Of a DNA stretch of 64,000 nt, positions 1 through 64,000 are shown piece by piece. The notes under the pieces are model-generated. The model made no database searches, was not told the origin of the DNA, and was given only the letters and a program-made list of their open reading frames with translations. The DNA lies in assembly GCA_948567375.1 (NCBI GenBank), contig OX419761.1, forward strand, positions 28,806,243 to 28,870,242, read 5' to 3'. Within the stretch, counting starts at the first letter, position 1. The number at the start of each line of letters is the position of its first letter. The position numbers and the translations under genes are program-made. The DNA is from Lunularia cruciata (Eukaryota; Streptophyta; Marchantiopsida; Lunulariales; Lunulariaceae).

Positions 1-311
1 TAGCATACAAGGCCCTTGAGAAGCTTCTCAAGAAGCTTCCTTGAGTTGCTTTTTTAGAGTGCAAGCCAAGTTTACTAGGAAGCTTCTCAAGAAGCTTCCT
101 TCTAGAAGCCGCCTACTTGGCATGCAAGCTAAGCTAGTTAGAAGCTTCTAGAAGCTTCCCTCTAGAAGCTACTTGCTTGGGGTGCAAGTTAACTAGTTGG
201 GAAACTTCCCAAGAAGCTTCCTAGATGCTTCTGGAATATTCTAGGCTAATTTGGCTTATTCTCTACTTCATTAGTTTTACTAACTACGTCACTAAACTCC
301 ATATTGTTACA
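1..311 (-). repeat. Element A 3' LTR (truncated by window edge)
   Basis: Bases 1-311 repeat 20,028-20,339 closely, including a run of AAGCTTCT-rich palindromic units. On the minus strand the LTR opens with TGTAACAATATGG directly after a purine tract, which fixes the boundary at 311. The remaining part lies left of the window. Confidence 0.9.
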
Positions 312-325
312 TATTCCCCCATCGC
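312..325 (-). promoter_or_regulatory. Element A polypurine tract
   Basis: On the minus strand GCGATGGGGGAATA sits immediately before the LTR start TGTAACA. This is the expected position of the plus-strand primer of a Ty3/gypsy element. Confidence 0.75.
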
Positions 326-953
326 TAGTTGGTGATGTCTTTGTTGCCATTGAAGCTTCAAACTCCTGGATGGCCATCTGTGCATTTTGGAGGTGAGAAA
401 GAGGTTCCCATGTGGCATCATGAAATGGATACCCTTTCCAAAGGACCTTGTACTATGTATGTTGGCAGAGTCCTCATTGGATGTGGCGACATACAAGGAT
501 ATGGTCAACTTTGTACTCCTCATGATCATTGATAGGGATAGGGGGAAGAGGAGGTTGGGGAAGAGAGGAAAAAGAAGAGGAGTTAGGAACAAAGGGTTTC
601 AACTTGGAAATATGAAAGACAGGATGGATGTGCATATGCCAAGGCAAAGCAAGTCGATAAGCAACAAGAGAGACAATTTGGGTGACATCAAAAGGTCCTA
701 TCCAATTAGGGGCAAGTTTACAAACTTGGATATCAAGTAGGAGGGGTAGATTACTAGAGGATAGTATAACTTTATCACCAACTTCAAAAGTGAGATCACG
801 ACAATGGTGGTCCGCATATTGTTTTTGATGATTCTGAGCAACAAGGAGGTGAGATTTGGCTTGTTGGAGAGATTTGGATATGGTGGTCAAGAAGGTTGAA
901 GTATGAGGGACTTGAGATGGAGGAGGAGCAAGAAGAGAATCTAGGACAAGCAA
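326..953 (-). pseudogene. Element A integrase C-terminus and chromodomain
   Basis: The frame 953-474 carries the integrase C-terminal part (GDKVILSS near its middle, then HPVFHISKLKPF). After one frameshift near 470-480 the next frame reads WKGYPFHDATWEPL and continues to about position 326. That string is the core of a chromodomain (WKGY...TWEP), which binds methylated histone tails and directs integration into heterochromatin in chromoviruses. It is interrupted by the frameshift, so it is not a working gene. Confidence 0.85.
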
Positions 954-1543
954 ATCTTGGCCAAAATTGAGAAAGAAAGGAGAGAATCAAGTGCTTGTCT
1001 ATTTAGAATTGTTGTATGCAAACTCCACAACTGTAAGACATTCATCCAATTGGTATGGTGAATGTTGACGAAGGCACGAAGTATATCTTCCAAGGTGCAA
1101 TTTTCATGTTCAATTTGTGTATCCATTTGAGGATGATAGGCTGTGGACAAAGCAAGCTTGGTGCAAAGTATTTGGAAGAGGGCTTGCTAAAACTTTCCGG
1201 TGAAGCAAGGATCACAATCAGAGATGAGTACACTCGCATCCCATGATGTTTGAATACATTATCAAAGTAGAGTTGCACCAAGGGTTGGAGCATCCATAAT
1301 ATCAACCGTTGGTGCCAAATGGATTTGCGTACTAAGCTTATCTACAAACACCACAATTGCTATGTGATCTTGTTGTGTCTTGGGCAAGGAAGTGATGAGA
1401 TCTAATCTCACATGTTCCCAACGAGTAGTTGGAATGGGAAGTAGCTGAAGGAGTCCACTCGGCTTCTGGTTACTAGCCTTGTTACATTGACAACTCTCAC
1501 ATGATTGGACAAACTCCCAAACATCTCATGTCATGTTGGGCCA
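941..1543 (-). pseudogene. Element A integrase catalytic core, fragmentary
   Basis: On the minus strand the stretch STAYHPQMDTQIEHENCTLE at 1,150 downward is the conserved end of a Ty3/gypsy DDE integrase core (usually STAYHPQTDGQTE). Further upstream the core is only readable in pieces across frames (1,042-1,500). The catalytic triad cannot be read in a single frame. It lies between RNase H/zinc-binding sequences and the chromodomain, as expected. Confidence 0.75.
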
Positions 1544-1975
1544 CTACCATTGGCGTTGGAGGGTACACAAGGTCTTGTTTACCGCCATGTGACCAGCTAT
1601 TGGTAAATCATGGGCTTCTTGAAGGCGCACAAGTCGAAGATCATCTTTGGCTGGAACATAGATCCGGCCTGCATGGAATAGAAGGCCTTCCTTGAAGGAG
1701 AAGGTGTTGTACCCCTTGTTGCTTGTTATTAGATAACCATGTACCATTTGGAAGAAAGAGTGTTGTTGTAGAGTTGACCAAAACTTGTTATGGACCTTGG
1801 GGTCAACTAACACCGTCATAATTGCCGCCATGATGAGAGGAAGAGACTTCAAATCAGGTTGTTGTGATAGAGCATCAAGGATGACATGGAACCGACCTGG
1901 TTTGTACTCAAGTTTGATGTTGAACAATTGGAATTTCTCTTTGCATTGATGATGTTGACTCTTCATGTGCTCCAA
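1544..1975 (-). pseudogene. Element A RNase H end, tether and integrase zinc-binding start
   Basis: The 143-residue open frame begins in the RNase H C-terminus (LEYKPGRFHVILDALSQQPD, the usual KPGxxNxxADALSR block). It then runs through a linker to AHDLPIAGHMAVNKTLCTL, the start of the HHCC zinc-binding domain of integrase (H-x-x-x-x-x-x-H). The D-A-L-S block marks the end of RNase H. The frame is lost on both sides. Confidence 0.8.
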
Positions 1976-2016
1976 GTGTAAGGTCTACAACAATAGCTTG
2001 TGATTAGTTTGCATGT

Positions 2017-2265
2017 TCACTTGTTTCCCAAGAGATAATACCTCCATACCTTGGTGGCATATACCATTGCAAGTTGTTCTTGATCTCGAGCAAAGTAATT
2101 TCTTTCAGCTATATTTAGTTGGCAAGACACAAAGGCAATGAGATGTAGTCCATCTAGGAATTCTTGTTGCAACATAGCTCCAATTGCAAAGTTAGAAGCA
2201 TCAAAATCAACCACACAAGGTAGTTGAGGATCATATGGTTGAAGAATGGGTCTTAAAGACACCAT
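2017..2265 (-). pseudogene. Element A RNase H, N-terminal part
   Basis: The frame contains VVDFDASNFAIGAMLQQ, the first catalytic block of Ty3/gypsy RNase H (usually TDASxxGIGAVL). Downstream come CQLNIAERNYFARDQEQLAM (the xxERNYxxxDxELLA block with the catalytic Glu region) and VWRYYLLGNK. It continues RT without spacing but in a shifted frame. Confidence 0.85.
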
Positions 2266-2339
2266 ATGCTTTAACTTCTAGAATGCTTCTTCATGCTTGG
2301 TGGTCCATTGAAAGCTTGAGTTCTTTCCCAAGAGGTCAG

Positions 2340-3116
2340 TCAATGGTGTAGCCACATGAGCATATAATGGATGAACTGCCAGTAAAAACTGGCCAATCCA
2401 TTGAATGCTTGTACTTTTGTAGCATCCTTTGGGGTAGACCAATCAATAATGGCCTTGATCTTCTCTTCTTCCATCTTGATCTCCTTTGATGAGATCTTAT
2501 GACCCAAGAAGGTAATGTCCTTCAACCAAAAGGTACACTTTGACTTCTTGCAATAAATTTCCATTGTCGTAGTCATCTTAGGACTTCTTGCACATGATTC
2601 ACGTGTTTTGCCTATCTTGCTATAGATTAAGATATCATCCAAGAACACCATCACAGACCAATCCAATAGTCCATCCAACATCCAATGCATCTGATCTATG
2701 AAGACTGTTGGAGCATTAGTAAATCCGAAAGGTAGAACTCTCCACTCAAAATGCCCACACCTTGTGCGAAAGGCATTCTTTTGCACATCCTTTCTATCAA
2801 TAGGAATTTGCCAATAGCCGCTACAAAGATCCAACTTGGAAAAGTAGCATGCTCCACTCAGTTGATCAGGGAAGTCATTGATCCGAGGCAAGGGATATGC
2901 ATTATTCACGATTTGCTTATTAAGCCCATGATAATCAATACAGAAACAAAGTCCTCCATCCTTCTTTGGAATAAATAGTACCGGTGCTCCCTAAGGAGAG
3001 GTATTATGTCATATGAAGTCCTTCTCCAACAACTCTGTAAGTGTTGTTTGAAACTCCTCCAACTCCTTTGGAGAGAGCCGATGGATTGGTCTACTCACTA
3101 GAGTACTCCCTGGCAA
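2340..3116 (-). pseudogene. Element A reverse transcriptase
   Basis: The 189-residue frame 2,909-2,340 reads YPLPRINDFPDQLSGACYFSKLDLCSGYWQ, split here from GHFEWRVLPFGFTNAPTVF and the catalytic FLDDILIYS, followed by CTFWLKDITFLGHKIS and the thumb/connection. These are the standard Ty3/gypsy RT blocks in order, with FLDD in the YxDD position. Positions 2,910-3,116 hold the N-terminal finger region in broken frames. The RT copies retroelement RNA into DNA in virus-like particles. Confidence 0.9.
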
Positions 3117-3292
3117 TCACTTGATCTTGAAGGGCAAACCTCGATTGGAGGGTAATCCCTTTGGCAGATCATCCAAAAACACATCTGCAAACTCCTGAAC
3201 TATCCAATCAACCCTTGCTTGATGACACTCTTGGCTCTCCTCAGATTGTTCTTGTACAATCAACTTGATCCACATCGTGAATATAAACTTAT
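3117..3292 (-). pseudogene. Element A protease-RT linker, cut by element B
   Basis: The minus frame reads VQEFADVFLDDLPKGLPSNR, the conserved lead-in to RT (FxDVFPxELPxGLPPxR). It begins right at the insertion site of element B; the matching upstream half is at 18,104 and above. The sequence beyond 3,297 in this open frame belongs to the LTR of B, not to this gene. Confidence 0.85.
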
Positions 3293-3297
3293 CTTCC
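3293..3297. repeat. Target-site duplication of element B (left copy)
   Basis: CTTCC at 3,293-3,297 is repeated at 18,099-18,103, directly outside the LTR ends TGTGGTG...GTCACA. Five bases is the standard Ty3/gypsy target duplication, and it proves B inserted as a unit into A. Confidence 0.85.
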
Positions 3298-4230
3298 TGT
3301 GGTGCCCACATTTTTTGTTTTTTTTCAAAATAAAGAAGAAGAAGTGTATAGAGAAGTCGGATTGTGCCTGTATGGCCAAAGAAAGCAAAGAAAAGAGTCT
3401 TCGGGATGAAACCCAAAGTAAAGTGACTTTGGGTCATAAGGCAAAGTACTTGGAAATGTCCTATCAACATACAACCCGAAGTAAATTGTCTTTGTATCGG
3501 GAGGAGCTCAACCCAAGGCAAAGACAATCTAACAACCTTTCATCGGGGCGAGAAATTCAAGAAGGGACCGTTCAAAAACCAGTGGCCCATATGCACAAAG
3601 GTTGATTGACAATGACAAGTGCATGCAAGAGGTGTGATTTCTTGGTAGAAACTCAAAGTGAAGAAAGACAAAGAAGCGCAACTCTATAAAAATCAAACTC
3701 GCAACAACAAAATGTCAAGTAATTTTCCTTTGCCGTTGAGAAGTCATCTTGCAGGTGATTGTGGAAGGGAAATAGAGTTGGGATTGCGTAGTGCGTAAGG
3801 GAGAAGTTGCAAGAGTGAAATCAAGAGATAGTGAGAAGGCAGAAGAGATGGGAGGAGGAAAGAAGAACTCTGAATTTGCAATGAGAAATCATGCGATTTG
3901 GAGGTTAGATGTGATAGCTAGGATCAAAGTCTTGAGCCAACTTTGGATCACTTTCTTGGCATGGAACTGGAATATGAGCTTTCCAGGTTTCATGACAGAA
4001 ATCATCAAGAGCAAGTGTCTCGATAGACCCAAGGAAGAAGGGAAGAGAGGAATCCGGCTCGTTGGACAGAGTCAGATTGGAGACTCATACTTGGGAAGGA
4101 AGCAGGCTCGGAGCAGGGGGCCCCATTCTTGGGGAAGGGAGAGATAGCTCAAGAGACTCAAGAGGTGAGAGATGCATTCTCGTCAAAGCGGACAAAGAAT
4201 GGGTACAAAGTTTAGAGCTACAAAGACCCT

Positions 4231-5220
4231 TTGAAGAGAGGAATTGTGAGTGCACAGATGGCCATCTTGAAGCCGGAGAGAACCATGTATGTGATGAAAC
4301 ACCAAGCGGTGTTCTTTCATAAGCTATTTGCAGGAGAACTGATCAATTGGGTGAGGTATTTGCATAGGAGAACAAAGAAGATGGTGTGGAATCTGTGGGA
4401 TAAATCGCCTCCACACTACATCGTGCCGTTTGTAGTGCATTTCTACCTTGGGCTAAATTTTTTGGACTCGGTGGAGCAAACTTGGATGGTGTCGCACTTC
4501 CATCCTGATTTGCAAAAGGAGGTAGACGTCGAGGAGCAGCAATACATCTTGCAAATCAGGAGCACCAACGACTACTACACAAAGACAGGGAAGAATGTGG
4601 AGGTCACAATGAGTACCCCAAATACAAAGAAGAGAAGTTGGCAGGGCAAAGCCAAAGACACAAAGAAACCTCGGAAGACCAGGAGAGGCAACTCGAGGCA
4701 AGGTATAGTGGTGATCGAGTCGGAGGATGAAGACTCGTAAGGTGATGCCGAGCTTAAGACTGAAGACTTGGAACACAAAGAGGAGCCTGAGCTAATGCTA
4801 CAGAGTGGAGATATGAGTAGCAATAGCGATGAAGGAGGAGAAATGACATCGGCGCCGGCGGCTACAGAAGAAGAAGTGCAGGCAGACTTTGAAGCCGAGG
4901 ACAACACACAATTGGAAGACAAAGTAACTATGCCCAAAGAGAAGAAGATTGTAGTACAAAGAGTAGTTTGCTTGAGACGTAAGGCAAAGTATGAAGCGGG
5001 TCCGAGTATGATGAAGGAAGAAGCACTTGAAAGCTCAAGAAGTGAGGCGTTTATTCCAATACGACGACTGCAGCGAAGAAGGCAAGTATTGGAAGAAGAA
5101 GAGGTAAAGAAGGAGGTCACTCCGCAGGTTGAACTAGTTGCCAGTGATGGAGTGGAGAACCTACGAGAAGTGGTGTGCCCCTTGTTAGTAAAGCTAGAGT
5201 ACAGAAAGAAGGGGATGTAG
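4231..5220 (+). pseudogene. LTR-encoded ORF 1 (5' copy), unknown function
   Basis: Not recognised. One frame runs from 4,231 to 5,220 with a single internal stop (TAA at 4,738-4,740) where the 3' LTR copy has GAA. The first ~110 residues are folded-looking and include FHKLFAGELINWVRYLHRR and PPHYIVPFVVHFYLGLNFLD. The rest is acidic and low complexity (SEDEDS, EEEVQADFEAEDN), then a basic segment (RRLQRRRQVLEEEEV). The layout (globular N-terminus, acidic linker) recalls the ORFs some Athila-type elements carry outside gag-pol, but that link is only by analogy. It lies within the LTR, so it is present twice per element. Confidence 0.55.
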
Positions 5221-5235
5221 TCAACTTGTCCAGAG

Positions 5236-6279
5236 GTGAAGACTGTGTTGCAGGTATTAGCAAGGCTGGAAGAAGAAAAATCGGAGTTGAAGAAGAGTCT
5301 AACCCAAGGTGAGGAGGAAAGAGAAGTATTGCAAGCGGAGGCAATAGTGAGAAGTCAGGTAATTGAAGACCTAAAGAGAGAAGTAAATTATCGAGAGGAT
5401 CTTGTGAAGAAGAGTGGCATAGCAAGGGAGAGACAAGTAGCTGAGTATGAGATCTTGAAGCAACAGTTTGTTGATTCAAGAGTAGAGGTTATCCATGCTA
5501 TGGCGAGAGTAGCTGCAAAGGATCAAGAGCTCAAAAGGGTGATGGAGAGTGTCAAGGAGAAGAAGCAACTTAGGCAACAAGAGTTGGCAGCACGGTACAG
5601 AGAAGAAGAAAGATTACAAGAGTTACTTTGTAATCAGGAAGAGAGAGTTGTACAAAAGGAGAAGGAGAAGGAGACGATGAAAACCGAGTTCAAGGCAGAG
5701 TTGGCGATGTACCGAGAGGATTGGCTTGCAGATCGGGAACGTGAAAGAAAGATGAGATTGGAGCTATTGAAGGAGATTGTCCTCAAGATGAACGCAATGC
5801 TAAGTACAGAGGCCAACATTTGGATTGAAGAGACGAGGCTGCAAGAGTTGAAGTTGTTGGTGCAAGAGATGCGGCGAAGACAAGCAAAGGATAGAGATTT
5901 GAATGCCTTGTTAATTAGTCTCAGAACTCGTGTAGACAGGAAGATCTTAGAGGTAGAAGATAACATCTCAATTAGATTAGACTTAGTGAAAATAGAGATA
6001 GAAAAACTTTGGAAAGATGTTAGAGCAAAACCCGAAGTAGATAACATAGGAGTGCAAATGTCTTCAGAGTTACCGGTGGAGGCATTAGAGAAGAGTGGGT
6101 CGAGAGATGAAGAGTTAGATAGATTACCCACAAATGGAATTTCAGATCAGGAAAGAGAATTGTTGGATCTAGTAGAAGATATAGGAGATATGAAACCCGA
6201 TGATAGAATATTAGGAAGTAAAGTTACTTTGGGATTGGGTTTGAAAGCCGATGACAAAGTAGACATCAGATCGGAGTAG
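5236..6279 (+). CDS. LTR-encoded ORF 2 (5' copy): 347-residue coiled-coil protein
   Basis: Uninterrupted frame of 347 codons in the same frame as ORF 1, separated only by the TAG at 5,218-5,220, which is shared by the 3' LTR. The product is dominated by charged heptad-like sequence (LARLEEEKSELKKSL at the start; RYREEERLQELL and QKEKEKETMKTEF in the middle) and ends in an acidic tail (LLDLVEDIGDMKPDD). No catalytic motif, signal peptide or membrane segment is visible. Homologous sequence occurs in the 3' LTR (15,191-16,234 and 16,481-17,242) and in diverged form in the solo LTR at 52.8-53.1 kb. Conservation of this frame in several LTRs argues for past coding use. Function unknown. Confidence 0.6.
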   Translation: MKTVLQVLARLEEEKSELKKSLTQGEEEREVLQAEAIVRSQVIEDLKREVNYREDLVKKSGIARERQVAEYEILKQQFVDSRVEVIHAMARVAAKDQELKRVMESVKEKKQLRQQELAARYREEERLQELLCNQEERVVQKEKEKETMKTEFKAELAMYREDWLADRERERKMRLELLKEIVLKMNAMLSTEANIWIEETRLQELKLLVQEMRRRQAKDRDLNALLISLRTRVDRKILEVEDNISIRLDLVKIEIEKLWKDVRAKPEVDNIGVQMSSELPVEALEKSGSRDEELDRLPTNGISDQERELLDLVEDIGDMKPDDRILGSKVTLGLGLKADDKVDIRSE

Positions 6280-7079
6280 AAACGGATTTGAGATTTGAAG
6301 AGGCAAATATGAAGAGGTGCATTGTCATTTTGGATTTGCAAGTTAGAAGAGTTGTTGTAGAACGGTATAGTTGTTAGAACTGTTGATTGATTCACTATTT
6401 AAGAGTGGCATTTGCAATACCATGTTGTTCAATGCTCATCATTTCTGAGAATAGATAAAGCAAAGTGCTGTGATGCAATGCTTGTTGTTTGAGCTTGATT
6501 CCGAGTATCAATGTTGTACTTGTGTTTGTGAGTGTGTGGAGAAATTCAAAGTTCAAGTCATTGTGCTTGTTGGATGTTGGATTCCGCAGCCTTGATCTTC
6601 ATTATGTGTGTTTGATCCTAAGTGAAGTGCAATTGGAGCAATGCCTTGATAGATCTGAGAGGAATTGTAGTGTTGGTAGTATTCTGCATTTGTGAGTGCA
6701 TTCCGAGGTTGATGTGAAGCAATTTTGATTGAGGAAGTTGTGCCTTCAGTGGAGGAGTGGAACACAATTCTGAGGCAAAGTCATTTTACAATGAAGTGCC
6801 GTTTTTGGGAGAGCCTGAATCATCACAATCAAGATTGTTTGGAAAAATTTGATGGAGTTGTGATTAAGGAGTGTGAATTCACAACAAGAGTGCAAGTCAG
6901 TGCTTGTTACTCTCTTCTGGGTGTGGTTTCTACCTGAGAGATTAAAGACGCAACCAAGAAGAACTAAAATTGTTACTTTGCTTTGTATTTGACCAATTCT
7001 GACTTGTATCTCTGTGGGAACGAACTTTACTTACCTGATTACTGCAAAAGTGATATTTGCCGGGTTGTCACATGATTTT

Positions 7080-7096
7080 TGGCACCGCTGCCGGAG
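7080..7096 (+). promoter_or_regulatory. Element B primer-binding site (tRNA-Asp type)
   Basis: TGGCACCGCTGCCGGAG lies 7 bases after the 5' LTR. It matches the complement of the plant tRNA-Asp 3' end (TGGCGCCGTTGCCGGGG) at 14 of 17 positions. The tRNA-Asp primer is typical of Athila/Tat elements. Confidence 0.8.
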
Positions 7097-7199
7097 ATAC
7101 ACATCTCAGAAGTGGAAGAATACAAAGCCAAATTTGAAACTGGGTATCAACGCAATATGAATGTCTGCATCAAGAGAACAACGGGAAGAGAGAGCTCGA

Positions 7200-9117
7200 A
7201 GATGAGCACTTTAGCATGAAGAAGATGAATGTCTGAACGTCCTATCCACTGGTGATGAAACTGAATGAGAGGCGTTGGACTTTCAACTCTTGCACGAAGT
7301 GCAAAAAGCCCTGCAAGAACTTGACCACAAGAAAAGCGAAGGCGGTTTGCAAGGCTACTTCGCATCTCCCTCTTTGTCCAAGAAGAAGAAAGAATCGAGT
7401 GGGCAAACATTTGCATTGTGGCCCAGTACACCGACTTTCCCTAGAGCTCTAAAGGAAGTTGTGTCCTTGAAGAACTTTGTTTGAGAAAAGATTGCACGAA
7501 CACTTACTGAAGATGAGTGTCAACATCTTCTACGAACGATTCCTCGGTTGTCCCAAAGGAATTTTGAAGAACTAATTGAAGGTGTTGATCCTGAATCTTT
7601 CACTTGGTTGAAGTCAACACCCTCATAGCAGAAATTGTCAAAGAAGACCCCACCTTGAATTTGACAAATTAGAACCCCTGGGCTGACAAAACAGCGTCGA
7701 TACCAGCCAATCCTTCAGTTCCGTCAAGTTCAGCACTACCTCAACCGATTCCAATGCATCAAACAATGACTTCGTTGCCTGTCACCCAACACGCCTATCA
7801 GAAGTACAAGGGGACAGAACAAGACGAAGACCCCGATGAATTCATTGAAGAATTCAAAGTCATCTCCTTTGCTAACAAGGAGCATGATTCAGCAGATTGA
7901 CTGAAATTTTTTTCCCAAGTTTGCTCTGAAAGAAAGCTCGGAGCTGGGACACCCATGTGACCTAGAAGAGGTTCGTACGAGCGGATTGGGCAGACTTGAG
8001 AAACAACTTCTTGGAACGATTCTGGGAGGTTGATTACGACACAAGTGTCTTCACGGCACTCAACAATTTAGACTGAGGTAAGAAGGAGAAGTTGAGAGAC
8101 TACTCTGAGCGGTTCATGGCACTATTGAACCAAGTTCCCAAGCAATCGGGAGTGGTGGGTTACCCCGATGCCCAAGCCATTACCTGGTTCCTCAGCGGAC
8201 TTTCACTAGAGATACGAATCTTTGCAAGGGAGAGGAATGTAACTTCCCTTGACAAAGTACTCAAACATGTCGCTCGTTACAAGGCGGCCCACTCTCACTC
8301 TGCCAGTAACCGGAGAAATCGGGAGAAGAAAGGCAAGATGCCCAGAAGGAGAGCTTTGCGCAGTACATCCCCTTCTTTGGACAAATCCTCCACGTCTTTG
8401 AGCTCTTCTTTGGAATCCGAAGAAGAATCAAAGCCAAGACAAGTCAGAAGACGTGGAGGCAAGAAACCAGTGACTCCTCCAGCAAAGAGTGTAAATAAGG
8501 CGGATACCAAGCTGGATGCCCTCATCAAGGAGTTTTTGGATTTCAAGATCCAGATGATTGGGACCAAAGATAGAAAGAAGGCCCCAGCATTTGGGAGATC
8601 GAATGTATGGTGCACCGCATGTGGCAAATCAGGCCACGCAAACACAAAATGCAATACTTGTAATGCATTCCCGGTGCAGCAAATTGAATGGGTTCCGGGA
8701 TGGAACCAAGACGAGGACAAAGAGGTTGTGTACCAAACGCAAGAAGTACAGCCTCAAGCGAGCACATTGTACCAAGGTCCAAGGTTTAGACAAAGGGAGT
8801 ATAACCCCAATGCTCCTCCATGAAGACCACCAATGAGAAACCAGAATTGCCCTTAGAATGTTGCACTTGGAGCCTGTTATAATTGTGGCTTGATGGGACA
8901 TTGGTCTCCAAACTGTCCCGAGCCAAGAAGGCAAATTAGGTACGTTCCGTTGTGCAAAAATTGTAAAGGATCGAGGCATATGGGCAACCAATGTCCTCAC
9001 CCACCGAACCCAAAGCCGCCTGTAAAGTATGTATAGACCCCCGTTGAGCGTGCAACAATTCAGCCAAAGGGGGATACTAATGTAAATTGTATCACTCTTG
9101 AGGAAGAAAGACCTCAA
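7200..9117 (+). pseudogene. Element B gag (capsid and nucleocapsid), frame-broken
   Basis: Gag is spread over several frames. At 7,790-7,900 the sequence HAYQKYKGTEQDEDPDEFI matches the capsid of copy E. The longest piece, 8,092-8,823, has the capsid C-terminus (YSERFMALLNQVPKQSG; AITWFLSGLSLEIR) followed by a basic linker and a CCHC zinc knuckle (8,611-8,652, C-T-A-C-x4-H-x4-C). Two more knuckles follow at 8,874-8,915 and 8,952-8,993, giving three, which is more than the one or two usual in gypsy gag. Gag packages element RNA. Confidence 0.8.
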
Positions 9118-9162
9118 GAAGGGAGTCCGGCCTCAAAAGGAGAATGGCCGGACCTTGAAATT

Positions 9163-10110
9163 TTGAAAGTTGAGACACGCTCCAGCAAGAAGAAGCGTGA
9201 TCCCAAAGAACTGAGTACAACCTCATCGTCTTCCAGAAAGGCAAAGAGACTGTGCCCAAAGGCAATTCTTTCTGCCAAGGAGGAAAAGATCCTTGCAAAA
9301 GCCAAAGCTAAAGCCTTGCAGAAAGAACTAAAGGAGGCACTACTCAGGACTCGAGAACTGAGTTTGGAAGAGGAGACAAAGACGAAGTCTCCAATTTTTT
9401 TGGCGGACATCCAATCCAAAGTAAATGGTCTGATCCAAGCCGAGGTGGGCCAACCCGAGGAACCTTGGGTTAAGGCCATTAGCAAGCCCGTCACCATTTT
9501 GAAGCGTCTCAAAGTCAAGAGGGAACATGGAGAGACTTTGGACCCAAAGCTGAAGGCAAAGATGGTCAAATTGGGACAAGTTCCCCAATACAATATTGTA
9601 GCAGATCTGGCAGCCACAAATTCCAACGTTACATTTAAGCAATTGTGGGAAGATAACAAGTTGTACAAGAGGCAGCTGAATTCGGCACTCAAGAAGGTGA
9701 GGTTGATGTCCAAGAAGGACCTGCTTGCTATCTATCATATTGAACAAGAAAATTTGGGATCTCTCAAGGTAGACGCAGAGATTGTAGGGTGCATGATCAC
9801 ATCGATACCCATTGACTCTAGGTCCGGTGTGAACGTCATGACCAAAGATACTGCAAATCGACTTGGGTATCACACATTTGAACCAACACCTCGAGTGTTG
9901 AAGTTTGCAGACCAAACCAGGAGACGGCCTTTGGGCATGCTATCAAACATCACTACAATCATTTTAGGGGTACCCTTCAAGTTGAACTACATAGTGTTGC
10001 AACCAGTGACAAAGACTGGTTACCCTCTGTTGATCAGAAGACCCTGGTTGTATAGCGCCCAAGTTTTGGTGGATTGGCATCAGCAGAAGTTAAGATTCAA
10101 GGACATTTAG
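9163..10110 (+). pseudogene. Element B aspartic protease region
   Basis: A 315-codon frame: lysine/alanine-rich coiled segment first (AKAKALQKELKEALLRTREL), then a retropepsin-like domain from about residue 205. The active-site block reads IPIDSRSGVNVMTKDTANRLG, where the family has D-S/T-G; here Gly is replaced by Arg. The later block TGYPLLIRRPWLYSAQVLVD corresponds to the ILGRPWL flap-side motif. The stop at 10,108-10,110 separates it from RT. The missing Gly makes cleavage activity unlikely. Confidence 0.75.
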
Positions 10111-10128
10111 TTCGAGGATCAAAAGCTG

Positions 10129-11423
10129 GTGATTGTGAGTTGGACAAAAGTTCCCCACCTCGGGGAAACAAGTTCATCGGAAGAGGAGGACGAATCCGAA
10201 GACTCGTCGTCTTTGTCCTCAGACGAATCCGAAGACAAAGTCCAAGTTAATTACTTGGAATGCTATGAGGTGGATGTTGAAGACGAAGATCCATATGACC
10301 TCGCCTCGGGTGAACCTGACTTGGAGGAAGGGGGTTTGATGGCAGCTCGCCTCGGGTTAAGCCGAGTAAGCCACGTTGAAGGTGTCATCAACCCCAATGA
10401 CTGTCAAGATGTTTTATTAACTGAAGGAAAAATTTTGAAAATCTCAAAGACAGTCACTTTGGAGGAGTTGGCAGGATACATTGCCCTATTTATAGAATTC
10501 CAGGATGTATTTGCCTGGTCTATTGATCAAATGCCGGGTATTCCACAAGAATTCGGAGAACACCAGATTGATCTGGTTGAAGGTGCAGTCCCAGTTCGGC
10601 AATGGCAATACCGCCTGAACCCAAAGTACTCGCTGTTGGTGAAAGATGAAATTGATAAGTACTCAGGGGCCGGAATCATCTTCCCTGTCTTAAGTAGTGA
10701 ATGGGTTTCCCCCATTGTCATTGTCCCAAAGAAGAAAATAGGGAAGATCCGAGTGTGCCAAGACTTCCGGAAGTTGAACGCAGTCACAAGGAAAGATCAT
10801 CATCCCTTGCCTTTTACCAATACAATTTTAGATCAGGTAGCTGGGCATCCTTGTTATAGTTTTCTCGATGGATTTTTAGGGTACAATCAAGTATCCATTC
10901 AAGAAGAGGACAAGGATAAAACTACATTCACAACCAATTGGGGCACTTTTGCTTACAATCAAATGCCCTTTTGGGTTGTGTAATGGTCCCCGCTACTTTC
11001 CAACGGATGATGAATTCAATCTTCAAAGATTTCCTACGCCAATTTGTGGAAGTTTTCATTGATGACTTTTGTGTGTTTGGGCGAAGAAATGTACATTTAG
11101 ATTACCTTCGCAAAACTTTTGAAAGGTGTCATTTTGCCGGCTTGTCATTACACCCGGAGAAATGCTTCTTCACAATGAAGGAGGGAATTCTTCTGGGGCA
11201 TCAGGTGTCAAGCCAAGGTATTGAAGTCGATGTTGAGAAGGTCAAGATAGTTGCAGCTTTGGAATCCTCAAAGAACATCCGAGAGCTGAGAGCCTTCTTG
11301 GGACATGTCGGATATTACAGACGCTTCATGTCAAACTATGCAGTGCTTGCTGCACCACTTACAAAGCTTATGAAGAAATCCAAAGACTATTTGTGGGAAG
11401 CAAATCAAGAAGAAGCTTTCTAG
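10129..11423 (+). pseudogene. Element B reverse transcriptase, frameshifted
   Basis: The frame 10,129-10,983 reads the RT lead-in (FQDVFAWSIDQMPGI) and finger/palm blocks (EWVSPIVIVPKKK; RVCQDFRKLNAVTRKDHHPL; YSFLDGFLGYNQV). A one-base T insertion at about 10,971 (MPFW instead of MPFG) shifts the frame. The next frame, 10,938-11,423, continues with the catalytic FIDDFCVF at about 11,058 and HPEKCFFTMKEGILLGHQVS, ending at a TAG at 11,421. FIDD is a known YxDD variant of this branch. Confidence 0.9.
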
Positions 11424-12032
11424 GTGTTGAAGAAGAAGCTGGTTGAAGCACCAATTATTATGAGGGCCTCAAATTGGGACGTCCCTTTTCATGTATATGT
11501 GGACACTTCGTCCATGGCCATCAAAGTCATCTTAAGTCAGAAGGACGAGAAGAAGAAGGACTACTCGGTGTATTATGCCCGCCGACAACTTTCAGTTTCT
11601 GAAAAGGACTATTCGACAACTGAAAGAGAAGCACTTGGAATGGTGTATGCCTGCAAGAAATTTTGCCATTATCTGTTGGGGTACAAGTTTGTCTCCTATG
11701 TTGACCATTACGCACTGCAACGTTTGGTCAAGAAGGCAGATTTATCCCGGCAAATTGCAAGATGGATCTTGTTGTTACAAGAGTTCACGTATACTGTACA
11801 AGTAAGGAAGGGAGCTTTGCATTCAAATGCGGACTTCCTATCCAGGTTAGAAACTCAAGACCTGGAGTGGGAAATTGACGATCGGTTCCCTGACGAAGAG
11901 TTGTATCACTTATCAGCAATGCAAAGTACGAGGTATGCAGCTGAATATCATTATCTGCATACTCTCCATTGTCCTGAGGGGATGGACCCGGAACAGCGGG
12001 CAGTCTTTCTCAGGAAAATGGGGCCGTACTAG
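11424..12032 (+). pseudogene. Element B RNase H
   Basis: 202-codon frame directly after the RT stop. It contains FHVYVDTSSMAIKVILSQ (first Asp block), RQLSVSEKDYSTTEREALGM (Glu block), the YVDHYALQRLV block and KGALHSNADFLSRLE (final Asp block). All four acidic blocks are in one frame, so this is the best preserved domain of the copy. It would degrade the RNA strand of the RNA-DNA hybrid. Confidence 0.85.
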
Positions 12033-12056
12033 CTTAAACACAACATTTTATTTAAG

Positions 12057-13160
12057 ATGGGCAAAGACAAAGTACTTCGGCGATGCTTGGAGTCATACAA
12101 AGTAGGAGGAGTGATTGAATCTTTACACTCCAAAGCATCGGGAGGACACTATGCTCTGAAGAATACTATAAAGAAAATTCTTTCGGCAAGGTATTGGTGG
12201 CCTACAATGTACAAAGACGTGCATGCTCATATCCAAAGTTGTGATGCTTGTTAGAGAACGGGGAAGCCGATGGCTACTTCTCAATGGCCTTTGAGACCAA
12301 TTTTGCCTTTGGCCCCATTTGAGAAATGGGAGATTGATTTTGTGGGTCCCATTCAACTAGTGACCCGAGTCACAAGAAAGTGATACATTTTGGTTTGCAC
12401 TGACTATGCTACCAAGATGGTCAAAGCTGAAGCAACTCGCAGAGATGATGCTGAAATTGTGGCAGAATTCTTCTTTTGAAACATCATCTCCCCGATATGG
12501 GTGTCCTCTGGAATTAGTCAGTGATTGAGGAACACATTTTTTGAACTCTGTAATGGAGGAGTTAACCATGTGCTTTCTGATTAAACATCGAAAGACGACT
12601 CCTTATAACCCAAAAGCAAATGGCTTAACAGAAAAAGCGAATGGGTTACTTTGCAAAATTTTGAATAAGGTGATTGTCAATTAAGCCTGTGATTAGGATA
12701 CAAAATTACCAGCCACGTTGTGGGCATATCGAATGACAGAAAAGATTACAACCAAACAAACTCCATACTTCTTGACATATGGCTTGCATCCCATACTGCC
12801 AATTGAATTTGAAGTACCAACATATCTGTTTCTTTGCAAAGAACAAATGTCGGAAGAGGAAAGTCAAGATCTTTGGATTCATCAACTGATGTGGTTAGAA
12901 GAGAAAAGAGATGATGCAATGCAAACCATGAAAGAAGTACAAGCATAGAGAAAAATTAGGCACGATAAGAGAATCAAGCCTGTAGCTATATGTGAAGGGG
13001 ATTTGGTTTTGTTATATGACCATCGTGAATATTTTTTCCAGGCAAGTTGCATTTGAGATGGATGGGTCCCTATCGAGTTCTTCATCTTTATGAAAATGGG
13101 TCCATGCAACTTATAGACTTGGAAGGTAATCCTTTTGCCACTCGAGTAAACGGGTAGAGA
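12057..13160 (+). pseudogene. Element B integrase
   Basis: The frame 12,057-12,254 has the HHCC zinc-binding domain (LHSKASGGHYALKNT, then HAHIQSCDAC). After a TAG at 12,252 the core continues with WEIDFVGPIQ (first Asp) and VCTDYATKMVKAEATRRDDA (second Asp), with many stops until about 12,700. The C-terminal part (TPYFLTYGLHPILPIEFEVP, 12,757 onward) is again open to 12,948 and decays toward 13,160. No chromodomain follows; the purine tract comes next. Confidence 0.85.
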
Positions 13161-13236
13161 GTTCGGAGATATTGGACCATAGACTCAAAAGTTTCTAAGA
13201 CACCCGAGGTCTATGTTTGCGAGGACGCTCACATTT

Positions 13237-13247
13237 GAGGGAGGGGG
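13237..13247 (+). promoter_or_regulatory. Element B polypurine tract
   Basis: GAGGGAGGGGG followed by TA, directly before the 3' LTR. It primes plus-strand synthesis. Confidence 0.8.
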
Positions 13248-14137
13248 TATATGGTGCCCACATTTTATTTTATTTTTCAAAATAAAGAAGAAGAAGTGTA
13301 TAGAGAAGTCGGATTGCACCTGTATGGCCAAAGAAGGCGAAGAAAAGAGTCTTCGAGATGAAACCCGAAGTAAAGTGACTTCGGGTCATAAAGCAAAGTA
13401 CTCAGAAATGTCTTGTCAGCATACAACCCAAAGTAAATTGTCTTCGTATCGAGAGGAGCTCAAACCAAGGTGAAGACAGTCTAACAACCTTTCATCGGGG
13501 CGAGAAATTCAAAAAGGGACCGTTCAAAAACCGGCAGCCCATACGCGCGAAGATTGATTGATAGTGATAGGCGCATGCAAGAGGTATGATTTCTTGATAG
13601 AAACTCGAAGTGAAGAAAGACGAAGAAGCACAACTCTATAAAAATCAAACTTGCAACAAAAAAATGTCAAGTAATTTTTTTTTGCTGTTGAGAAGTCGTC
13701 TTGCAGGTGATCGTGGGAAGGGAAATAGAGTTGGAATTGCGTTAGTGCATAAGGGAGAAGTCGCGAGAGTGAAATCGAGAGATAGTGAGAAGGCAGAAGA
13801 GATGGGAGGATGAAAGAAGAACTCTGAATTCACAATGAGAAATCATGCAATTTGGAGGTTAGATGTGATAGTTAGGATCGAAGTCTTGAGCCAACTTTGG
13901 ATCACTTTCTTGGCATGGAACTGGAATGTGAGCTTTCTAGGTTTCATGACAGAAATCATCAAGAGCAAGTGTCTCGATGGACCCAAGGAAGAAGGGAAGA
14001 GAGGAAATCCGGCTCGCTAGACAAAGTCGGATTGGAGACTCGTACTCGAGAAGGAAGCAGGCTCGGAGCAGGGGGCCATGTTCTTGGGGAAGGGAGAGAT
14101 AGCTCAAGAGACTCAAGAAGTGAGAGATGCATTCTCG

Positions 14138-15019
14138 TCAAAGTGGACAAAGAATGGGTACAAAGTTGAGAGCTACAAAGACTTTGTGAAGAGAGGAATT
14201 GTGAGTGCATTGATGGCCATACTGAAGCCGGAGAGAACCACGTATGTGATGAAACACCAAGCAGTGTTCTTTCACAAGCTTTTTGCAGGAGAACCAATCA
14301 ATTGGGCGAGGTATTTCCATGAGAGAATGAGGTAGATGGTGTGGAATTTGCGGGATAAATTGCCTCCACACTACATCATGCCATTTGTAGCGCATTTCTA
14401 CCTCGGGCTAAATTTGCTGAACTCGGTGGAGCAAACTTGGATGGTGTTGCACTTCCATCCTGATTTGCAGTAGGAGGTCGACGTTGAGGAGCAGCAATAC
14501 ATCTTGCAAATCAAGAGCACCAATGACTACTACACAAAGACAAGGAAGAACGTGGAGGTTGCGGTGAGTACCCCAAATACAAAGAAGAGAAGTCGGTAGG
14601 GCGAAGCCAAAGACACGAAGAAACCTCGGAAGACCGGGAGAGGCAACCCGAGGCGAGGTATGGTGGTGATCGAGTCGGAGGATGAAGACTCGGAAGGTGA
14701 TGCCAAGCTTAAGATTGAAGACTCGGAACACAAAGAGGAGCCTGACCTAACGCTACAGAGTGGAGATACGAGTAGCGATAGCAATGAAGGAGGAGAAATG
14801 ACATCGATGTCGGTGGCTACAGAAGAAGAAGTGCAGGCAGACTTTGAAGCCGAGGACAACACACAGTTGGAAGACAAAGTAATTGTGCCCAAAGAGAAGA
14901 AGATCACAATACAGAGAGGAGTTCACTCGAGACGTAAGGCGAAGTATGAAGTGGGTCCGAGTATGGTGAAGGAAGAAGCACCTGAAAGCTCGAGAAGTGA
15001 GGCGTCTATTCCGATATGA
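14138..15019 (+). pseudogene. LTR-encoded ORF 1 (3' copy), broken
   Basis: Homologue of 4,231-5,220. The part 14,660-15,019 is open and reads through the place where the 5' copy has TAA (EDEDSEGDAKLKIEDSEH). It stops at 15,017 where two CGA arginine codons of the 5' copy are TGA TGA. An upstream part (14,078-14,335) is in a different frame. Comparing the two LTR copies shows the inactivating changes differ between them, so the frame was longer in the ancestor. Confidence 0.5.
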
Positions 15020-15190
15020 TGACTGCAGCGAAGAAGGCAAGTATTGGAAGAAGAAGAGGTAAAGAAGAAGGTCACTCCGCAGGTTGAAGTAGTTGCCAGT
15101 GATGGAGTGGAGAACCTACGAGAAGTGGTGTGCCCCTTGTTAGTAAAGCTAGAGTACAAAAAGAAGGAGATGTAGTCAACTTGTCCAAAG

Positions 15191-16234
15191 GTGAAGACTA
15201 TGTTGCAAGTATTAGCAAGGCTGGAAGAAGAAAAATTGGAGTTGAAGAAGAGTCTAACCCAAGGTGAGGAGGAAAGAGAAGTATTGCAAGCGGAGGCAAT
15301 AGTGAGAAGTCAGGTAATTGAAGACCTGAAGAGAGAAGAAAATTATCAAGAGGATCTTGTGAAGAAGAGTGACATAGCAAGGGAGAGACAAGTAGCTGAG
15401 TATGAGATCTTGAAGCAACAGTTTGCTGATTCAAGAGTAGAGGTTATCCATGATATGGCGAGAGTAGCTGCAGAGGATCAAGAGCTCGATAGGGTGATGG
15501 AGAGTGTCAAGGAGAAGAAGCAACTTTGGCAACAAGAGTTGGCAGTACGGTACAGAGAAGAAGAAAGATTACAAGAGTTACTTTGTAATCAGGAGGAGAG
15601 AGTTGTACAGAAGGAGAAGGAGAAGGAGACGATGAAAACCGAGTTCGAGGCGGAGTTGGCGATGTACCGAGAGGATTGGCTTGCAGATCAGGAACATGAA
15701 AGAAAGATGAGATTGGAGCTATTGAAGAAGATTGTCCTCAAGATGAACGCAATGCTAAGTACAGAGGCCAGCATTTGGATTGAAGAGACGAGGCTGCACG
15801 AGTTAAAGTTGTTGGTGCAGGAGATGCGGCGAAGACAAGTGAAGGATAGAGATTTGAATGCCTTGTTAATTAGTCTCAGAACTCGTGTAGACAAGAAGAT
15901 CTTAAAGGTAGAAGATAACATCTTGATTAGATTAGACTTAGTGAAAATAGAGATAGAAAAACTTTGGAAAGATGTTAGAGCAAAACCCAAAGTAGATAAC
16001 ATAGGAGTACAAATGTCTTTGGAGTTACCGGTGGAGACATTAGAGAAGAGTGGGTCGAGAGATGAAGGTTTAGATAGATTACCCACAAGTGGAATTTCAG
16101 ATCAGGAAAGAGAATTGTTGGATCTAGTAGAAGATATAGGAGATATGAAACCCGATGATAGAATATTAGGAAGTAAAGCTACTTTGGGATCGGGTTTGAA
16201 AGCCGATGACGAAGTAGACATCGGATCGGAGTAG
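15191..16234 (+). CDS. LTR-encoded ORF 2 (3' copy): coiled-coil protein
   Basis: 347 codons, exactly the same length as the 5' LTR copy at 5,236-6,279 and open throughout, with scattered substitutions and no insertion or deletion. Charged coiled-coil sequence as in the 5' copy (RYREEERLQELL; QKEKEKETMKTEF). Two copies of one element both keeping a 347-codon frame while gag-pol has decayed is notable. Not recognised by family. Confidence 0.55.
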   Translation: MKTMLQVLARLEEEKLELKKSLTQGEEEREVLQAEAIVRSQVIEDLKREENYQEDLVKKSDIARERQVAEYEILKQQFADSRVEVIHDMARVAAEDQELDRVMESVKEKKQLWQQELAVRYREEERLQELLCNQEERVVQKEKEKETMKTEFEAELAMYREDWLADQEHERKMRLELLKKIVLKMNAMLSTEASIWIEETRLHELKLLVQEMRRRQVKDRDLNALLISLRTRVDKKILKVEDNILIRLDLVKIEIEKLWKDVRAKPKVDNIGVQMSLELPVETLEKSGSRDEGLDRLPTSGISDQERELLDLVEDIGDMKPDDRILGSKATLGSGLKADDEVDIGSE

Positions 16235-17530
16235 AAACAGATTTGAGATTTGAAGAGGCAGATATGAAGAGGTGCATTGTCATTTTGGATCTACAAGTTA
16301 GAAGAGTTGATGTAGAACGGTATAGTTGTTAGAACTGTCGATTGATTCACTATTTAAGAGTGGCATTTGCAGTATCATGTTGTTCAATGCTCATAATTTC
16401 TAAGAATAGATAAAGCAAAGTGCTGTGAAGCAGTGCTTGTTGTTTGAGCTTGATTCCGACAAGTAGCTGAGTATGAGATCTTGAAGCAACAGTTTGTTGA
16501 TTCAAGAGTAGAGGTTATCCATGCTATAGTGAGAGTAGCTGCAAAGGATCAAGAGCTCAATAGGGTGATAGAGAGTGTCGAGGAGAAGAAGCAACTCTGG
16601 CAACAAGAGTTGGCAGCATGGTATAGAGAAGAAGAAAGATTACGAGAGTTACTTTGTAATTAGGAGGAGAGAGTTGTACAAAAGGAGAAGGAGAAGAAGA
16701 TGATGAAAGCCGAGTTCAAGGCCGAGTTGGCAATGTACCGAGAGGATTGGCTTGCAGATCGGGAACGTGAAAGAAAGATGAGATTGGAGCTATTGAAGGA
16801 GATTGTCCTCAAGATGAATGCAATGCTAAGTACAGAGGCCAACATTCGGATTAAAGAGACGAGGCTGCACAAGTTGAAGTTGTCGGTGCAGGAGACACGG
16901 CAAAGACAAGCAAAGGATAAAGATTTGAATGCCTTGTTAATTAGTCTCAGAACTCGTGTAGATAGGAAGATCTTAGAGGTAGAAGATAACATCTCAATTA
17001 GATTAGACTTAGTGAAAATAAAGATAGAAAAACTTTGGAAAGATGTTAGAGCAAAACCCAAAGTAGATAACATAGGAGTACAAATGTCTTTGGAGTTCCC
17101 GATAGAGACATTAGAGAAGAGTGGGTCGGGAGATGAAGAGTTAGATAGATTACCCACAAATGGAATTTCAGATCAGGAAAGAGAATTGTTGGATCTAGTA
17201 GAAGATATAGGAGATATGAAACCCAATGATAGAATATTATGAAGGAAAGTTACTTTGGGATTGGGTTTGAAAGCCGATGACGAAGTAGACATCGAATTGG
17301 AGTAGAAACAGATTTGAGATTTGAAGAGGCAAATATGAAGAGATGCATTGTCATTTTGGATCTGCAGGTTAGAAGAGTTGTTGTAGAAAGATATAGTTGT
17401 TAGAACTGTCAATTGATTTACTATTTAAGAGTGGCATTTGCATTATCATGTTGTTCAGTGCTCATAATTTTTGAGAATAGATAAAGCAAAGTGTTGTGAA
17501 GCAGTGCTCATCGTTTGAGCTTGATTCAGA
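15389..17530 (+). repeat. Direct tandem duplication inside the 3' LTR (unit 1,071 bp)
   Basis: The segment starting CAAGTAGCTGAGTATGAG at 15,389 restarts at 16,460, after GAGCTTGATTCCGA, and runs to about 17,530, where the LTR resumes. The unit length is 1,071 bp, a multiple of three. The second unit is not identical to the first; at several sites (for example LADRERERKM) it resembles the 5' LTR more than its neighbour does. It carries ORF fragments 16,481-16,663 and 16,700-17,242. Confidence 0.85.
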
Positions 17531-18098
17531 GTATCAACGTTGTACTTGTGTTTGTGAGTGTGTGGAGAAATTCAAAGTGGAAGTGAGTGTGCTTGTTGGA
17601 TGTTGGATTCCGCAGCCTTGATCTTCATTTTGTGTGTTTGATCCTAAGTGAAGTGCAATGGGAGCAATGCCTTGACAGATCTGAGAGGAATTGTAGTGTT
17701 GGTAGTATTCTGCATTTGTGAGTGTAGTGCGAGGTTGATGTGAAGCAATTTCGATTAAGGAAGTTGTGCCTTCAGTGGAGGGGTGGAACACAATTCTGAG
17801 GCAAAGTCATTTTATAGTGAAGTGCCGTTTTTGGGAGAGCCTGAATCATCACAATCAAGATTGTTTGGAAAGATTTGATGGAGTTGTGATTAAGGAGTGT
17901 GAATTCATGACAAGACTGCAAGTCAGTGCTTGTTACTCTCTTTTGGGTGTGGTTTCTACCTAAGAGATTAAAGACGCAACCAAGAAGAACTAAAATTGTT
18001 ACTTTGCTTTATATTTGACCAATTCTGACTCGTATCTCTACGGGAACAAACTTTACTTACCCAATTACCACAAAAGTGATATTTGCCAGGTTGTCACA

Positions 18099-18103
18099 CT
18101 TCC
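18099..18103. repeat. Target-site duplication of element B (right copy)
   Basis: CTTCC, the partner of 3,293-3,297. Confidence 0.85.
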
Positions 18104-18354
18104 TCCAAAGCTTGCTCTATGGTTGCTTTACTAACAAACTTCCCTTTTAGGGACTCATCTCTCTTCCAAGCTTGCTCCATGGTTGCCTTCGTGGCAAACT
18201 TCCCATCTTGGAGCTCATCTACCTTCCAGGCTCACTCTATGGCTACCTTCTCAACAAACTTCCCATCTTGGGACGGACTATTCTTAGGTGTCTTACTCAA
18301 AGGTGCCAAACAACCTAATTGGAAATTCCTACCTTGGTGTTGTACTTGAATTTG

Positions 18355-18711
18355 TTATCGAGTCCAATCAAATTGAACCTTATGACTTTCAAGCCAAGGT
18401 AGACCCAAAATGATATCATAGTGTAGAGGTGCCACTAAAAACCTCATACACTCCAAATACTCTTTCCCAATCTTGAAGGTAATAGGATGCAAGGTGCGGA
18501 ATGCAAAACCCTTTCTACCATCTACCATCATCAAACTACTTCCAATCACTGGCTTGATAGGAATACCCAATTCCTTTACTACTTGCATAAACATGCAATT
18601 CTTTGAACTTCCAAAATCAACCAAAATCCAACAACCCTGATTAGATATTGTACCTTGCAAGTGAAGCAAACTTGCATAGGTCGAGCCTTCAATCCCATTG
18701 GAACTAATCAA
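18355..18711 (-). pseudogene. Element A aspartic protease
   Basis: 118-codon minus frame. It contains ILVDFGSSKNCMF where retropepsins have LIDSGSTHNF, and ends with DIILGLPWLESHKVQFDW, the classic ILGMxWL motif of plant gypsy proteases. The Ser/Thr of the D-S/T-G triad is Phe here, so activity is doubtful. It is the last coding block of A before the B insertion at 18,103. Confidence 0.85.
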
Positions 18712-18769
18712 GCTCCCAATAGGAGGCTCAAAATCTCCTACTAGGATTCCTTGTTTCCTTGATCATTCT

Positions 18770-19600
18770 ACTCTACAACCTCCACCTGGGCAACTTGTCA
18801 AGGTCATCCATTCTTGAGTGGGCATTCAGCAATGCAATGCCCCAATTGGTGACAATGAAAAAAACCACCATTTTGTCACAGTTTCTCTCTATCTGCCATG
18901 CCAAGTGGTCTTTGTTGAATGGCATCAATCTCCATTGATGCTCGCTCCTCCACTTGTGTGTAGTGTATTGGTAGGCTTTTTGGAGGTTGAGGTCGAGACC
19001 AAGTTGTTGCCACCAAGGAATCAAAATGTTTGATCAACCGCATGGCTTCCTCCAAGTGTTATGGCTCTTGCATGGTTACCTCTAGTTTGGTTCTTGCCTT
19101 CAAGCTCCTCACAAATCAATCTAGAGCTTCACCTTCCAATATATCTAGAATTTTCATGATGGTGTTTTGGAACTGCATGATGTAACTTCTTACAGAGCAA
19201 ATTTGTTTCAACTTTGTCAACTTATCCCGTGCAGCTTGTGTGGCATTTATAGCTTGGAACCGACTAATTATTGCGCTCTTGAATTCTGCCCATGTCAAGA
19301 TTGGTGTAACAATTTGTCGTTCAACTTGCTCTACTCAAAATCTCCACCATAGCTTTGCTACTCCATCCAATTGGCTAGAAACCAAGAGAATTTTTTTTGC
19401 TCGTCTTGTAGATTGGTAGCTTCAAAATAACATTCACAGTCAAAAACAAAATTCTCCATTGCACTCAAGAGATTCTTGCCTTCAAATACCTTGGGTTTAG
19501 AGAATTTGATTTGATCTTCTTCTTCTTGAATTGGTACTCTCTCTACATGCTCTTGCCATCAAAGATCTAGTTCATCCAACAATCAAGTAAGGTGCTCAAT
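18770..19600 (-). pseudogene. Element A gag
   Basis: The minus frame 19,298-19,116 reads MTWAEFKSAIISRFQ and MQFQNTIMKILDI, a retrotransposon-gag capsid core. Around 18,810-18,860 another frame reads HCHQLGHCIAECPLKNG, a CCHC knuckle that has lost its first Cys (Phe in its place). Frames are broken throughout. The order gag then protease on the minus strand matches element A. Confidence 0.75.
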
Positions 19601-19897
19601 TTGTTGTTGCATAGTAAGGACACAATTGGTTATTTCCACCATGGTTGCTACTCTATCATTCCACCTCTAATCTATCTAATTTATTAACACATAGAAACAA
19701 CACGTCCACGGTTCTCCATAAGTTACAACCGGAAGTATCAAGGGTTCCTCAAATATGGTGTTCATATGCAGAAAATCTTGTCTAAAGTGTGAGGTGATGA
19801 ATTGCATGAAATGATGCTTGGGTAGCAATTGGACACAAAAATCCTAATGTTTTGGTGGAAGTGGATTTGGTGGTCCATAAATTCCATCCATCCCATT

Positions 19898-19912
19898 CCT
19901 GCTCAGATACCA
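19898..19912 (-). promoter_or_regulatory. Element A primer-binding site (tRNA-iMet type)
   Basis: Minus-strand TGGTATCTGAGCAGG lies one base inside the 5' LTR. It is close to TGGTATCAGAGC, the initiator-tRNA-Met primer site used by most plant chromoviruses. Confidence 0.8.
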
Positions 19913-19913
19913 A

Positions 19914-20339
19914 TGTAAAAGACTGAAACCAAGGAGAGAAATAGGAGAATGGAAGTTCACATTGGGATGCTTGAATGTGAGAAAACTCCAAATATCTAGC
20001 ATGAGCTTCGGCTTTGGTATCTATAGGTAGCATACAAGGCCCTTGAGAAGCTTCTCAAGAAGCTTCTTTGAGCCGCTTTCTTAGAGTGCAAGCCAAGTTA
20101 ACTAGAAAGCTTCTCAAGAAGCTTCCTTTTAGAAGCCACCTACTTGGCATGCAAGCTAAGCTAGTTAGAAGCTTCTAGAAGCTTCCCTCTAGAAGCTACT
20201 TGCTTGGAGCACAAGTTAACTAGTTGGGAAACTTCCCAAGAAGCTTCCTAGATGCTTCTGGAATATTCTAGGCTAATTCGGCTTATTCTTTACTTCATTA
20301 GCCTTATTGACTATGTCGTTAAACTCCATATTGTTATAG
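19914..20339 (-). repeat. Element A 5' LTR (426 bp)
   Basis: Plus-strand TGTAAAAGAC (LTR 3' end on minus) to CCATATTGTTATA (LTR 5' end). The distal 310 bp match window bases 1-311. It contains a cluster of AAGCTTCT/AGAAGCTT palindromes. Confidence 0.9.
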
Positions 20340-20607
20340 TGCCATTCGTTTCACATACGCTCTCATTGCAATTGAAAATTTCTTTTAACATATTTCACGT
20401 ATTCAAAATGGTTGTGACAAGTGTACCATATGGATTGGGAAGAGACGAAAGAACTTTGATCTCAATAGTGACAAGAAGTTAGCACAAGATTATGACATGA
20501 TTTGTCTAATTCAAGGTGCATAATCAACTATAAATTGTGCTTTATTGCACCAATGGCAATAGTAATTTATCCAATTAATCAAAGATATTGTAGAAAGCAA
20601 GCAATCT
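20340..20607. other. Unassigned spacer
   Basis: Between the outer LTR of element A and the LINE target duplication. AT-rich; no gene or repeat recognised. Confidence 0.6.
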
Positions 20608-20620
20608 TAGAAAGTTATTA
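20608..20620. repeat. LINE target-site duplication (left)
   Basis: TAGAAAGTTATTA is repeated at 22,800-22,812, on the two sides of the LINE copy. Confidence 0.85.
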
Positions 20621-20649
20621 CTTTTGACAACACCTCAGTCTATATCAAT

Positions 20650-21652
20650 TTGGAGTAGCTACACTTGGATGATGTGAGGCTATATCTCTAGGTATTATGG
20701 CACTCCTAGATAACCATCCAGAGTGGATCGTCCTCCAGGTGGATGTTAAGAACGCTTTTAATAGCATCTCACAGGCATCCATCTTTAGAGAGCTTTGGAA
20801 GGTTGGTGGATCTTTGGCAAGTCTCATTCCTTTTGTGTGGTCTTTTTATGGCTCTCCTACTTCCCTTTACTACTAGCACGGTGGTTCATAGGAGGGAGTC
20901 ACCGTCTTGGAGTCAACTGTTAGTACACGTTAGGGAGATCCTTTGGGGGGACCCTTATTTGCCATGGCTCACTTTAGAGCTCTCCTATCTACTACTTTGG
21001 CCATGCCAAGTTGTGTATTTCCCTCCTTGGCAAACAATACACACATCGTAGGCTCTGTAGATCAAATTAGGCAGGCCTTTGACTACTTGACTATCGAGCT
21101 ACATCTGGTAGGCTTGAGAGTCAAGGTTTCAAAGTGTAGTGCATGGTCCCCTTTAGGTATCCCTCCCCACCTTGAGCTTCTAGGAGTTGTATCACATTCA
21201 CATATGGACTTTGTGTTCTTGGAGTGACAATAGGATCGGAGGACTGTGTCATACGCTTCTTAAACACTACCCTTGCAGAGGATGTTCTCTATGTGGATGA
21301 CCTTCCATTACTAGGAGATCAACAAGTGGTATTTGGTATACTCTCCTCCACTATTGCTCGTCGACCATCCTACCTCATCCATACAATTTCCTCCTCACCG
21401 TCCTTCCTATCATATTTGAGAGCTTTTGATAGGAGGATTATGGGAGTCTTTGGTGATATTATTAGACCAAGGACATTTGAGTATGTGATAGGGGATTTGG
21501 CACATAAACAAATGGCTCTGCCAATCTCATGTGGAGGGGTTGGCTTGCTATCTATGGAAGAGACGGCACCTATAGCATTTTTAGGTAGTTGGGCTCTCTC
21601 GGCACCTCTACTTTCCTCTCATTTTGTGGTTGTTGATAGGCCAATTTTATAG
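20650..21652 (+). pseudogene. LINE copy 1 reverse transcriptase
   Basis: Blocks in order: VDVKNAFNSISQASIF (palm motif A region), GDPLGGPLFAMAHF after a stop in the QGDPLG block, and PSLANNTHIVG, where the related copy 2 has PSLADDTHIVG. The catalytic Asp-Asp pair is thus Asn-Asn here (two G-to-A changes). Thumb and post-RT sequence follows (AFDRRIMGVFGDII, 21,224-21,652). Dead copy. Confidence 0.85.
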
Positions 21653-21973
21653 ACTTATGTGATGGAGGTGGATGGAGGATCCTATTCTCTCTAGATGTTA
21701 TTGCGGCAGACAAGAGATAGTCTATCCCCATGGGCACAAGAGGATTTTCCACCTTTTGCTTCACTATCGTCAGATTGGACTAGAGGTTTATAGTCTTCCT
21801 TGATCGAGCAATAGTGTGAGCATACGCTACATTCTCTCTTACTCAAATCATCCATTCCTCAGGCTACTAGAGCATGTCTTTGCTCTTGCTCCGGCAAGGG
21901 TGCAGGCTCTTGGATCCTAGCTTGATCGTGCATTAGGGCATTCTGACTCGCACCAACTACTTTCTCTACAACA

Positions 21974-22312
21974 ATGAGGTTTCACCTAGGTTTGGTCCAC
22001 CCATCCGCATCTTCATTACTCACTTGTGAGTGTGGTTCTACATTAGATGTAGTAGTCATCCACATGACATTGTGTCCTTTTGGAGGGCAGAAGATAGCTA
22101 CCCATGATACTATTAGGGACATAGTGTTTGCTATGGTACGAGAGAGTGGATACTTGGCTTGGAGGGAGCATTTGTATGCTTTGCAGACAACACGTGTCAA
22201 GGAAGACTTATATTTGGTCCGCGATGATCAGGTGACAGTAGCGGATGTTGTGGTTATGGATCCTACGAGGGATACACTTTTGGAGGGAGTGATTACTCAT
22301 CCCCTTAGATGA
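21974..22312 (+). pseudogene. LINE copy 1 C-terminal Cys/His motif and nuclease-like region
   Basis: The 112-codon frame has C-x-C-x9-H-x3-C at 22,025-22,075 (TCECGSTLD...HMTLC), then about 60 residues later VADVVVMDPTRDTLLEGVIT. A Cys/His knuckle followed by an Asp/Glu-rich beta segment after RT is the arrangement of LINEs with a restriction-enzyme-like (PD-(D/E)xK) endonuclease, in contrast to the upstream AP endonuclease of L1/RTE elements. The nuclease call is a suggestion from layout, not a clear motif match. Confidence 0.45.
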
Positions 22313-22799
22313 GCAGCGAGTGCAGCAGCAAGTCTCAAGGTCTCCAAGTATAGGGGCATATAGTGAGGTCACCTCTTTGTTCCTCTAGCCTTGGAGCGAT
22401 GGACAAGGCGTTTGACACATTTGTCAAGAAGTGCGCGAGAGCTTATCATATTAGGCGCTAGGGGTACCGATCTCTCTCTCGTACTTTGTAGTATATTTTA
22501 GAGAGCATATGTCCATTGCTCTATAGAGTGTAGTGGTTGGTGCAATCCATAGGAGAACAATCACGTGTAAGGTGATAGTGGCGAGTGCAATCCATAGGAG
22601 AGCAATCACATTACGTGATGTTCCAATTGTGTGTAGACGGTATTACTTGCATAGCTTGGATCTTAGCTCCAGTGGGGCGGATTTCTCATATAGACTCTAA
22701 AGGGGCTTAGCCCCATTTTACCTTAATCGTGCTCTCCCCTTGTATGGACTTGATGGGTCTTCCCATCCTTCGTATTTTCTGTGGGGTCGCCTTCTTTTT

Positions 22800-22812
22800 T
22801 AGAAAGTTATTA
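22800..22812. repeat. LINE target-site duplication (right)
   Basis: TAGAAAGTTATTA, partner of 20,608-20,620. Confidence 0.85.
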
Positions 22813-23974
22813 GTGGTCGAGATTAGTGCCAAAGAGGAATTTTCAGCACAAAGCAAGCGTTAAGAGAAGTTAAGACAAGTAAATAAAGTAAAGTCAAAGA
22901 CTAGCGAATCTTTCTTTTCCTCTAGGTGCGTACGGTGGAGAAGAGCCTCTTATGCTATTCACATGGCTCTTTTGGGCTCCGGCAGCCCACTAAAAGACAA
23001 AGTCCGGCAATTACAATTTTGACGGAGCTCATGTGCACGTCAGGTCTGCCTGACGTTCAAACCCTCAGCCGGAGCTTATTCGTCAGGCAGCTCTAGCTCC
23101 CGTTTGAGCCTTTTCGAACCGGGAATTTCCTAGATTAATGGGTCGGGTGATACAACGTGCAATAAAATTATCGAAATTCCCTTTCTGTGACAGGTTTTCC
23201 CCAGAGTGAACTTGTTGACTTCCCGTCTTCGCTACATCGAATCTTTAATCTTTCCAAGTAAATACATTTTCGATTTTTAATTTTTGACCTTCGAGACTGG
23301 ATGCAGATGTAATATGTTTTATTTTTTTCATTTTTGGACCGTTATTCAATGTTGGTCATGTGTGACTTAAAAATGAAAGCATTTTATTAATAATTTTTCT
23401 TGAGATAAGAAAAGTAATGGTTTGTCAACGAAATCCAATTCCAGTACTCGAGTGTAATATCTTCTTTTGATTCATAAATTTTTTCTCCCCTTGTTAATGT
23501 GATTAATTCCATAAGATTGTCTGTTTGAAACTCCATTAATCATAAAAATATGAAATCATAAAATTCATCTATATATAGGAAAACGAAAAGCTAAATTTGA
23601 TGAGTACTCCTTTGTTGAAAGCGAATGTGAAAAATTTCTTATTGATTTGCAAACCCCAAACTCTTTATTTTACAAATCTAATTCGAGAACTGGTTACCTA
23701 TTAACGCCAGTCAATAATCCAAAGTGACCCGTCATCACAAGTATACATATGAAGTTTACGTACGTCCAAATTAACTGCCGGACCCATGGACACATGATTA
23801 TACTCTTTCCGTCAATGTTTTAGAGGCTGACGGACGTCAAAACTGACGTACATCATTGAGCCATGTGAAGTGGCCTTCTGTCGGGAAACTTGCAATTCTT
23901 GATCGGCGAAGGCATTCGTTCAATTTCATCATCAATAGATCGGGGGACGGGAGGAGGGAGGAGCGAAGGCAGTC
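22813..23974. other. Intergenic region and promoter/5' leader of the TMEM205-like gene
   Basis: AT-rich from about 23,250 to 23,700. No ORF or repeat is supported. The last ~100 bases before the start codon are GC-richer and likely 5' UTR. No clear TATA box was found. Confidence 0.5.
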
Positions 23975-26073
23975 ATGGGCGCCGCATCTGTGAGCAATGC
24001 GATCGTTACGATGCTGTCCCTCGTTGCAGGAGGGTTGGTGATTTGCCCTGAGCCGATTAAACAAAATGTTGTGCTCTCGACGGGAGTGAGTTCGATGTGG
24101 AGTGTCACCACGCTGCTGCGGTGGCTGCACTTGATTAGTTTCTCCACCGCCTTCGGAACGTCTCTTTGGGTGTCATTTATCGGAGGTGTTATCATGTTCA
24201 AGTTTGTCCCTGAACTTGTCCAAGAAATTGCTTTCGTCATTTTCGTATCACATCCATTGCTACTTGGTATCCTGTAATTGAAGTACTTGTTGATATGGAA
24301 ACTTTTCAATACTTCTCTTGGCTTGGATAATTCAGGTCTTGTAGTATATTTCGCAATATGGGCGCAATTAGTTAGAGGTCAGCCTACTGTTTTATAGCAC
24401 AGAGTGATTGTGTTGACTCGTGTAAGGGAGGATCGCCGCTCAGGTTTTCATTCTTTAATGTTGAGAAGTTTAAGGTACTTACCACCTCAAGACAGAGAAG
24501 GATTGATCTCTGTATAGTATTATAAGCCAATTGACTCTCCTTCGACGTAGACACCAAACACCGAAAAGACGCTCGTGAACGAAGTCGCTTCCGGCCATGG
24601 AGATAAGTGTGAAGATGTACATGAAGGTAGTTGAATCGGCGAATGAGTAAATCGAGGTCTTCTGTATGAATTCGGACTCAGTGTGTCCTTTCGTGAGTGC
24701 AAGTAGTGTACCTGAGCATCGGATGTACGTGAAGATTTGAACACGTTGGCTGGGTTCAGGTTTTCAATCAACAAGCCGAAGCTACAGACCACGGAACTTG
24801 TTGGAATATTTTGAAGGCCACCTCCTCCGGGATGTGCGTTGGTCTACAGAATCTATGCCGAATGTTTGTGAATCTTGCCACGACGAGTGAAAGAATTTGC
24901 TCGTCGTGGTAAGGATCAGAGAATTAATTTAGAGTTCAGTTTAATTACTCGTTTACCGGAAGGGGAGAGGCAGGGGAGTGGAACTGAGACCCAAATATGC
25001 TTTGGGGGACATCTAGCCTCCCGGTTGACCAGCCTGCGCTATAATTCTACTCCATTATTCATCATTCTGTTTTCTGACGATGTATAATGTCCCGTGGCTG
25101 CATCATCTTATATCAGTTCTTGTGTGTCATGCAATCTGTTTTGAGTAGAAGATAATTCTTGCTGATAAGTTTCTGTGTAGAGTTTTTTTTTGGTTGTTCA
25201 GGAGTCCATAACTCCCTATATTATAACTCTCTGATCATCATGTTCCACGTTGCCTCAATGTGGATGTTTCCTGCAGGCATCTTCCAAGGCATCAATTTGG
25301 AAACTTGCAAGGGAAAATGTTCCCAGCATACTTCAGATTGACATCGACTTGCATGGCTACTTGCATCGCTATGATCGCAGTCTTCCATCCATGGAAAACC
25401 TCGAACACTTTGGAGAAAGTCCAATTTGTAGTTCTTGGAATTTCACTGGTTTTCACTTTACTCAATCTTCTTGTGGTGGAACCAATCACTACCCAGGTAC
25501 TTGAGCTGTGTTTCTTTCATGGGTTGCTTTGTCGCACCGCAGTGCAAAGTTCAGTGTGTATATATATATCTCAAGAGCAAGAGTCAGTCCGATCACACTT
25601 GGGTATGGAACTGGGTTGTTAACAACGGTTCTATATCACATTACTCAATATATCTCAAGATCAAGACATTATCCCTGCCGATAGCTCCTTATGGACGTGA
25701 TATCTTTAAACATTCTCTAAGCTTCTATATTAGTGTCAGTGTCATCATAGTGCTTCCTGTGTCGACTACTTACTACTTCGGCGGGCGGAGCAGTCTTGTC
25801 CTGTGGGCTGTCGTGGTCCTAAACATCCTAACTTCTATATTCCTTGCATGTGCACAGTTGATGCGAGAGAGACACAAGGTGGAAAGAGAGGAGGGTATCG
25901 GGACCGAACCAGGAGTATCAAAGAAGACTCAGATTGAAAATGCTGGCCCAAAGTTGAGAGCGATCAACAAAAAGTTCTTCGCCGCCCACGGGGTTTCTTC
26001 ATTATTAAATTTGTTTGCCTTCTTGTTGCTCGTGGTTCATTCAGCTTATCTCTCCACTAAACTCCAGCTGTAG
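23975..26073 (+). CDS. TMEM205-like (DUF4149) membrane protein, three exons
   Basis: Exons 23,975-24,201, 25,277-25,496 and 25,858-26,073 join in frame to about 220 residues. Donor AA/GTTTGT and acceptor CTGCAG/G, then CAG/GTACTT and TGCACAG/T, are canonical; the introns are 1,075 and 361 bp. Read-through of exon 1 stops at 24,277, so splicing is required. The product has hydrophobic segments at about 9-25 and 51-75, two more in exon 2, and one at the C-terminus. The family block at exon 2 start, LPRHQFGNLQGKMFPAYF, and the later RHKVERE are typical of plant TMEM205-like proteins; function is poorly known (membrane protein, sometimes seed/LEA-associated in plants). The start ATGGGC has a good plant context. 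Confidence 0.88.
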
Positions 26074-26122
26074 AAACATTAGTCTGAAGATTAGACAAAA
26101 AGCCTACAATACTTCTGTTTAG

Positions 26123-26128
26123 AATAAA
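26123..26128 (+). terminator. Candidate polyadenylation signal
   Basis: AATAAA 50 bases after the stop codon of the TMEM205-like gene. Confidence 0.6.
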
Positions 26129-29100
26129 TACTTCTTAATTTAAATTCCTAAAACCTGGTATATTCTGGCTTGTTTGGAAACATTCATTTTGTGTGTGCTC
26201 ACGGATCTCTGTGCTGGTTGAGGAGTTTGCTTTTCCTTATTTTTGAATATTACGCTGCCACTATTATCAGTATCTGACACATGTGTAGTTCCCAGTGCAA
26301 TATGCTATCCCAAGACTTCAGGGATGAGGAGTCTTAGAAGAGAGCACTTGGGGCTTGATACCTGAAAAGTATAGAACTTTCGGGCTTACTATAGGATAGT
26401 AGTAATGCATTTGCGCATTTGTATTCCTGAGTCAATTCTATTCGCGAATTTGCGATTCTGCATATCGACCTTATACTTCAGTGACGAGAAAACATGCATC
26501 TTCGATATGTCGGTCGTGTATTTGCTCACGACATGCAAGGCAGACCATGAGTGTAGACCTCTTGCCTTCTTTATGTGTTTTTGGTATTCTTCCAACCTAC
26601 TCCCTCTTTATTGGTGATTGCCCTTGCGTATGATGAAAAGCATAAAAGGTTGGTGGAGTCTTGCCAGATCTTTGACGTGGATTGAATTAGTGAATCGGTT
26701 CCTGAAACTTCAAGAGTCTCCAAATGTTATCGGATTCTGGTGGCAACGCTCCATTTGGATACAAGGTTAAAATCAAGGTTTCAAAGACTTTTGAGTTTCT
26801 GTATACATTGCTTGATTCAACTCCCAACTAGGTTTTGTCAAGGCCAATCGAGTTTTCTGAAACTAAAGAAATGTAATCAAATACTGATGGCATCTTCTCT
26901 AGGGGAAGGCTCAATGAGTCCTAGGATTTCCATTTACAACTGATTCTGATAATGAACCACTGGTCAAGCTCTCATGGAGCTTGCACGTATATCTATGGAG
27001 GTCAACATTTAATGAACACATAGTTCTTATGTATTGTCCAATGGTGTCCTTAACCATGAGTAGGTCTTTAAAAAGTTCTCGTAAGAGGCAATCTATTGAT
27101 CATCAATGTGATTATTATCTCCGACTAAGTCACTAGAAAATGCACCACCTCACCACAAAAACATCCCGGTGAATGAGAGTTGGATGTATTCAAATATCAG
27201 AAATCTCTCACTGAAAGGTAAACATTAAGGAGAATCATTTTATTAAGATCGTAAATCTAGATTGCTATAATATTATCTTCCCTTGTCTTCTCTAATTGCA
27301 TATTTTGATTAGTACTTTTATAATATTTTCACAAAATATTCTTATTGAAAAGAAAAATTCAAGTAGAATGTCTTTATCAAGATAACAAAAGTTTATTGCT
27401 AAGCCATTTTTCTCATCCTTTTTCATCAATTTCATATTTTAATCAGTACTTTTTAATTCGTATCCAACTTTTGTGCAATATTGCAGTAGCTAGGTTCAAT
27501 TATGTGCCTTGGTACACCCATGATTACAAAGACCATACCGACAAAAGGAGGTTGGGCATTCACCTACTACACACTGTTCACTTTTTGATGTTGACGCTGT
27601 GAACGGAATTGAAGATTGTTATGATTTGATATATGGATTGTGATGTCACCATTTTTATTGTTATATAAACTATATATGCAATGCCTTGATGTTTACATAC
27701 CAGTAAAAGAGATACTGCATTGCGGAATGAAGGATTGACCCATACAGCAATTTCACTGAATCATATATATTCATCTATTCACATTTATTTCCACCAAACC
27801 TGGATAGTTATATATTTATATCTTTGAAGATAAATCTTCTCAAAAACTTGATGAATGATTTAAGTATTTAGGGTTTTAGTGTAATTTTAGTTTTATACCA
27901 ACGAAGATACTCAGCATTCTGAAAGTTATCACGAGGAAAAGGGGACGTGCTTCGTTTCGTAAAGCCCTGGCGCTTTCTAATCCAATAGTGGATAAATAAC
28001 GAAATCGTTACGTAATGGCGAATTGGTTATATAAGCTCGGACGCCTCTGATTAGCAGAAGTTTGTTACTTTGGTACTAAAATCACGAAACTGTTACTTGA
28101 ACCCAGAGCAAATTGTGTAGTTAAACTCGGACACTAGTTGTCTAGCACTCCTTCAAAATCTGGAAGCCGAATACGTAGATGCCACTTACGATAAGTATAG
28201 TCGGTGGACTTCAAATTACTATCATTATTATTATTTGGAGTAGTTGGGTGCCTGGTCTAAGGAACAATTGGTTAAAATTAATGTTATTATAGTAAAGTTA
28301 AGCTAATAAGGCTAGGACATATGCTTAGGGAAAAAGGGCGAAGCTAAAGGCGTAATCTAGGTGATTAAACCGATACTTGAAGAAAATTGATTAATTGTGT
28401 GGTCTGATTAATTACATATTTAATCAGACCACATATCGTCCTTTAAAAAGTATGTACTCGTTGAATCAACTTCACTATTGCAAAGAAAGAATAAGATTTC
28501 AAGCTCATCATCTTGTAGTTAACATTGTCTTTAGAAGTGCAATTGTAAGAAGAGTTTAGTGTAAAAAAGGTCTTGCTTCCGAGTGCAATCATGCTTTCAA
28601 ATTATCCAATCCTTGAAGAAATTCCACTACACTACCCAAGGAGGAAGACATTGGATGGAAACAATGCTGCATGTTCACGGGATTCTAAAATCCAAATATA
28701 GTGAACAAGAATAAATAGAATTAGGTCTTAGTGGTGCTTCTTCATTTTATGATCAGGATCATCATTGGAAGACAAGTTCAATTTAAGCTTTGGAACTACA
28801 ACAAGTAAATGATGGGAGATAAAAGATAATTCATCTAGATAAACCTCAACAAGTGTGAATGTATCCTGAAAATAGGTGAGGTAAGGATCTACCCCTTGCT
28901 TGTAAGTAAGTGGTGTGCTAGATGAGGAATGATGCCTAAAGAAATCCCCTATGGCCACGTCCCAAGGAATGAAAATGGAAGAATCAGGAGACATGCTACT
29001 GAAGTGTGTATACCCCCAAGAGAAAATAAAAAATTCCATGACAGAAATGTTATCTATCTAAACACAAAAGAGAGACTACCTCTAGGATTCATAGGTTCTT

Positions 29101-29389
29101 GAGAGGATATCGGGCAGCACTCCAAGAGGAATGCATCATTAGGGCCCAGGTTGTAGCCAATGTGATTGCAAAGTCTCCATAGCCTCATGCCCTACCTTTA
29201 GAGTACCATCATCTTTGTTGCTCCTTGATGTTAGTAGGGAAGTACAAGCAAGCAACCCAAGCACTCTCACTCTTCCGACCTGTGCTCTTCTCCTTTGATA
29301 CTTTATCATACTTAAAGACCCTACATCCACCCACCACCAAGGACCTTCCTTTGTTCCTCCATGACTATCAATTAGATGAGGAGTTATAG
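26129..29389. other. AT-rich intergenic region
   Basis: No gene is supported. Short open frames on both strands have no recognisable domain. It contains a short hairpin at 28,398-28,433. Base composition is markedly AT-rich in 27,240-27,900. Confidence 0.55.
28398..28433. repeat. Perfect 14-bp inverted repeat
   Basis: TGTGGTCTGATTAA (28,398-28,411) is the exact reverse complement of 28,420-28,433, with an 8-base loop. No flanking duplication was noticed. It may be a tiny transposon remnant or chance. Confidence 0.6.
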
Positions 29390-32270
29390 TTGACAAAGTC
29401 TTGCTTTGCCTCTGCTCTATTTTGCTCTTGTTGTTTCTCATTGGGTGGGCCATTAGGCCTATTTTTTGAGCACCTATGGGATTACCTCTCCCAAAATGCT
29501 CTAGATTTGGATTTTCTCCTTTTCTTTGCCTTTTGTCAATGCATTGCCTCCCATCATGGTCTCATTGGAATAACTTGTTTATTTAGAGTTTCTCATCTCC
29601 TTGTTCTTGCAAAGGAGCACTTAGGGGTGTGGCTCATTGCCATTGAGGATGTTTTTTGCACTTGGTTTCTTGCATTATTTGCTTATAGTTGAGGTAATCT
29701 TTTTTGTCCTTCTTGTCTCCCCATTGGTTTGCTATGGCCATTCTAGATGGACACGAGATAGTTATTGTGGTATTTGAGCAACCTTGGACATTCATCTAGA
29801 TTGGGTGGTGGTCCAAATTCATGTCTCCAATGCCTTCAATACCATCTCTTGTCCAACATTGTTCCATGCTCTTTGCTTAAATGAAGATCAGATCTCCTCC
29901 TTGCTCCTATTTGTACTTACTTTCTATGGTATCAACTCTATTATTTAGCCAACTTATGACTACAAGAGTTTTCTCACATTTGAAATCAACCAAGGGCATA
30001 TGGTGGGGGGATCCTTTAAGGGGCCTCTCTTTGCCATAATGCATTACACGACTTTATAATAGGTGGTAGTAGCTTTATGTCTTGTCTATTCCCATCCATC
30101 AAATAACATTCATGTGCATGCTCTTTGCAAGATATAGTTAGAACAACATCTACTTTCACACTTAGCTTAGAGGCCTTTGGGTTTATGAGTCCAGATTTAT
30201 AAATGCAAGGTCTAAAGTCCATGTACAATCATTACTTCCTTTGACTTCCCACCAAAATTCTAGTTCCTCATAGGTGGTTTGAGAGTTTTGGAAGATTTTT
30301 GTATGTTGATCATATTGGACACCTTAGTACATGCCGCAACTTGTGCTCGCCTCCTCCCCCAATTGAGGGATACCCAAGTAGCCTATTCCATTCTTACTTG
30401 GTCTTATCTCCCAAAGGCCTCATATTTGGCAAGGACTTTTTAACCTATTCTAATACTCCAAGGGCAGGAGACCCGAAGAGAAACACATAATTTCACACTC
30501 AAACCTCTGATGCCCCAAAGGAGCGCCTTGATTGTATTATATAGCAAAGGGGGTTACCCCCCAAAGGAAGCTCCACCCTTGGATCAGATACATGGATGGG
30601 TGACATGTCAATGATCTCTACCCTTAGATTAATTGCATGCATAGGTGACATGTTGGTCTTGATCCTATTTGGTTGGTGAAACTATCTTTGATCGGAAGGA
30701 ATTTTTAGGGCATCTTCATGCAAGAATCTCCAAATTGCATGGGTGAGGTACCATTAGAAAGCTCTCAATGAGAAAAAACCAAGGGGGAGGAAAGGCCAAT
30801 CTTTCCTTTATTGGGGAGGAAATTTTCATATTTTTGAGGCCTAATTCATCAAGTTAGGCCTCCAAAATTAGCTTTGAAGTTTCCAAGCTATGTTTGGCCC
30901 TACCCTATTAGTAAAAATCCTCTTTGGTGATATCTCTATCTGATCTACCCATCATACATAACATCCTTCCAGATGTTACCAAGCTAATTTTCACCTCTAG
31001 CTAATATGTCTAGCTATTGGTATTACACCTATAGAGACATTGACGTTTGACAATATTATCTATCATACTTTCTCTACCCTATTAGGGCCATGTATGCTCC
31101 TATAGTTATCAGATGAGTGCTGTAGGCAACATATAGCACTCTCTATAATCATGGGCAAATACGGCCTCATGTAGAAGGAAGCCATAACACAAGTAGCATA
31201 TATTGGAGCATGGGCTCTAGTGATCCCTCTTTTACCCAAACTTGTTCTTACATGAGTGTCGTTCTTTTCTGTTAGGACCCATCAAGATAGTGGATTTAAG
31301 CACTTATGCCTTCCAAGCATATCTTTGATTGGCTCGTAACTTATTGCCAAGCTGTGCAGCCATGCTACTCCTTGAGTTTATTGACTTTGTATCCCTAAAT
31401 TCTAGGAGCTCCAAGTTTATCTTAGTGAGCAAATGCACACTCACACACTTACTAGCATTCTCATTGATGTGCCTCTACCTAATAGAGCTAGGATGCTCTC
31501 TTACGGTTGGAAAAGCTCTTGAGCTTGGCTCCAAGCTTCTCCCTTGATTGATGACTTTTGGTTTACTTTTGAGGAGTTTACCACATCACTATGATTGAGG
31601 TTGGGTCTCTCACATCCAACTCTTGTAGAGCTTCTGGACCAAGGCAAATGAGGTTTTCCACATGACATACAAAGGATACATTTTTATGTTGTGCAATAGA
31701 AGGAGAGTCCATGATGCAATTTGTGATATAGTTGCTCAAATCTTATTAGCTACATAGGTCCATGTTCAGATTGAGTGATTGTTGGATCTACCAAGACCAC
31801 CTATCGGCTGGGTATGAATAGATCTTGTTACTTTTAAGGGTAGTTGTCACACCTTGCATGATGTGGTGTTGGTGAATCCCTTGCAAGTAGAGTCACTGGT
31901 ACAAGCAAGCTCACAGGTGGGAGCAATTGCCTCTAAGGGCAAGGAGGACCACTACATGCCACAATTTATCCATGGACACCTTTGTCCCCTTGGCAATTGA
32001 AATTTTTGGGCTACTTTAGTACCACTCAAGGAGGCAACACGAGGTTCCTTACAGAGGAAAGGAGAATTGGCTGTCTTCCCAACCATGCTTTACATCATAC
32101 TATCAATAGCATGCATCAATCACTTTACAATGTGCTCAAGTTGTGGGTCTTCACCAACGAGCAACTACAATACAAACACCTGACATGGCTAGGATCTTCC
32201 CCTTCCACTCTCCCACCACACTTACAAAACATACCATTGGAACTCTACCATATCATTCAAGAGTAGATTG
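29390..32270 (+). mobile_element. LINE copy 4 (old, diverged relative)
   Basis: Scattered frames match the other LINE copies: GVWLIAIEDVFC (as GVRPIAIGEIF), VSNAFNTIS (as VENALNSIS), then KGPLFAIMHYTTL (as GGPLFAMAHF) near 30,020, and a C-terminal segment near 31,850 resembling the ADVVV region. Open stretches include 29,390-29,692 and 31,982-32,266. Heavily decayed; ends are not defined. Confidence 0.65.
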
Positions 32271-32430
32271 AGTTGGATTCGCTCTCCTTAGTTTCCTTGG
32301 TGCTTGTTGTTTGCATGCCCTTTCCCATTTTTGCCTTTGGGCCTATTTTTGTTTCTTTTTTGCGACTTGTGTGCCTTTGTTCTTCCCCCTCCCCACTTGG
32401 TTGTGCCTTGTACTCCTTTCCCTTTCTTTC

Positions 32431-32586
32431 GAGTACTAAATTTATATATATTTCACATGTTGAACTTTACAACTTGGAGCGCTGATATACCCCAACCTAG
32501 GACAATAAGAGTACTAAATTTATATATATTTCACATGTTGAACTTTACAACTTGGAGCACTGATATACCCCAACCTAGGACAATAA
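32431..32586. repeat. Tandem duplication, 2 x 78 bp
   Basis: GAGTACTAAATTTATATATA begins two adjacent 78-bp copies (32,431-32,508 and 32,509-32,586) that differ at one seen position (GAGCGCTG versus GAGCACTG). A recent replication-type duplication. Confidence 0.9.
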
Positions 32587-34768
32587 GGGGTGCTTGTTCC
32601 AGAATTTAATATTAAAATGTTGTCTAGATGTTTGTGTAGAAGTTTACTGATTTTTTGAAGAAGACCTATAATATATATATTATAAAATCATATAACATAC
32701 CATTTTATAAAATTGAAATTTTTTGTGATGTTTTTCATTTTTTGTAAAAGATTTGATGTAACGTTATTACAAAATTTTGTATAAAAATTTATAGTTCAGT
32801 TGACCAGGACCCGTTGGAATTCACAAGGAGCACTATCCGCACTGCTATTGCAATTTAGCCATACTAGTTTTAGAGGAGTATAAATATAGCGGTGCGATTC
32901 TTTTCTATTATGTGGATAAGATGTGACTCTTTCCACCAAAGATTCGTTCTGAGATAACACTCATATTGAAAATTTCGTGATTTGAAGAAGATTAAATGTT
33001 TAGACTCGTACCGACTAAGTGTTATAATCTCGCTTTACACGATCTAAAGGTCCGTATACTCCCATGATCAGCGCATGTGATCAAACGTTAATCACGCATG
33101 TCAATTTTCTGATATAGATGATCTCATTCTTTCTGACTTTGTCATATATAAGTGGCCATTTTCATTTCACTATATGGCTCTGAAAACTTTTCTCTATCAT
33201 TTAGAAACGTGTTCAAACGTTAGGGTTTAGCTCTTTTCAAGGGTTTCGTGCGCTTTAGTTCTTTCCGTAATTTTTGCCTTCTATTGTTCTTCTTTACCTT
33301 CTGGCTGTTGCCATTTGATGGAGATTTTTCCTTATTCGAAAACAGAGGCTGGGGAAAAGAATATATACTGCAATTGAAGTGATATGCACGTAAATCTTGC
33401 ACATGCAAGTTGCAAGCCGCAGTCGGGGAATGAATGACTACCAAGTTGATGTTGCTGAGTGCGTTATTAACGCACTACATGGTTGATTCACTTGGTGTAC
33501 CAGCATAGACGTTCCGATTCCGCCGCGGCTCGCCGCCATACATCGAATTTAGGGTACACGTTACTCCTGCGGCGGGTATGTCTGTTTCTGAAGTCAGAGT
33601 ATAAATTGCGCGATGGGACTGGACCTGATAGAGGTGTATTGCAATTGTCAATGGCGATCGCAGCTTCGAGTACCGAACACGAATAGTTCTCTCAGTGCGG
33701 ATGGCAGAAGTCGAATTTCAGAGGATGGTAAGATTGAAAGCCCTTTATTGTTTGAGAATGCGAGGGATTTCGATCGGCTTAGCCTCGCTTATAGTGGGGA
33801 ATGGGGGAGTCGAGTTAACTTTGAGCACCATTACTTGCCTCTGTAGCGAATCCGTTCGCCATTTGATAGCGGGTGACTCATTCCTGCAGCTTAGGTCTTT
33901 AGAATACTTCATCAAGCGAAATGTTACCGAAGTTCTAGTAGGGGAACACGGGATTCAGATTTCGAGCCCGGTGAATGCACTGACATTCACAGGATTGCGA
34001 TCCTAAGCTTCCATAGTTGGTCTCTGGCTCCCTTCGTAGCCTCTGTACCCGTTCCCGTGAAGCCAGAGGGACCCCAGCACACGCTATGTCAGATGTCAAA
34101 CCTGCAGTGATGTCTGATACGATGATGTTGGGATATTCGAGGTCCAAGTTCTCCCACTCTAGACTCAATAGCTGTCCAAGAGAGTGAAGGGAAGTCAGCC
34201 GAACTCGAGCTTAGTCAGAAACTTGTATTTTGAGAAGTAACTTGGTTTTTTTCCAGTTCGAACGTCGATGTTGCCATCGTTGGTCGAGCGAACAGACCCT
34301 GACCAGGTCGTTCTAAAGTCTGCCCGATTAAACAGCGTGCTCTGGAAGCCTATCGTCCTTCTGCTGGAGGTTATAAGTTTTTTGGGTCAAGCACAATGTA
34401 AAATATGGCTAATTGTATTCAAATTTTAAAGCAATCCCTCTCCTGACTTAAATCCTAGTCCTTGATACCTCAAGGATTAGGACTAAAGTGCGGACATCCA
34501 GTAGTATAACCTACCAGCGTTCAAAACTGTGGAAGAGGGAGGTTAGTAGCGGGAAAAGAGGGAGGTTAGTAGCGGCGAAATCCGCATAGATGCATGTGGA
34601 CGCCAAATAGAATGTGACGCAATACCTTAGACAAGTCAACACTGGATGATTTGAACGATTCTGGCAAATGGCCCAATCAGATATGTCTGAGACCTGGTGG
34701 GAATTTGATGTTATTTGATCCAAATGTATCACAGGCGAATCCTGTAAAAGTAAACAGTCGAAGAATTG
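32587..34768. other. Unassigned; AT-rich first half, GC-richer 33.5-34.4 kb
   Basis: 32,600-33,200 is AT-rich. 33,483-34,430 has coding-like composition and several open stretches on plus (33,613-33,846; 33,695-34,006; 34,265-34,430), with donor-like GTAAGA at 33,728 and a pyrimidine-rich acceptor-like TTTTTTCCAG near 34,256. I cannot assign a family. It may be a gene fragment or a degraded gene. Confidence 0.35.
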
Positions 34769-34943
34769 TCCTGAACTGGCCTCTGCAGTCCGGAGAACTA
34801 AATAATTCTTAAAGGGTAGAAGGCGACCGCGTAGGAAAAATGAAGGATGTCGAAGAGCATTCCTGAACTGGCCTCTGCAGTCCGGAGAACTAAATAATTC
34901 TTCGTAAGGATAGAAGGCGACCGCGTAGGAAAATGAAGGATGG
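34769..34943. repeat. Two-copy repeat at the LINE copy 2 3' junction
   Basis: TCCTGAACTGGCCTCTGCAG begins at 34,769 and again at 34,861. Each copy carries the target sequence up to AATAATTCTT and then the terminal ~35 bases of the LINE (GAAGGCGACCGCGTAGG). So both target and LINE 3' end are duplicated at this end of the insertion. Confidence 0.8.
34800..34816. repeat. LINE copy 2 target-site duplication (left)
   Basis: AAATAATTCTTAAAGGG is repeated exactly at 38,053-38,069. Confidence 0.8.
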
Positions 34944-35352
34944 GAAGTCCCCATCAACCCGCGCAAGGGAGAGACAAAAAAGGGAACATGGGGCTAAGCC
35001 TCAATAGAGTCTATGAGAAATCTGCCCTACTGCCCCTAAGATATTTGAGTTATTATTGCCCCTAAGATATCTTAGCTATGCAAGGAGTATATGTTTACAC
35101 ACAATTGGAGCATCCGGATAAATATCCTCCGATCTCCTATGGATTGCACCAGCCACCACTCTACTCTTCTGTAGAGCAATGGACACATGTTATCTAAAAT
35201 ATACTACAAAGTATGAGAGTGAGTGGTACCCCTTGACATCTAACATGATAAGCTCTCACGCATTCCTTGACAAATGTGTCAAATGCCAGTGTCCATCGCT
35301 CTATATAACTCCAAGGCTAGAGGAACAAAGAGGTGACCTCGCTGCATGCCTC

Positions 35353-35817
35353 TTATACATCTCTCGTCTGCTCCAATAACACTTGGAGAGAAAATGATCC
35401 TCCCTCCACCTCTGTCACATAAGTCTCCAAAACCGGTCTATCAGCAACCACAAAACAAGAGGAAAGTAGAGGTGCCGAGAGAGCACAACTACCCAAAAAC
35501 GCTATAGGTGCCATCTCCTCCATAGAGAGCAAGCCAACCACACCACATGAGATCGGTAGAGCCGTCTGTCTACGCGCCAAATCCCCTATCACACGCTCAA
35601 AAGTCCCTGGTCCAATAATATCACCAAAGACTCCCATAATCCTCCTATCAAATGCTCTCAGATGTGATAGGAAGGACGGTGAGAGGGGAACTGTACGGAT
35701 GAGGTAGGATGGTTGACGAGCAATACTGGAAGAGAGTATACCAAATGTCACTTGCGGATCTCCTAATGATGGAAGGTCATCAACATGGAGAACATCCTCT
35801 GCAAGTGTAGCGTCCAA
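35353..35817 (-). pseudogene. LINE copy 2 post-RT region
   Basis: 154-codon open frame homologous to 21,260-21,720 of copy 1 (AFDRRIMGVFGDII; GVVGLLSMEEMAPIAFLG). It ends at the internal deletion junction near 35,350. Confidence 0.75.
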
Positions 35818-35921
35818 GAAGCATGTGACAAAATCCTCCTATCCTATTGGCACTCCAAGAACACGAAGTCTAAATGTGGATGTGATACACCCCTCTGGAA
35901 GTTCAAGGTGGGGAGGGATAC

Positions 35922-36634
35922 CTAAAGGGACCATGCCCTACACTTTGACACCTTGACTCTCAAGCATACTAGATGTAGCTCGGTAGTCAAGTAGTCAAAG
36001 GCCTGCCTAATCTGATCTATAGTGCCTACGATGTGTGTATCATCTGCCAAGGAGGGAAATACACAACTTGGCATGGCCAAAGTAGTAGATAAGAGAGCTC
36101 TAAAGTGAGCCATGGCAAATAAGGCCCCCCCCCCCCCCCCAAAGGATCTCCTTGACGTGTACCAACAACTAACTCCAAGACGGTGACTCCCTCCTGTGAA
36201 CCACCATGCTGGTAGTAAAGGGAAGCAGGAGAGCCATAAAAAGACATCACAAAAGGAATGAGACTCGCCAAGGATCCACCAGCCTCCCTAAGCTCTCTAA
36301 AGATGGATGCACGTGAGATGCTATTCAAAGCGTTCTCAACATCCACCTGTAGGACGACCCACTCCGGATGGATATCTAGGAGTGCTCTAATGCTTAGAGA
36401 TATAGCCTCACATCCTCCAGGTGTAGCTACTCCAAACTGATGTGGACTAAGGTGCTGTTGAAAGTGAGAACGATGCTGAAGGACAATGGTACGACTGACC
36501 AAACGCAAAAAGATCTCTCCAATAGCAATTGGTCTAATGCCTACCATGTCCTTCTCCATCACGAGAAGTAGACTCGCACCTAACACCCGACTAACCGACA
36601 TAGGAATATCTCCTCTCGCTACTGCTGCATCCAC
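35922..36634 (-). pseudogene. LINE copy 2 reverse transcriptase
   Basis: The minus frame 36,634-36,026 reads GIRPIAIGEIFLRLVSRT, HQFGVATPGGCEAISLS, LQVDVENALNSIS and GTRQGDPLGG, the RT finger/palm blocks. A 16-C run (36,125-36,140) then shifts the frame. The next frame (36,113-35,922) has PSCVFPSLADDTHIVG with the catalytic Asp-Asp intact. Apart from the homopolymer the domain is well preserved. Confidence 0.88.
36125..36140. repeat. Homopolymer of 16 C
   Basis: On the coding (minus) strand this is G16 after QGDPLG. The same place in copy 1 (20,945-20,950) has six G. It breaks the RT frame. Confidence 0.9.
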
Positions 36635-37063
36635 CTAAAACAACTCGGTAAAACCACTCAAAGGATCATCTGCCTAGAAGCAATCTCTAAGGTGCTCATA
36701 AACCATCCTTGACAAGTCTCCTATAAACCATCCTTGACAAGTCTCCTGAGGAAAGACGAGCAGCAGTGCACAATGCTTGTGCAAATAGCGACCTATCAAG
36801 ACATAAAGGCTGCTCAGGCTGATAATCTAAGACCTCTAGTGGTAGTCCCTCTACTGCTATAGGATACAATGAGCGTAGGGAAGAGATGGTCTCATCAATA
36901 GGACTCGTTATAGACAAAGGGTGTAGCGCTCTGCTGCTCTACTAAACTCTCCCGCCTGACCCAATGTCCTACATTGTCGTAATCGAGTGGAATTTGTGGT
37001 ATCATGTAGCAATGCCTATCTCCTAAATCGTGTAGCCCTAACAAACTCCTCTTGAAGGGCTGC

Positions 37064-37594
37064 TCAATCCCCCGCTCGGAATGGACAAAATCTAGCTGCC
37101 ACCTCTCTATGCCCCGCACATCCCCCTCTAGCATAACGAAGACACCATTGAAGGAGTAGGAGGAATAGGAACCATGCTAACTCATCCAAGGGATCACGTG
37201 CCAAACGATCCAATGGTAGGCGAAAAGCTTGTCTAGCCTCATCATGGAGTGTGCGGGGTAGCCTCTGGAATAGACGTGGACATGGAAAACTAGTCTCAAA
37301 GAACCCCAAAATGCAACCCGCTTGAGAAGCTAACCACTCCCACGACTCGATCAATATCCCTGGAACGATCAACGAAGGTATAGAAGAAGCGTGTATAATC
37401 CCGAGTGTCACTGCTGTCGATGTGATCGCTCGTCTTACGTGAACGTCCCAAGTGGTCCAATCATAGTCTTTGTGCATCATTCTCACATGGGTCTTTATCT
37501 CTTGCAAGATAAAGCGTCGGTGACACACCGGGCATGGTGTATCCCGACCTGCTCTAGGCGACCCCATCTGGGAAAGTGTAACCATGGCTAGCAC
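37064..37594 (-). pseudogene. LINE copy 2 N-terminal region with C2H2 zinc finger
   Basis: 176-codon frame. CPVCHRRFILQEIKTHVRMMH at residues 21-41 is C-x2-C-x11-H-x4-H (37,534-37,472). The rest is helical, hydrophobic sequence (LAWFLFLLLLQWCL). An N-terminal zinc finger upstream of RT is typical of R2/NeSL-like, target-selective LINEs and not of plant L1 or RTE elements, which start with an AP endonuclease. No endonuclease block was seen here. The finger probably contacts DNA at the target. Confidence 0.6.
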
Positions 37595-38052
37595 AAGAAT
37601 AGTGATAGTAACACATGCTGCTCCTCTCCATATCTACAAAATCATAACTCATCACATCCTAATTCACATAAGAAAATAATATCTCCAAACCCTAAAATCT
37701 ATAAACTCTTATAATTTTTAATTTCTATCTCCAAAATTTTCAAACTTAATTCCTATGGGATTTAATCATGAAGACAAAGAAATTGAAAATGAAAATTCCA
37801 AACCCATGACTCTCAATGTATAATGATCATTCAAAGTAAAAAGCAAAAAAATTTAATAATTTTCTACCCCATTCTCCATAGTCTTCAATCTAGGTGCCCA
37901 TAGAACCAAAATTAAAAAACAAAAAAAATTGACTTTTCACTCGATAGCTACATGATAGAGAACATTCAAAAATTATAAAAATTATCTCACGTCTCTCTCT
38001 CCTCTCCTCTCCTCCCCCGTCTCCACACTCTCCCGCAACTCTCCCCGCAGCA

Positions 38053-38069
38053 AAATAATTCTTAAAGGG
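38053..38069. repeat. LINE copy 2 target-site duplication (right)
   Basis: AAATAATTCTTAAAGGG, identical to 34,800-34,816. Confidence 0.8.
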
Positions 38070-38544
38070 GTGAAATGCATTCGTTGAGAAATGTGCGCTT
38101 TCTCCCAATATGTTTGCGGTCACCTTCGTCTCAGACGCCTATAACGAGGGAATGCACCTGAGCTTAAGAAGTTGACTTGTGAAGAGCCAGGCGTGGCAGG
38201 CTGGCGATGTAGTTTCCTGAGCCGTACCATCCTATGAATCCGTGAGTATAGATCCGAAAGAAAAGAAATGAAGAGAAAAAGCTGATGATTTGGAGGAGCG
38301 GTGTGAACCACCCATACCTTGCCTCCCAAGGACTAATTTAGTAGTTACTGCGAATTCCAGCAAACATATATCTTGGACAATCGTGGACAGTAGTAGACCC
38401 AGTACGGTAGTGTACCGCAACCTGGTGAAAGCTAAGGTTTACTTAATTGATCGAGAAGTCAAGCGGCTTGAAAGGGGCTTCAAACATTGCAGGCTTGATA
38501 TATCCCCCGCGCATCTGAGCTGCCAATAACTTAGACCAAAATGA
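38070..38544. other. Intergenic
   Basis: No gene or repeat recognised between the LINE and the tRNA. Confidence 0.5.
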
Positions 38545-38617
38545 CACTCACGGTGGGACTCGAACCCACAATCCCCTGATTAGAAGTCAGATGCCTTATC
38601 CATTAGGCCACGCGAGC
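38545..38617 (-). tRNA. tRNA-Arg (anticodon TCT)
   Basis: 73 nt including the discriminator, no intron. Minus strand starts GCTCGCGTGGCCTAATGGAT (acceptor and D arm). The anticodon stem TCTGA/TCAGG encloses loop CTTCTAA, giving anticodon TCT, which reads AGA/AGG arginine codons. The T arm GTGGGTTCGAGTCCCAC is perfect and holds the B box (GGTTCGAGTCC). The acceptor stem GCTCGCG/CGTGAGT pairs with two G-T pairs; the discriminator is G; CCA is not encoded, as normal in eukaryotes. Confidence 0.95.
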
Positions 38618-39718
38618 TAGATAACCATTGATCTCAAAAGGTCATTTAAGAACTTTTTTTAAGGGTACACATATGAATCTTTACACTCGCCACGCTTGAA
38701 TTTACCCGAGAGTTCATTTAATCCACATTTGATACTAGTCTCTTAAAAGTCTGAGAGGAGTACGGCGAGTCAGTGCTTAGGGTTGTACGATGTTTCTGGG
38801 ACGTCATTTTTCAGTATCCAACACTCGATACTTCTGCACTTGCCATTCACACCTTCTGCCCTGTCAGTTCTGTCCCTAGACTAAAGTTTCCCAATTCGCG
38901 CGAAAGAGTTCTTGCCTTCCTCCTTTAGCATTGGGTTCAGGGAGCACACCTTCAAGAACTGAGATGTGTACTTCCTACTCCCAGATCAAAGAGCACTTTC
39001 ACCAGTGGGCACGCCTTACACAGAAGTTAATGACTTCCAATAGGCCTCTCAAGTCCTATTCCAGTAGAAGATGGACGCTATCTCGGTTCAAGTATACGAC
39101 CAGAACTAGAACACATTCATGAAATAGTCCACACGTCATTGATGGAAGTTCGCAGCACTCTGAGTGCACCTGAACCATTCTCACTATCGGCTGATGCAAC
39201 TAGTACTAGCTCATGAAGAAGAGAACATGTGTTGCGTAACGCTCGCTTCCCATGTTACCAAACCTCAAGTTCATAGCGAGTTCACGCTGAGATCGTCATT
39301 TTCCTCACATGCTGTGTTATGTGACTACGTTGTCGAGTTTCCACCCATAATTCGGTCAGTTGAGCTCTAAACTGCTGAAGCTTTACAGTTTCCTTCCTCT
39401 GTCATTGCCAACATGGCCATCTACTTAGCACTGCGGGCGGTTCCTCCTGTCCTGGAAAGATCTTCCTTTTGGTTTAAAAGTTTAACACTATTTGGAGGTT
39501 TGTCACCGGATGTATATAAATTGCATCCACTGAATAGACTGGCACCACTTTTCCTCGAGTGGGCTACCTGAGCTCGTGACGAGAGCAAGATTGCTGAAAT
39601 GTTCTAGACACAATACATGGAGCGGAGTAACGCTGGTGCAACAATAATGCATACATCAATCAACTCTGAAAATTTTGCTATACAGTCAAGAGTGTAATCA
39701 TAATACTAGATATTTATA
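38618..39718. other. Intergenic, 3' flank of the DUS gene
   Basis: No supported gene. Includes the 3' UTR of the minus-strand DUS gene near 39,6xx-39,718; no clear AATAAA was found there. Confidence 0.5.
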
Positions 39719-41437
39719 CTAAATTTCATCTTCTAAGGTTTGAAATATAGCACCATGATCAGCGTTCCAATCAGGTAGCTTCACCTTAATCTTAGGACGT
39801 CTTCGAACTGCTCTCCTGAGGCGCTCCTGTTCAACCGGGTTTGGAACATAAGGACCAGCTACGGTTGGTTCCACAATCTCCACTGGCAGGAAGGAAGTCG
39901 GAACACTCGCCTCTGGGAATTCTAGGCCATTGTAAGGTGTGAATGGTGGTGGCCCCCGAGCAATCAGCCTAAGCACCAAGTCCCTAACAAACTCCAGCGA
40001 GAGTTGGTACTGTCGGTGATGTAGTTCGTCCCTAAGATCTGCGTGATGTTTAAACCAATAGCTTGTAAGAAGCTTAAATAGATGTCTGAGTACCATTCGC
40101 ATGGGGACCGGATACTTTTCGACCATATCTAAATACTCTAAACACAGGATTCGCTCATCTATGAACTTCAAGGATCGATCAGAAGTGTCTTGGTCCAGTA
40201 TTGTTCTATACCCTGCAAATAGAGCTGGATTTTCTAACAAAGACTCAGCTGACATGACCCCGTCAGCTCCTGTAGCTGCCATACACGCTTCCACATCCTC
40301 CATCCATCTGATGTTACCATTAGCAACAACTGGTATCCCAACTGCACTTTTCACAGCCCTAATTGAATTCCAATCCGCACGCACAAGTTGGCTATATTTC
40401 TGGTCTTTTGTTCTCCCATGTACCGCAAGCAACGAGCATCCTGCGTCTTCCAGCATGCGAGCATAGGCGATTGTATCCTCCAGCTCAGGAAATACTCTAA
40501 TCTTACAAGAAACTGGGACTGACAAATTCGATGATAGGTGAAATACTAGGGACTGAATTAGCGGCAGATTGTCCATGAGAAAAGCACCATAGTAACCTCT
40601 CCTAGCGACTCTCTGCGGACAACCTAAGTTGATATCCACATAATCACATTCTGACTCCACTAATTGAGCTGCTTCCAGCAGAGAATCGGGATCGTTTGCG
40701 CAGAACTGCACAAAAAGGGGACGGTCCTCTGCCGAAGTGGAGAACTCATCTCTCCTGTAATTTGCATCCCTCAAATAGACGCGCGAATGAAGCATAGGAG
40801 TGTAAGCGGCAGTTGCTCCATATTTTCTGCAGAGCATCCTGAATGGAAGCTCTGACTGGTCCACCATAGGTGCTAGAAGCAGCTTTGGTGCTCCAAGCTT
40901 CCCCCAATGCTCCCAGGCAGTGGCAATATGCTTTTCCTTCTCCTGTGCCGTTGGCATTACAAAGGATATGATCTTGTCCGGAACACCGTCCATAATTTCA
41001 TCTGCTGGGTCAAAATCCGACATTGTACATTTGAATTCTTTGCTTTCAAAAACCTTGCTAGAAGTCTGAGAGATTCTTGACGTAGTGCTGTCTGCTTTTT
41101 TGACACCATCTGTTGAGAATTGATTTTTAATTTCCGCTATCTCTCTTGTCTTCAGCCGATGAGCACCTCTATCTACCCCGGAACATGCTCCATTCCCTAA
41201 ATTCCTCTCCACCTCTGTTGAGCCTCGCTGAAAATTGTCTGTAAGAGCCCTGGAGCTGAGATTACGACAGCCACCACGAGCCACACGTAATTCACCTCCA
41301 AAAGAAGTCGAGATAAACTGCTGACTGTTTTTCGGTAAAGCTAAGGGGCCCAACCCTGAAGGTAAAAGTCGTGCCCCTTTGACGCGGAAAATCGAGGGGA
41401 AGCTGGCAAGAGCAGCATGGCCAATGATCAAAGCCAT
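39719..41437 (-). CDS. DUS1: tRNA-dihydrouridine(16/17) synthase, Dus1 type
   Basis: 572 residues, one exon. The DUS domain spans about 183-430: LLLAPMVDQSELPFRMLCRKYGA split as LLLAPMVDQSELPFR (FMN-binding start), PLFVQFCANDP, then DINLGCPQRVARRGYYGAFL with catalytic Cys273, CKIRVFPELEDT (Lys312), LLAVHGRTKDQ (His340), VVANGNIR and GADGVMSAESLLENP. These are the blocks of the family that reduces uridine in the D-loop of tRNA using FMN and NAD(P)H. The start is the first ATG after an in-frame TAG 12 bases upstream. Residues 1-135 are a non-conserved extension, Arg/Ser-rich and poor in acids near the front, which could be an organelle transit peptide. A second Met at about 139 could give a cytosolic form. 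The ~135-residue C-terminal part is helical as in Dus1. Confidence 0.93.
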   Translation of the reverse strand: MALIIGHAALASFPSIFRVKGARLLPSGLGPLALPKNSQQFISTSFGGELRVARGGCRNLSSRALTDNFQRGSTEVERNLGNGACSGVDRGAHRLKTREIAEIKNQFSTDGVKKADSTTSRISQTSSKVFESKEFKCTMSDFDPADEIMDGVPDKIISFVMPTAQEKEKHIATAWEHWGKLGAPKLLLAPMVDQSELPFRMLCRKYGATAAYTPMLHSRVYLRDANYRRDEFSTSAEDRPLFVQFCANDPDSLLEAAQLVESECDYVDINLGCPQRVARRGYYGAFLMDNLPLIQSLVFHLSSNLSVPVSCKIRVFPELEDTIAYARMLEDAGCSLLAVHGRTKDQKYSQLVRADWNSIRAVKSAVGIPVVANGNIRWMEDVEACMAATGADGVMSAESLLENPALFAGYRTILDQDTSDRSLKFIDERILCLEYLDMVEKYPVPMRMVLRHLFKLLTSYWFKHHADLRDELHHRQYQLSLEFVRDLVLRLIARGPPPFTPYNGLEFPEASVPTSFLPVEIVEPTVAGPYVPNPVEQERLRRAVRRRPKIKVKLPDWNADHGAIFQTLEDEI

Positions 41438-42017
41438 AATAATAATCTAAACACGCACATCCAAGACCCGTCGATAGTCCAAATTCGCAGTTATGGAAAC
41501 AAACTTCGATTAAACAATTCAATGTATGAAAATTACAAAGCACCTACTCCAAAAAATTCGTCTCCGCCACTGTCGCGACTGGAATCCCATGTAACCTGGC
41601 GACCACGAAAAGTATCTTCACAGCTAAAATTCATACAGGTACCAATATGAACGATCCAATGCACATCTGTTAACAACGTACGCCGACGAAACTACGAAGT
41701 TTCTTCTGCTGGAAATTCGAGACAGCGAGAGAAATGTCCGTGACAAGAACGGATCTCGATTTCTGCAGAGCGTAGCCAAAACTTACGGTAAACGTTCCAC
41801 TCTCCTTTCTCTCCATCCCCAACCACTCTAATGTGGAACGGATGAAGCTGGTCTCAATCCAGTAGCAGAGCAACAGTTGCCTTCAATCCACACCATGCTA
41901 GCTTCTTGCATCTTGTCTTGCCCGACGAGGGGGTGAGGTTTACAAGCAGCCTCAGAGTGTTGCTATCTTCCCACTGGTGCTTTACGCGTGGTAGTACATC
42001 CGTAGTCGCGTGCAACG
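41438..42017. other. DUS upstream region
   Basis: Likely 5' UTR and promoter of the minus-strand DUS gene. No other feature recognised. Confidence 0.5.
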
Positions 42018-42725
42018 TGGAACCGGGGAGACGAAACTACAGAGACGAGAAGCCCATTTCCGTCTAGTGTTTCCGGTTTGATTAACGGAGAACCGGTTAC
42101 ATTGGCTGGATATGGAAACCACCGGTCTCTTTGGACGTTATGAATATTTTGTCGGATTCACGTGCCTTGGAGTTCCGAGGAACGATGGACATGGTGTTGA
42201 TACATTTGTCCATGAGTGTGCGAAATCTTATTATATTAAGCATTAGAGATATCATTTATACTCTCATATTTTACATATTTTAAATAGTATGTGTTTATTA
42301 TTCCCATGAATAACATTCGTTGATACTTCCATAGAGGAATAATCACATTAGATGTAGAAGAATAATTACATTATATGATATTTTCTTCAGATACTCCACT
42401 GGTTTCTAGGCCATGCAACTACATAACTCGGATATATTAGTTGCAATAGGGCAGATTTCTCCTCTCGATACTATTGGGACCTGACATCATTTTCCCTCCT
42501 TTGGCTCTCCTTTGTTCGCCGTGATGGAGTCTTCCACGTGTCCCTACGCGGTAACCTTTCTGGATTCATGCGCTATTCTCGAAAATAAAGCCTCTCCGTT
42601 CCGGGGAGACGAAACTACATAAACGAGAAGTCCATTTCTCGTTGATCAACGGAGAAACGGTAACGTTGGCCGGACATGTAATCCACCGGTCTCTTTGGAC
42701 TTCATGAACAGTTCTCCGGATACAT
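42018..42725. repeat. Diverged ~115-130-bp direct repeat flanking a LINE tail
   Basis: GGGGAGACGAAACTAC starts a block at about 42,027 and again at about 42,602; both run to CCACCGGTCTCTTTGGAC and beyond. The left copy has a ~15-base extra segment. The LINE tail lies between them. The blocks look like an older tandem duplication. Confidence 0.75.
42166..42561 (+). mobile_element. LINE copy 3 (3' tail only)
   Basis: Begins CTTGGAG and matches the 3' end of copy 1 from about 22,391 on (GATGGACATGGTGTTGATAC; AGGGCAGATTTCTC). Flanked by an imperfect 12-bp target duplication, GGATTCACGTGC (42,154-42,165) and GGATTCATGCGC (42,562-42,573), whose two mismatches are CG transitions. Strongly 5'-truncated. 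Confidence 0.75.
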
Positions 42726-44179
42726 TCGCTGTTTTCGACGATGAAGGTAGTACTCTTAACCACTTTCATTAACCACGAAAAACCCGTGTTCAAAAGGATT
42801 GGTAGCTAAGGAAAGTTTTAGGAGGCGTGGTCGCAATGGTGCACTCCCATCCAAGATCGCAGTTGAATTGAGGAACCTAGTCATTGGTTTGTTCTAAAGT
42901 TTGCAGGGGTGTTTCAAATACAGTCGAGAGGTCGCACTAGACTTGGACCAAACCAGAACGCAGCGTCGTTTATGCCTCGTACCCCGTGATGCGATAACGT
43001 TATGTCCAGCAGCACATTTTACTCACGTAAAAACCATGCAGTTAGGTGCCATTGAGAATTCAGTGTGTCCCGAGCGGAATACGGATCATGTACAGTCTTC
43101 GCTTGCTTTCAAAAGAAACTGTTTCATGGCATCAATGGCAATAATGTTCTGCTCAAAGATTTACTTCGAAGTTTACTGGGTTCGAATGCAGAAAATGCAC
43201 GCAAAATTCTACAGTTGATTTCATTCGTGTTCGACATTCACAACTGCAGAGTTTATGACTTGTGTTACACACCTTAAGTTCTGGATACTCCATCTTCCTC
43301 CAACCCTTCAAGGTGATATCTCCGCGTGATTAAGACTTGCCACCTCCTCACCACAAATGCGATGCATGCAGTTTCGTGTTGCTCCGCTAGGCTAGGTTCC
43401 GCTGGGTAGGTGGATGGTGTGTGGTTGAGTATGTGTCAATGTCTACATTACAAGCGGATAAAGCGTCCAAGGAGTAGACTGAAATAGTTACATACTGTGC
43501 ACCAGTCCGACATACTGTACACCAGTCCGATCCTGTCCATCTCTCCTCTCCCCCACTCAGGTGAAGTTTATGAAGGCTGTCTGCAAGATTTTTGAGGTAC
43601 CTTGCATGCAACATTACCAACCTCCCGTAAGCACTTCCTTTCTACTGATAAGGAAGTAACTGTCGAAGACATGATAAGTAAACCCTAGATTCCCTCAGTT
43701 CAGGCTTATAATTGTGTTAACAGCCACAAATGTTGAGTTTCTAGCAAGTATCACTTCAAGAGAAATTTGTTCTCGACAACCTGGTATCCTTTAACAACCC
43801 AAACAGATCAGACCCCTAATACCATTTTTTCTCCACATCATACCATGCTCGATGGCAGTCCAGCTTAATGCAAGGACCAGTTTCGTCGATGTCACTCCAA
43901 GCAATATACACTATCGAAAAACTGAACTTGTAAAGCTGATGAACTCCTTGAAACATTGCTGAAAGATGAAACAAAGTGGTACTTGATGATCTGTAACGAG
44001 ATATCACTTTATTGACATGTTACCTACCTGGCCTGGTTCATTTTGGCACAGATCTATGGGGTCGGAAAAACTTTCAAGGTGATCAACACTTAAGGACAAG
44101 CTTCATCGCGCGGCCAAAATATAGCCTGTGATTTTTGAGGTCTACGGGTGCGAAATAACGATTTACATGATCCGCAATT
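42726..44179. other. Intergenic, includes 3' flank of 6PGDH
   Basis: No supported gene. A small 20-bp direct repeat (CATACTG-GCACCAGTCCGA type) lies at 43,490-43,530. A minus-strand AATAAA at 44,008-44,013, about 170 bases after the 6PGDH stop, is a candidate polyadenylation signal. Confidence 0.5.
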
Positions 44180-45652
44180 CTACACGTTGGTAACTCTCTT
44201 GTTCTTCTGCGAGATTTTGTACCATTCTGTGTGGAATGCTCCCTCCTTATCGGTACGTTCATAAGTGTGTGCACCAAAATAATCTCTCTGGGCTTGCAAG
44301 AGATTGGCGGGCAGGCGCTCTCTCCGGTAAGAATCAAAGTAAGCAAGACTTGCACTCATACCTGGGGTACTGATTCCAACACCAATGGCTAAACTCACCA
44401 CACGCCTCCAGGCGCTTTGGCGCTCAACCATCTCCTTCGCAAACTCAGGATCTATGAGCAAACTTGCAATGTTCGACTCCCGGTCATAGGCTGCCTTAAT
44501 TCGACCTAAGAATTTCGCACGGATAATACAACCTCCCTTCCAGATCCTGGAGATTTCACCGAGATTTAAGTTCCAGTTCTTTTCCATACCCTTGGCACGG
44601 ATAAGATTCATTCCTTGAGCATAACTGCAGATCTTGGATGCGTAAAGAGCCTTACGCACGTCATCTACGAGCTGCTTCTTGTCTACATCCTTCTGAGCCA
44701 AAATGTCTCCCACACCCTGTTCCCTGAAAGCCTTAGCGGCTAGTACACGTTCCTCCTTCAGTCCACTCAGAAAGCGGGAATCCAAAGAGGCAGCGATGGT
44801 GGGAATGGCTATCGAGAGCTCTGCCGCTTGTTGGACAGTCCACTTCCCGGTTCCCTTCATACCAGTTTTGTCAAGAATTTTATCCACCAACTCCCCTTGC
44901 GCTTCCTCATCTTTGACTCCAAAGATGTCAGCAGTGATCTCGATTAAAAAGCTCTCTAACTCTCCACGGTTCCACTCACTAAACGCCTCATGAAGCTCTG
45001 CATTGGACAATCCTCCAACAGATTTTAACACATCATACGCTTCTGAAATGAGCTGCATGTCTCCATACTCAATTCCATTATGCACCATCTTGACAAAGTT
45101 TCCAGCTCCACCAGGCCCGATGTACGTCACGCAGGGACCATCATCAACCTGCGCCGCCACCTTTTGAACAATATCCTCAATATACTTGTAAGCATCTAGC
45201 GTGCCTCCGGGCATCATCGAAGGTCCTCTGCGAGCCCCTTCCTCTCCACCAGACACTCCCATACCGAGGTAGTGAAGTCCTTTCTCCTTCACGAGAGCAG
45301 CGCGCTTCTCTGTGTTCTCGTACCACTCGTTGCCTCCATCGATTATGCAATCTCCAGGCTCCAAAAACGCAGAAAGAGTTGCAATCGTCTGATCTACAGG
45401 GGCTCCGGCTTTCACAAGGATGATGATGGCCCGGGGCTTCGCAATTGACATCACAAATTCCTTCGGGTCATAGAACCCTTTCAAAGGTAGATCGCCTTCT
45501 ATCTTCGCCCGTTCGACCGCTTCATCAACCTTGCTGTTGGTCCTATTGTAAACAGAAATGGGAAATCCCTTCTCAGCAATATTGAGCGCCAGATTCTGGC
45601 CCATCACGGCCAATCCCGCCAACCCGATCCTCGACAACCCTTGATCCGCCAT
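44180..45652 (-). CDS. 6PGD: 6-phosphogluconate dehydrogenase, decarboxylating (cytosolic type)
   Basis: 490 residues, uninterrupted, the usual length. N-terminal Rossmann motif GLAGLAVMGQNLALNI (10-25) and NRT at 36-38 for NADP+; IIDGGNEWYENT (103-114); GMGVSGGEEGARRGPSMMPG (130-149) binding the phosphate; FVKMVHNGIEYGDMQ (187-201) with catalytic Lys188 and Glu195; all-helical C-terminal domain with FDSYRRERLPANLLQAQRD and FGAHTYERTDKEG. It oxidises 6-phosphogluconate to ribulose 5-phosphate, CO2 and NADPH in the pentose phosphate pathway, as a homodimer. There is no transit peptide and the C-terminus (RVTNV) is not a PTS1, so cytosolic. An intronless coding region is common for plant 6PGDH genes. 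Confidence 0.97.
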   Translation of the reverse strand: MADQGLSRIGLAGLAVMGQNLALNIAEKGFPISVYNRTNSKVDEAVERAKIEGDLPLKGFYDPKEFVMSIAKPRAIIILVKAGAPVDQTIATLSAFLEPGDCIIDGGNEWYENTEKRAALVKEKGLHYLGMGVSGGEEGARRGPSMMPGGTLDAYKYIEDIVQKVAAQVDDGPCVTYIGPGGAGNFVKMVHNGIEYGDMQLISEAYDVLKSVGGLSNAELHEAFSEWNRGELESFLIEITADIFGVKDEEAQGELVDKILDKTGMKGTGKWTVQQAAELSIAIPTIAASLDSRFLSGLKEERVLAAKAFREQGVGDILAQKDVDKKQLVDDVRKALYASKICSYAQGMNLIRAKGMEKNWNLNLGEISRIWKGGCIIRAKFLGRIKAAYDRESNIASLLIDPEFAKEMVERQSAWRRVVSLAIGVGISTPGMSASLAYFDSYRRERLPANLLQAQRDYFGAHTYERTDKEGAFHTEWYKISQKNKRVTNV

Positions 45653-46260
45653 GGTTACTCTGCGCGAATCTCCTGGCCCCTCCCCACTTCTGCTTCTCTA
45701 GGCGCACAATGAAGAGAACAATGTCTCTCGTCTTTGCCCTCTCAATTGCTCCCTCTCGCAGACTGCGAATCCTCAGTTTCCTCGTCCCTTTGAACAACCA
45801 ATGATGCAGCGCCACACGAGGACGCCCCAGATCAGGCCAATCAATGGTGCGGACAACCAAAGACCAATTGGATGTTTCTCCAACAGCGAAATCAGTTTGT
45901 GTCACAAATTGCTTTGAATAATAGCATTACATGTACAGGGATTAGTGAACAGGAGTTTCACGATTTGACCTGAACCCCCTGTTGGAAGGAGAAAAGTCCC
46001 GCAGTCTAACGTAGTGGTTTGGCACATTGGAGTCTGAAGGGCTGGTCGAGATGCTTTTTCGCATGAGTGTGCGAAGTTTCTCATTAGGCAACAGAGTCGC
46101 CGCAGACAAGCTTAACAAACGGTCACGTGTCCGCCACGTGTCATCATGAAAGATACTAATGCTCAGCTCGCAACGTCTCAGGGTTAGCAATGTCAGCATC
46201 GCCCGGAACTCATGAATGGCACGCGTTGCCCTTATGGTTTAAATGTCAGCTTCTCCAGGA
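45653..46260. other. 6PGDH 5' leader and upstream region
   Basis: Likely 5' UTR and promoter on the minus strand. Contains an out-of-frame upstream ATG frame (45,905-45,573) overlapping the 6PGDH start, which could be a uORF if transcribed. Nothing else recognised. Confidence 0.45.
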
Positions 46261-46289
46261 CTGCAGGGAGGTGCCCCTTTTCTAAGCTT

Positions 46290-46361
46290 GCCTTATCGTG
46301 GTACTAGATTGATTAGGGGGAACCCTAAACCCCCCTAATCAATCCAGTACCACGATAAGGC
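46290..46361. repeat. 31-bp near-perfect inverted repeat (hairpin)
   Basis: Arm 46,290-46,320 pairs with 46,331-46,361 at 30 of 31 positions; the loop is AACCCTAAAC. Weaker complementarity continues outside both arms (CCCCTTTTCTAAGCTT with AGGCTTTCGGGTTCAAAAAGGG, bulged), to about 46,270-46,390. This could be a small foldback transposon or a miRNA/siRNA-type stem; no terminal duplication identified. Confidence 0.85.
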
Positions 46362-46808
46362 AGGCTTTCGGGTTCAAAAAGGGTGCTTTCGGCTTCCGTA
46401 GGGATCCCGTGAAGTTTTGTACGGGATGTCTGTAAATCCATGATAAGTTGGACGGGGGGTTTTCGATAGCCATACAAACGATGAAAATGGGAGGTGAAAA
46501 TGATAACCCACTGAAAGTTTACTGGTTACTTGGGCTACGTGGGCTTCCCATACAAATTATTTAATATTAATTAATGCAAGTGTATTTGAAACAGATGATT
46601 CGACATGCTCAAAGTTTATTTGAAATGGTTGAGAGAGCACCCATCCACTCTAGTTGGATCTACCAAGAGAATTCAAAATCACGATACCTCAACATTGACA
46701 ATGTTCCCATGGTGAGTTTAAGTGGTGTCACATAGAGTACCCATATGTGATGGATTTAGCAAGGAGAATTCAAAATCAAGAAACCTTTCACATATGAGGA
46801 TGAGTTAA
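46362..46808. other. Unassigned
   Basis: No gene seen. Contains a short stem ATCCCGT...ACGGGAT at about 46,404-46,428. Confidence 0.5.
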
Positions 46809-47951
46809 GTTGAAAAAAACCAAGGAGAGAAATAGTCTAATGGAAGATCAAAATAAAAAGTAATATTGGAAATGCTCAAGTAAGTGAAATTCAAAATACC
46901 TAGCATGGGCTTGGGGCTTTGGTATTTATAGTGAAATAGCACAAGGTTCTTGAGAAGTTGCCCCCTTGAGGCCGTCTTCTTGGAGTGCTAGCTAAGTTAT
47001 TGAGAAGCTTTCAAGGCAACTTCCTTCTAGAAACCACCTACTTGGCACACAAGCTAAGTTAGTCATTAACTTAGGTGTGCAAGTTACCCAATCTTTGAAA
47101 AGTATTATAAGTTTACTACCAAGAAACTTCCTAAGTGCTTCTCGAATTCTGAGCCGGCTTGTCTCTCACTCAAGATGAACCTCTGATGGCTATTATGGTA
47201 GCGCACCATGGACTAAGAAGGCAAGGAACCCCAACTCCATCATACTCCTCCAAGGCTAACACTCCAAGACTCAAGACATTGCTCACTAGAGAACTCAATG
47301 AGAGAGAGATAGTTGCAATGAAAGGATGATGAGTACCTCCTCACCCCTTGTTTATATACTTGTGAAATAGTTACATACCAAAGTTACTAATTACCACAAT
47401 AACTCAAGTTACTAGACTAAAAGTCAAGTAAAGTAAAAAGTAGAAAAGAATATCCATTCACATGGGCATATTCTCCTAAGCATGTGGTCTTATCTTGACC
47501 CAACCACTAAGTCAAGGATTCCTTCACATGGGCTATCCTTGGACTAAAGAAGAATCCAAAATAAAAAGGCTTGCGGGCCCAAGAGTTCTCAACTCTTTCC
47601 TCAAAGCCAAACACCTAGGAATAATACCAAGTCAAAACACTAAAATCTAAAATAGTGGTGCTCATCTTTTCTATTTCCTCTAAAGTAAGGTCCCCTCTAT
47701 CTTAGCTATGACTAAATTTAGCTAACCATGACTAATATAGAACCATCTTTTATCTTTATATAAATAATATCTCTTAAGTACTTGTAATACCAAGCTGAAT
47801 ATCACAATACCACACACGTGCACAAATGGGGGTCATAGAACATTCCATCGAGAAGCTTCCTAGATGCTTCTAGTATATTCTTAACTACATTTGGCTTATT
47901 TTACTAACTCATTAGCCTCTGCTAACTTGTCTGACTCCATATTATTACATC
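46809..47951 (-). repeat. LTR remnants related to element A
   Basis: 46,809-47,190 matches the LTR of A from ACCAAGGAGAGAAATAG through TACCTAGCATG and GGCTTTGGTAT to AAACTTCCTAAGTGCTTCT. 47,848-47,951 matches its last ~100 bases (GAGAAGCTTCCTAGATGCTT to CCATATTATTACA). Between them about 660 bp of unrelated, unidentified sequence. Either a solo LTR with an insertion or two overlapping LTR pieces. Confidence 0.75.
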
Positions 47952-49626
47952 AATAGTAACATCATAGGGAAAAGTGAATCAATCTTGAGGTCGGTATCAC
48001 CTTTGCTAGCCAATTGCATGACCACTGCTATCTATTAAGAGTTCAAAGAAGGGTGAGGAGAAATGTTCACCATTAAGAAATTTGAGAGGAAAAGAGAAGG
48101 GATCTTGTGAAATATGCACATTTATCGCTATGCCATTATTAAGTACACACAAATTATTGCAAATAGAAATAAAGAAGTCCATATCTCCATGTCTAAAAAT
48201 CCAACTTTCACATGTGGAAACAAGTTACAATGATGAGTGGAGAGACTACAAAGAGTCTTGAGGTTTAGAGGAATGGAGTGAGGAGGAGAACAATGATATA
48301 CACATTTTTGCAATGTGGTGGGAATTTATCCATGGGTAGAGATCTTGTCATGCCATTTGTAGTGTCGAATCTAGATTGCTCGGACATTGGAGTACTAGTA
48401 TTAGTAGTTAGAGGTATTTTGGCGGTTACTCATAGACTACTTTCTGATGGTCAGATTTTGTGTTTAGGGTACTACCTTCATGGTGGTGCCCATTGTCATT
48501 TGCACTGTCCGTGCCGTCAATAGGACCATTGGGATGGTCTTGATACTCCTGATGGTCTTGAAATCAAGAGTATACCTTGGAAGTGCAACTCTAGAGAGCT
48601 CACTTCTCTGATGTTGAGCCTTCAAGTTCTTGGCTAGAGTGGACAAAAAGCCGGTGAGTGTCACCTGGAGTCTCTTAGCTAGAGTGGGTGTGGCTTGACT
48701 GTAATCAATGTCCAATTGTTGGCAAGTTGTTGAGGATCAGATCAAGTATTGATCTGAGTTCAATTGATTCAATTGTAAACAATTTGATTACATTAGAGAA
48801 GTGAGTAAGGGAGAAATTGGGTGCAAGAACAACAAGTGTTGGTGGTATCTCTAAGCTCGGTGGATTGTGGTGTCTCGATTGAGTAGTTCAGATTTCCCTA
48901 AGAGAGTGTGTGTGCGGAAGCGCTGGCAAAATTTGAAGCCAAGGAAGAAGTAATTTTCAAGTGGTAGCTGTGATTTTGAGCTTAAGACCAATTTGTTATG
49001 AGTTGAGTTCAGAAATTGAAATTGAAGGTGGCGTTGAGAGAAGATCCTTGCAAATTGAAGATTGGACAAAACTCATCTTTCCAATTTGGCTCGAGTGAAG
49101 AGTTAGCTGAGGATTTAGTGGTCAGCCATTTTTAGGGATTTATGTCAGATTTTATGTCAGATTTACATAAAATTTTACATAAAATTTTATGAAAGAGTTA
49201 CGTCAAATTATGGCGAGAAGAACTTGAATTTGATCCTTGGTGATCCTTGTAGCTCAAGAAATAGATAGTTACTCCAATTATGTCAAATGCCAAATGGTTG
49301 TAGAGTCAATCTTGTGTTGATTTATGAGATGGAGGGTTGTTGTTTAGCATTCTTGTGATTGGACCCCCTCCATTCTCTGCTTCTTGTTTGTGCACTGTGT
49401 TTGTGTGAGGTGCCCTAAAATTTGAGCCTTGGTGCTCTAGTGTGCTCTTGATATTGAGGCTGGAGTAATCACCAGTCATACTATCTTTGTTTCTCTCTGG
49501 TGAGGCAAGAAGTGATGACCTGTAGATCGTGAAAATGCATGTTGTGATGGTAGATTACAGGTCGCCCTTGCCTCTAATGTAGTTGTCTCAATTACAATTA
49601 CATTAGTGAATAGTGTTCCGTTAGTT
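47952..49626. other. Unassigned; possible 5' LTR/leader of element C
   Basis: No gene supported. It precedes gag of element C directly and so may hold its 5' LTR, but no second LTR copy is in the window (the 3' end of C lies beyond the insertion of E), so this cannot be shown. 49,140-49,190 contains short repeats of TTTATGTCAGA and ACATAAAATTTT. Confidence 0.4.
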
Positions 49627-49720
49627 TTGGCACTTTGTGGTGCTTGATTGGTATTGGCACTTGGTGGTGCTTGGTTGGTGTTTGCACTTGGAGGTGTTGG
49701 CACTTGGTGGGGTACTTGCT
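49627..49720. repeat. Degenerate short tandem repeat
   Basis: About four imperfect units of the type TTGGCACTTGGTGGTGCTTGG, 16-27 bp each, just upstream of gag of element C. Confidence 0.7.
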
Positions 49721-49749
49721 ATCGCACATTTGTGGTTGCGGTTACTTTG

Positions 49750-51003
49750 TCATGACAGAGTTCTTTGGGGATTCCAGAGGAGATAGCCTTGCAGTACGCA
49801 ATGGATTTACTCAGAGTGGCGCTCAATATCAGCCCGTATCTTAGGTCCCAATGAGGAAGGAGATTGACTTTGAGTTGGAGTTTGACACAAGAGTTGATCT
49901 AGTTGAAAGTGCACTTGTCATGTCTACACCATTGTTGTAGGACATGGACAAGATTTATGGGGCCTCCAAAGGCCCTAGGCGTTACTCTGGTATAGTGGGT
50001 ACAATTGAGTTGGATAACTTCATCTAGGAGCTTGATAGTTGGGTGATCTATAGCAGATGCGGAACCCAACTTTGTTCATACCTTTCATGGCATGGAAGGG
50101 GTTGTTTCAGCATTAAGAGGGTCCATCGATGGATGACTGCCATGAGTTCAAGAGAGCTCATTTAGAAGAGATTGAGTTATGGAGACAATATTGGTCTCCG
50201 AATTATATCTCTATCACTTCAGACTTGGTTGCCAAGAGTAGATCGGCTGTACCTACGAGTTCTAGCTCAAGTAGTGTTGGTGGAGCTAGTGGAGGTGCAC
50301 TAGTTGGAGATAATGTTACCATGAGTAGAGGTACCACTACAAGAGATGGTGTTGTATTGAGGTTTAACCCCATGATGGAGTTCTTCTAGTGTTTGAAGCA
50401 AAACTACCTGGGAGTGCAGACTGACAAGCTGAGAAGCTTGCAGGAGTTCCAACAAAAGGTTGGAGAGAGCTTACGCAAGGCATACACTTACATGAGGCGG
50501 CTGATCAGTTTCACTCAAGGAGTTATTGAGGCCCAGGCAGTCCAGTTTTGGTATGGGATATTGGACAAGGAGTTGCGACGTAGAGTTCGTGATGCTATGT
50601 TGTTACGGGGCTACTTTGCCTACTTTGGCAGTGGTCTTTGGTTTGGCTGAGCGTATTGAGCTCAACATGGTGGAAAAGAGAGTGGTGACATCTGGATTTG
50701 GTAGGGAGACCTCATCCACAATTGTTATTTCTTCTAGAGTGCAATAGAGTGCACCACGCCTAGTTGGTTTTTGAGGACAAGGTGGACAACCCAGATCCTA
50801 TGGAGCGGGTGGAGGGCCTAGTGGAGTTAGACCCTTACCTTCATTTTTGGGTCAGCAGCCAGCCAATTTGTTGGACTTGTGGTGGACCTCACCATCGGAG
50901 AGAGTGTACTTAGGGTAGTGGACTTGATACCTCTAGTGCATCACAACCAGCACAAAGGCAGTGTGAGCATTGCCACAGATTTGGTCACACTAGTGACCGG
51001 TGC
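49750..51003 (+). pseudogene. Element C gag
   Basis: Frames 50,129-50,389 and 50,393-50,650 hold the capsid (DDCHEFKRAHLEE region, then GVQTDKLRSLQEFQQ, YTYMRRLISFTQG, EAQAVQFWYGILDKELRRR). Two nucleocapsid knuckles follow in other frames: CWTCGGPHHRREC at 50,869-50,907 and CEHCHRFGHTSDRC at 50,962-51,003. After these comes a Gly/Arg-rich stretch. Several frameshifts and stops. Confidence 0.8.
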
Positions 51004-51561
51004 TTTGACCTACACCCAAAGTTATGGAGTGGTAGGGCTGCTATGATAGGTAGTAGAGGAGCTCCAGTTCATGGAGGACAAGGTGGTAGAGGTGGTAGTA
51101 GAGGATCTACACCTAGTAGAGGTGCAATATCTACCCTTACTTTGGATTGAGCAATTGGAGCAAAGATTGCATAGTATGGCTATTGCTCTGAGGAGATCAG
51201 ATTCAGGTGCTGAGGCTTCCACCTCATGTACTTGTGATAGAGATGCTTTGGACTGCATGTGCGGAGCAACATAGGTGGATGCATCTACAACAGTGACTAG
51301 GACTGCAGTACGTGCTCTAGAGCCTAGAGGAGCATCAATGGAGTTGGACACATAGAGAGGAGAGGTTGGGAGACAGGTCAAACTCCCCTAATCTTTCACA
51401 ATATCTGAGGCATTGCAGATGACATCCATGGTTCCTAGACATCCTAGTGCAGGTGTGGTAGGCGGTGCTGGAATACATGATAGACTACTTGCTAGTCAAC
51501 CACCTGCTATTACATAGACTAAGTCTAGCACAATGTTGGGGGCGGCTCAGCTGATTATGCG

Positions 51562-51889
51562 GTGCCCTTTGTTTTCACCAATGACATGTTTACATTGGGA
51601 GTTGACCGAGCTCCAGTGTTCAAGTTGGCTGCCATACTTTGTGAGAGTAGAGATGATGTGGTTCCTACTGCTAGAGCAAAGATGGTTGATAGTGGAGCTG
51701 ACTTGGTTGAGGAGCATGGGATCCGTTCAGCGACCAATGGCTTATGGCAGGCAACAATGGCTAGATTGGAGGAGTTGCCAACTAGACCGGCCTTTGAGAG
51801 AGTGCGGTTCACACTTGGTGTTGTCCTATTGGATAACCAAAGGGGGATTTTCAGTTTGGTGGGACCTTCAGGGAAGGTCTATACATCAC
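51562..51889 (+). pseudogene. Element C gag-protease linker, cut by solo LTR
   Basis: The open frame reads DMFTLGVDRAPVFKLAAILC through ERVRFTLGVVLLDNQ and is interrupted at 51,889 by the solo LTR; the protease resumes at about 53,803. The sequence itself has no catalytic motif. Confidence 0.65.
51885..51889. repeat. Solo-LTR target duplication (left)
   Basis: ATCAC, compare ACCAC at 53,798-53,802 (four of five match). Confidence 0.6.
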
Positions 51890-53797
51890 TGTGACAACCC
51901 GGCAAATATCACTTTTGCGGTAATTGGGTAAGTAAAGTTTGTTCTTGCAAAGATATGATTCAGAATTGGTCAAATGCATAGTCAAACAGTAACATGTAGT
52001 TCTTCTTGGGTTCCTCTTTAATCTCGTAGGTAGAAACTACACCTAAAAGAGAGTAACAAGCTCACAATCTTGACAACTTGTCACAAATACACACAATAAC
52101 AAATTTTGTCACAACAAATCTTGATTGTGATGATTCAGATTCTCTCAAAGACGGCACTTCATTGCAAAAATGACTTTGCCTCAGAATTGTGTTCCACCCC
52201 TCCACTAAAGGCACAACTTCCTTGATCAAAATTGCTTCACATCAACTTTGTGTTGCACTCACAAATGCAGAATACTACTAACACTACAATTCCTCTCAGA
52301 TCTATCAAGGCATTGCTCCGATTGCACTTCACTCAAGATCAAACACACAGAATGAAGATCAAGGCTATAGAATCCAACATCCAACAAACACACTGACTTG
52401 CACTTCAAAATTCTCCTCACACTCACAAACACACACACAAAGTTGACACTCAGAATTAAGCTCAAGCAACGAGCATTGAAATCAACACTTTGCTTTATCT
52501 ATCTTCAGAAATATGAATATTGATTAGCATATTATTGCACATGCTACTCTTAAATAGTGAAGCAATTGACAGTTACTAAAAACTATACCATTCTACAACA
52601 ACTCTTCCTACTTGTAGATCCAAAATGACAAACCACCTCTTCATATCGGCCTCTTCTTATCTCCAAACTATTACTACTCCAATCCGATGTCTACCTCATC
52701 ATCGGCTTTCAAACCTGATGATCTTCCTATTGCTTCTCCTTCTCTGGGTATATCTACCACTACCAAGTCCTTCACTATTTCTACTACTTCTTCACTAGGA
52801 ACTAAATCAAGGTCATGGGTAATCCATCTACTTATTTATCTCCCGACCCACTCTTCTCTAAAGTGTCAAATAACAAATCCAAAGACATCTGAATTCCTAC
52901 TTCTGCAACATCGTGTCGAACTACTATCAATTCCTTTGCTAATTCTACTATATCCTCATCAAGAATTGTAATTGAAAGCATAGGTACACTATCTGTGCCT
53001 TCAATTTGTAACCCACTTTCCCATAATCTCTCATGTAACTGACCCAAAGACACACTTACTATCTGATCCTGCACTTCGGTTTTATTCAATGCTACTATTT
53101 CTCTTCTAGTTCTATCTTATCTTCAATCAAAACTGAAATTGAAGTCATGGGTATCCTAAATATCTTATTTCCTTATCCTAACTATTTTAGATGCTTCAAA
53201 TATCTAACCCGAATACTCCTACATCCGATGTATGACTACCTCGGGTTGAATCATATTTGTCTTGAGGTAAAGTCTTCAAACCCAAAGTCTTGTAAACCCA
53301 AAGTCCAAAGTCTGAAGTCTGAGGTCGTATAGACCCGAAGACATCAACCCGAAGACACTAACTTACTATGTACATCTACTCCCAAAACTTCAAATGCTTG
53401 TAACTTCTTCTATAGACCTTCAAACTCTGTGATTTTGGTGGGTGTGGAAAGTAATGAACGACACACTTCCAACGAGATATAACATGCTTGATTTGGACAT
53501 GTCATTATTGAGATACAACCCCCGCAAGAATCCTAACATGTAACCTCTATTCCGATGCAAAGTACCCTCTTCCGGCGTCTGACCTCCTTCTTCTTCTTCT
53601 TTCTCCTTTGATACGAAGTAAGCTTCTTTGGGTCTGATCCAATCCACGCCCTTCTTCCTCTAACACAAAGCTGACTTCCTTGGGCTTGATCAAAACACAG
53701 GGTTTCTCCTCGTTTCTTCTCCAGTTGGTTTCAATTTGGTTTCAGGAAGGCACTTCTTCTTCTAAACTTGTACAAAATGAAAAATGTGTGTACCACA
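51890..53797 (-). mobile_element. Element D: solo LTR of the B family
   Basis: Starts TGTGACAACCCGGCAAATAT and ends AAAAATGTGTGTACCACA, the reverse complements of the B LTR ends. About 1.9 kb, half the B LTR, so it carries internal deletions. The minus frame 53,089-52,832 (GIQMSLDLLFDTLEKSGSGD) is a diverged part of LTR ORF 2. No internal domain remains, so it arose by LTR-LTR recombination. Confidence 0.85.
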
Positions 53798-54470
53798 ACC
53801 ACAAAGAGTCTTGTTAGACTTTGGTGCGCAACCTCTTATGTTGGGAAGGCTGTAGTAATCGGTTTGGAGTTACGGAAGACCAATGTGGAGAGCTGTCCAT
53901 TTCAGATCCAAACATCTCTAAGTGGTGGTTTGACACAATACATCACACATGGGGAGCTTGTTGTCCAGGTTTAGCCTGATCATCCAACTGATAGCTTGGT
54001 AGTGAGAGCTCATGCTATTGTGACAATAGCTAAGTTATATGATGTGCTAGTTGGGAGGAGTAGTGTTATACTCCATGGGTTTCAATATTGACTATTGGGA
54101 GGAGACAACCTCCCATGGACTAGGTTGGCAGTCTAATGAGAGACGGGTATGTCGCCTATTGATACACTTCAGTAGTGGCAGTCTTGGCTCACTACAGTCT
54201 AGGACCATGGTAGCATCAGTTTTAGCTTTCAGTGGTGCAATTACTTGGCATGGTGACTTGTTGGAGGGGAACACCCTTATAGAGGACACTCCAACACCAG
54301 AGGAGATCACTTGGATTTGGAGTACGAGTGGGATTGTTCCATCCACCTTGGATGTTCCATTGTGCAATTCAGAGGAGGCATTGCAACAACATGCAGATCA
54401 ATTGGAGCAACAAGCTTGGAGTGGAGCCTTTGTACCATTGGCAAATGAGTGTGATGATAAGCCTCCATAG
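53798..54470 (+). pseudogene. Element C aspartic protease
   Basis: After the solo LTR, the frame reads VLLDFGAQPLMLG, where retropepsins have LLDSGAxxxxM; Ser is replaced by Phe as read. It continues RPNHPTDS-like sequence, then DVLVG and, from 54,051, YSMGFNIDYWEETTSHGLGW and an acidic C-terminus to 54,470. The frame runs on into the methyltransferase, broken only by TAG at 54,468 and 54,513. Confidence 0.75.
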
Positions 54471-54518
54471 TCTATTACTTTGACACCTCTAGATACCACA
54501 CTCATTGCTTGGTAGTAT

Positions 54519-55469
54519 CCAATAGAGGAGATATGTCTATTGGAGTTGTTTGGTGGGATTAGCACCGAACTAGTTGTGGTATTACAAGCGGGTATACGAG
54601 TACAAAGGTACTTGTATGTAGAGAAAGATGAGACTACTAGGTGAGTCTCTCTACATCATGTGGCACACTTGGCCTATTGGTATCTAGAGTTATTACCGAT
54701 GTTAGTTGTCAAAGGTTACCAGAAGGCCCTACCAACAGACATTTCTTTAATAGGAGTGCATGATCTAGAGAGACATGAGCATGTTTACTTGGTGATTTCT
54801 GGATGGCCATGTTAGGGACATACACGTGCGGGCCAAGGTTTGGTCTCCAGGATCCTTGTTCTGGTGTGTTTTGGGAGATGTTTCAGATACTCTAACATCT
54901 CCAAGTTCATCAGTCCATTTTTCCAACTTACCTTTTGGGGAATGTTCCTTTGATGGAAGATTCTTGTACTAGAGTGGTGGCAAGTACACATCAGGTCCAT
55001 TCTTGGATGGGACCTGCTGTATTGTTAGATGCAGCCAGAGTGGGATCACAAGCTCATCGTCTTTATCTTTGGTGGACGAACCTCTTACCCAGAGAGGTTT
55101 TACAACGTGCTTGTGATGGGACTCAACAACTTGACCACATCCTTGTTGATAATATCTTGGATGTTGGGCGTTAGTATCAGACAGTGGTAGTGGCTGATAG
55201 GTCACCTATGGCAGTGTGGTGAACCTAGTTGGACAGCCTAGAGCTGCATTTCCTACACTTATGAGTTTCCCAAGCTCTCATGCTTTTTGAGAGGGAGGAC
55301 CTAGACTTGTTTGGGACTCACAATTATACCTATTGGTGGAGCCCAATGCTGATGAGAGAGAGAGTGGGTGATGGGTTTTTGCAGTGGTATTACTGCTATT
55401 CTAGTAGTGTCAAAAGCATCTAGGCGTCAGGTGTTAGGTCAGGCTATGGACCTAAACTATTTGACCTAG
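54519..55469 (+). pseudogene. C5-cytosine DNA methyltransferase domain of element C
   Basis: Motif I LELFGGI at 54,540-54,560 (SAM binding), then RVQRYLYVEKDE (motif II/III, acidic residue after the second strand). Motif IV GWPC at 54,801-54,812, with TAG in place of the Gln of PCQ, followed by GHTRAG. After a frameshift near 54,830-54,845 come the motif VI remnant LLGNVPLMEDS at 54,935 (family ENV), then VLLDAARVGSQAHRLYLWWT (motif VIII-like basic segment). After another shift come PRLVWDSQLY and VEPNADERE near 55,340, and finally RRQVLGQAMDLN to 55,457 (motif IX/X region). All parts are in the order of DNA cytosine methyltransferases of the Dnmt/M.HhaI fold. Three frames and several stops make it inactive here. 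It sits between protease and RT. Target specificity cannot be told. Confidence 0.85.
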
Positions 55470-56920
55470 ATTATGAGCCTTGGCTTGGCAAAGCAACGTA
55501 GGATGCGCTTGATAGGCATCACCACTTGGACACTTGGAGCCATGTGCCTATCAATAAGATTTATGCACATGCTAGGGGTGATGGACCGAGTGGACATGGT
55601 ATTCTTGGGACACAACAAGTAGCTGCTAAGGGAGAGTGGTCTACTTGGAGTCCATCTAGGTGAGCATGGGCTACTTGGATTACACCCTTGGTCCACTTGG
55701 GTTGCAACTAGAGGACATGTGGAGCTTGTAGCCAAAGTGGAGGGATTTTTCCATACAGAAGTTGGGACCTCTAGTGGTCGGAGGCATGATACTATTGCTC
55801 CGAAGGGCCCAGTGTAGCAGCCAATCAGTATGTCTTCCACTCCTACTATAGTTATAGAGGATACTTGGGAGCCAGATCTTGGGCCCATGCTTATTGTAGA
55901 GGAAAGACAGAGGGTTTGGAGGTTCTTGAGGGGCCACACAAGTTGTTTTGTCTTCAATATGAAGGCAACATGGTATACAGATTGAGCTGACTAGTGATAC
56001 ACCAATTTTCTGACGTCCTTATCAATATATTGATATGGAGAGTACATTAGTTCAAAGCTGGAGTAGTGACCTTTTTGAGGCTGGTTTGGTAGAGATTTCA
56101 CATGGAGAGTATGTATCAGCGACAATGATGCCAACCAAGAAGTATATGCATGGCAATTACATAGATAGGCGGATATGTAGATATTACCGTCCTACCAACC
56201 AACAAACCATGGCTGATTGGTATGCCATGCCTACACCGGAGGAGATTTTTGATGCAATTGGGCATGCAAAGGTCTTCAATACTTTGGATCTTTGAGTGGG
56301 ATATCATCAGTTGTCAATCAAGGAGGAGGATAAGTCCAAGAAAACATTTTGGGCTATTGATCATCACGGCAAGGATGTGTTATATCAGTGGAGGTTCTTA
56401 CCATTTGGGTTAAAGAACACTCTTGCTAAGTTCTAGAGGGTCATGGATAGGATCCTAGTTGGATTGGATTTTGCTCAATGCTATATTGACGACATTTTGG
56501 TCTATAGCACTATTGTGGAGGAGCATGAGAGACAATTGTTGGAGGTGTTTGAGAGGTTGAGATCTCATAGTCTCAAATTACATCCTGGGAAGTGTAGGTT
56601 CTTCCACAAGCAAGTTGAGTATCTGGGTCAAACTATCTACCTTGAAGGACTTGGTGTTTAGTAGACCAAGGTGGAGGCTATTGCACGTATTCCTTGGCCT
56701 ATGGATGTGAGCAGAGTGCAAGCATTTCTTGGGTTGGCAAAATTCTATTACCGCTATGTTAGAGGATTTAGTGCCATTGCCAAGGCCTTGACAAAGTTGA
56801 CCAAGCTTACACAAGAGTGGTGTTGGGGAGATGAGCATGAGAGAGCATTTGTAGAGCTCAAGGACATCTGCTCCTATTTTGAGGAGACCGATGAAAGGAT
56901 GACCATTTTAGGTTCATATT
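55470..56920 (+). pseudogene. Element C reverse transcriptase with lead-in
   Basis: 55,470-56,030 is a poorly conserved linker ending in RQRVWRFLRGHTSCFVFNM. The RT frame 56,035-56,295 reads GLVEISHGEYVSATMMPTKK, RRICRYYRPTNQQT and FDAIGHAKVFNTLDL. It continues with WRFLPFGLKNT, then YIDDILVYS at about 56,482 (catalytic YIDD intact), HPGKCRFFHKQVEYLG and RVQAFLGLAKFYYRYV. Interrupted by a few stops only, so the best preserved domain of C. Confidence 0.88.
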
Positions 56921-56929
56921 GATTGGAGT

Positions 56930-57279
56930 ATGTTGGAGTTTGGAGCGGTGCTCACCCAACATGATGATGAGAGGAAGGAGTTTGTGGTGGCCCATGCTAG
57001 TCGCTCCAATAATTCAGTGGAGGCAAAGTATAGTTCATATGAGAGAGAGTGCTTGGTAGTAGCTTGGGTAGTAGCACATTTCCAATGTTACCTATTTGGT
57101 AACCCCTTCATTCTCATCATTGATAATCAGCCATTGAAGTGGTTGATGGAGTCCGACAAGCTTTCAAGGAAGCTTGCACGATGGGCTCTGATTTTACAAG
57201 AGTATGATTTCATGGTTGTTCACAGACCTGGAGTGGTGAATCTTGATGCAGATGGATTGAGTAGAAACCCATGTCGTAG
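56930..57279 (+). pseudogene. Element C RNase H, truncated by element E
   Basis: Open frame with LEFGAVLTQHDDERKEFVVA, RSNNSVEAKYSSYERECLVV, IIDNQPLKWLMESD and VVNLDADGLSRNP, covering the RNase H core. The open frame continues to 57,313, but from 57,280 it reads into the LTR of E. Confidence 0.88.
57275..57279. repeat. Expected target duplication of element E (left)
   Basis: CGTAG abuts the LTR of E; the partner lies outside the window, so unverified. Confidence 0.3.
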
Positions 57280-57975
57280 TGTGGTAACTCGGAAAATATC
57301 ACTTTTTGGGTAATCAAGTAAGTAAATTTTGTTCCCCCAAAGATACGATTTGGAATTCATCAAATACACAATCAAATAGTAACGTGTGGTTCTTCTTGGG
57401 TTCTTTAATCTCTCAAGTAGAAACTACACCCAGAAGAGAGTAACAAGCTCAGAATCTTGACAACTTGTCACAAATACACATACCCACAATCACAACATAA
57501 CAAATTCTGTCAAAACAAATCTTGATTGTGATAATTCAGATTCTCTCAAGGACGGCACTTCACTGCAAAAACGACTTTGCCTCAGAATTGTGTTCCACCC
57601 CTCCACTGAAGGCACAACTTCCTTGATCAAAATGGCTTCACATCAACTCTATGATGCACTCACACATGCAGAATACTACCAACACTACAATTCCTCTCAG
57701 ATTTGTCAAGGCATTGCTATAATTGCACTTCACTCAGAATCAAACACATAGAATGAAGATCAAGGCTGCGGAATTCAACTTGCACTTCAAATTTCTCCAC
57801 ACACTCACAAACACAAACAAAAAGTTGATACTCAGAATTAAGCTCAAGCGATGAGCATTGAAATCAACACTTTGCTTTATCTATCTTTAGAAATATGAAT
57901 ATTGAACAACATTTTATTGCAAATGCCTCCTTTAAATAGTAGAGCAATCAACAATTGCCAACAACTAACCCGTAA
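57280..57975 (-). repeat. Element E 3' LTR fragment
   Basis: Starts TGTGGTAACTCGG and matches the terminal part of the B LTR (reverse complement of about 6,340-7,072). It breaks off abruptly after AACAACTAACC where integrase sequence begins. Confidence 0.85.
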
Positions 57976-57987
57976 CAGTAAATGATG

Positions 57988-58384
57988 TTTCAAAAGAAAA
58001 ATTCTACAACTGCTTCCGCATCATCTCTTTGTGTTGCCTTTGCTTCTACCATCTTGGTAGCATAATCATTGCATACCAAGATGTACCTCTTCCTCGTGAC
58101 TCTAGTCATTGGTTGAATTGGACCCACAAAATCAATACCTCATTTCTCAAATGGAGCCAATGGCAAAATCGGTTTCAAAGGCCATTGGGAAGTCGCCGTT
58201 GGTTTTTCTATTCTTTGACATGAATCACAACTTTGAATATGGACGTAAGTATCTTTATACATTGTAGGCCACCAATACCCTACTGAAAGAATTTTCTTCA
58301 TAGTAGTCTTCAAGGCATAGTGTCCTCCCGATGCTTTAGAGTGTAAGCATTCAATGACTCCTTTGACTTCATATGCCTCCAAAC
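57988..58384 (-). pseudogene. Element E integrase, N-terminal part
   Basis: The frame 58,382-58,140 has the HHCC domain (LHSKASGGHYALKTT; HIQSCDSC). Core sequence with the first two acidic blocks (DFVGPIQ; CNDYATKMVEA) follows to the deletion junction. The third acidic residue and the C-terminal domain are lost. Confidence 0.82.
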
Positions 58385-58388
58385 ATCT

Positions 58389-58973
58389 TCAAAGTACTTC
58401 ATCTTTGCCCGTCTTGAACAAATTGTTGTGTTTTAATTGGTACGGTCCCATCTTCCTAAGGAAGACTGCTCTCTGCTCCAGGTCCAACCCCTCAGGACAA
58501 TAACAAGTATGCAGATAATGATATTTGGCCACATACATTGTACTTTGAACAACCATCAGATGATATAGCTCTTCATCAAGAAAGCGATCATCGACTTCCA
58601 AGTCTTGGTCTTGAGTTTCTAACCTAGAGAAGAAGTCTGCATTCAAATGCAAAGCTCCCTTCCTTACTTGTATAGTGTATGTGAATTTTTTTAACAACAA
58701 GAACCATCTTGCAATTTGCCCGGACAAATCTGACTTCTTGACCAAATGTTGTAGTGCGTAATGGTCAACATAGAAGACAAACTCATATCCCAACAGGTAG
58801 TGGTAAAATTTCTTGCAAGCATACACCATTCCAAGTGCTTTTCTTTCAATTGTCGAATAGTTCTTTTTTGAGACTGATAGTTGTTGGCTGGCATAATAAA
58901 CCGGATAGTCCTTCTTCTCGTCCTTCTGACTTAAGATGACTCCGATTGCCATGGATGAAGTGTCCATATACAC
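58389..58973 (-). pseudogene. Element E RNase H
   Basis: 194-codon open frame homologous to 11,424-12,032 of B: YMDTSSMAIGVILSQ, SVSKKNYSTIERKALGM, YVDHYALQHLV, KGALHLNADFFSRLE. Confidence 0.85.
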
Positions 58974-59066
58974 ATGAAAAAGGGCATCCTAATTTGGGGC
59001 CCTCATAACTAGTGCTTCAACTAGTTTCTTCTTCAATACTTGGAAAACATCTTCTTGTGCGGCTTC

Positions 59067-59846
59067 CTACAAGTAGTCTTTAGACTTCTTTAGCAGCTTT
59101 GTAAGGGGTGCAGGAAGCATCACATAGTTTGAAACAAAGCGTATGTAGTATCCAACATGTCTTAAGAAGGCTCTTAGCTCCCGAATGTTCTTTAGGGATT
59201 CCAAAGCTGAGATTACTTTGACCTTCTCAACATTGACTTCAATACCTCGGCTTGACACCTAATGCCCCAGAAGAATTCCCTCCTTCATTGCAAAGAATCA
59301 TTTCTCTAGGTGTAATGACAAACCGGCAAAATGATACCTTTCAAAAGTTTGGCAAAGGTAATCTAAATGTAAATCTCTTTGCCCAAACACACAAAAATCA
59401 TCAATGAAGACTTCCACAAATTTGCATAGAAAATCCTTGAAGATTGCATTCATCATCCGTTGGAAAGTAGTGGGAGCATTACACAACCCAAAGGGCATTT
59501 GATTGTAAGCAAAAGTGCACTAATTGGTAGTGAATGTAGTTTTATCCTTGTCCTCTTCTTGGATGGATACTTGATTGTACCCTAAAAATCCATTGAGAAA
59601 ACTATAACAAGGATGACCAGCTACTTGGTCCAAAATTGTATTGGTAAAAGGCAAAGGATGATGATCCTTCCTCGTCACTACGTTCAACTTGCAAAAATCT
59701 TGGCAAACTTGAATCTTTCCAGTCTTCTTCTTTGGAATGATGACTATGGGGGAAACCCACTCACTGCTCAAGATAGGAAAGATTATTCCGGCCCCTGAGT
59801 ACTTATCAATTTTGTCTTTCACCAAGAGGGAGTACTTTGGGTTCAA
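59067..59846 (-). pseudogene. Element E reverse transcriptase
   Basis: 59,846-59,520 has GIIFPILSSEWVSPIVIIPK and VCQDFCKLNVVTRKDHHPLP. A TAG at 59,517 replaces the Trp of TNWGTF. 59,498-59,298 has MPFGLCNAPTTFQRMMNAIF and VFIDDFCVFG. 59,258-59,067 has the connection region. Two stops separate otherwise aligned blocks. Confidence 0.88.
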
Positions 59847-59849
59847 GCG

Positions 59850-60590
59850 GTATTGTCTTTGCCAAACTGGAACTACACCTTCAATAAGATCAATCCAATG
59901 TTCTCCAAATTCTCATGGAATACCCGGCATTTGATCAATAGACCAGGAAAATACATCCTAGAATTCTATAAACAGGGTAGTGTATCCTGCCAACTCCTCC
60001 AAAGTGACTGTCTTCAAAATCTTCAAGATTTTTCCTTCAATCAAGATAACATCTTGACAGTCATTGGGGTTGATGACTCCTTCCACATGGCTTACTTGGC
60101 TCAATCCGAGCCAAACTGCAGTTAGACCCCCTTCTTCCAAGTCATGTTCATACAAGGCAATGTCATATGGGTCTTTGTCTTTGATCTCTACCTTGTAGCA
60201 TTCCAAGTAATTGACTTGGACTTTGTCTTTAGAGTCTTTTGAAGACAAAGACGATGAATCTTTGGATTCATCGTTGTCTTCCAACAAAGTTGTTTCTCCA
60301 AGGTGAGGAACCTTTGTCCAACTCACGGTCACCAGCTTTTGATCTTTGGAAAAAATGTCCTTAAACCATAACTTTTGCTGGTGCCAATCCACAATAACCT
60401 AGGCACTGTACAGCCAAGGTCTTCCGATCAAGAGAGGAGAACCAGTTCTGGTTACTGGTCACAACACAATGTAATTTAACTTAAAGGGCACTCCTCCAAT
60501 GATTGTAGTGATGTTTGACAGCATGCCCAAAGGCCATCTCTTGGTTTGATCCACAAATTTAAAAATTTGGGGTGTTGGTTCAAACGTTGT
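59850..60590 (-). pseudogene. Element E protease-RT linker and protease C-terminus
   Basis: The frame 60,392-59,958 reads DWHQQKLWFKDIF then an acidic Ser-rich stretch and VSHVEGVINPNDCQDVILIE, homologous to 10,070-10,490 of B. Protease C-terminal sequence (LIGRPWL type) lies just upstream on the minus strand near 60,400-60,430. Confidence 0.75.
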
Positions 60591-60599
60591 ATACTCCAA

Positions 60600-60863
60600 T
60601 CAATGTGCAATGTCTTCTATCATGACATTCACACCCGACCCCAAATCAATGGGTATGGATGTGATCATGCAGCCTATGATCTTTGCATCCACTTTGGGAG
60701 ATCCCAAATCTTCTTGTTCAATATGATAAATTGTAGGCAAGTCTTTCTTGGTCATCGCCCTTACTTTCTTGAGGGTCAAACTCAGCTGTTTCTTGTACAG
60801 CTTGTTGTCCTCCCACAATTGCTTAAATGTGACATTAGCACTCATAGACACCAAATCAGCCAT
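60600..60863 (-). pseudogene. Element E protease active-site region
   Basis: The frame ends IPIDLGSGVNVMIEDIAH. The D-S/T-G triad is D-L-G here, whereas B has D-S-R; each copy is inactivated at a different residue. Confidence 0.75.
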
Positions 60864-60932
60864 AATATCGTACTACGGGACTCCTCCCAACTTCATCTTC
60901 TTCACCTTAGTCTTTGGATCCAAAGTCTATCC

Positions 60933-61571
60933 CTATTCAAATCGGACTTTGGGTTGCTTCAGGATGGTAATCGGAGTATGGATGGCCTTGATTTGATGTT
61001 CTTCGGGTTGACAAACTTTATCTTGGATCAAGTCCTTTACTTTGGACCGGATATCTGCCAGAAAAACTGGAGGCTTCGTCTTTGTGTTCTCCTCCAAACT
61101 CATCTTCCGCATTCTAAGTACTACTTCCTTGATTTCTTTCTGCAAGGCTTTTGCTTTAGCTTTTGCTAGAATCTTTTCCTCCTTCGCAAAAAGGATAGCT
61201 TTTGGGCATAACCTCTTTGCCTTTTGTGAAGATGAAGAAGTAGTACTCACTTCTTTGGGATCGTGCTTCTTCTTACCCGCACGTGTCTCAACCTTCAAAA
61301 TTTTGAGGTCTGGCCATTCTCCTTTTGAAGCGAGACTCCCTTCTTGAGGCCTCTCCTCCTCAAGTGGTATAAAATTTACATTTGTATCCCCTTTTGCTTG
61401 GAGCGCAACATGCTCAGTGGGGGTCTGTACATATTTGACAAGCGGCTTTGGGTTTGGTGGTTGTGGGGATTGGTTTCTTGTATGCCCCAATCCCTTACAT
61501 TTTCCACAAAGTGGAACGTACCCAATTTGCTGTCTTGGCTCCAGACAATTTAGAGACCAATGTTCCATCAA
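60933..61571 (-). pseudogene. Element E nucleocapsid-to-protease region
   Basis: The 212-codon frame starts with the third zinc knuckle (LCGKCKGLGHTRNQ; Cys/His pattern partly lost) and continues with the lysine/alanine-rich coiled segment (AKAKALQKEIKEVVLRMRKM) as in B at 9,163 onward. Confidence 0.7.
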
Positions 61572-62372
61572 GCCACAATTATAGCAAGCACCCGATGCAA
61601 CATTTTGAGGCCTATTTTTTGGCCGCCCATCGGTGGTGTTTGTGGGGGAGCATTATTGTTATACTCCCTTGGTCCATACCTCAGACCTTGATACAATGTG
61701 CTCGCCTGAGGCTGCACCCCTTGGGTCTGGTACACAGCCGCATCTTCCTCACTTTGGTCCCAACCGAGAACCCAATCAATTTGTTGCATTGGAAATGCAT
61801 TTGCATGTCAAACACTCTGTATTAGCATGGCTGGATTTACCACACATTGTGCACCATACATTTGGTCGGCCAAATTATGGAGGCTTTCTTTGGTCCTTAG
61901 CCCCAATCATCTGGATTTTGAAATCCACAAACTCTTTAATAGGAGTCTCTAGCTTCTGATCCGCCTTAGGTACATTCTTTGTTGGCGGTGTTACTGGTTT
62001 CTTTCCTCCGTGTCTTTGTATTCTTCTTGGCTTTGATTCTTCTTTGGATTCCAAAGAAGAACTCAAAGATGTAGAGGATTCCTCCAAAGAAAGGGATGTG
62101 CTACAAGAAGCTCTCCTTCTCGGCTTCTTGCCTTTCTTCTCCCAATTTCTTTAGTTGCTGGACGAGTGAGAGTGAGCCGCCTCATATAGGGCAACATGTT
62201 TGAGGACTTTGTCCAAGGAAGTTACATTCCTCTCCTTGGCAAAGATACAAATCTCTAGTGAAAGTCCGCCAAGGAACCAGGTAATGGCTTGGGCATCGGA
62301 GTAACCCACCACACCGGATTGTTTTAGAACTCTGTTTAATAGGGCCATGAACCGCTTGAAGTAATCTCTCAA
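61568..62372 (-). pseudogene. Element E gag, C-terminal capsid and knuckles
   Basis: 62,372-62,151 has YFKRFMALLNRVLKQSGVVG and ITWFLGGLSLEI; 62,087-61,875 the basic linker; the first knuckle and QQIDWVLGWDQ follow to 61,568. Homologous to 8,092-8,880 of B, in broken frames. Confidence 0.78.
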
Positions 62373-62392
62373 CTTTTCCTTCTTCTCTCAAT

Positions 62393-63256
62393 CTAAATCA
62401 TTGAGTGCCGCAAAGACACTCGTATCATAATCAACTTACCGGAATTGTTCCAGGAACCATTTTGCAAGTCTGCCCAATCAGTTGGTGTGAACACCTTTTG
62501 GGTTACATGGGTGTACCAACTCTGAGCTTTCTTTTGGAGTAGACTTGGGAAAATTTGCAAACAATCCATAGAGTCATGTTCCTTGTTGGCACAAGAGATG
62601 ACTTCAAATTCTTTGATAAATTCATCAGGATCTTTGTCTTGTTTTGTCCCTTTGTACTTTTGATAGGCGTGTTGGGTGACAAGTAATGAAGTCATCATTT
62701 GATTTGGCAGAATCAGCTGTGGTAAGTTTGAACTTGATGGGACCGAGGGGCTGGCTGGTATCAACGCCATGTTGTCAGCCCAAGGATTCCAATTATTCAA
62801 GTTCAAAGTTGGGTCTTCTTCAACAATATCTTCTTCTCTGTTTGTGTCGACTTCAACCCGAATAGAAGTAAGAGGTTCAACACCTTCCAAGTGTTCTTTG
62901 AGATTCCTTTGAGACAACCAAGGAATTATGCATAGAAGATGTTGACACTCTTCTTTCATAAGCATTTGTGTTGTCTTTTTGTGAACAAACTTCTTGATAA
63001 ATTTGACTTCCTTTACAGCTTTAGGGGAAGTTGGTGTATTGGGTTGTAATGAATATGTCTGCCCACTCAAGTCTTTCTTGTTCTTAGAAGAGGAGGATGA
63101 GAAGTAGCCTTCCCATCCGCCTTCACATTTCTTTTGTTTGAGTTCTTGCAAAGCTTCTTGAACTTCATGAAGAAGTTGGAAGTCCAACCTCTCCCATTCG
63201 GCTTTGTCAAAAGTGGATTGGATCTTCAAGCGTTCTTCTTCTTCATGATGCAACAT
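62393..63256 (-). CDS. Element E gag, N-terminal 287 residues
   Basis: Open for 287 codons. N-terminal helical region (WERLDFQLLHEVQEALQELK), Ser-rich linker, then the capsid core: HAYQKYKGTKQDKDPDEFI, KEHDSMDCLQIFP, KKAQSWYTHV. It is the most intact gag sequence in the window and serves as guide for the broken copy in B. Gag proteins form the virus-like particle in the cytoplasm. Confidence 0.8.
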   Translation of the reverse strand: MLHHEEEERLKIQSTFDKAEWERLDFQLLHEVQEALQELKQKKCEGGWEGYFSSSSSKNKKDLSGQTYSLQPNTPTSPKAVKEVKFIKKFVHKKTTQMLMKEECQHLLCIIPWLSQRNLKEHLEGVEPLTSIRVEVDTNREEDIVEEDPTLNLNNWNPWADNMALIPASPSVPSSSNLPQLILPNQMMTSLLVTQHAYQKYKGTKQDKDPDEFIKEFEVISCANKEHDSMDCLQIFPSLLQKKAQSWYTHVTQKVFTPTDWADLQNGSWNNSGKLIMIRVSLRHSMI

Positions 63257-63365
63257 TGGTCTTCAAACTCTCTCTTCCTATTGTTCTCTTGATGCAAACA
63301 TTCATATTGCTTTGACACCCAATTTTGAGATTGGCTTCATAATCTTCCACTTCCAAGATTTGTAT

Positions 63366-63382
63366 CCCCAGCAGCGGTGCCA
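63366..63382 (-). promoter_or_regulatory. Element E primer-binding site (tRNA-Asp type)
   Basis: Minus strand TGGCACCGCTGCTGGGG, 7 bases from the LTR end, 14 of 17 matches to the tRNA-Asp complement. Confidence 0.8.
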
Positions 63383-63389
63383 AAAGTCA

Positions 63390-64000
63390 TGTGATAACCT
63401 AGAAAATATCACTTTTGTAATTATCAGGTAAGTAAAGTTTGCTCCCATAGAGATACAATTCAAAATTGATCAAATACAAAGTCAGACAATAACATGTAGT
63501 TCTTCTTAGGTTCCTCTATAATCTCTCAGGTAGAAACTACACCTAGAAGAGAGTAACAAGCTCACAATCTTGACAACTTGTCACAAATACACACACCCAT
63601 AATCACAACATAATAAATACTGTCAAAAAAAATCTTGATTGTGATGATTCAAATTCTCCCAAAGACGGCACTTCATTGCAAAAACAACTTCACCTCAACA
63701 TTTTGTTCTACCCCTCCACTGAAGGCACAACTTCCTCAATCAAAATTGCTTCACATCAACTTTGTGCTGCACTCACAAATGCAGAATACTACCAACACTA
63801 CAATTCCTCTCAGATTTGTCAAGGCATTGCTCCGATTGCACTTCACTCAGGATCAAACACACAAATGAAGATCAAGGCTGTGGAATTCAACATCCAACAA
63901 GCACACTGACTTGCACTTCAAATTTCTCCATACACTCACAAACACAAACACAAAGTTGATACTTGATATTAAGCTCAAGCAACAAGCATTGAAATCAGCA
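63390..64000 (-). repeat. Element E 5' LTR (runs off window)
   Basis: Starts TGTGATAACCTAGAAAATAT and matches the terminal LTR part of B, D and the 57,280 copy. Confidence 0.9.

Follow-up and report, generated by a model that had tools for sequence, protein, structure and literature searches.

The 64,000-nucleotide stretch of Lunularia cruciata DNA analysed here (C11:28806243-28870242; hereafter the window) almost certainly holds a decayed copy of an abundant liverwort Ty3/gypsy retrotransposon that carries a DNMT3-type C5-cytosine methyltransferase. The element is organized as gag, protease and DNMT3, followed by a UAG stop and then by reverse transcriptase (RT), RNase H, integrase and a PHD finger, with split direct repeats. 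Since cytosine methylation is the means by which plants silence retrotransposons, a conserved DNMT3 encoded by an element that is abundant and was recently active presents a testable paradox. The range of DNMT-carrying retrotransposons, which included one charophyte alga, now takes in liverworts and Sphagnum as well. A land-plant source, which the earlier note on this DNA had proposed, agrees with a tRNA-dihydrouridine synthase (Dus) gene in the window (39719-41446, minus strand, a single open reading frame (ORF) recognized by protein comparison) that is closest to Marchantia and Riccia. Among the best 120 of 456 matches, those nearest to this gene are Marchantia paleacea with 60% over 98%, M. 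polymorpha with 73% over 70% and Riccia fluitans with 72% over 66%; next come further Marchantia and Calypogeia (54% over 78%).

The methyltransferase domain lies at 54516..55508 on the plus strand and has decayed into four frame pieces (54516-54839, 54842-55216, 55213-55362 and 55356-55508) with six stop codons in total, one of them directly between GWPC and GHTRAG. All of the motifs named in the earlier note are present where they had been placed within 54519-55469, and we take them to be motif I (ELFGGI), motif IV (GWPC and GHTRAG), motif VI (GNV for ENV), motif VIII (GSQAHRLYLWWTN) and motif X (LGQAMDLN). The first half had also been described as sharing the frame of the protease; the start of the protease and the first half are indeed in one frame, but two frame changes lie between them. 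The window pieces gave no methylase match in Pfam or NCBIfam because this copy is too decayed, and homology was instead established through relatives. When the first-half piece was searched against 5.8 billion proteins, two came back at E<=10 (49 candidates), both of them Marchantia polyproteins: M. polymorpha MARPO_0007s0008 (65% identity, E 2.7e-35) and Mp_2g26090 (64% identity, E 4.9e-28), which also contains RT, RNase H and DNA_methylase domains. Against the PDB, all 27 matches of the same piece at E<=10 were to DNMT3A/B/C (best E 0.047), and the second-half piece produced a single match, to Basigin (E 0.44), taken as chance. The PF00145 profile, by which the claim was to be checked, finds none of the window pieces but scores above its cut-off in relatives P0001 and P0002, in six of eight further relatives scanned and in genomic copy L010 (E 3.4e-7); the two relatives below the cut-off, Marchantia P0022 and Sphagnum P0025, are both without parts of the domain. 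Judged by these sequence comparisons, the methyltransferase domain in the window retrotransposon is real.

The element that contains this domain is larger than originally described: it starts at 48346, ends outside the window and has two foreign retrotransposon insertions inside it. Its first bases, TGTCATG, are preceded by the 4-bp target duplication ATCT, which is found on both flanks. The 5′ terminal repeat A1 (48346..48790, plus strand) matches A1 and A2 of genomic copy L011, and is followed by the leader and a broken gag region with its zinc-knuckle part (49233..51889, plus strand, 85% to L011), of which 49740-51882 matches Marchantia gag-protease-DNMT3 proteins by tblastn. The junction of gag and protease is broken by an insertion of another retrotransposon family (51890..53797, strand inferred to be minus, with an LTR at 51890-52589). 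Beyond it lie the protease remnant (RVLLDFGAQPLMLG; 53798..54085, plus strand, frame broken), the methyltransferase domain and, between DNMT3 and RT, a stop with CAR-YYA context, UAG CAG CCA (55815..55823, plus strand); a stop in such a context is also present in the 15 of 16 copies with this junction read. A broken RT (55972..56862, plus strand; RVT_1 1.7e-13 for 56437-56661) and an RNase H (56870..57275, plus strand; RT_RNaseH 2.6e-28) follow, and the RNase H frame (ORF 56912-57313) continues into an inserted LTR. This LTR belongs to the second insertion (57276..64000, minus strand), which consists of other retrotransposon DNA (LTR 57280-57970, a minus-strand gag-pol, LTR 63390-64098) and extends to window-equivalent 67105. 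The remainder of the element up to B1-A2-B2 is beyond the window, with A2 at window-equivalent 68997-69440 (sequences L050/L051). The element body therefore comprises 49233-51889, 53798-57275 and window-equivalent 67106-69546, and is 85-89% identical to L011. The window copy is dead, one among many.

The LTRs at 51890 and 57280 were considered as the element's own and rejected, since the first of them is preceded by gag and members of their family occur elsewhere: further copies of the 51890 family are at 6364-7072, 17394-18098, 57280-57970 and 63390-64098. An altered protease triplet as a trait of the element family was likewise dropped; the window motif at 53817-53831 is DFGAQ, as in L010, and L015 has DSSAQ, but DSGA is present in the other 14 of 16 copies. 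The retrotransposon family at 57280-64000 and 6364-18100, and in L050/L051, is larger; its LTRs measure about 700 bp, and its copies are roughly 80-90% identical to one another. The ORFs beside that LTR (5221-6279 and 15176-16234, both plus strand) are long and look like coiled coils by eye, and the blocks 3300-6504 and 13252-16459 are 93% identical. Also by eye, the ORFs at 36026-37633 (minus strand) and 21176-21652 (plus strand) resemble an RT of non-LTR type preceded by a zinc-finger motif (PCPVCHRRFILQEIKTHVRMMH). A single-ORF gene at 44180-45697 presumably encodes 6-phosphogluconate dehydrogenase and, like the Dus gene, is surrounded by retrotransposons.

Numerous better preserved copies are found in the host assembly (565,766,749 bases in 74 contigs). 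A PF00145 profile search found at least 123 places, mostly near profile positions 48-120 and a few of them host genes. With the Calypogeia domain as query, at least 121 copies were scored (13,013 first-look candidates) at E<=2.3e-159, each 72-75% identical over 329-330 residues. Gypsy bursts are mentioned in an account of the 580 Mb L. cruciata assembly (PMC9985172). Sixteen copies (L009-L024), chosen among 123 PF00145 places for long open frames, were fetched. In all 16, each of them picked through a PF00145 match, the methyltransferase lies between protease and RT, as claimed for the window element. Neither of the two outcomes that the earlier note named as refuting has come about. Two reading frames in the same frame are separated by a single stop: ORF1, gag-protease-DNMT3, has 1428 codons and is open in L009 and L010, and ORF2, RT-RNase H-H2C2-rve-PHD, has 1037 codons and is open in L013 and L014. 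The search for intact copies that had been suggested returned many strong matches, with both frames whole in none of the 16. Pfam matches for L014 ORF2 (RVT_1 3.3e-31, RT_RNaseH 4.1e-35, H2C2 2.6e-18, rve 1.2e-12) follow the Ty3/gypsy order of RT, RNase H and DDE integrase. Behind the integrase is a PHD finger (2.2e-10, residues 992-1036); no chromodomain is among these matches, and a Pfam scan of L014 ORF2 and L010 ORF1 gave no Phage_integrase, the tyrosine recombinase domain. L013 was apparently inserted in the methyltransferase region of another copy of the same family, its 5′ flank (L032) resembling motif VIII coding DNA by eye.

In these copies the element starts with TGTCACG (A1, about 450 bp), and its 3′ end consists of B1 (107 bp), two bases, A2 and B2 (107 bp), with ACGACA at the very end. 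B1-A2-B2 was found in 15 of the 16 copies, the exception being the truncated L017, and A1 was found in 13; the order A-coding-B-A-B holds for the window copy as well. Exact 4-bp target duplications flank 10 of the 13 copies that have both flanks, and are absent in L013, L019 and L021. The element thus has split direct repeats as in DIRS elements, yet also a DDE integrase and a 4-bp target duplication. At the B1-A2 junction of L009-L024, two bases, usually GC, stand between ACGACA and TGTCACG, an arrangement that resembles a circle junction of element ends.

Relatives in other plants share this coding organization in part. A second search, with a Marchantia protein as query, yielded 30 proteins at E<=10 (2505 candidates): 18 from Marchantia, one from Calypogeia fissa, two from Sphagnum and nine without a taxon label. 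None of the proteins in that search is named as coming from Klebsormidium nitens. Marchantia P0001, P0003 and P0004 have gag, zinc knuckles, protease and DNMT3 in that order. Five metagenomic proteins (P0024, P0027, P0028, P0029 and P0030) carry RT-RNase H, DNMT3 and then, where reached, an integrase zinc domain and integrase; P0024 starts within RNase H, and the order in P0029 comes from protein search and motif comparison rather than a domain scan. A PHD finger behind the integrase region is present in P0024 and in Marchantia P0022. Viral and bacterial collections gave no confirmed relative in one scan each with P0017, the viral one also with P0030. Because annotated Marchantia proteins include relatives of the element, direct tests are in reach.

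The earlier note had called the domain a C5-cytosine methyltransferase and had suggested a phylogeny with CMT, MET1, DRM and DNMT5; it is of DNMT3 type by sequence and predicted fold (structure comparison, best 50 of 1000 chains), and is none of CMT, MET1 or DRM. The motifs of the element stand in linear order and not in the rearranged order of DRM, so that a non-rearranged, DNMT3-class catalytic domain lies inside the polyprotein. It is nevertheless conceivable that the domain is an RNA methyltransferase, or a non-catalytic, nucleic-acid-binding part of Gag. The domain resides in the Gag ORF, and the corresponding K. nitens domain gave no DNA methylation in yeast, an experiment described by its authors as inconclusive (PMC5890265). 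Such a role is quite unlikely, as DNMT3 ranks far above DNMT2 by sequence (E 2.2e-10 versus 0.037) and the catalytic PC and ENV are each kept in 36 of 36 copies, a degree of conservation that a purely structural part would not require. The catalytic motifs are mostly retained among copies, and 12 of the 36 have a stop inside the DNMT3 domain.

A tree of 21 rows contains a branch with 100/99 support that separates 17 element DNMT3s from the DNMT3 and two DRM-like genes of the host and from human DNMT3A. Bryophyte-type elements group at 73/88 and metagenomic ones at 99/99 in the same tree; in an RT tree the corresponding groups have 89/98 and 100/100. Because the DNMT3 tree has long branches and no root, with elements of bryophyte and metagenomic origin only, one or two captures of DNMT3 would both be possible, and a single capture is favoured on these sequences. 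The host genes bear on a further alternative, namely that a host DNMT3 gene was fused to or interrupted by retrotransposons and that there is no element enzyme. The window alone, with its nested elements, could be read in this way. However, the copies with the domain are many and dispersed, with element termini on nearly all of those fetched, and the host genes are separate from them: the DNMT3 gene (L038) has at least two exons, with GGFPC as motif IV and ENV in the next exon, and the two DRM-like genes (L002 and L041) have the rearranged order. We regard a fused or interrupted host gene as having next to no probability.

The domain also appears to be under purifying selection. Pooled pN/pS values for the 16 copies are 0.39 for gag, 0.48 for protease and linker, 0.35 for DNMT3 and 0.54 for the tail, and in the pol part 0.26 for RT, 0.23 for RNase H, 0.52 for integrase and 0.25 for PHD; the DNMT3 value in 20 further copies is 0.29. 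Both the pN/pS values and the motif counts lean toward intact copies, because the copies were selected either by the length of their open frames or from a ranking by score. A neutral passenger, captured once and carried along ever since, could share some of this apparent constraint through descent, since many copies are young: in the 13 of 16 copies with a comparable pair of A repeats (often partial, 101-449 positions), the two differ by K2P 0.000-0.052, with a weighted mean of 0.017. Two observations make a passenger very improbable. Selection on DNMT3 is near that on RT, and the domain is 66-74% identical to those of Marchantia, Calypogeia, P0012 and P0017 (74% to Marchantia P0004, Calypogeia P0011 and P0012; 50% to the gapped Sphagnum P0025), above the identity to Marchantia of gag (56%) and protease (57%). 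The corresponding values for other parts are 69-78% for RT, 80% for RNase H and 77% for PHD. Against the young mean, the window copy (A repeats K2P 0.205, B repeats 0.079) is an old relic, and the family was amplified again later.

Placement of DNMT3 ahead of a stop may determine how much of it is made. At the junction, 15 of 16 copies have UAG and then CAG, with CCA as the next codon in 13, CTA in one and TCA in one; in the remaining copy, L024, a UAG occurs earlier and the junction was unread. A CAR-YYA stop-codon context motif is described in PMC2194720, and the UAG after DNMT3 is likely, from its context, a putative readthrough-type stop; its conservation among 15 young copies is largely due to common descent. 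At the same junction, 4 of 11 printed relatives (P0007, P0009, P0019 and P0025) continue into RT or beyond, six others end 70-92 residues past the last DNMT3 motif and one ends 28 past. The UAG may therefore be absent, or spliced round by annotation, in some relatives.

Decay of the copies indicates that they are targets of methylation. Changes of C>T or G>A make up 499 of 705 singleton changes, with per-base rates of 0.0187 at CG, 0.0175 at CHG and 0.0036 at CHH, compared with a rate of 0.0010 for A>G/T>C. The 16 copies contain 40 TAG, 27 TGA and 1 TAA stops, the junction UAG excluded. Observed/expected CpG is 0.60 at 20-50 kb of the window, 0.46-0.47 in three of the copies and 0.22-0.27 in the window copy. 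Given C-to-T decay at both CG and CHG, element copies have long been methylated at these sites, and the writer may be a host enzyme or the element's own DNMT3. Because CHG sites are also deaminated, host enzymes of CMT/MET1 type are indicated as strongly as a DNMT3.

As the main mechanism, we lean modestly toward methylation of the element's own cDNA by DNMT3, with insertion steered by the PHD finger. The UAG would halt most ribosomes, so that DNMT3 would be produced together with Gag at a higher level than RT and integrase, and would be packed in the particle. There it could methylate element cDNA before or at integration, and the PHD finger behind the integrase might bind the histone H3 tail and direct insertion, a role ascribed to the chromodomains of chromoviruses. 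New copies would then arrive already methylated, and host maintenance enzymes would keep CG and CHG methylation on them, leading to silencing and slow mutation. Alternatively, DNMT3 might act on host targets or saturate host defence, so that host genes are methylated or RNA-directed methylation is blocked. An enzyme encoded before the stop may exceed pol and could act outside particles, but host targeting has no sequence sign, and the strong CG and CHG decay of copies implies that methylation of the element is not avoided; we therefore consider action on the host unlikely.

Combined with its relatives, the own-cDNA mechanism suggests a broader scenario, offered tentatively and with some doubt: a plant and algal Gypsy lineage may live as a 'writer plus reader' parasite. 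DNMT3 would have been captured once and moved within the polyprotein, to a place before RT in bryophytes and between RNase H and integrase in the metagenomic group, one member of which has a PHD finger. A leaky UAG would yield the enzyme at Gag level, the enzyme would methylate the element's own cDNA, and the PHD finger would pick the chromatin. If this is true, split direct repeats together with a DDE integrase would imply a reverse-transcription route unlike that of LTR or DIRS elements. Further components of the element are a PHD reader and what is likely a translational switch for enzyme dose, and DIRS-like termini are here combined with a DDE integrase.

Known systems share different parts of this design. 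Chromoviruses are Ty3/gypsy elements with a chromodomain behind the integrase; both they and the present element thus have a chromatin-reader-type domain at the integrase C-terminus, which here is a PHD finger, accompanied by DNMT3 and split repeats. PAT/Ngaro-type DIRS elements have split direct repeats with A1-ORFs-B1-A2-B2 termini, to which those of the element are alike, but the element has rve and target duplications, and no tyrosine recombinase is listed for L014 ORF2 or L010 ORF1.

The proposed tie to the retrotransposon DNMTs of de Mendoza et al. 2018 holds (PMC5890265); that work is also cited where DNMT3 in retrotransposons of streptophytes and dinoflagellates is mentioned (PMC12344493). 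De Mendoza et al. describe two dinoflagellate elements, SymbioDIRS-Dnmt3, with A-coding-B-A-B repeats and DNMT3 in the pol ORF, and SymbioLINE-Dnmt, of LINE type (PMC5890265). Unlike the tyrosine-recombinase SymbioDIRS-Dnmt3 and the LINE, the liverwort element has a DDE integrase and 4-bp target duplications. By its description, the closest published case is KnitGypsy-Dnmt3 of K. nitens (PMC5890265), whose copies are called few, unlike those of the present element, and whose repeats, per the figure legend, are in DIRS order. Gypsy-type domains, a non-rearranged DNMT3 in the polyprotein, DIRS-like repeats, purifying selection and a lack of introns are described for it and common to both (PMC5890265). 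The present element differs from that description in its land-plant host, in a DNMT3 that precedes a UAG separating it from RT, in its 4-bp target duplication, and in the PHD finger after the integrase, the term 'PHD' occurring 0 times in the main text of the KnitGypsy-Dnmt3 paper (PMC5890265). Judged by title and opening lines, no other paper among the openly licensed ones listed gives an account of land-plant DNMT-carrying retrotransposons, or of a PHD finger in them. As far as this search extends, what is new relative to known systems is the occurrence in land plants, the PHD finger, the position of DNMT3 ahead of a readthrough-type stop, and the combination of target duplications with split repeats.
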